Positions 1 to 23,070 of a DNA stretch of 23,070 bases are shown in pieces. The translations under genes were made by a program, and so were the position numbers. Within the stretch, counting starts at the first letter, position 1. Each line of letters begins with the position of its first letter. The DNA comes from a virus, in the IMG/VR virus record IMGVR_UViG_3300047552_001513, positions 1-23,070 of that record. One strand, written 5' to 3'. The notes beneath the pieces were generated by a model. That model worked only from the letters and a program-made list of their open reading frames with translations. It had not been told where the DNA came from and did no database searches.

Positions 1-1
1 C

Positions 2-100
2 ATGGTCGAGATGGTGCGCGCGCGTGCGCGTGCCAGTCGATCGCGCGATTTGGCTCAAAGTCCTCCGAGAGAGGACTATAAAACGGAGGGCTGCAAATGA
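2..100 (+). CDS. C-terminal end of an unknown gene (partial)
   Basis: An open frame enters the window from the left and ends at TGA 98-100. That stop overlaps the next start codon as ATGA, the same junction used by the following pair of genes, which is the main reason to believe it. The visible residues are arginine-rich and then polar (a run resembling RARARASRSR). No domain can be recognised from 32 residues. ATG codons in frame at 2 and 11 are probably internal. Confidence 0.4.
   Translation: MVEMVRARARASRSRDLAQSPPREDYKTEGCK
59..77 (+). promoter_or_regulatory. Hairpin just upstream of the methyltransferase-like start
   Basis: A perfect 7-bp stem, AGTCCTC (59-65) and GAGGACT (71-77), has a 5-nt loop. 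It lies just before the ribosome-binding site GGAGG (85-89), which is 7 nt from the ATG at 97. There is no T-tract, so it is not an intrinsic terminator. It could shape translation initiation; function is inferred only from position. Confidence 0.35.
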
Positions 101-1125
101 TTAACGATCTAGTGTCAACCGTCGCCTCCAACCCGTGGGGGGGCTTGCCGTACGTAGAGCGCGCTCGTATCAAACTGGATCGAGCTCGGATACCTGGTGA
201 ATTTACCGATCGTGACGTATCGGAGCCGGAGGACAACAACGACTATAAACTATGCGGGAAAATCGCTCATGCTGTTGAACCGCTGATCCAGGCTTACCTA
301 AACGCGAGCCAATACGGGTTTCGTTCGGACTGGCTCACCTCAGAGCTCGTAACGGGTGGCGGGCTCCGTCGCGGAGCTGCCGTGTTTATAACTAGATTGC
401 TGTTAATGGCCTGGTCTGAGTCTATGCGATTGACATCTAGAGCGCTGCAAATCGTTTACGGCAACCTGTTGGAGGAGGCCTCAAATACCAAATTTGGCGC
501 CTATCGAACACTCGTCCAGGAGATGGAGCACCTCCACAGAGTCTATGGATCTCCGGTGTTTGACAACGCAATGCATCCGTGGATTGCGCTCGCTCCTGTT
601 ACCGATGCAGATCTGCTAGCAGTGTTAAATGTCGTCTACAAGCCCAACGGCGTGCTACTGGACTACAAATCGCTACCGTTGGAGCTATTTGGCGGAATCC
701 ATAGCGCGCTAATATCCCACAGTTACGGGAGTCACTACACGCCCAGGGTATTGACGCGTAAAATCGTAGCTAAAACGTTGGAGCCTCTGCTAATTGATCG
801 CAAACCGTTATCATTATCTGTCCTCGATCCGTCATGTGGAGGAGGCGCGTTTTTGATGGAGGTAACGAGGCAGTTAGGCGCGATCGTCAGCGGATCGCTC
901 CAGATATCGAGACTGGACGCAATGCGCATGGTCGCCGTCCAGTGTGTGTATGGAGCCGATTTGCAACCGTCAACTGTGGATGCAGCCAAACTGTGCATGT
1001 GGCTGCTATGTCGCAGCTCTGGTTACCGCATGACCTGGCTGGACAACTCGATCAAATGCGGCGACGCGTTAGCAGGTCTAGATTTGGACCAAATAAAACA
1101 ATTCCATTGGAAGCAAAAAAAATGA
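97..1125 (+). CDS. N6-adenine DNA methyltransferase-like protein lacking the catalytic motif
   Basis: 342 aa. The C-terminal third looks like the start of a gamma-class N6-adenine methyltransferase domain (Eco57I/type IIG/PglX style): a motif X-like HYTP at about residues 213-216, the SAM-binding loop LDPSCGGGAFL at 243-253, and motif II-like YGADLQPS at 285-292. The protein stops about where (N/D)PPY, the base-flipping and catalytic motif, would follow (a GDAL at 322-325 resembles the stretch just before it). That motif is absent here and in the next gene, so methylation activity is doubtful; SAM or DNA binding could remain. The first ~200 residues are unrecognised. The start is supported by GGAGG 7 nt upstream and by the ATGA overlap with the preceding frame. 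It ends in an A8 run overlapping the sigma start. A regulatory or degenerate role is inference. Confidence 0.7.
   Translation: MINDLVSTVASNPWGGLPYVERARIKLDRARIPGEFTDRDVSEPEDNNDYKLCGKIAHAVEPLIQAYLNASQYGFRSDWLTSELVTGGGLRRGAAVFITRLLLMAWSESMRLTSRALQIVYGNLLEEASNTKFGAYRTLVQEMEHLHRVYGSPVFDNAMHPWIALAPVTDADLLAVLNVVYKPNGVLLDYKSLPLELFGGIHSALISHSYGSHYTPRVLTRKIVAKTLEPLLIDRKPLSLSVLDPSCGGGAFLMEVTRQLGAIVSGSLQISRLDAMRMVAVQCVYGADLQPSTVDAAKLCMWLLCRSSGYRMTWLDNSIKCGDALAGLDLDQIKQFHWKQKK
1115..1125 (+). other. A8 run: possible -1 frameshift site joining methyltransferase-like and sigma genes
   Basis: The methyltransferase-like frame ends CAA AAA AAA TGA, which contains a slippery heptamer A AAA AAA immediately before the stop. 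A -1 slip would continue into ATG ATC, the first codons of the sigma gene, giving a fusion of about 513 residues. The simpler reading is ordinary ATGA stop-start coupling. The sequence permits both. Confidence 0.35.
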
Positions 1126-1637
1126 TCATCGCTACCGCCCTAGGGCCTCACGAGGAGGCCGTTTTCGGGTTGCTCAAACCGTTTTGGGGCAAACACTCAG
1201 GCTCCTACGATCACGAGGATCTCCTGCAGGAGGGGGAAATCGGGTTTATAGAGGCGCACCTGCGGAGGCCAACGCACCAGCATTTCAAGTCCTACTTGAC
1301 ATCTTATGTCAGAGGATACGCGAGGATGTTTATGGCCGCACAGCGCCCGCAGCGTTGGAATAGCGTGAGCGTTGAGTTTGACGTCGACGGCATCGACGGC
1401 GAGGCTCAGGAGGTTGCAGACGAGGATCCGTGGGCTAGATCTGAGGCACGTATTGATTGCCAAAAACTCCACGGCTTGCCGGTACGACAGCGAGAGCTGC
1501 TGATGCTGTATTACGTTGATAAACTGACGTCGACAGAGATAATGAACATATTTGGTTTTGGATTACGGACGTTTTGGACAGAGCTTAAAAAAGCCACAGA
1601 GACTGCTCGCGATCTACTCAGTGACCTAGCGCAGTGA
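1122..1637 (+). CDS. Sigma-70 family RNA polymerase sigma factor (phage-encoded)
   Basis: 171 aa. Region 2-like sequence spans about residues 31-75, with HEDLLQEGEIGFIEA matching the conserved core-binding helix pattern (DLxQEGxxGLxxA). A region 4-like helix-turn-helix spans about 117-165: LPVRQRELLMLYYVDKLTST followed by an amphipathic recognition-type helix. An acidic linker (about 85-110) joins them; no region 1 or 3 is seen, as in small alternative or ECF-like sigmas. The start at 1122 gives the ATGA overlap. The same frame is open back to 834, but that stretch is antisense-free shadow of the methyltransferase motifs and is not used. A role in directing host polymerase to phage promoters, perhaps of the converging late operon, is inference. 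Confidence 0.82.
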   Translation: MIIATALGPHEEAVFGLLKPFWGKHSGSYDHEDLLQEGEIGFIEAHLRRPTHQHFKSYLTSYVRGYARMFMAAQRPQRWNSVSVEFDVDGIDGEAQEVADEDPWARSEARIDCQKLHGLPVRQRELLMLYYVDKLTSTEIMNIFGFGLRTFWTELKKATETARDLLSDLAQ

Positions 1638-1773
1638 GGATCGCGAGAGCTAGCAACGCGCCCTCACCTGCGCCTAGGAGCGCCACGTAAACCAGCTCCT
1701 CACACAGAGACAGGGGGGCTGATTTACGGGCTGATTTAACGGGTACAGCAATCGTGATATCCTGATTTGCCAT
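1618..1773 (-). CDS. Small single-span membrane protein (51 aa)
   Basis: The frame opens at ATG 1771-1773 and closes at TGA 1618-1620. It starts polar and basic (MANQDITIAV, then KSARKSAP) and ends in a hydrophobic stretch of about 22 residues (about 28-49), with LLGAGEGALLALAILTALG at its core. This looks like one transmembrane helix with small-residue packing motifs. It lies beyond the terminator of the late operon, so it needs read-through or its own promoter, and its last 20 nt are antisense to the sigma 3' end. The ribosome-binding site is weak. It could be a small holin-like or regulatory membrane peptide; no family is recognised. Confidence 0.5.
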   Translation of the reverse strand: MANQDITIAVPVKSARKSAPLSLCEELVYVALLGAGEGALLALAILTALGH

Positions 1774-1779
1774 GCGATA

Positions 1780-1828
1780 CAGTAGTGCAATACTGCTGCC
1801 AACGATATTGCAAAACTGTAATCGTGAT
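1780..1828. repeat. Cluster of small dyads between the terminator and the 51-aa gene
   Basis: CAGTA (1780-1784) pairs with TACTG (1791-1795), and TGCAATA (1786-1792) pairs with TATTGCA (1806-1812). A 9-nt direct repeat AATCGTGAT occurs at about 1750 and 1820. A second direct repeat, GCTGATTTA-CGGG, lies inside the 51-aa gene near 1719-1743. This could be an operator or promoter region for the minus-strand gene. No convincing -35/-10 pair was found. Confidence 0.3.
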
Positions 1829-1852
1829 TTACGTGCGTTTTCCTATGTATGC

Positions 1853-1907
1853 AAAAAACCCACTGGGTAAAAACTGAACCGATCAGTTTACCCAGTGGGT
1901 TTTTTTT
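1853..1907. terminator. Bidirectional intrinsic terminator
   Basis: AACCCACTGGGTA on the left pairs with TACCCAGTGGGTT on the right. The hairpin extends inward through AACTGA/TCAGTT with a small bulge. It is flanked by A6 (1853-1858) and T8 (1900-1907), so it reads as stem plus U-tract in both directions. It lies 17 nt after the stop of the last late gene (1924) and downstream of the convergent sigma operon. Confidence 0.9.
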
Positions 1908-1923
1908 ACCCATTACGTGTAGG

Positions 1924-2148
1924 TTAGTGTATGAAGTGTTTTACGATCTCATACAACACATACGCTATGCTGCTAAGTGCAGGGATAAGCGCGTTCTGGG
2001 TAGATGTGCGCTTGTGTAGCAGGTCTAGCTTGTCATGGATCGAGTTGATCGACTCGCCGTTACTGCGCGCTGTTTGCTCGCAAAGCTCGATCCTGCGCTC
2101 GTGGTTGACAATTCGTTCTTCGTGTCGTACGCATACGTCGCTGCTCAT
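1924..2148 (-). CDS. XhlA-like coiled-coil protein with C-terminal membrane anchor
   Basis: 74 aa. Residues about 5-50 are highly charged with heptad spacing (HEERIVNHERRIELCEQTA, then INSIHDKLDLLHKR), as in a coiled coil. Residues about 52-73 (ALIPALSSIAYVLYEIVKHF) form a hydrophobic or amphipathic helix. This architecture and size match XhlA/holin-associated proteins found near lysis genes. The start follows GGAGG by about 7 nt and overlaps the upstream stop as ATGA. It is the last gene of the late operon, before the terminator. A lysis role is inferred from architecture and place; no endolysin lies beside it here. Confidence 0.6.
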   Translation of the reverse strand: MSSDVCVRHEERIVNHERRIELCEQTARSNGESINSIHDKLDLLHKRTSTQNALIPALSSIAYVLYEIVKHFIH

Positions 2149-2642
2149 GGTCCGCCTCCTGTCTGTAGTGCTGCCATTATGGCCCGATACTCGATTTCGT
2201 ATGGGGAATTCCCCGTGTACTCAACATCAGTTAACAACGCGACTCCGCATTCTGTGAGCGCGTCCAAATTCGCTAGGACCTCAGGTAGCGCAGGCACCTG
2301 CAACGTGCCCATCGATAGAGGCCAAGACTGCAGATCAAAAAAGCGCGAAACCTGTGCAGCAGGTCCAAGAACGTTTGGATCCTCCATGATTTTGCGCATC
2401 TCCCATATATCGCCAACCTGTGGCAACTGGGGCAAAAATCCTGCCATAGGATCCTCTGGGTCGATCGGGATCATCGGAGCTGACGGGTAGTACGTCAACG
2501 TCCACCCATCAGGAGCGCTCACGTTTGCCGGGTCGAATATGCACCCAAAAAACACGCATGGCACAGACTCCAACGCGCTCATTGCTACGTCAGACATCGC
2601 AGACATCGCACTGTTTACAACATCGAATTTAGATAATTGCAT
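2145..2642 (-). CDS. Unknown late protein, probably tail or fibre associated
   Basis: 165 aa from the ATG at 2640-2642, which overlaps the upstream stop as TAATG. The same frame is open to 2816, but that part overlaps the adhesin gene and reads as low-complexity shadow, so the downstream ATG is chosen. The middle is proline- and aspartate-rich (PSAPMIPIDPEDP) with many tryptophans and tyrosines. There is no signal peptide and no membrane segment. No family is recognised. Position after the fibre genes suggests a fibre accessory or assembly protein. Confidence 0.6.
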   Translation of the reverse strand: MQLSKFDVVNSAMSAMSDVAMSALESVPCVFFGCIFDPANVSAPDGWTLTYYPSAPMIPIDPEDPMAGFLPQLPQVGDIWEMRKIMEDPNVLGPAAQVSRFFDLQSWPLSMGTLQVPALPEVLANLDALTECGVALLTDVEYTGNSPYEIEYRAIMAALQTGGGP

Positions 2643-3919
2643 TATACCACCCAGGCTGGTCTTTGCCCAGCTTTCAAAATGCCCATTGAAACGAGATGTA
2701 CGCCCAGCATCCCTGTCGTGCTCCCTGATAAAACAGAGTACGTTCCAGCAGCAAATGCTGGCGTTCCAGCGCGCTCGTGAATTAGGACAGCAGCGGAGCT
2801 GCCATCCTTGATCCAAATTCTATTATATGCAGCTCCCCCTCCGCACTCAAAATACACTCTCACCAAAGGCACGCTTGTCAATACCATATCGGTGTATACG
2901 GGAGCCGTGTATCCGTACTCAAACGTAATAGCCTGGTCGATCGTGCCGCCAGAACGAATATAAACTTTTGCCTTCCCTCCGCTAATTCCGTTGTATTGGA
3001 TTGTATTGTTGGCGTCCAGGTACAACAGTTTGGCCAAAATGTTGTGCGAATCCATTGAGCTTTTAGGGTAAAACGCCAGCTCTAAACGCACCTGTCCGGA
3101 TGCCGTCAACAACGCCGTAGACGGTATCGTGAGCGTATCCGTAGCCCTTACCCCTACATGAAATTCTCCTGGTATTTTGCCTGCAACCCACTGCGGACAG
3201 TCCGTGATCTGGACGTTGCCCGGCGACATAGCAGACGCGTATTGCCCTGCGCGGATGCCTGACACGCATGCCAGATACCCTGCTGTGACTCCGGATGCGT
3301 CAACGATATTTCTGCGCTGAGCAACCCATCTATCTGTCAGCGCGCGTCCAGATACCAGATCGTCCGCCGAGCCTGGGTACGATAGCGCGCCAGTCGTAAC
3401 ACGGTACGGCCGAATACGCGATCGAGACGATCCGACGCTTGCCGTTGGGCAACGGACGTAATCAGACACCCACGAATTGGCGGTATGCGCGAAGCCTTGC
3501 ACGTACGCGCTGTAATCGCCTGCCGTCTTGATGTCGCTATACCACGCTGCGTTTGCCGTACCGTCAACACCGGCTTGATCGCGCACATGGCTCCCGCCAG
3601 CGCCAGGACTGGCAGCGCCCCAAGTCGCTTGTGTGCGAGGGTTGCCGATCAGGTTGGTTATCGCAGGGCTCAGGCTTAAACCATAGAGTAGGTCCGATTT
3701 CCATCGCCCTATGGACAGCTGATCTTGACCTATCCCAGATATCAGCAAATCGCCATCAGACGTGCTGTTTTGCACATATCTGTCTGTCGTAGCGCAGGTG
3801 TAGCCCAGCCCGTATGGCGCTGGGTTTGCCCCTGGCGCCATGACGCTAAAATCCCACTTTTTGCGGTATCTGCTCGCAGACCCGTTCGGCAAGCCCATTC
3901 GAAATCCTAATCCGATCAT
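2642..3919 (-). CDS. Putative tail adhesin or receptor-binding protein with a C-terminal beta-sandwich
   Basis: 425 aa from the ATG at 3917-3919. This start overlaps the upstream stop as ATGA and sits 11 nt after GGAGG; an ATG six codons earlier (3937) lies before that site. The N-terminal half is Gly/Ser/Thr/Tyr-rich, typical of phage distal tail proteins. Residues from about 270 look like a lectin-type (LamG/concanavalin-like) sandwich, with alternating strands such as VRLELAFYP, KAKVYIRSGG, VRVYFECGG and RIWIKDGSS. Receptor binding is inference from composition, fold impression and place between the fibre and the operon end. Confidence 0.6.
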   Translation of the reverse strand: MIGLGFRMGLPNGSASRYRKKWDFSVMAPGANPAPYGLGYTCATTDRYVQNSTSDGDLLISGIGQDQLSIGRWKSDLLYGLSLSPAITNLIGNPRTQATWGAASPGAGGSHVRDQAGVDGTANAAWYSDIKTAGDYSAYVQGFAHTANSWVSDYVRCPTASVGSSRSRIRPYRVTTGALSYPGSADDLVSGRALTDRWVAQRRNIVDASGVTAGYLACVSGIRAGQYASAMSPGNVQITDCPQWVAGKIPGEFHVGVRATDTLTIPSTALLTASGQVRLELAFYPKSSMDSHNILAKLLYLDANNTIQYNGISGGKAKVYIRSGGTIDQAITFEYGYTAPVYTDMVLTSVPLVRVYFECGGGAAYNRIWIKDGSSAAVLIHERAGTPAFAAGTYSVLSGSTTGMLGVHLVSMGILKAGQRPAWVV

Positions 3920-5958
3920 GTGCTGTAAATCCTCCATTCGGCCATATCAAAAATCCCCTCTACGTCAAGATCTGTCAATGTGTTGAGCGTAATCAGTGTG
4001 ATCACGTAGTAATCTCCTGATGCCGCAGCGCCAACGGCTTGAAATGGGGTAGTGCCAACGCTTGACAGCAGTGAAATGTCTGTTTCTGTGCTAGACGCCG
4101 CGAAATCATACACAGCAGAATAGTGCGAGTGGGAAGCTCCACTGCGCTTATGAGCATCGAACGAGAACTTGAAATACACGTGCGAATCTGCGTTGGGTGG
4201 TTTTGGTACAAACAACCTCAGATAATCGTTGGCTGTTTTAATACCGGCCGCCGCAAAAGCTCCATTAGCGCGAATGGCGCCCCCACGGTTGCCCGTGATA
4301 CCTGCCGTATGCTGGCACGTGTCAATATCATATGCTGTTACGACACCTCCGATACTGATTTGGATTGTTAGTTTGCCGGCACTGTGCGCCACTCCGCCAA
4401 CAGGGTCTGTGTTGCTATAGTCGTACCTCGCAGGGAGCGTTTTTGCTATAGGTGGCTCGTAGGGCCAGATCTCCACTCCGTCAAACTCCTGCAAAACAGG
4501 CGCGCCAGATTCGAATTTATAGATCAACGATCCGAGCGGGATCATGTTTGTTGTCAATACTCCGCTCGTGGCGCTTGCCGTCGTTGGCGAGTTGTTGCAA
4601 TACGCGTGTACTGCGCGCATATCAGCATGGATCCCATAAACGATGTCTTTTATGGCAAAAGACTGCATGGTTCCGTTGACAGAAATCCGCCCACTTTGGT
4701 GCGCGAATACATGTGTGCAAAAATACTGCCCCTCTAAAATCGTTTGCGACGTATTGGCCCCAATCCCTGTCGTTTTAACTACGAGGGGATCCAGCAAATC
4801 ACCTGTCCCCTCGTAGTAAATAGGGTGAGCCACAGCCGACAACGTGCCGTGCACCACGTAACCGCCAACGACAAACGCTATGCCATTTGTCATGAGCGGG
4901 AAATCAATCCCTTCGATTGCATATCTGCATCTATAGGCGCCTCCTGAGATGTATTGATCCATATAAGATAGTCTTTTTATGTTGTTTTGGTGCAAGCTCA
5001 GGCCCTGATCTTGCTGCAAATAGGGCCGCCAGTCATCAATCAAGTGCTTGTAAATCCAACCTCCATTCCAAGCGCGGTAAGCTTTCCACGTCCCAATCAG
5101 GATCGTTTTCCACGAGTCACTGAGCGGATACAGCTCCCAATCTGATGCGCTGTTAAGCGTGAGCGCGCTTGCGCCTCCTACGGATTCCTTGAGGAGCTCT
5201 GGGTGAGTCGTTGATACGGCGAATTCTCTCGCCTCTGTGGGTATTACCTCGCCAGCGTAGGCGATACCTCCGACGAGCCATTTTGCGTGAGCTGTCGTAT
5301 GCGTGGTCGTAAACGTCGTTGGCAACGTTGTCCCCACGAGTCCACTCGTGAGCGCAGTGATATCTGCCAGCGCACCTGGGACCTCAGAGTCGTATTCGGA
5401 CTGTAAAACCACAGTAGCAGGAGCCCATTCACCTCCAGAGATTATGAGCGCATCGCCTGCGCCAGGGGTATCAGCGGAAAACCCGTACCCCCTGATCTCA
5501 CTAACGACAGTGTTCTCGATCGGGCCTGTAACCTCGCCTCCGAGTGTCGATAATTCATCCTTGATCTGTGATATAGTGGTGCGTTTAGGTAGATTCGAGT
5601 CCTCTGAATCGCCTATGATGATCAGATCATCAGCGACTGGAGTTGTCTTGACGGACATTGCGTCTATGTCCAGTGTCTGCGTTGCCGAGAGCGTAACAGC
5701 CTTCCATCCAACTCCATCATGCACTACGCGCGCACGATCGCCCACTGCTAGATGCACCCCAGGGCCAAAATTGACTCCATAGGCCACGGTATCAACGACC
5801 ACATCATAATCAGCACCTGCTCGCACAGGCACGGCTAGAGAGCGTTCTGCGGCAAGCGTGCCGATCAGACGTATAACGCGCACGCTTGGATCTGATAGAG
5901 TGGTATTTTGCGCGCAGTTGACTGTCACTGCGTCGCCGAAACGAAAGGCTTCGATCAT
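3916..5958 (-). CDS. Tail fibre protein
   Basis: 680 aa, the largest protein in the window. Residues about 108-160 carry a module common in tail fibres: DDLIIIGDSEDSNLPKRTTI then a TGPIENTVVSEIRG stretch, resembling the repeated anchor region before a receptor-binding part. The remainder is beta-rich with many Gly, Thr and Tyr. The C-terminal ~170 residues may form another sandwich domain. The start overlaps the upstream stop as TAATG. It follows baseplate J/I and one further gene, the usual place for fibre genes. A perfect 12-bp inverted repeat lies inside the coding sequence at 4778..4817. Confidence 0.75.
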   Translation of the reverse strand: MIEAFRFGDAVTVNCAQNTTLSDPSVRVIRLIGTLAAERSLAVPVRAGADYDVVVDTVAYGVNFGPGVHLAVGDRARVVHDGVGWKAVTLSATQTLDIDAMSVKTTPVADDLIIIGDSEDSNLPKRTTISQIKDELSTLGGEVTGPIENTVVSEIRGYGFSADTPGAGDALIISGGEWAPATVVLQSEYDSEVPGALADITALTSGLVGTTLPTTFTTTHTTAHAKWLVGGIAYAGEVIPTEAREFAVSTTHPELLKESVGGASALTLNSASDWELYPLSDSWKTILIGTWKAYRAWNGGWIYKHLIDDWRPYLQQDQGLSLHQNNIKRLSYMDQYISGGAYRCRYAIEGIDFPLMTNGIAFVVGGYVVHGTLSAVAHPIYYEGTGDLLDPLVVKTTGIGANTSQTILEGQYFCTHVFAHQSGRISVNGTMQSFAIKDIVYGIHADMRAVHAYCNNSPTTASATSGVLTTNMIPLGSLIYKFESGAPVLQEFDGVEIWPYEPPIAKTLPARYDYSNTDPVGGVAHSAGKLTIQISIGGVVTAYDIDTCQHTAGITGNRGGAIRANGAFAAAGIKTANDYLRLFVPKPPNADSHVYFKFSFDAHKRSGASHSHYSAVYDFAASSTETDISLLSSVGTTPFQAVGAAASGDYYVITLITLNTLTDLDVEGIFDMAEWRIYST
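4778..4817. repeat. Perfect 12-bp inverted repeat inside the tail fibre gene
   Basis: ACTACGAGGGGA (4778-4789) is exactly mirrored by TCCCCTCGTAGT (4806-4817) with a 16-nt spacer. It lies wholly in coding sequence. There is no T-tract. It could be an mRNA hairpin or chance. Confidence 0.6.
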
Positions 5959-6821
5959 TAGACTGGCTCCTGCACGGTTACGCGTGTTTTAAAATAGACG
6001 GGGAAATCAAGCTGCGCGCCATACACGATCAACGCAAAAGCGCGCGTGTTGGCCGCGGCATACGCTGCTTGGTAGGCTGTGCCAAAAATTGGCGTGTATG
6101 AAGCCGAAAGACCTGACGAACGCGCAAAATAACCGGGCGCTTCGCCCGAGACGACGGATGTCAAGCTTGGAATATTTTGCGGAATCAAAAATGATGCATC
6201 GCCATAAAAGACATCGAATACTATGTCATTTGCAACGCCTTTTGTGCTAGCATAGCACTCAAATTCAAGTTTTGAGCCAGGGGGGATCTCGGACGTTATC
6301 AGTTCAGCGCGCCATACCCAAGCCTCAGTCCTCGATGATGAGGCTATATATGGCACAGAAAATGCCCCAGTCTCGTACGAAACCATGCGCGTACGACCTG
6401 TATTTAGGAGCCTATATCTATCACCAACCGCGGCCAGCGCGCGATATGTTGACGTAGCAATCGTTGGAAACGCGCTTAAACCTGCCACATTGGTCCATCG
6501 TCGGCCTGTGCCAGTTATCGTCAACTGGTGCGGTTCTGGCTCCGAAACCGTAGTGTTTTCGCAGATATAAATACCTGTCCCCTGACAGTAGACCATTTGG
6601 TTTGGGACTGCTGTAGAGTACGCGCGCATCGCTGATAGGCCATAAACGATCTGCATTTTGTTTATGCCAGCCTCTAAAACAGCGTTAAAATACGCGCTGC
6701 TGTCCGTTAGTGGCTGGATGCTTTCGAGCAACGAAGCAGCGTTAACTGGCTCGTGTGCGAGGTCTTTTGGTACGCGTACATCAGGATTATATTGCGCGTT
6801 TGCGATTACAGGTTGGCTCAT
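5958..6821 (-). CDS. Putative baseplate or fibre-associated protein
   Basis: 287 aa; GAGGG precedes the ATG by about 7 nt. It lies between the baseplate I-like gene and the large fibre, where P2/Mu-like phages place fibre-attachment (gpH-like) genes. Composition is Ala/Ser/Thr/Tyr-rich and beta-prone. The C-terminal half (LEFECYAS, VFDVFYGDAS, FALIVYGAQLDFPVYFKTRV) reads as a beta-sandwich. There is no membrane segment and no clear family. A structural tail role is inferred from context. Confidence 0.55.
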   Translation of the reverse strand: MSQPVIANAQYNPDVRVPKDLAHEPVNAASLLESIQPLTDSSAYFNAVLEAGINKMQIVYGLSAMRAYSTAVPNQMVYCQGTGIYICENTTVSEPEPHQLTITGTGRRWTNVAGLSAFPTIATSTYRALAAVGDRYRLLNTGRTRMVSYETGAFSVPYIASSSRTEAWVWRAELITSEIPPGSKLEFECYASTKGVANDIVFDVFYGDASFLIPQNIPSLTSVVSGEAPGYFARSSGLSASYTPIFGTAYQAAYAAANTRAFALIVYGAQLDFPVYFKTRVTVQEPV

Positions 6822-6823
6822 TT

Positions 6824-7462
6824 TTACCCTCTATCCACTAGATATGATATTAAAAACCTGGCGACCTTAGATCCAGCAGTGGCCTCTAAATTCGCGTCGA
6901 TATCGCCAGAGACGATAACGATCAACTCCATTGGGATGGCATGCGCTCCGCGATGATGCGCGCAAATCGACTTTACGACATCGACCAAATACGCGTCATA
7001 ATCACCACCCCAAGAGGCCTGGCCATCGCCCCAAGTCAAGCCTGACTGGCCCCACTCCCACGACCAATCGAATGGGTGCGGTTGACGGACCACGATTGCG
7101 TATTGCTGGTCCGTCCATCCCGATCGCGTAGCAATGGATACGTCAGTCATGCCAAGCGCTGCAAAGGCTGTTTTTAAGCCCTCCAACGTGCCAAACATAT
7201 CCACCCAAGGCTCTTTTTGAGCCAAGCGCGCAGCATAATTGGTCCTAGGCTCATCGGGCGATCTAATGATCCGGTATGGCTCGCCTATTGTCGTTAACGC
7301 GCAGTCTGGCGCAAACGTTGGCACACTACATCGCACCGATTCGATCATTTGGTCCATTGATGATTCGGCTATCAACGCAACAGCACGGATTAATCTTGAC
7401 GCATAAACGCCTCGTAATCCAATGGATATGAGCGCGCTTGCGAAACGCTCGTATGAGATCAT
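6824..7462 (-). CDS. Baseplate protein of the P2 gpI / Mu gp48 type
   Basis: 212 aa. Its place immediately after baseplate J, with an ATGA overlap, is the canonical J-then-I order. Early and middle sequence (RAVALIAESSMDQMIESV, then DEPRTNYAARLAQKEPW and LEGLKTAFAALGM) resembles gpI/gp48 proteins, which join the baseplate wedge to the fibres. A Trp/Gly-rich stretch (FDWSWEWGQSGLTWGDGQ) follows at about residues 135-155 and is a common hallmark of baseplate proteins from diverse contractile phages. Assignment is by order and pattern rather than close similarity. Confidence 0.7.
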   Translation of the reverse strand: MISYERFASALISIGLRGVYASRLIRAVALIAESSMDQMIESVRCSVPTFAPDCALTTIGEPYRIIRSPDEPRTNYAARLAQKEPWVDMFGTLEGLKTAFAALGMTDVSIATRSGWTDQQYAIVVRQPHPFDWSWEWGQSGLTWGDGQASWGGDYDAYLVDVVKSICAHHRGAHAIPMELIVIVSGDIDANLEATAGSKVARFLISYLVDRG

Positions 7463-8517
7463 GGCATGACCTGGATCAAATTCGTGAGCGTGTATACATC
7501 GCTTGCCGCCAGAGACAGGCCGGACGTTAGAGCGCGTCCATCCGCATATCGCACCGTGGCACGTCTCCCGCCGATAGCATCGAGGATCTGTTCATCGTAT
7601 AGCGGCTCACCTGCTGGGTGGCTCCGTAAAAGCGCGTTTAGCGAGTTGGCCAGATCTTGCGCTGTGCGTCCGTAGACAAATCCAGTCAAAACGATGGGTG
7701 TAGAAACAGCTGCGCTTGCGTATGGGATGATCCCATGTACTTGTTTCGTGTTATAAACTGCTTGTATTGCCGCTATTTGCGCGCTCGTAGCAGGGCCAAA
7801 ATCAGTGGCTAAACGCACCTCGACATGGTAACCGTATGAGCTATAATTGCGCGTTATTACGCGCACTCTGGTAATCGATGGGTCGGTTTTTAATGCCCAA
7901 TACTGATAAAACTCGGTTGGTCCAGATGGTGCGCGCGAGAGCGGATAGGCCAAACATCTTTGACGCAAACGATCATCAGTCTCCTCGTTTAGGCCGAGCG
8001 TAGTGATCCAATCGTACCCGTTTGACGCGATGATCGTAAAATTGCCGTTAGCGCTTGCGAGCGTTTGCCCTGAGTGGTTTCCGATTTCGCCTAGATCAAT
8101 GCTCTCGACCTCCACGATAACGCCGTTGGCATCGAGAGTATACGCGCCAGTGGACGCATAAACCTGCGTGCCACTGTACACGATCGGATCACCCTCGGCG
8201 ACAGTGCCGGTCCCATATACGACCACGTTACCGATAGTTGCGCGCGCAGGCTCCCTCGTTTGCTGGTAGTTTTGTAGCGCGCTTGCTGTTAGGGTGTCGC
8301 CTGTTGCGTATTGCGGCAAGCAAAATTGAGCCACGAGCGCAGCTTTTGAGCGCACCTCATAGGCGATATACGAGATCGCATCGATAAATCCAGCGCCTGC
8401 CTGAGTTGCGCGCCATGCCGTAGCTGGAAAATTGACTGCGTTTAAAATGGCTGTAATGTCGCTACGTACTGATTCGAACGTTGGCGCGGTCACGAGAGTC
8501 TCTAGATCAATCGCCAT
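7459..8517 (-). CDS. Baseplate J-like protein (Mu gp47 family)
   Basis: 352 aa, normal for the family. Recognisable signatures are an N-terminal helical start, a beta-rich central part with G-T-x-V-x-E-G-D spacing (YGTGTVAEGDPIVYSG, about residues 104-119), and the family segment NEETDDRLRQRC (about 177-188) followed by PSGPTEFYQYWAL. Baseplate J proteins form the inner wedge that connects the spike/hub to the outer baseplate in contractile tails. It lies 8 nt after the gp25-like gene and overlaps the I-like gene, as in Mu and P2. A weak AGGTG precedes the start. Confidence 0.88.
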   Translation of the reverse strand: MAIDLETLVTAPTFESVRSDITAILNAVNFPATAWRATQAGAGFIDAISYIAYEVRSKAALVAQFCLPQYATGDTLTASALQNYQQTREPARATIGNVVVYGTGTVAEGDPIVYSGTQVYASTGAYTLDANGVIVEVESIDLGEIGNHSGQTLASANGNFTIIASNGYDWITTLGLNEETDDRLRQRCLAYPLSRAPSGPTEFYQYWALKTDPSITRVRVITRNYSSYGYHVEVRLATDFGPATSAQIAAIQAVYNTKQVHGIIPYASAAVSTPIVLTGFVYGRTAQDLANSLNALLRSHPAGEPLYDEQILDAIGGRRATVRYADGRALTSGLSLAASDVYTLTNLIQVMP

Positions 8518-8525
8518 TGGTGCAC

Positions 8526-8894
8526 CTATAGCACGCCCTGCTCGGAGATAGCAATAGAGCTACCTCCGATTAGACGCGCGTTGAGTTGAAATTCGTAACT
8601 TGACCCAGTTTTTTTTACGTCAACAACTGCGCTCACAACGCGATCATCAGACATTGCGCGGTTATAGATGGCGGCCTTGATTTCGTTTTCCTTGATCGGA
8701 CTGTTCGGCAACACACCAAGCCCTGCCCCTGCGGATCTATCTCCGATGATCGATCCTTTGACAGCCATGCAGTCGATATACAGAGACTGTGCTACGACAA
8801 TTGGACCAGAAACCAGAGTAAGATTTGGGTCTAAATCACCTTGCCCGTCCTGAAAAATCATTGCGATGTCCACACCATAACCGTAGTTATCCAT
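8526..8894 (-). CDS. Baseplate wedge protein (gp25/W-like)
   Basis: 122 aa. The early segment GVDIAMIFQDGQGDLDPNLTLVSGP has the family spacing (YGxDI, DLDPxxxLVSG) of gp25/Mu gp46-like wedge proteins, followed by an internal VLPNSPIKENEIKAAIYNRAM helix that fits the conserved bend. It sits directly before baseplate J. AAGGAG precedes the ATG by 8 nt. The upstream stop TAA (8896-8898) is one base away. Confidence 0.75.
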   Translation of the reverse strand: MDNYGYGVDIAMIFQDGQGDLDPNLTLVSGPIVVAQSLYIDCMAVKGSIIGDRSAGAGLGVLPNSPIKENEIKAAIYNRAMSDDRVVSAVVDVKKTGSSYEFQLNARLIGGSSIAISEQGVL

Positions 8895-8895
8895 T

Positions 8896-9942
8896 TTACA
8901 TACTCCTTACTATGGATTTGATTGGCATTGGTACAACTGACATTTTTGTGAGGTCAGTCGACGCCGCAGCTTCGGCAGAAGCAACTTTATGAGTGTGTGT
9001 TTTTATTTTATCAAGCGCGCTCACAACGTCGCGCATGAATTGCTCGATTGGTGCGCTCAAAGATAGGCTGTCCGTTCCGTTGGCTATCGTTACGCTCGTT
9101 ATGTCAGACGTGCGCCACCCTATCACGTACGGAGTTGCGTCGATTTGGCAACAAACCACCGTTGCCCCTGGTGCAAACGTTGCGACTATGCCGGGCAATC
9201 CCCAAGCGACTTGAACGCGCTTGCACGAGACTCCATCGATAAACACAGAGCAAAAGTTACCATTCTGTGCTTCGATTGTCCCATGCTTGATCTTAACGTC
9301 GCCAACCCTGCGCGCAACTGACGATAACAACAGATCGAGCGTATCGCTCTCTGGAGCAAAATCGACGCGCGTGGAGTCCGTTGATGCATCGTAGATCGCT
9401 CGTACGACACGATGCTGATTGCCGGCAAGCGACATCGGGAGCATCGCAAACCCACGGATAGAGACCTGTCCAGAGCTATGATCTTCATCAAACACGAGCG
9501 ATGGATCGACCTCGATTGGGTCGGATTCACCGAAAAAAACCTTGCCATTTGGGAGCACACGATAGGGCGTGTTTATGGCGCTAGCTATGCGCTTGCACGC
9601 GTCCAAACGGGTGCCTGCTGGTATCAGCATCGATACCACTCGCCCAGGATCCTGCTGCTCGCTATCGATGCCCAAAATCATCATCACAGCGCGCAAACTC
9701 GCGTCAACCCAACGCGCTGGGATGCTCTCAAAAAGCTTGGCAGGACCGCAACGGATCAAGCCTTGCTGCGTGATCGTATCATACCTGACAAAATGGCCAA
9801 CGAGCGCCGTGCTTGCCGTTGTGAGGGTTGCCGGTGCGCCTACGACAAATTGACCATCGACAATGGCTTCGAAATCGCAAAACCACCCGATTTGGTCGCA
9901 CTCAAACACCCCATTTGCCAAGCCAACGCCGTTTAGGTTCAT
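8896..9942 (-). CDS. Baseplate hub/spike protein
   Basis: 348 aa. The first ~150 residues look like a hub domain: LDACKRIASAINTPYRVLPN then GKVFFGESDP (about 113-140) matches the dG-x-v motif of tail hub proteins. Residues about 215-280 (VKIKHGTIEAQNGNFCSVFI then CKRVQVAW) resemble the OB-like fold of gpV/gp45 spikes. Near the C-terminus is KTHTHKVAS, a His-x-His motif often seen at the tip region of spikes, where it can bind metal. Hub and spike functions therefore seem joined in one chain. The start overlaps the previous stop as ATGA. Confidence 0.65.
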   Translation of the reverse strand: MNLNGVGLANGVFECDQIGWFCDFEAIVDGQFVVGAPATLTTASTALVGHFVRYDTITQQGLIRCGPAKLFESIPARWVDASLRAVMMILGIDSEQQDPGRVVSMLIPAGTRLDACKRIASAINTPYRVLPNGKVFFGESDPIEVDPSLVFDEDHSSGQVSIRGFAMLPMSLAGNQHRVVRAIYDASTDSTRVDFAPESDTLDLLLSSVARRVGDVKIKHGTIEAQNGNFCSVFIDGVSCKRVQVAWGLPGIVATFAPGATVVCCQIDATPYVIGWRTSDITSVTIANGTDSLSLSAPIEQFMRDVVSALDKIKTHTHKVASAEAAASTDLTKMSVVPMPIKSIVRSM

Positions 9943-10622
9943 TGCCCATACCCCACTGGAATTGCTTTCGCGTACGCTTCTGCCGATGGTTTCTCGTAGT
10001 TGATCGTGGGCGAGTCAATGACGACGTCTTTATTCTCTGGCGTTTTTTCTGTTGACACGATCGGAGACGGAGCCCACTCCTCGCAGTCGATATCGAATTC
10101 TACGCGCTGCTCTGAGCTGTTATACGACCCTGCGATGTTTTTAATGGTCATGGATTTAGCTCCAACGGCAATCGTGAGCGGATGCTCGATCGAGACTATC
10201 GCACCAGTGTTTTTGGCTCGCACAAATTTATCTATCCACCCATAGAGCAAAGCCACTTGATTCGACTCTGTGTTTTTCTTGAGCGCGTACATCTTGATCG
10301 ATATCTTCGCCAGCTCTTTGCTCAAAAACGTGCGCGTAGGTGTTTTTCCTCGCTGCGAAGGGGATTCCCAGCGAGACCCTGCTTCGACGTCGACTTTGCA
10401 ACCTAGGTTAAACGGCACTTTAGCGCCCCCTATCACTGGGAGCCATGCCGCCAGGTCTTGCGTTGGCAGAGTAGTGTCTCGATCTGTGCCAACGATACCC
10501 GTAAAATCCATCGAGTCTGGAGTGGGTGGCTGCGCTTTTGGCGTGATTATAGGCTGGATCCCTCCGCTATCACGTGAGCGCTCATTCATTCTGTCCGCCC
10601 AAGACGCGCTTATGTCAGTCAT
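9939..10622 (-). CDS. Unknown tail protein between tape measure and hub
   Basis: 227 aa. The N-terminal ~60 residues are polar and proline-rich (PIITPKAQPPTPDS). Residues about 95-190 look like one compact alpha/beta unit (FLSKELAKISIKMYALKKNT, IVSIEHPLTIAVGA, VEFDIDCEEW). There is no signal peptide and no membrane helix. This position usually holds a tail-tip or baseplate initiator (LysM/gp53-like or Mu gp43-like), but no such motif is clear. A GAGGG-like site lies close to the start. Confidence 0.55.
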   Translation of the reverse strand: MTDISASWADRMNERSRDSGGIQPIITPKAQPPTPDSMDFTGIVGTDRDTTLPTQDLAAWLPVIGGAKVPFNLGCKVDVEAGSRWESPSQRGKTPTRTFLSKELAKISIKMYALKKNTESNQVALLYGWIDKFVRAKNTGAIVSIEHPLTIAVGAKSMTIKNIAGSYNSSEQRVEFDIDCEEWAPSPIVSTEKTPENKDVVIDSPTINYEKPSAEAYAKAIPVGYGQ

Positions 10623-10629
10623 CTTGCCC

Positions 10630-12084
10630 TCACATCCACGCCAGATTGCGCATTGTGCCGTTTAGCGCGCTTGCATTAGCCTGCGCTTGCTCTTGAGGAG
10701 TGCCAGATCCGCCAGTGATGTTCATGGTGATATTTGGCGCAATATAGCTGTTATTTGCCACAGTGCTGTTTCCCACAGATTGCCCGATCTGTCCTGATAG
10801 GTTTGGCGCCACTGGCGCGCTCACAGCAGGAGCTCCTGCAGCATTTGGCGCTGTATCTCCAGTGATAAACGACGTAACACTACCTGCAGCATCATACGCA
10901 GCTTTGCCAAGATCTGCGATCCACTGGCCCATCTTCTCGTACGTTTTGCCATCGAATAACGTTGGAAGCGCATTGCTTGCGATCCATTCGATCGCCATCG
11001 AAAGCGCGTTTATAGCCTCCACGAACCCATACACAAGCAGCGCCCCAGCGCCAAACACTACTCCGAGGATCGTACCTATTACGCGCATCGACGAGCCAAC
11101 GCGCTTGGCGAGGGCAGGCCATCCGCCAAAAGTCTTGATCATGTCGCCGATGAGCCACGTTGCGGAGTCAATGACAGGCATAAATGCATTCGAAAACTCG
11201 CCTCCAAGCGCCTTGAGCGTAGGCAGCGCGCTAGCTAGCCACGAGTTGACCTGTTTAAGATCTTCAACGAATGGCTTCGAATCCTCATCGTAAAAAATGC
11301 CTTTGATTTGGCCTTTTAGCGACTCGATTTGCCCTCCTATCGTGCCTAGGCCTATTTGCTCTGACACCTCGCCTAACGCGCGCTTGCCGTCGTTTGTTGC
11401 AAGTGACGTGAGGGCAGCGGCAAGATCTCTAGTGCCAAGCTTTTTGGCCGCTATGAGCTTATGCACTTGATCTGCTGTAAGATTCTTACTCTTGGCTATC
11501 GCTGTCAATACTGGGACAGTAATTTTAGACTCGCCAAGCGCGTCAAGCGATAAAAACCCCATGCCTGAGGTTTTGGTGATCATCGTCTGCAATTGCTCGA
11601 GCTTAAGATTCTTGTCAACGGCAACCGAAGCGATGTCACTAACGGCAAGCGCTAGTTTTTCGCTCACGTCTTGACGCATGCCTTGCTGACGGAATCCAGT
11701 GATAGCCTGCGCCATTTGCTCGGTAGAAAACGCCGTTTTGTCGCCTAGAACGCGTATGCGGTCGAATATTGCGCGCGAATTTTCCTTGGTTTCTCCAAGC
11801 GCTTGGTAGGCAGTCAATATGCCATCGCGAAAATCCATCGCATCTGCGGCAAATTTGCCACCTACGACAGAAAGCGCACTTACCGCAGCGATAATCCCCC
11901 CGCCAAACTTAATCGCGGAGGAGACAGAGCCAAGCCCTTCGCTTAACGACTTTCCCCAAGAAGCTGCCGATTTCGATGCTTTTTTGGCGCTCTTGTCGAT
12001 TGAGTCAAGAGACGCGGTAATCTTGCGCGCTTTGCCTGTAAACTGGTCTATGAGCTCAAACGTGAATTTTATCGACTCCATCAT
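10630..12084 (-). CDS. Tape measure protein
   Basis: 484 aa. The N-terminal KITASLDSIDKSAKKASKSA segment is helical, followed by a hydrophobic stretch about 57-75, a domain with MAQAITGFRQQGMR and LGTRDLAAALTSLA that is typical of TMP_2/lambda-tape-measure families, and a second hydrophobic segment about 336-360 (GTILGVVFGAGALLVYGF). The C-terminus is Ala/Pro/Asn-rich. It sits directly after the frameshifting chaperone pair. At the generally used ~0.15 nm per residue this suggests a tail of roughly 70 nm. ATG at 12084 overlaps the GT stop as ATGA; a second ATG at 12081 has better spacing from AGAGG. Confidence 0.88.
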   Translation of the reverse strand: MMESIKFTFELIDQFTGKARKITASLDSIDKSAKKASKSAASWGKSLSEGLGSVSSAIKFGGGIIAAVSALSVVGGKFAADAMDFRDGILTAYQALGETKENSRAIFDRIRVLGDKTAFSTEQMAQAITGFRQQGMRQDVSEKLALAVSDIASVAVDKNLKLEQLQTMITKTSGMGFLSLDALGESKITVPVLTAIAKSKNLTADQVHKLIAAKKLGTRDLAAALTSLATNDGKRALGEVSEQIGLGTIGGQIESLKGQIKGIFYDEDSKPFVEDLKQVNSWLASALPTLKALGGEFSNAFMPVIDSATWLIGDMIKTFGGWPALAKRVGSSMRVIGTILGVVFGAGALLVYGFVEAINALSMAIEWIASNALPTLFDGKTYEKMGQWIADLGKAAYDAAGSVTSFITGDTAPNAAGAPAVSAPVAPNLSGQIGQSVGNSTVANNSYIAPNITMNITGGSGTPQEQAQANASALNGTMRNLAWM

Positions 12085-12703
12085 TGACCTCTAGAGCATA
12101 GTGAGTACAAAATGTCCGCTATCCAAAGAGCCCCTGCTTGCGCGCTGTATGACCTGTCTCCGGCTATTAGCGACTCGATCGCATCTGCTCTCGCTGACCT
12201 GGCGAGCTCCCCCGGGGCTAGTAGAAGCTCACATATCTCGGCAACCTCGATCGTTATCGGAGGGGGGGCGTAGGCTTTTTTTTGGAGTTGACAAACAGAC
12301 CCAACATAACAGGGCCTAAAACAGTGAGCAGATCAAAATGCGCATCATATATCTGTTCGATCTCGTGCGATTTATGCGAGCAACACAGCTCCTTGATCAC
12401 AAGATCGAACAGCTCCAACGTACTTTTCCCTCGTTCCTCTTCGCCTATATCTAGCGCGGCTTGCTTGATGCGCGTATTTTTAGCCCTTGAGTGCGCCCCG
12501 CGCGGTAACGTGACAGTGAATTCTAGCTCACTTTCGAGCACGTTCTCAAAGTCTTTTGGCAACTCAGAGAACGAGATCGTGCGGTCATCTCCGAGAATCG
12601 GAAGCAAAAATGGACCATTATCAGCAGAGACGGCCACAGTTTCGTAGCCGTCGTACTGAATCTTGACACGATTGATGCACGCATGTTTGCTCATGGAATC
12701 CAT
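12081..12703 (-). CDS. Tail assembly chaperone, frameshifted form (GT)
   Basis: Reading 12703 to 12275 in the G frame and then shifting -1 continues without interruption to TGA 12081-12083. This adds 64 residues to 143 of G, about 207 in total. The extension begins AYAPPPITIEVAEICELLLAP and ends DILYSLCSRGQ; it is helical and has the look of a real T domain. The extension ends exactly at the tape-measure start (ATGA). In lambda-like and other tailed phages a -1 shift here makes GT, which recruits tail tube protein to the tape measure. It is an out-of-frame product, so a single plain translation of these coordinates does not give it. Confidence 0.85.
12254..12703 (-). CDS. Tail assembly chaperone, unshifted form (G)
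   Basis: 149 aa when no frameshift occurs; the last residues are KKKPTPPLR. The body is acidic and helical (LPKDFENVLESELEFTVTLP, ALDIGEEERGKSTLELFDLV), typical for G-type chaperones, with a short conserved-looking start. It lies between tail tube and tape measure, the invariant place for this pair in tailed phages. ATG at 12703 is used here; a second ATG at 12694 is possible and neither has a strong ribosome-binding site. Confidence 0.8.
   Translation of the reverse strand: MDSMSKHACINRVKIQYDGYETVAVSADNGPFLLPILGDDRTISFSELPKDFENVLESELEFTVTLPRGAHSRAKNTRIKQAALDIGEEERGKSTLELFDLVIKELCCSHKSHEIEQIYDAHFDLLTVLGPVMLGLFVNSKKKPTPPLR
12275..12281 (-). promoter_or_regulatory. -1 programmed frameshift site A AAA AAG
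   Basis: In the G frame the codons read TCC AAA AAA AAG, so the heptamer A AAA AAG is in the correct X XXY YYZ phase. This is one of the most efficient bacterial slippery sequences. The zero-frame stop is 21 nt further on (TAA 12254-12256). No strong downstream stem or pseudoknot was identified by eye. Confidence 0.85.
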
Positions 12704-12712
12704 GCGCCTATG

Positions 12713-13162
12713 TTAAATCACCGGCTCGCCATTTTCAAGGGGCACACCGATAATATTTGGCTTGACAGTGACATAAAGCCCCTCATTGGTCTTATACTCC
12801 TGAGAAACTGACAGGATCCTCTGAAATGTGAATCCGTATGTCAACGTTTGCTGACCAGGTGGCGCAATCGACAAGAAGATCTGCCCTGACGAGCTCATGA
12901 AGCGCTTTACAGAGCGCTTAAACTGCTGCCATGAGAGCGCGTGAATCTCCATCGATAGCGATGTGGAAAAAACGCCAGCGCTCGCTTGGAGCGGAATGCC
13001 TGAGCCAAGATCGTCGTTTTTTACGTCGTTTGCATACTCGATTGACACCGATCTGCCAACGATCGCAACTCCGCCAAGGGTAAACGCGTTTACCCAGGCA
13101 TAGTCATAATTGTCTTGACCTAGGTACAGAATTGCTGGGTTTCGGATGGTACCGCTTGCCAT
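12713..13162 (-). CDS. Tail tube protein
   Basis: 149 aa from the ATG at 13160-13162, which has GGAG 7 nt upstream inside the end of the sheath gene; an in-frame ATG six codons earlier is less likely. Beta-rich sequence with the tube-like pattern of an N-terminal strand pair, the segment GVAIVGRSVSIEYANDVKND and a C-terminal KPNIIGVPLENGEPVI fits tubes of contractile phages. Position immediately after the sheath and before the G/GT chaperone supports this strongly. It would form the inner rigid tube through which DNA passes. Confidence 0.8.
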   Translation of the reverse strand: MASGTIRNPAILYLGQDNYDYAWVNAFTLGGVAIVGRSVSIEYANDVKNDDLGSGIPLQASAGVFSTSLSMEIHALSWQQFKRSVKRFMSSSGQIFLSIAPPGQQTLTYGFTFQRILSVSQEYKTNEGLYVTVKPNIIGVPLENGEPVI

Positions 13163-13166
13163 GTTT

Positions 13167-14630
13167 TTACTCCGCCACAACGGTAAATGTTATTGATTCT
13201 GTGTAGTTTTTCGCAGGAAAAACGACTTCTCCGCGCAGGCCATTGCTCGCATAGGTTTGATCGACCACAAACGAGCAGTCTCCATCGGTCAATCCTCGCA
13301 CACCCTGGTTGACGTACGCTGACACATTGGCGCCAACGTGAGCTGCTGCGGCGGGCGATGGCGCGTTGAGTATGAGCGCATCATTATCTGCTACGTCATC
13401 GGCCTTATTGCGCTTAATAGGCTCATTTAACCATGTCTGGAGCTGTCTGCGCGCCAATCGATAGATCAAATTAGCTATGCGCACGTTACATATTCGATCG
13501 TAAAACGATTCGATCGAGTGAGTTCGACCTGCGCTGAAAAACCATTGGCCATCGAAAACAGTGGTAACGATTGAGGCGTCATCTAGGAGCGCAAACGCAT
13601 ATTCGTCGTAAACCGGCGAAGCTTCGAGCGCATATTCCCCGTTTTGCCCTCGCGCACCAAGATCATGGTCAAGAGCTTCAGACCCTAGTTTACGCGCGGC
13701 CTCTTGGATCAGTGTTGGATAGAGCGTTCGCAGCTTGCCGCCTATGGAGTCAGTCAATAGACCTGGGCCACCGACAGAGATGACTTGACGGTTGCGCGTA
13801 ACAGCCAAAGCCGCTGCACGGAAAGCGTTGCCCCATGTGGTGATATCGCTAGGAGTTGCGGTTGACACAGGACCAGGACCAGGGATGACTATAAACGCAG
13901 GTTTATTTGCGCTGAACATCGCGTTGATCTCGGTTACCGCTGCGCCGTAGTACGTGCTCCATGCGGTTGACCGATCGGCATCGGTTGCTCCTGCGTGCGT
14001 TGTCAGCACGATTACGCAATCAAAATCGTGTCCGGATGCGCGTAAAGCTGTCATCGCGGTTCCAAGATTCGTAGTCGAAACCGTTGGCCCTGTGCTCGTA
14101 GCGCTGTAAATCTCGCCCAGCACGTAGTTGGTGCCAGTGGCAAAATTGAGCGTAACGCCAGTTGAAAACGACCCGTCATACATCAGATAGGTTGCCGCAG
14201 TCGCTATTGTTCCGGACCACGTATACCCATCGTCTAGGGAGTAGCGGAAAGTTGCAGTTCCTCGCGCACCTCCGAGCAAAATCTCGACCTTGATCTTGTA
14301 GTGGCACAATGGATTGCCCGAGAGCGTTACGAGCGGTCCTGCGCCTGACTGTGTAACTGCGCTCGACGATCCATTGGTTGCGGTTGCTGGAACAGCTATG
14401 ATTTTGCGCCATCCCTGCGCTGTAGCAGCGCGCGCAACGGCTTTACCGAGTTCGTGACCTCCGATCAACGTTGCTATTGTTGACAAAGGCATGTTTCCGA
14501 TAGCTACTGGCACGTTTGCTGTGCCAGTGTTGGAGTACGGGCCAACAATCGCTATTACTCCAGATCCCGCAAACCCAGCAGGGGCTGCTCTTCCTGCGCT
14601 CAAAGTACCTGTTGCGTTAGGTGCTGCCAT
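13167..14630 (-). CDS. Tail sheath protein with inserted Ig-like domain
   Basis: 487 aa, the contractile outer tail cylinder (DUF2586-like). The N-terminal SGVIAIVGPYSNTGTANVPV and the middle GHDFDCVIVLTTHAGATDAD plus KPAFIVIPGPGP fit the sheath core, and the conserved-looking C-terminus ends in FTVVAE. The sheath sequence is interrupted at about residues 91-178 by a beta-rich domain (GGARGTATFRYSLDDGYTWS, ATAATYLMYDGS, STGVTLNFATG) that also occurs in three other virion proteins here. GAGGT precedes the ATG. It lies between the terminator-like gene and the tail tube, normal for Mu- and P2-like phages. Confidence 0.88.
   Translation of the reverse strand: MAAPNATGTLSAGRAAPAGFAGSGVIAIVGPYSNTGTANVPVAIGNMPLSTIATLIGGHELGKAVARAATAQGWRKIIAVPATATNGSSSAVTQSGAGPLVTLSGNPLCHYKIKVEILLGGARGTATFRYSLDDGYTWSGTIATAATYLMYDGSFSTGVTLNFATGTNYVLGEIYSATSTGPTVSTTNLGTAMTALRASGHDFDCVIVLTTHAGATDADRSTAWSTYYGAAVTEINAMFSANKPAFIVIPGPGPVSTATPSDITTWGNAFRAAALAVTRNRQVISVGGPGLLTDSIGGKLRTLYPTLIQEAARKLGSEALDHDLGARGQNGEYALEASPVYDEYAFALLDDASIVTTVFDGQWFFSAGRTHSIESFYDRICNVRIANLIYRLARRQLQTWLNEPIKRNKADDVADNDALILNAPSPAAAAHVGANVSAYVNQGVRGLTDGDCSFVVDQTYASNGLRGEVVFPAKNYTESITFTVVAE
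14097..14360 (-). other. Shared Ig-like domain, copy in tail sheath
   Basis: Residues about 91-178 of the sheath. Signature elements in order are VTLSGNP, GARGTATFRYSLDDGYTW, TAATYL, STGVTLNF and a GEIY-type last strand. The same order appears in the other three copies. Confidence 0.75.
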
Positions 14631-14645
14631 TTTTTACCTCTATAG

Positions 14646-15434
14646 TCATGTGGCTGTCACTCCTGTCAAGGCAACGTCTGTCACGTTGACATATTCGCCC
14701 TCGTCGAAAAGATCCATAAGAACATCAAATTCGCATCGCATTATTAACAAACTTCCCTCGCTAATTCCAGACCCAGATTCTGCGCTCGTGGTCAAAGACG
14801 AAGCTCGTATGTCTCCTGTAGCCCTACGGCAAGCCTTCAAGACCTGCCCCATTGCAAACCACACAGCATCTTGATCGCGTGTCTTGCGCGTATAGTTGGC
14901 GGTGTATAGATCGCCGACTGTGTAGTTTCCTGCCTCAAAAGCGCATGTAATCGACGTGCCAGACACAATAGAGCGCACGTAAACAAGGCCCGTGTCAGGG
15001 ACGGCAATGCTTGCCGCAGTGAGTTGCTGAGTGGACCAATTGAGTCCATCGCAACTAAAGCGCACTTCGGAAGTCCCGAGCGCTCCAGACTTGGTGATCT
15101 CGGCTCTGTATCCAGTGCTCGATTGGTTGATCAACGTCCCGCCAAACGTGACGTTAGGACTAAGCGCGTTCGATTTGGTCGTAACAGACACAGATCCATG
15201 GTTTCCGACGGCTTTAACCGTGATGTCAAACTGTGTGCGCGCCAAAAGTACTTCGCTCGTGGCAACGATTTCAGGCGCTCCAACGATCTCAAAAGTAACA
15301 GATTTTTTGGTCTTCGCTTGTCTCGTTTTATGCTCGCCTGACAAGACCTCGAAACCCATCGAGATGAGTTTTGGAGTTATGGCATCAACGAATGCATACG
15401 GTCTATTATAGACGTTTTTATTTGACGTTGCCAC
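14646..15434 (-). CDS. Tail-terminator/neck-like protein with inserted Ig-like domain
   Basis: 262 aa; GTG start at 15434 overlapping the previous gene by 17 nt. The two outer parts (about 1-85 and 188-262) look like one split alpha/beta fold: YAFVDAITPKLISMGFEVLS, LARTQFDITVKAVG, DAVWFAMGQVLKACRRATGD, LLIMRCEFDVLMDLFDEGEY. This fits tail terminator or head-tail joining proteins, which sit before the sheath. The middle (about 91-184) is the shared beta domain (GALGTSEVRFSCDGLNWS then TAASIAVPDTG and FEAGNYTVGDLY). Terminator function is inferred from fold impression and gene order. Confidence 0.6.
   Translation of the reverse strand: MATSNKNVYNRPYAFVDAITPKLISMGFEVLSGEHKTRQAKTKKSVTFEIVGAPEIVATSEVLLARTQFDITVKAVGNHGSVSVTTKSNALSPNVTFGGTLINQSSTGYRAEITKSGALGTSEVRFSCDGLNWSTQQLTAASIAVPDTGLVYVRSIVSGTSITCAFEAGNYTVGDLYTANYTRKTRDQDAVWFAMGQVLKACRRATGDIRASSLTTSAESGSGISEGSLLIMRCEFDVLMDLFDEGEYVNVTDVALTGVTAT
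14883..15164 (-). other. Shared Ig-like domain, copy in terminator-like protein
   Basis: Residues about 91-184. This is the most divergent copy: GALGTSEVRFSCDGLNW, TAASIAVPDTG, then a short insertion and CAFEAGNYTVGDLYTANYT. The GD-Y last strand matches the sheath copy. Confidence 0.65.
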
Positions 15435-15837
15435 GTTTACCCACTAGACTCATAGCATAAGTTTTGAATATTTTTTCGATGTGTTCTTGCCATTTTTTAG
15501 GCAGTTTCGTGCCTGGTATTATGGGTCTTTTGACGGTCTTTTTCCCTCTCCCATGCATTTTAAATCCATAGTTGTGAGGTCGATCGTTGTTAGAGGTTAT
15601 GTAAAAAGAGTCTGGCTTAACCATCAACCTAATCGAAACCCATCTAAGCGCAATCGTCTTGTCTTCAGTGAGTCTCCATCGTCTACCGCTTGGAGCCGTC
15701 CCTGCGCGTATCGTCTCTACGTTTTTCGAAAAGATCTCGTTTGCCGCGCGCTTAAGTGGAGTTTTCCCGTGCATGCCAGCGATCGCGCGCTTGAGCGAAT
15801 TCAGCTGCCCGATGTCGTACGATAATCGCGCTCTCAC
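15418..15837 (-). CDS. Phage virion morphogenesis protein (Mu gpG / P2 gpS-like)
   Basis: 139 aa, strongly basic. The start is GTG, overlapping the upstream stop as GTGA, with AGGTGA just ahead. The family pattern is visible: helical N-terminus, then GTAPSGRRWRLTEDKTIAL (P-x-G-x-x-W-x-x-L), a small-residue beta part, and RPIIPGTKLPKKWQEHIEKIF, like the conserved C-terminal 'P-R-x-F/W-L' helix. Such proteins act in tail completion and head-tail joining. It stands between the DUF1320 connector and the terminator-like gene, as expected. Confidence 0.72.
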   Translation of the reverse strand: MRARLSYDIGQLNSLKRAIAGMHGKTPLKRAANEIFSKNVETIRAGTAPSGRRWRLTEDKTIALRWVSIRLMVKPDSFYITSNNDRPHNYGFKMHGRGKKTVKRPIIPGTKLPKKWQEHIEKIFKTYAMSLVGKRGNVK

Positions 15838-16232
15838 CAGATCACCTGTGTGTCACTAACAACAATGCTTAGGCCGTCGCTTGCAGGGGTTGCGCTCACG
15901 ATGCCTGTTGGACAAATATGGCCTTTGGTTATGCCCTCAAACCAGCGCGTAGCTGCATCGGCTCTATCGCGCCAGACCTCGTAGTCGTTGGTCATTGGTG
16001 CGAGGAGCTTCTTCGAAACCAATAGCCTAAATGATGCTATTTCGCACACGTTTATTGTCAAATCTGCGCCAAACGACACGAGCGGCAACGCGTATCGATG
16101 GGACAAATACGAGTCGGCAACGCGCGAGACGGCCTCCAAAATATCGTCAACGTCATCGTTTGAGACGTCGGAAATGATTTCCGCATCGACTCCGTATTTC
16201 TCGAGTTCTGCGCGCGTTGCGTAGCTTGCCAT
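15834..16232 (-). CDS. DUF1320-type head-tail connector (Mu gp36-like)
   Basis: 132 aa. The N-terminal pattern MASYATRAELEKYGVDAEI followed by DVDDILEAVSRVADSYLSHR matches the all-helical gp36/gp6-like connector fold (ATxAELxxxxG, AIxxAxxxIDxYLxxRY). A middle helix (FRLLVSKKLLAP, then YEVWRDRADAATRWFEGI) continues the fold, with a beta C-terminus. Such proteins form a ring below the portal. The neighbours fit. Confidence 0.82.
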   Translation of the reverse strand: MASYATRAELEKYGVDAEIISDVSNDDVDDILEAVSRVADSYLSHRYALPLVSFGADLTINVCEIASFRLLVSKKLLAPMTNDYEVWRDRADAATRWFEGITKGHICPTGIVSATPASDGLSIVVSDTQVIW

Positions 16233-16520
16233 TTAGAAATAGACCTTGATTGTGCCTGAATTGAGCGTTGATCCTGTGCTCATGATCTGTTTGCATACGA
16301 TATCTTCTGGGATTTTCTCCCAACAAGCCCACGAAACGGTAGCCCCATCCATCAACACAACGGCAAGCGTCATGTCAACGGAGGTAATGATCCGCCTGCT
16401 CGGAAACGGGAGCAGCTTGGTGTCGCTCCCGGCATCATATGACGCATATTTAAGAGCAGACGTGATCGAAACGTCAGCTCTTGCCCCTGGTGCGCATTGA
16501 TCTGCGGTAGGTGCTGCCAT
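16233..16520 (-). CDS. Unknown small virion-region protein
   Basis: 95 aa. It starts MAAPTADQCAPG and has beta-prone segments (IITSVDMTLAVVLMDGATVSW, then LNSGTIKVYF at the end). It lies between the decoration-like and DUF1320 genes. A GAGAT-like site precedes the ATG, which follows the upstream stop directly (TAAT ATG). No family is recognised; it may be a small head or neck protein. It has a notably similar MAAPxA start to the sheath, which is probably coincidental. Confidence 0.5.
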   Translation of the reverse strand: MAAPTADQCAPGARADVSITSALKYASYDAGSDTKLLPFPSRRIITSVDMTLAVVLMDGATVSWACWEKIPEDIVCKQIMSTGSTLNSGTIKVYF

Positions 16521-16521
16521 A

Positions 16522-17208
16522 TTAGATCTCGATCCCTAACCGACCTGTAAACGCTGGGGTATCTGTACCCCCAACGGCGTAGATCGCTCGGACGAACCTG
16601 TTACACGGGCCTAGCGCGACACGTTGACGGCCTAGCGTGCGCCATGTCCAAACATTATCAGCGTTCGCAGATGCGTTTGCGTATGCGAGCGTTACGCCTG
16701 TCGACACTCCGTCCTCGTCCAACAGCAAATAGGAGGCTGCAGTTGTCCAATTGAGATAATACCATCGACCTCCATCGAGCGCGATCTTGAGTACCGCAGT
16801 ACCGCGCGCGCCTGCTGTGTCCACAGTTGCCTTAAAATTACACTCGCGGACGGCAGTGCCTGACAGGGTGAGCGCAGGAGGAGTTGTCCCTGAGCTCGTT
16901 ACGGCGCTTACAGACCCAAACGCTCCAGTCTCCTGAGTTAGCGCAGATCCAAGCGCAGTCCAACTTTTGCAGTCCGCGGAGTGGATAAACGACACGTCAA
17001 GAGTTGGGTTTGTGCCAGTAACTGCGCTGATATCGAGCGTTGCGCGCAGATTACGCGTGGTCCCCATATCGATGATATCGCTCGATGCAAGTCCGGAGGC
17101 CATAGAGGTTGCGAGAGTGCGAGACCAATACGGTTGGACTCGATTGTTTGCGTCTACGATCTGCGAATTGGGCAACTGGATAGGTTTTGCGTCTATGATG
17201 TTGGGCAT
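16522..17208 (-). CDS. Decoration- or head-fibre-like protein with inserted Ig-like domain
   Basis: 228 aa directly after the major capsid gene, the usual place for head decoration proteins. The outer parts form a beta-sandwich-like frame: TRNLRATLDISAVTGTNPTL and DVSFIHSADCKSWTALGSAL before, RFVRAIYAVGGTDTPAFTGR after. This frame recurs as a surface-protein fold in phages. The shared beta domain (about 102-195) interrupts it. No signal peptide. Decoration role is inferred from order, fold and the domain sharing with the capsid protein. Confidence 0.6.
   Translation of the reverse strand: MPNIIDAKPIQLPNSQIVDANNRVQPYWSRTLATSMASGLASSDIIDMGTTRNLRATLDISAVTGTNPTLDVSFIHSADCKSWTALGSALTQETGAFGSVSAVTSSGTTPPALTLSGTAVRECNFKATVDTAGARGTAVLKIALDGGRWYYLNWTTAASYLLLDEDGVSTGVTLAYANASANADNVWTWRTLGRQRVALGPCNRFVRAIYAVGGTDTPAFTGRLGIEI
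16624..16905 (-). other. Shared Ig-like domain, copy in decoration-like protein
   Basis: Residues about 102-195: SSGTTPPALTLSG, GARGTAVLKIALDGGRW, TAASYLLLDEDGVSTGVTL and NVWTW. It is closest to the copy in the major capsid protein, sharing SGTTPP, GARGTAV and NVWT. Confidence 0.8.
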
Positions 17209-17210
17209 TT

Positions 17211-18389
17211 TTACACCGGAATATTCGTGTAAAGGAGTGCAACATCTGGACGCCGCTCGTTTTCGTAGTCGTGCGTAAAGCGCGCGCTAGCATAGTATAG
17301 ATTACTAGCCCAGATCTTGCGATCTCCTAGCACTTTGCGCTCATACTCTGGAGCGACAAGCGATCCGTTCATCCAGAACGCAAGGCTCTTTGGCGCGAGC
17401 AACACAGTTGCTGCCTTTTGGGTGCCTGTTGCGGTCCAAACGTTATTGACGGCGGCGCTTGCGTTTTCGTAGTTTACTGTAACGCCAGTGCTTGCGTCGT
17501 CATCGTCAGGATCGAGCAGACTGAATGTTGCAGCAGTGGTAATCCCTGTTTTCCATGTCAATCCGCCATTGATTGACGTTCGCACAACCGCAGTTCCTCG
17601 AGCTCCAAGTGTAGTGCATTCCATGCGGAAATTGATACGTCGGTTGGGTGTGCCTGTGAGCGTAACATCTGGCGGAGTAGTGCCTGATTCTGTTACCACA
17701 AAGGTGCCGTCCGAGATCGCGCAACGATCCGATATGACTATATCAAGACGATTATCAAACAACGATGGCAAAAGGCTCCATAAATCGATATTTCGGCCTA
17801 CGGAATCCTTGGTTTTGCGCAACTGAGTTGCGACTTTTGAGTGCATCAAAAGGCCGTATCGCTCGAATTCTCGATCGTTTAGAGTGCCCTTGAGGTCAAC
17901 AAACGAGTCATAATTCGCGTAAACTGGAGTTGTTGCGCTGTAAGAGTCGATCACTTGACTTGTCGGCATCCCAGATGATGCAACAGCAGCGCTCATAAGG
18001 GTTGTATCGATCTTTTTGTTGAGCTTTTGCACCCATTGTTTTGCGAATGCTTGCTCAGGAGTCAATGCAGGGCTTGCATCGTTTGCCCATGTGGTAACGT
18101 CTAGCGCAAGACCAGCGCGAGCAACGCTTGCTGTAGTGTAATCGGAGGCGATCGATCGAGGAGTGATATCCACGCCGTCATTTAGATCGGTATAGTTGCC
18201 GATCATAGAGATGTGCGGAATTCGGACCTCTTTTCCGATAGATCCAGGGCCTTCGGGCATGTCTGTCTTGATGACCGCATAGGAAGCCATGCGCGCGCTT
18301 GTAAACGCGTCGGCTTTGCCCATCTCTGTCTTGACAGCTTCGGCCAAGAGCTCGGGTAAAAATACATTTGATTGAGTCGTAGTTGCCAT
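17211..18389 (-). CDS. Major capsid protein with inserted Ig-like domain
   Basis: 392 aa, HK97-fold type. The N-terminal helical region and the core segments are recognisable: ARAGLALDVTTWAND, EQAFAKQWVQKLNKKIDTTLM, then RLDIVISDRC before the insert and KAATVLLAPKSLAFWMNG plus FTHDYENERRPDVALLY after it. The insertion at about residues 231-326 falls between two core strands and would be displayed on the shell surface. GGAGG in the end of the protease gene precedes the ATG by about 7 nt. It is placed after the protease/scaffold gene, as is normal for this class. Confidence 0.88.
   Translation of the reverse strand: MATTTQSNVFLPELLAEAVKTEMGKADAFTSARMASYAVIKTDMPEGPGSIGKEVRIPHISMIGNYTDLNDGVDITPRSIASDYTTASVARAGLALDVTTWANDASPALTPEQAFAKQWVQKLNKKIDTTLMSAAVASSGMPTSQVIDSYSATTPVYANYDSFVDLKGTLNDREFERYGLLMHSKVATQLRKTKDSVGRNIDLWSLLPSLFDNRLDIVISDRCAISDGTFVVTESGTTPPDVTLTGTPNRRINFRMECTTLGARGTAVVRTSINGGLTWKTGITTAATFSLLDPDDDDASTGVTVNYENASAAVNNVWTATGTQKAATVLLAPKSLAFWMNGSLVAPEYERKVLGDRKIWASNLYYASARFTHDYENERRPDVALLYTNIPV
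17412..17699 (-). other. Shared Ig-like domain, copy in major capsid protein
   Basis: Residues about 231-326: ESGTTPPDVTLTG, GARGTAVVRTSINGGLTW, TAATFSLLD, an acidic DDDD run, STGVTVNY and NVWTATG. It aligns closely with the decoration-like copy. Confidence 0.8.
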
Positions 18390-18826
18390 TATTTAACCTC
18401 CACTGCACGCACGCGCAGCCACATGTCCCGATCCGCCTGATAACATCTACGAAGTTGCATCGCATCATTTTTAGCAGCAAGTTCTTCAACCGTAAGCCCC
18501 TCAAAGCGCCCTTCAAGAGAGCTCCCTTCGACAGGAGTACGCGTTGGAGCGCTTGCTTTAGGCGCATGCTCTATAAACGAGCGCACGCACTCTGTAGATT
18601 GCTTCCCAAGCCATTCGCGCACCGATCTTTCGATGGGCAACGATTCGATTTGCGCCTTTAGATCTGCGCTTTCACGATCACTTGCCGAGCGCTCGAAAGC
18701 TTCGAGCTTTGCACGCACAGCATCTGCTTCTGTTTTGACTGCGCGCACGGCACCTAGCACAGCATCGTGTGACGGAGCGCACGAAAGCGCCGCGGCAATT
18801 TCTGAAAACAATTCATCCAAATTCAT
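18389..18826 (-). CDS. Nested in-frame scaffold protein
   Basis: An ATG at 18824-18826 (residue 156 of the protease) is preceded by AAGGAGA, the best ribosome-binding site in the area, with five nt between AAGGAG and ATG. It would give a 145-aa helical, charged protein beginning MNLDELFSEIAAAL, which matches a scaffold. This resembles the lambda C/Nu3 arrangement, where an internal start yields extra scaffold copies. Confidence 0.7.
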   Translation of the reverse strand: MNLDELFSEIAAALSCAPSHDAVLGAVRAVKTEADAVRAKLEAFERSASDRESADLKAQIESLPIERSVREWLGKQSTECVRSFIEHAPKASAPTRTPVEGSSLEGRFEGLTVEELAAKNDAMQLRRCYQADRDMWLRVRAVEVK

Positions 18827-19291
18827 GCGTTCTCCTTGTTCTGACCTCGAAAGGCTATTCGGATTCGAAGGCAACCCAGTCAACGATATTTCCAAAAGCG
18901 TGTTTCCGCTCAATCTGTAAGTGCCTTTGTTCTTGTCTATCCACTCTGCGCGATCTGAAGTGGCGCGTATGGACGCACCTCGCATAAGCTTGCGCTTATA
19001 CAACTGATAGAGTCGTTCCGCAAGAGGATTTAGATCATCCGTAAGAAACCTCACGCCTCCAACGAGTTGCCCGGCCTCTACGCGCACGCTTTCCGCCGTG
19101 CCGACGGGGATACTGGCGTCATGGTTAAAAAACACAGGAGACCCTCCGGCAACATAGCGCGATAGGTCCCAATCTTGCGAGATTATAGACCCATGAGAGT
19201 CAAGGTCTTCTGTCGAAAACACAAACTGAATCGATCTGTCATCGGTGAATTCTTGCTCTGGCGTTTGCGCGTATCTTGTAATGGTCTTCAT
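18389..19291 (-). CDS. Prohead protease (S78/HK97 type) fused to scaffold
   Basis: 300 aa. Residues 1-~150 are the protease: catalytic His at about 57 in FFNHDASIPVGTAESV, nucleophile Ser at about 107 in MRGASIRA, and a Glu at about 134 in LLEISLTGLPSNPNSL, giving the family spacing. Residues after ~155 are long charged helices (VKTEADAVRAKLEAFERSAS and on) typical of scaffold. The enzyme would cut the scaffold and the capsid N-terminus during maturation. The start overlaps the portal stop as ATGA. A strong internal start is described separately. Confidence 0.88.
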   Translation of the reverse strand: MKTITRYAQTPEQEFTDDRSIQFVFSTEDLDSHGSIISQDWDLSRYVAGGSPVFFNHDASIPVGTAESVRVEAGQLVGGVRFLTDDLNPLAERLYQLYKRKLMRGASIRATSDRAEWIDKNKGTYRLSGNTLLEISLTGLPSNPNSLSRSEQGERMNLDELFSEIAAALSCAPSHDAVLGAVRAVKTEADAVRAKLEAFERSASDRESADLKAQIESLPIERSVREWLGKQSTECVRSFIEHAPKASAPTRTPVEGSSLEGRFEGLTVEELAAKNDAMQLRRCYQADRDMWLRVRAVEVK

Positions 19292-20430
19292 TGTGTACCG
19301 TTTGCGCTCGTCTCGCTCGTTGTCTCAATCGTGGTCTCGTCTCCGGTTGGCTCCAAGAGCATCAGCTCTCGCGCTTCAGCTTGAGAGATCTTTACACCTG
19401 CGCCTATAGCCCCAACAAGCGCTTGGCTGTTACTCTGGCGCGCTGCAGCTTCGATGCGATCATCTTCGATATCGTCCATATCTCGCAATGGCACCTGATA
19501 TTCGTAACCAAATCTTGCACCAAAAGGCGCCAAGATCTGAGAGTGCACGCAAGATCCAAAAGCCTTGTTATCTATCGCCCAGCGCATTGTTGTGGCCTCC
19601 ATGTGGACGCTCGCAACTTGACCAGTCCCTGCGCTCGCCTGCATGCCAAGGTTTGCACCAACGATTCCAATCGAAATCTCTTGCTGCGCGATCTTCATCT
19701 GCTCGAAAAAAACCTCATACGTCTTAGCCTGCGCCTCCAAGAGCGCAAGCTTATCTTCTCCGACAAGGCCAATAACGCCATTTCTGCCCATCGAGCGCAG
19801 GCTTTCGACCGTGGCTTTTCGTCGATCTCCTTCAGCGCTATTGAGCACAAAGATCCCTGTGCCGTGTCTATTGGAGTAGTTGCCGCAGTCATCGAGCGCA
19901 TACTGTGTCAGCAATACCCAGCGAGATAGCGATCGATACAACCCATAGACCCACGGACGTTCACGGCTTTCCGTTGATAGGATAGACCAACGGCCGCCGC
20001 CGATATTGAGCTCGATCTCGCCTTTTGCAGTGCGGAAAAACCACTTATCGTTCATTTTATCGTACCGCAAAAACCTTGCGTTCTGCCTATATAATCTAGG
20101 ATATGTAACACCCATTATACGAGTTGGAACAGTCTCGACAAGACAGAACCCTTGCATAAGCATATCACGCTTTATGGATACTTCTTCTTCGAACGGGCAA
20201 ATGTTGTTCCAGATCTTGCCGATCTCTTTCGCGTCATCGTGCCAGTCAAGAACCATAGGAGCTTTGATTCGAGTCGTAAGCGCACTAGCTACGCGCAGAT
20301 CTTTGGAGCTAATCCACTCCGCAAGGTCTGCGCACATAACAAAGTTACCAGCATCGGCAAGCGTTTCGGCAGATTTAACCGTAGACGGTGTCCATGTAAT
20401 CGTTGCGGTAAACGGTGCCAGTTCCACCAT
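19288..20430 (-). CDS. Portal protein (DUF935 / Mu gp29-like)
   Basis: 380 aa. The C-terminal half has the family signature: an amphipathic EQMKIAQQEISIGIVGANLG helix, a short Gly/Ser loop (ASAGTGQVASVH), then AIDNKAFGSCVHSQILAPFG and FGYEYQVPLRD. The N-terminal half contains LTTRIKAPMVLDW, RDMLMQGFCLVETV and NARFLRYD, typical of portal wing/stem regions. The protein forms the dodecameric DNA gate at a capsid vertex. Only ATG 20428-20430 is available upstream of a stop. It has no Shine-Dalgarno match and follows a hairpin directly. Confidence 0.85.
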   Translation of the reverse strand: MVELAPFTATITWTPSTVKSAETLADAGNFVMCADLAEWISSKDLRVASALTTRIKAPMVLDWHDDAKEIGKIWNNICPFEEEVSIKRDMLMQGFCLVETVPTRIMGVTYPRLYRQNARFLRYDKMNDKWFFRTAKGEIELNIGGGRWSILSTESRERPWVYGLYRSLSRWVLLTQYALDDCGNYSNRHGTGIFVLNSAEGDRRKATVESLRSMGRNGVIGLVGEDKLALLEAQAKTYEVFFEQMKIAQQEISIGIVGANLGMQASAGTGQVASVHMEATTMRWAIDNKAFGSCVHSQILAPFGARFGYEYQVPLRDMDDIEDDRIEAAARQSNSQALVGAIGAGVKISQAEARELMLLEPTGDETTIETTSETSANGTQ

Positions 20431-20431
20431 A

Positions 20432-20493
20432 CGCGCACTTTGCTATGAGTGCGCGCAGATGTCAAATAAAAAAGTTCCGAACGCAGATGTCAA
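20432..20493 (-). promoter_or_regulatory. Direct repeat of TTGACATCTGCG and hairpin before the portal gene
   Basis: TTGACATCTGCG occurs twice on the minus strand (20482-20493 and 20454-20465), 28 nt apart. Both begin with a perfect -35-like TTGACA. The upstream one has TTTATT 17 nt later (a 4/6 -10 match). An 8-bp stem CGCGCACT/AGTGCGCG (20432-20439 and 20448-20455, loop 8 nt) directly precedes the portal ATG. This is the only sizeable non-coding gap in the head genes. Promoter or operator function is inferred. Confidence 0.4.
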
Positions 20494-20717
20494 TTGGGAA
20501 ATAGCTTAGACCAAAAAGATTTGTGAAATCTCACAAACTGACGACTGGCCAACCATTGCCACAATATGCGCAGCCTTAGGCTCGTGACATTGAATTCTGA
20601 CCTGTAAACCAGCCCTCTTTCGTCGATCCAGGCTACACGAGCTCGCTCCAAATGAACGGATTCAACGAGCATTAACGGGCCTCCGCTCTTATGTCTCACA
20701 ACGTCTCCATGGTTCAT
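20490..20717 (-). CDS. YodC-like protein (DUF2158)
   Basis: 75 aa. The opening NHGDVVRHKSGGPLMLVESV is nearly the diagnostic DUF2158 pattern (GDVVxLKSGGPxMTV), followed by ARVAWIDERGLVYRSEF, matching the W-x-D...F second half. Such small SH3-like proteins of unknown role occur in bacteria and phages. The C-terminal ~25 residues are Trp/Arg-rich and basic. AGGAG precedes the ATG by about 8 nt. Its stop region contains the first TTGACATCTGCG repeat. Confidence 0.75.
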   Translation of the reverse strand: MNHGDVVRHKSGGPLMLVESVHLERARVAWIDERGLVYRSEFNVTSLRLRILWQWLASRQFVRFHKSFWSKLFPN

Positions 20718-20732
20718 TTTTCATCTCCTCTG

Positions 20733-22157
20733 TCAACTGTCCCACGTTTGCGCCATAGCAGCGCATACCGTATCGCCTAGGTCGATATGATGCACGCATA
20801 GCGCCAGAGCATCGGCGATGTCAGGCGATTTATGCACGCGTTTCTTGAGTTCGTCTTTCGATTCAACCTTGCGCTTGCCGTCGGGGGAGTAGGAGAAACG
20901 CGCGCAAATGAGCTGTGAGCGCACTTCGTCGGCGATGTCCTTCTGCGGAATCGAAGCGCTCTCAAGCCATGCCGCAAGGTCAAACCACAGTTGATCGCGC
21001 ATGCGCACATAGTGCGGCGACGTGCTCGATGATTGGTACATCACGCTCACGAGGTTTATACGTGGCTCGTATTTGTAGCGATCGCGTAGGATGTCAAACA
21101 CGCCGCCGCCATTGGTGCAGTCGATCTTGACGTGTACACGCAGGCAAGTATCGCGCAGCCATCGCTCGATCTCTGAGCCTACGCGCGCTGCGATCTGAAC
21201 GTTGTCTTCCTTTTTATACGAGCGGATCTTTTCGACATGATACCCCAGGCGGACAGCCATGGCGCTTGAGTCCTCGCCAAATCGCGCAACGTCGACGCCA
21301 ATATGTACGTCGCCCTCCATGGAGACGTTGGTTCGATTGAGCGCAGCAAGCGCAACCTGATTCGTAATCACCGTATCAAGCGAGGACGAGGGAAAGTTTC
21401 CCTCAACGCGCACGTTCCAGAAGTAAGATCCCTCTTGGTAGTCCTGTCTGCACCTATCGATCCAATCCATGTTCGCCAGATTCTCGTAGCGCCATGTTCC
21501 ATTCTCGCGCACGTTTTCGCGCGCAGCGTCTAGACTGGACAGATGTATAGTTTTCCACGAGCTCCCAGGTTGATGCTGTTGGTAAAATCCTCCATATGGT
21601 ATCGTTGGATTTGATATGCAAACAACTTTACCATTAGGTACAGTACTAACGACATCCAATATGTCATTAGATAACCCGCTAGCTTCATCACATATGTATA
21701 GTATTTTGCCAGAAAACCCTGCGGCCTGCTCTCGTTTGGTATTGCCTGTAAAGCCAAATATCGATCTCCCGTCCGGATATTTCACGCCATCCGCTACCGA
21801 CTGATATATGCGCGCTCCAGATGATACAACCATAGAGTTGCCAACGCGCTTAACGTCGGTCCATAATATGTTATTAAGCTGTTTATATGATGGCGCTATC
21901 ATTATCACTCTAGAGTCAGCATAGCACATAGTCCAATACCATGCTAACATTGCACACGAAAAGGACTTCCCCGTCTTATGGCCTGAACGCGCGCTCACGT
22001 GATCATATGATGCCACGGCTCGCATAAACTCGCGTTGCTTGCTCCATAGGCGAATCTTCTTGCGCGCATGTCCGAACTCAAACGCCGTCTCGGCGAAATA
22101 GTCCGGCCTTTCGCGCCATTCGAGCACGGTCAGCTTGGTGATGTCTCGTGCGCTCAT
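20733..22157 (-). CDS. terL: Terminase large subunit (DNA packaging ATPase/nuclease)
   Basis: 474 aa. The ATPase has Walker A SGHKTGKS (about 58-65), Walker B ILYICDEA with catalytic Asp157-Glu158, and a coupling motif ISNPT (about 181-185). The nuclease has the RNase H-like acids in GVDVARFGEDSSA (Asp289), VKIDCTNGGG (Asp346) and SPDIADALAL (Asp446). The length is normal. Start at ATG 22155-22157, with AAGGA about 6 nt upstream, overlapping the 46-aa gene as ATGA. It drives DNA into the prohead with the small subunit and portal. Confidence 0.93.
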   Translation of the reverse strand: MSARDITKLTVLEWRERPDYFAETAFEFGHARKKIRLWSKQREFMRAVASYDHVSARSGHKTGKSFSCAMLAWYWTMCYADSRVIMIAPSYKQLNNILWTDVKRVGNSMVVSSGARIYQSVADGVKYPDGRSIFGFTGNTKREQAAGFSGKILYICDEASGLSNDILDVVSTVPNGKVVCISNPTIPYGGFYQQHQPGSSWKTIHLSSLDAARENVRENGTWRYENLANMDWIDRCRQDYQEGSYFWNVRVEGNFPSSSLDTVITNQVALAALNRTNVSMEGDVHIGVDVARFGEDSSAMAVRLGYHVEKIRSYKKEDNVQIAARVGSEIERWLRDTCLRVHVKIDCTNGGGVFDILRDRYKYEPRINLVSVMYQSSSTSPHYVRMRDQLWFDLAAWLESASIPQKDIADEVRSQLICARFSYSPDGKRKVESKDELKKRVHKSPDIADALALCVHHIDLGDTVCAAMAQTWDS

Positions 22158-22294
22158 TCTAGGTCCTTGATGTCGTCCATGAAGTCATCATCATCGTCGC
22201 CATCGTCATCGAACATGCGCTCAACAGCTTCGATCATGCGAAGCATAAGCGCCTCACGAGCGCGCTCTTGTTCACTCTGATTTCGCGCGCTCAT
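22154..22294 (-). CDS. Small acidic protein (46 aa)
   Basis: The frame opens at ATG 22292-22294, where AGAGGAG lies about 10 nt upstream, and ends at TGA overlapping the large terminase start as ATGA. The first half is a charged amphipathic helix (EQERAREALMLRMIEAVERM); the second is a run of aspartates (FDDDGDDDDDF) ending MDDIKDLE. It overlaps the candidate small terminase by 23 nt. It may be a linker or accessory protein for terminase; no family is recognised. Confidence 0.65.
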   Translation of the reverse strand: MSARNQSEQERAREALMLRMIEAVERMFDDDGDDDDDFMDDIKDLE

Positions 22295-22679
22295 TGCGTT
22301 TCATCTCCTCTATTTCGCTCAAGATCCCGCTATATCCGCCATCGTCAGCGGTATCGAGCGCAGATGCGGCTTTACGCGCTGCTATGCGCCCCTCTACATC
22401 TGCGCGCTGTTTTACGCATCGATTGATCGCCTGCGACAACTCGCCGAGCGATTTAAAATCCAACGATTCGCTGGCGCTGTTGAATGCTTTCCGCAATGAT
22501 AGGATCATCTCGCTGAGCATAGCCAAGCTCTCGCTATCGCTTGCGCCGTCTCCCATCGCAGCAAGTATAGCGTCATCCGCGCCACGTCGTTTGAGCGCGC
22601 TCCTGTTATCGCCTGTAAGCGCAACAACGCGATCAACACCGATCCCAGATTTCGCGGCGAGCTTCGAAACGTCAGCCAT
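22272..22679 (-). CDS. Candidate terminase small subunit
   Basis: 135 aa from ATG 22677-22679, which overlaps the 59-aa gene by 8 nt. A TTG at 22724 is an alternative but would overlap that gene far more. It is helical and charged: ADVSKLAAKSGIGVDRVVAL at the start suits a helix-turn-helix, then a long coiled helix region with LSLRKAFNSASESLDFKSLG and a basic/acidic C-terminus. Small terminases share this size and location but diverge strongly. Assignment rests on position before the large terminase. Confidence 0.5.
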   Translation of the reverse strand: MADVSKLAAKSGIGVDRVVALTGDNRSALKRRGADDAILAAMGDGASDSESLAMLSEMILSLRKAFNSASESLDFKSLGELSQAINRCVKQRADVEGRIAARKAASALDTADDGGYSGILSEIEEMKRNERAKSE

Positions 22680-22851
22680 CGCAGGCGGACTCTCGGAGTA
22701 GAGCCCCGGCTCTGTTTTTTTCAACAGACCTGCGCGCTTTTGTTTTTACTCTGTTAAATCCACAGCATTCTCCGCATGCGTGCACGCCATGCACAGTATG
22801 GATGCGCTCATATGGGCGGGATGCCTTTTTTGATCCGTAAGCGCGCATCAT
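22672..22851 (-). CDS. Small basic His/Cys-rich protein (59 aa)
   Basis: The frame opens with ATG ATG at 22851 and closes at TGA 22672-22674. Both ends overlap neighbours (ATGA upstream, 8 nt downstream), which supports it. The middle has IHTVHGVHACGECCGF, with three His and three Cys in 13 residues, a likely metal-binding knuckle. A basic helix (NRVKTKARRSVEKNRAGALL) follows and could bind nucleic acid. No known family; a small zinc-binding regulator or packaging accessory are both possible. Confidence 0.6.
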   Translation of the reverse strand: MMRAYGSKKASRPYERIHTVHGVHACGECCGFNRVKTKARRSVEKNRAGALLRESACDG

Positions 22852-23018
22852 TCGCTCACTCGTTCTAACGCGCGTTTAATAAGCCCGTTGATCTTGCAAC
22901 CCAGCCCCCCTGGTTTGCGCTCGAAGTCCACCTTAATATTGACGACCTTGTCAACCTTACCGCCTGCGCGTTCTCGGTTGGTTCGTCGTGGTCGTTTTGC
23001 TTCTGTTGCTTGCTCCAT
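22848..23018 (-). CDS. Small basic protein (56 aa)
   Basis: Starts at ATG 23016-23018, inside a 13-bp inverted repeat, and ends with an ATGA overlap. The first 20 residues are polar and basic (EQATEAKRPRRTNRERAGG), then KVVNIKVDFERKPGGLGCKI and a helix INGLIKRALERVSE. A beta-beta-helix small DNA-binding protein would fit. A different minus frame (22865..23062) is open in the same place, but this one shows better protein-like sequence and junctions. Translation may need no leader: a possible promoter places the transcript start near the ATG. Confidence 0.6.
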   Translation of the reverse strand: MEQATEAKRPRRTNRERAGGKVDKVVNIKVDFERKPGGLGCKINGLIKRALERVSE

Positions 23019-23060
23019 GCGCTCACTCTAACCATTGAGCGCATGGAGTCAAGACTTGAC
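23013..23060. promoter_or_regulatory. Start region of the late operon: inverted repeats and candidate promoter
   Basis: CTCCATGCGCTCA (23013-23025) and TGAGCGCATGGAG (23036-23048) are a perfect 13-bp inverted repeat with a 10-nt spacer. Next to it GTCAAG-A-CTTGAC (23048-23060) forms another. On the minus strand TTGACT (23047-23052) and TAGAGT (23025-23030), 16 nt apart, resemble -35 and -10 boxes. The start codon of the 56-aa gene lies inside the first arm. A regulator or the phage sigma could act here; that is inference. Confidence 0.5.
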
Positions 23061-23070
23061 AATCTAGAAA

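Follow-up and report, generated by a model that had tools for sequence, protein, structure and literature searches.

A beta-domain of about 85 residues inserted in four virion proteins of a contractile-tailed phage

The window, a viral sequence of 23,070 nucleotides analysed over its whole length (IMG/VR record IMGVR_UViG_3300047552_001513), represents a contractile-tailed phage in which a single domain of ~85 residues interrupts four proteins, namely the major capsid protein (MCP), a small beta protein, a tail-terminator-like protein and the tail sheath. Promiscuous accessory domains are known on phages, usually with one or two carriers described for each phage, and the reason for their spread is unsettled. 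The occurrence of the same domain in the shell, neck, tail end and sheath of one phage is unusually broad; the relatives use one or two proteins. We regard it as probably a mobile accessory domain of the virion surface of contractile-tailed phages, a grading that covers the whole explanation, including the histories of the copies and their outward role.

A search of the window with the MCP insert gave hits at just four places, each in a different open frame: the query itself (17424-17687), the decoration-like copy (16645-16893, 54% identity, E 1.5e-22), the sheath copy (14097-14339, E 4.2e-13) and the terminator-like copy (14898-15164, E 9.3e-7). A profile of 50 sequences recovered the same four copies at E 1.8e-28 to 6.8e-21, the last value belonging to the terminator-like copy, and found no fifth copy in the window, for example in the baseplate J or fibre genes. 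In BLAST comparisons of the four whole host proteins, the alignments are restricted to the inserts. From these sequence comparisons (E 1e-22 to 9e-7), the homology of the four inserts is taken as certain. An earlier note had claimed that four virion proteins share a homologous beta-rich domain with a common order of motifs; the window search, the profile and BLAST bear out the shared domain, and the motif order is as given there, with 13 invariant columns across the insert alignment. The limits of the region need a small correction: the inserts lie at ~14094-17690 and their host genes at 13167-18389. SGTTPP, put forward as a mark of the capsid and decoration copies, fails as such, GT[TS]PP not being special to those two. 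The genes and inserts are summarized in Table 1.

Table 1. Insert copies, their host genes and neighbouring genes in the window
Feature	Position	Strand	Basis
Baseplate J protein, without insert	7459..8517	-	PF04865 E 7.3e-20
Tail tube (XkdM-position) protein, without insert	12713..13180	-	gene order as MMP7
Tail sheath protein, DUF2586 type, 487 aa	13167..14630	-	PF10758 E 3.4e-5, below Pfam's cut-off
Insert copy in sheath, residues ~95-180	14094..14354	-	window search; family profile
Tail-terminator-like protein, 262 aa	14646..15434	-	directly before sheath; weak profile match
Insert copy in terminator-like protein	14877..15176	-	E 9.3e-7 to MCP copy; 6.8e-21 to profile
Virion-morphogenesis (gpG-like) protein, without insert	15418..15837	-	gene order as MMP7, Mx4; weak match to L034 counterpart
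Mu gp36-like head-tail adaptor, without insert	15834..16232	-	PF07030 E 4e-11; PHROG 195 head-tail adaptor
Small protein, 95 aa, without insert	16233..16520	-	no family match
Small beta protein, 'decoration-like' (putative label), 228 aa	16522..17208	-	insert-less homologues between MCP and gp36-like adaptor
Insert copy in small beta protein	16636..16896	-	54% identity to MCP copy; sister in tree 97/83
Major capsid protein, HK97-like, 392 aa	17211..18389	-	PHROG 544 'major head protein' E 1.1e-8
Insert copy in MCP	17424..17690	-	window search with MCP insert; same site in other contigs
Mu-like portal	19288..20430	-	PF06074 E 8.3e-27

The MCP gene lies downstream of those for portal and protease, and its product shares 29-32% identity with the heads of Riverbug and MMP7. 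The insert follows 'VISDR' in a hairpin and precedes the strand 'ATVLLAPKSLAFW' in the alignment. It is present at the identical site in six other viral contigs (L009, L034, L183, L184, L186 and L187) and absent from 11 other related MCPs of the examined loci; insert-less MCPs, found also in Thermus and Meiothermus phages, align to both flanks. A single-sequence AlphaFold2 prediction of the whole MCP gave an unusable model (pLDDT 29). The small beta protein has insert-less homologues between the MCP and the gp36-like adaptor in L034, L184, L186 and L187. They match residues 32-92 (E 3e-10) and 187-222 (E 4e-7), which flank the insert, and show similarity (E 3e-9) to the C-terminal domain of a 'major tail protein' family in PHROG. 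In the terminator-like protein, the insert occupies the loop between the strand 'TQFDITVKAVG' and the helix 'RDQDAVWFAMGQVLKA'; the insert-less body matches seven terminator-position proteins weakly, with hhalign probability 45-53% and E ~1e-4 in a one-target comparison. The earlier statement that the host fold resumes after each insert thus stands for the MCP and the decoration-like protein, by their insert-less relatives, and weakly for the terminator-like protein; the relatives of the sheath have the insert too, in the same position. The 95-aa protein has no family match in Pfam or PHROG.

The window sheath shares homology with the proteins annotated as sheaths in Riverbug, MMP7 and Mx4, and the family profile matches sheath residues ~95-185 in most sheath-bearing loci. 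The sheath of Meiothermus phage MMP17 was classified by Evseev et al. 2022 (PMC9230969) as 'type 2' with two domains, and the extra sheath domains were placed away from the tail tube in the same study. These 'type 2' sheaths (MMP17/MMP7, Riverbug and Mx4) contain the homologous domain at the same position, within the same gene order as the window. The sheath copy has long belonged to the DUF2586-type sheath of Thermus, Meiothermus and Myxococcus phages. The examined MMP17/MMP7 and Riverbug carry the domain in the sheath only and Mx4 in sheath and baseplate J, in contrast to the four hosts in the window; none of them has it in the MCP, decoration or terminator protein. Conversely, the baseplate J protein of Mx4 and others has the insert and that of the window lacks it. 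Portal matches in the phage collection were confined to Mx4, MMP7/MMP17 and Riverbug.

Elsewhere, the domain was found in baseplate J, tail-I-like, spike-like, tube-like and LamG-like proteins, and every carrier in the examined loci is a virion-type protein (these five together with sheath, MCP, small beta and terminator-like proteins). With the MCP copy as sole query, phage genomes gave no match, and with the sheath copy they gave four sheaths; an alignment of nine mixed sequences was too diverse for pattern scans. Since the relatives were sampled by sequence pattern, counts of multi-copy phages are lower bounds. No other searched record has the domain in more than two proteins, and the wide placement described in the earlier note, over both shell and contractile tail, is unmatched by any other record searched. 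The family turns up repeatedly in head, sheath, baseplate and spike proteins, yet it has no name in Pfam or PHROG, neither of which holds a model for it.

AlphaFold2 predicts from 50 copies a fold of seven strands with pLDDT 96. The designation 'Ig-like' in the earlier note is undemonstrated because Foldseek finds no Ig domain: the search of this model against the PDB gave nothing under E 0.75, with Ig domains at TM ~0.2-0.25. Among families, a Pfam scan of 50 copies for Ig, Big or FN3 produced only one Big_7 match (E 0.055), and a PHROG scan of the copies gave nothing informative. The fold may still be a distant or permuted Ig sandwich. Like the Ig-like phage domains (Big_2, I-set and FN3; Fraser et al. 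2006), the window domain is small, of beta structure, promiscuous among virion proteins and dispensable for the host fold; it occurs in several unrelated virion protein families and is optional in each, as such accessory domains are. Unlike them, it has neither an Ig sequence family match nor a significant Ig fold match.

The most conserved stretch, (F)xYSxDGGxTW, fits the Asp-box turn of sialidases. The corresponding BNR matches in Pfam are weak (10 of 50 copies, best E 0.012), and the comparison of the profile with sialidase repeats reaches E 1.7e-6 summed over five repeats, of which no single one passes. BNR/Asp-box sialidases consist of repeated hairpins in a beta-propeller, whereas the window domain has one hairpin per 85 residues and no propeller. 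A strict Asp-box does not serve to define the family, being missing from many copies, the decoration and terminator copies of the window among them. Kinship with the flagellar junction proteins FlgK/FlgL, suggested by the best TM (0.49, E 2.0) and also by a likeness seen by eye, was rejected on profile comparison with the E. coli proteins (probability <1%). An extra beta-domain in an HK97-fold MCP is also known from the P22 coat protein (I-domain) and from phi29 (BIG2-like domain), and the position of the MCP insert along the sequence would place it in the C-terminal A-domain region like that of P22 (PMC9965877, PMC5701804). The P22 domain, however, has been described from coat proteins and forms a barrel of six strands, with no sequence relation found to the window domain, and profile and fold searches of the PDB gave no match to a coat protein, P22 gp5 with its Greek-key barrel included.

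Under the favoured explanation, a self-folding beta-domain of seven strands would pass from one virion protein to another in contractile-tailed phages, settling in surface loops and leaving the host fold intact. The inserts would face outward on shell, neck and sheath and would serve as accessory contacts, adhering weakly to the cell envelope or touching adjacent subunits, and would have no part in assembly or injection. It is possible though doubtful that all four copies adhere to surface glycans or to the host envelope, so that the virion would have numerous weak points of attachment between shell and tail. The domain is present on several virion parts and its family also in spike-like and LamG-like proteins, and glycan binding is the usual proposal for accessory Ig-like phage domains, as Fraser et al. 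2006 is quoted in PMC9230969. However, the conserved columns are glycine, hydrophobic and hairpin-turn positions, which look structural, and they show no evident exposed site of aromatic or polar residues; Thermus copies have another residue in place of the Trp of DGGxTW, which is itself partly conserved; and there is no glycan-binding family match, the BNR match covering the turn motif only.

Tentatively, the copies might instead contact the same copy in neighbouring subunits and stiffen capsomers, tail end and sheath. The MCP and sheath copies have long been kept at fixed sites, many relatives come from thermophile hosts, and a stabilising role has been proposed for the P22 I-domain (PMC5701804) and for extra sheath domains (PMC9230969); against this, MCPs of Thermus and Meiothermus phages themselves can lack the insert. 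We consider it unlikely that the domain is a tolerated passenger, which folds alone, its ends lying close together, and does no harm in surface loops, with the decoration and terminator copies useless. Insert-less hosts are common, copies are strongly diverged and placements vary among phages, as such a passenger would have it, but the fold-determining positions are kept in every copy despite synonymous saturation between the MCP and decoration copies, which argues for selection on at least folding. Rather speculative is a virion-wide coat, in which one module, with many copies on shell and sheath and few at neck and tail end, would act by concerted low-affinity attachment or self-contacts, copies being swapped between genes as the surface need shifts. 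Relatives with one, two or none of the insertions at known sites constitute a natural deletion series, by which adhesion, stabilisation and passenger explanations can be told apart.

Regarding the histories of the copies, a tree built on 78 columns unites the MCP and decoration copies as sisters (support 97/83), joined by the MCP copy of L034 at 98/88, in agreement with the earlier claim that these two are the closest of the four. The decoration copy is sister to the MCP copy of its own phage and its relatives lack the insert, which supports a local duplication; it should be old because third-base identity at identical residues is only 17/45. The small-protein copy would thus stem from the adjacent MCP copy, itself probably resident in one MCP group at one fixed site, while the sheath copy would have been established in this sheath clade for a long time. 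The terminator copy forms a long branch without placement and has the weakest E-values, the most divergent of the four as first supposed; it may represent a separate entry or divergence beyond recognition. An origin of all four copies through duplications inside this lineage is very unlikely: the sisterhood above speaks for it and a p-AU of 0.23 does not reject one clade of the four window copies, but the sheath copy is nearest to other phages' sheaths (59% identity to that of L005, only ~40-44% to the window's other copies) and MCP copies occupy the same site in other phages. A single origin inside this lineage is not favoured, and spread by duplication, as proposed in the earlier note, holds for the step from MCP to decoration-like protein and not for all four. 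Recent gene conversion or repeat-mediated copying was rejected, the repeats being imperfect and of only 16-31 nt and third-base identity at shared residues being 36-44%. The G+C of the inserts (0.52-0.56) is near that of their host genes, which rules against recent import.

The window is a virus record of 23,070 bases, and its virion genes lie on the minus strand in a Mu/P2-like order of terminase, portal (PF06074), protease, major capsid protein (MCP), small proteins and gp36-like adaptor, followed by a morphogenesis protein, a terminator-position protein, sheath (DUF2586), tube, tape measure, baseplate J and tail genes. When the MCP insert, a beta-strand domain of ~85 residues, was used as query, exactly four copies were matched in the window, and a 50-member profile recovered the identical four and no fifth. 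Whole-protein BLAST among the four carriers aligns only the inserts. The observation of an earlier note that one insert is common to four virion proteins thus holds, at a level far above chance.

Carriers of the domain and other features with coordinates. Identity and E come from comparing the MCP insert with the window; the tail-I-like, spike-like, LamG-like and tube-like carriers are named from sequence reading and position only.
Record	Feature	Position (strand)	Identity	E
Window	MCP	17211-18389 (-)	100% (self)	1.9e-56
Window	Decoration-like protein	16522-17208 (-)	54%	1.5e-22
Window	Sheath	13167-14630 (-)	40%	4.2e-13
Window	Terminator-like protein	14646-15434 (-)	37%	9.3e-7
L007 (Mx4)	p64, baseplate J-like	14559-16022		
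L056	Tail-I (YmfQ)-like	9521-10471		
L084, L185	Spike-like			
L182	LamG-like			
L145	Long tube-like	6675-8672		
L184	Two tandem decoration-like relatives, insert-less	10993-11760		
Window	Methyltransferase-like frame	97-1125 (+)		
Window	Sigma-70-like frame	about 1200-1637 (+)		
Window	DUF2158 protein	20490-20717 (-)		

The MCP insert is placed between IVISDRCAISDG and KAATVLLAPKSLAFW, a site that is free of insert in the MCPs of Thermus phage Riverbug, Meiothermus phage MMP7 and nine other contigs (reading, for example, SDRAPVITGTPTKYVTLF) and is occupied by it in the contigs L009, L034, L183/L187, L184 and L186. Residues 32-92 and 187-222 of the decoration-like protein, which flank its insert, are matched by a profile of five insert-less homologues. 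The resumption of the host fold after the insert, as claimed earlier, thus holds for these two proteins; it is weaker for the terminator-like protein, where a profile built from seven proteins at the terminator position hits the insert-less body at an hhalign probability of 45-53%, a weak match that would place the insert in a strand-helix loop. The sheath insert occupies the same position as in the annotated sheaths of Riverbug, MMP7, Meiothermus phage MMP17 and Myxococcus phage Mx4. The domain is accessory, because the MCP, the decoration-like protein and, weakly, the terminator-like protein have insert-less homologues.

Viral contigs and genomes, searched by pattern and by profile, yielded 77 distinct copies, most of them in sheaths, some of which have two copies, tandem or separate. 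The domain is present in the MCP of six records besides the window, two with one MCP in common (L183/L187), and in both sheath and MCP of L009, L034, L184, L186 and L187; the baseplate J carriers (Mx4, L044, L046, L051, L052 and L058) have it in the sheath as well. Apart from the window, no record searched whole has more than two carrier proteins, a comparison valid for this pattern-driven sample. The window is a real, unusually broad case of a known phenomenon, and the domain family is unnamed, with no model in Pfam or PHROGs. In Mx4 p64 the domain lies near the N-terminus, and the record carries no annotation of it. In L044 and L046 alike, the sheath and the baseplate J-like protein have two copies each, four per record; the L044 J-like frame turns into unrelated sequence close to its end, perhaps through a frameshift. 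Relatives of the decoration-like protein are similar to a PHROG major tail protein over its C-terminal domain.

AlphaFold2 modelling of the MCP insert with 49 relatives gave seven strands and no helices (pLDDT 96.1, pTM 0.84), a strand count that would fit a sandwich of Ig or FN3 type. Foldseek against the PDB returned no significant match: the best E was 0.75, the top TM was 0.49 (flagellar junction protein, E 2.0), and Ig variable domains reached a TM of about 0.2-0.25 only. The best match among viral models is a 472-residue protein (E 5.5e-4, TM 0.78), and the MMP17 sheath is listed at this length; one weak match is named 'SbsA Ig-like' (E 0.56). The label Ig-like, assigned in the earlier note, does not follow from these searches and should not be passed on as fact. 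The best-conserved stretch reads FxYSxDGGxTW and is similar to the sialidase Asp-box hairpin at the level of a turn motif, which is no proof of descent.

The tree of 69 inserts leaves many forks open because it has 78 columns. The MCP and decoration-like copies of the window, expected to be closest, are sisters (97/83), and the L034 MCP copy completes a supported trio (98/88). The decoration-like copy most likely originated from the adjacent MCP copy, since its homologues in L034, L184, L186 and L187 have no insert; third bases agree at 17 of 45 shared residues, and the duplication is therefore old. Spread by duplication is well supported for this one local event, but the grouping of the window's four copies in one clade is neither favoured nor rejected (p-AU 0.23). 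The sheath copy is closest to sheath copies of other phages (59% to that of L005), and the terminator-like copy, rightly called the most divergent, is a long unplaced branch. Monophyly of the sheath copies taken together is weakly rejected (p-AU 0.033), which suggests that the domain moved between protein families; that of all MCP copies plus the decoration-like copy is not rejected (p-AU 0.37), and a single origin of the insert-bearing MCP bodies is compatible with the data (p-AU 0.46).

The domain probably faces outward, because extra domains of sheaths are reported to be located away from the tube (PMC9230969) and the MCP site corresponds, by sequence position only, to the region of the P22 coat protein carrying the I-domain (PMC9965877; PMC5701804). 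For extra sheath domains, Evseev et al. proposed both cementing and weak adhesion (PMC9230969), and the domain may have either role here; a conserved binding site gets no support, since the conserved positions are structural. The glycan-coat reading should likewise not be passed on as fact.

Elsewhere in the window, a small DUF2158 protein (PF09926, E 1.6e-6) is flanked by terminase and portal. An N6-adenine methyltransferase-like frame with an early end (PF02384, E 8e-5; PHROG 25988, E 3e-22, covering positions 658-727 of 1429) looks like a shortened large methyltransferase. On the plus strand, opposite to the virion genes, a frame with sigma-70-like regions 2 and 4 (PHROG 1740, E 2e-5) is a candidate phage-encoded sigma factor.
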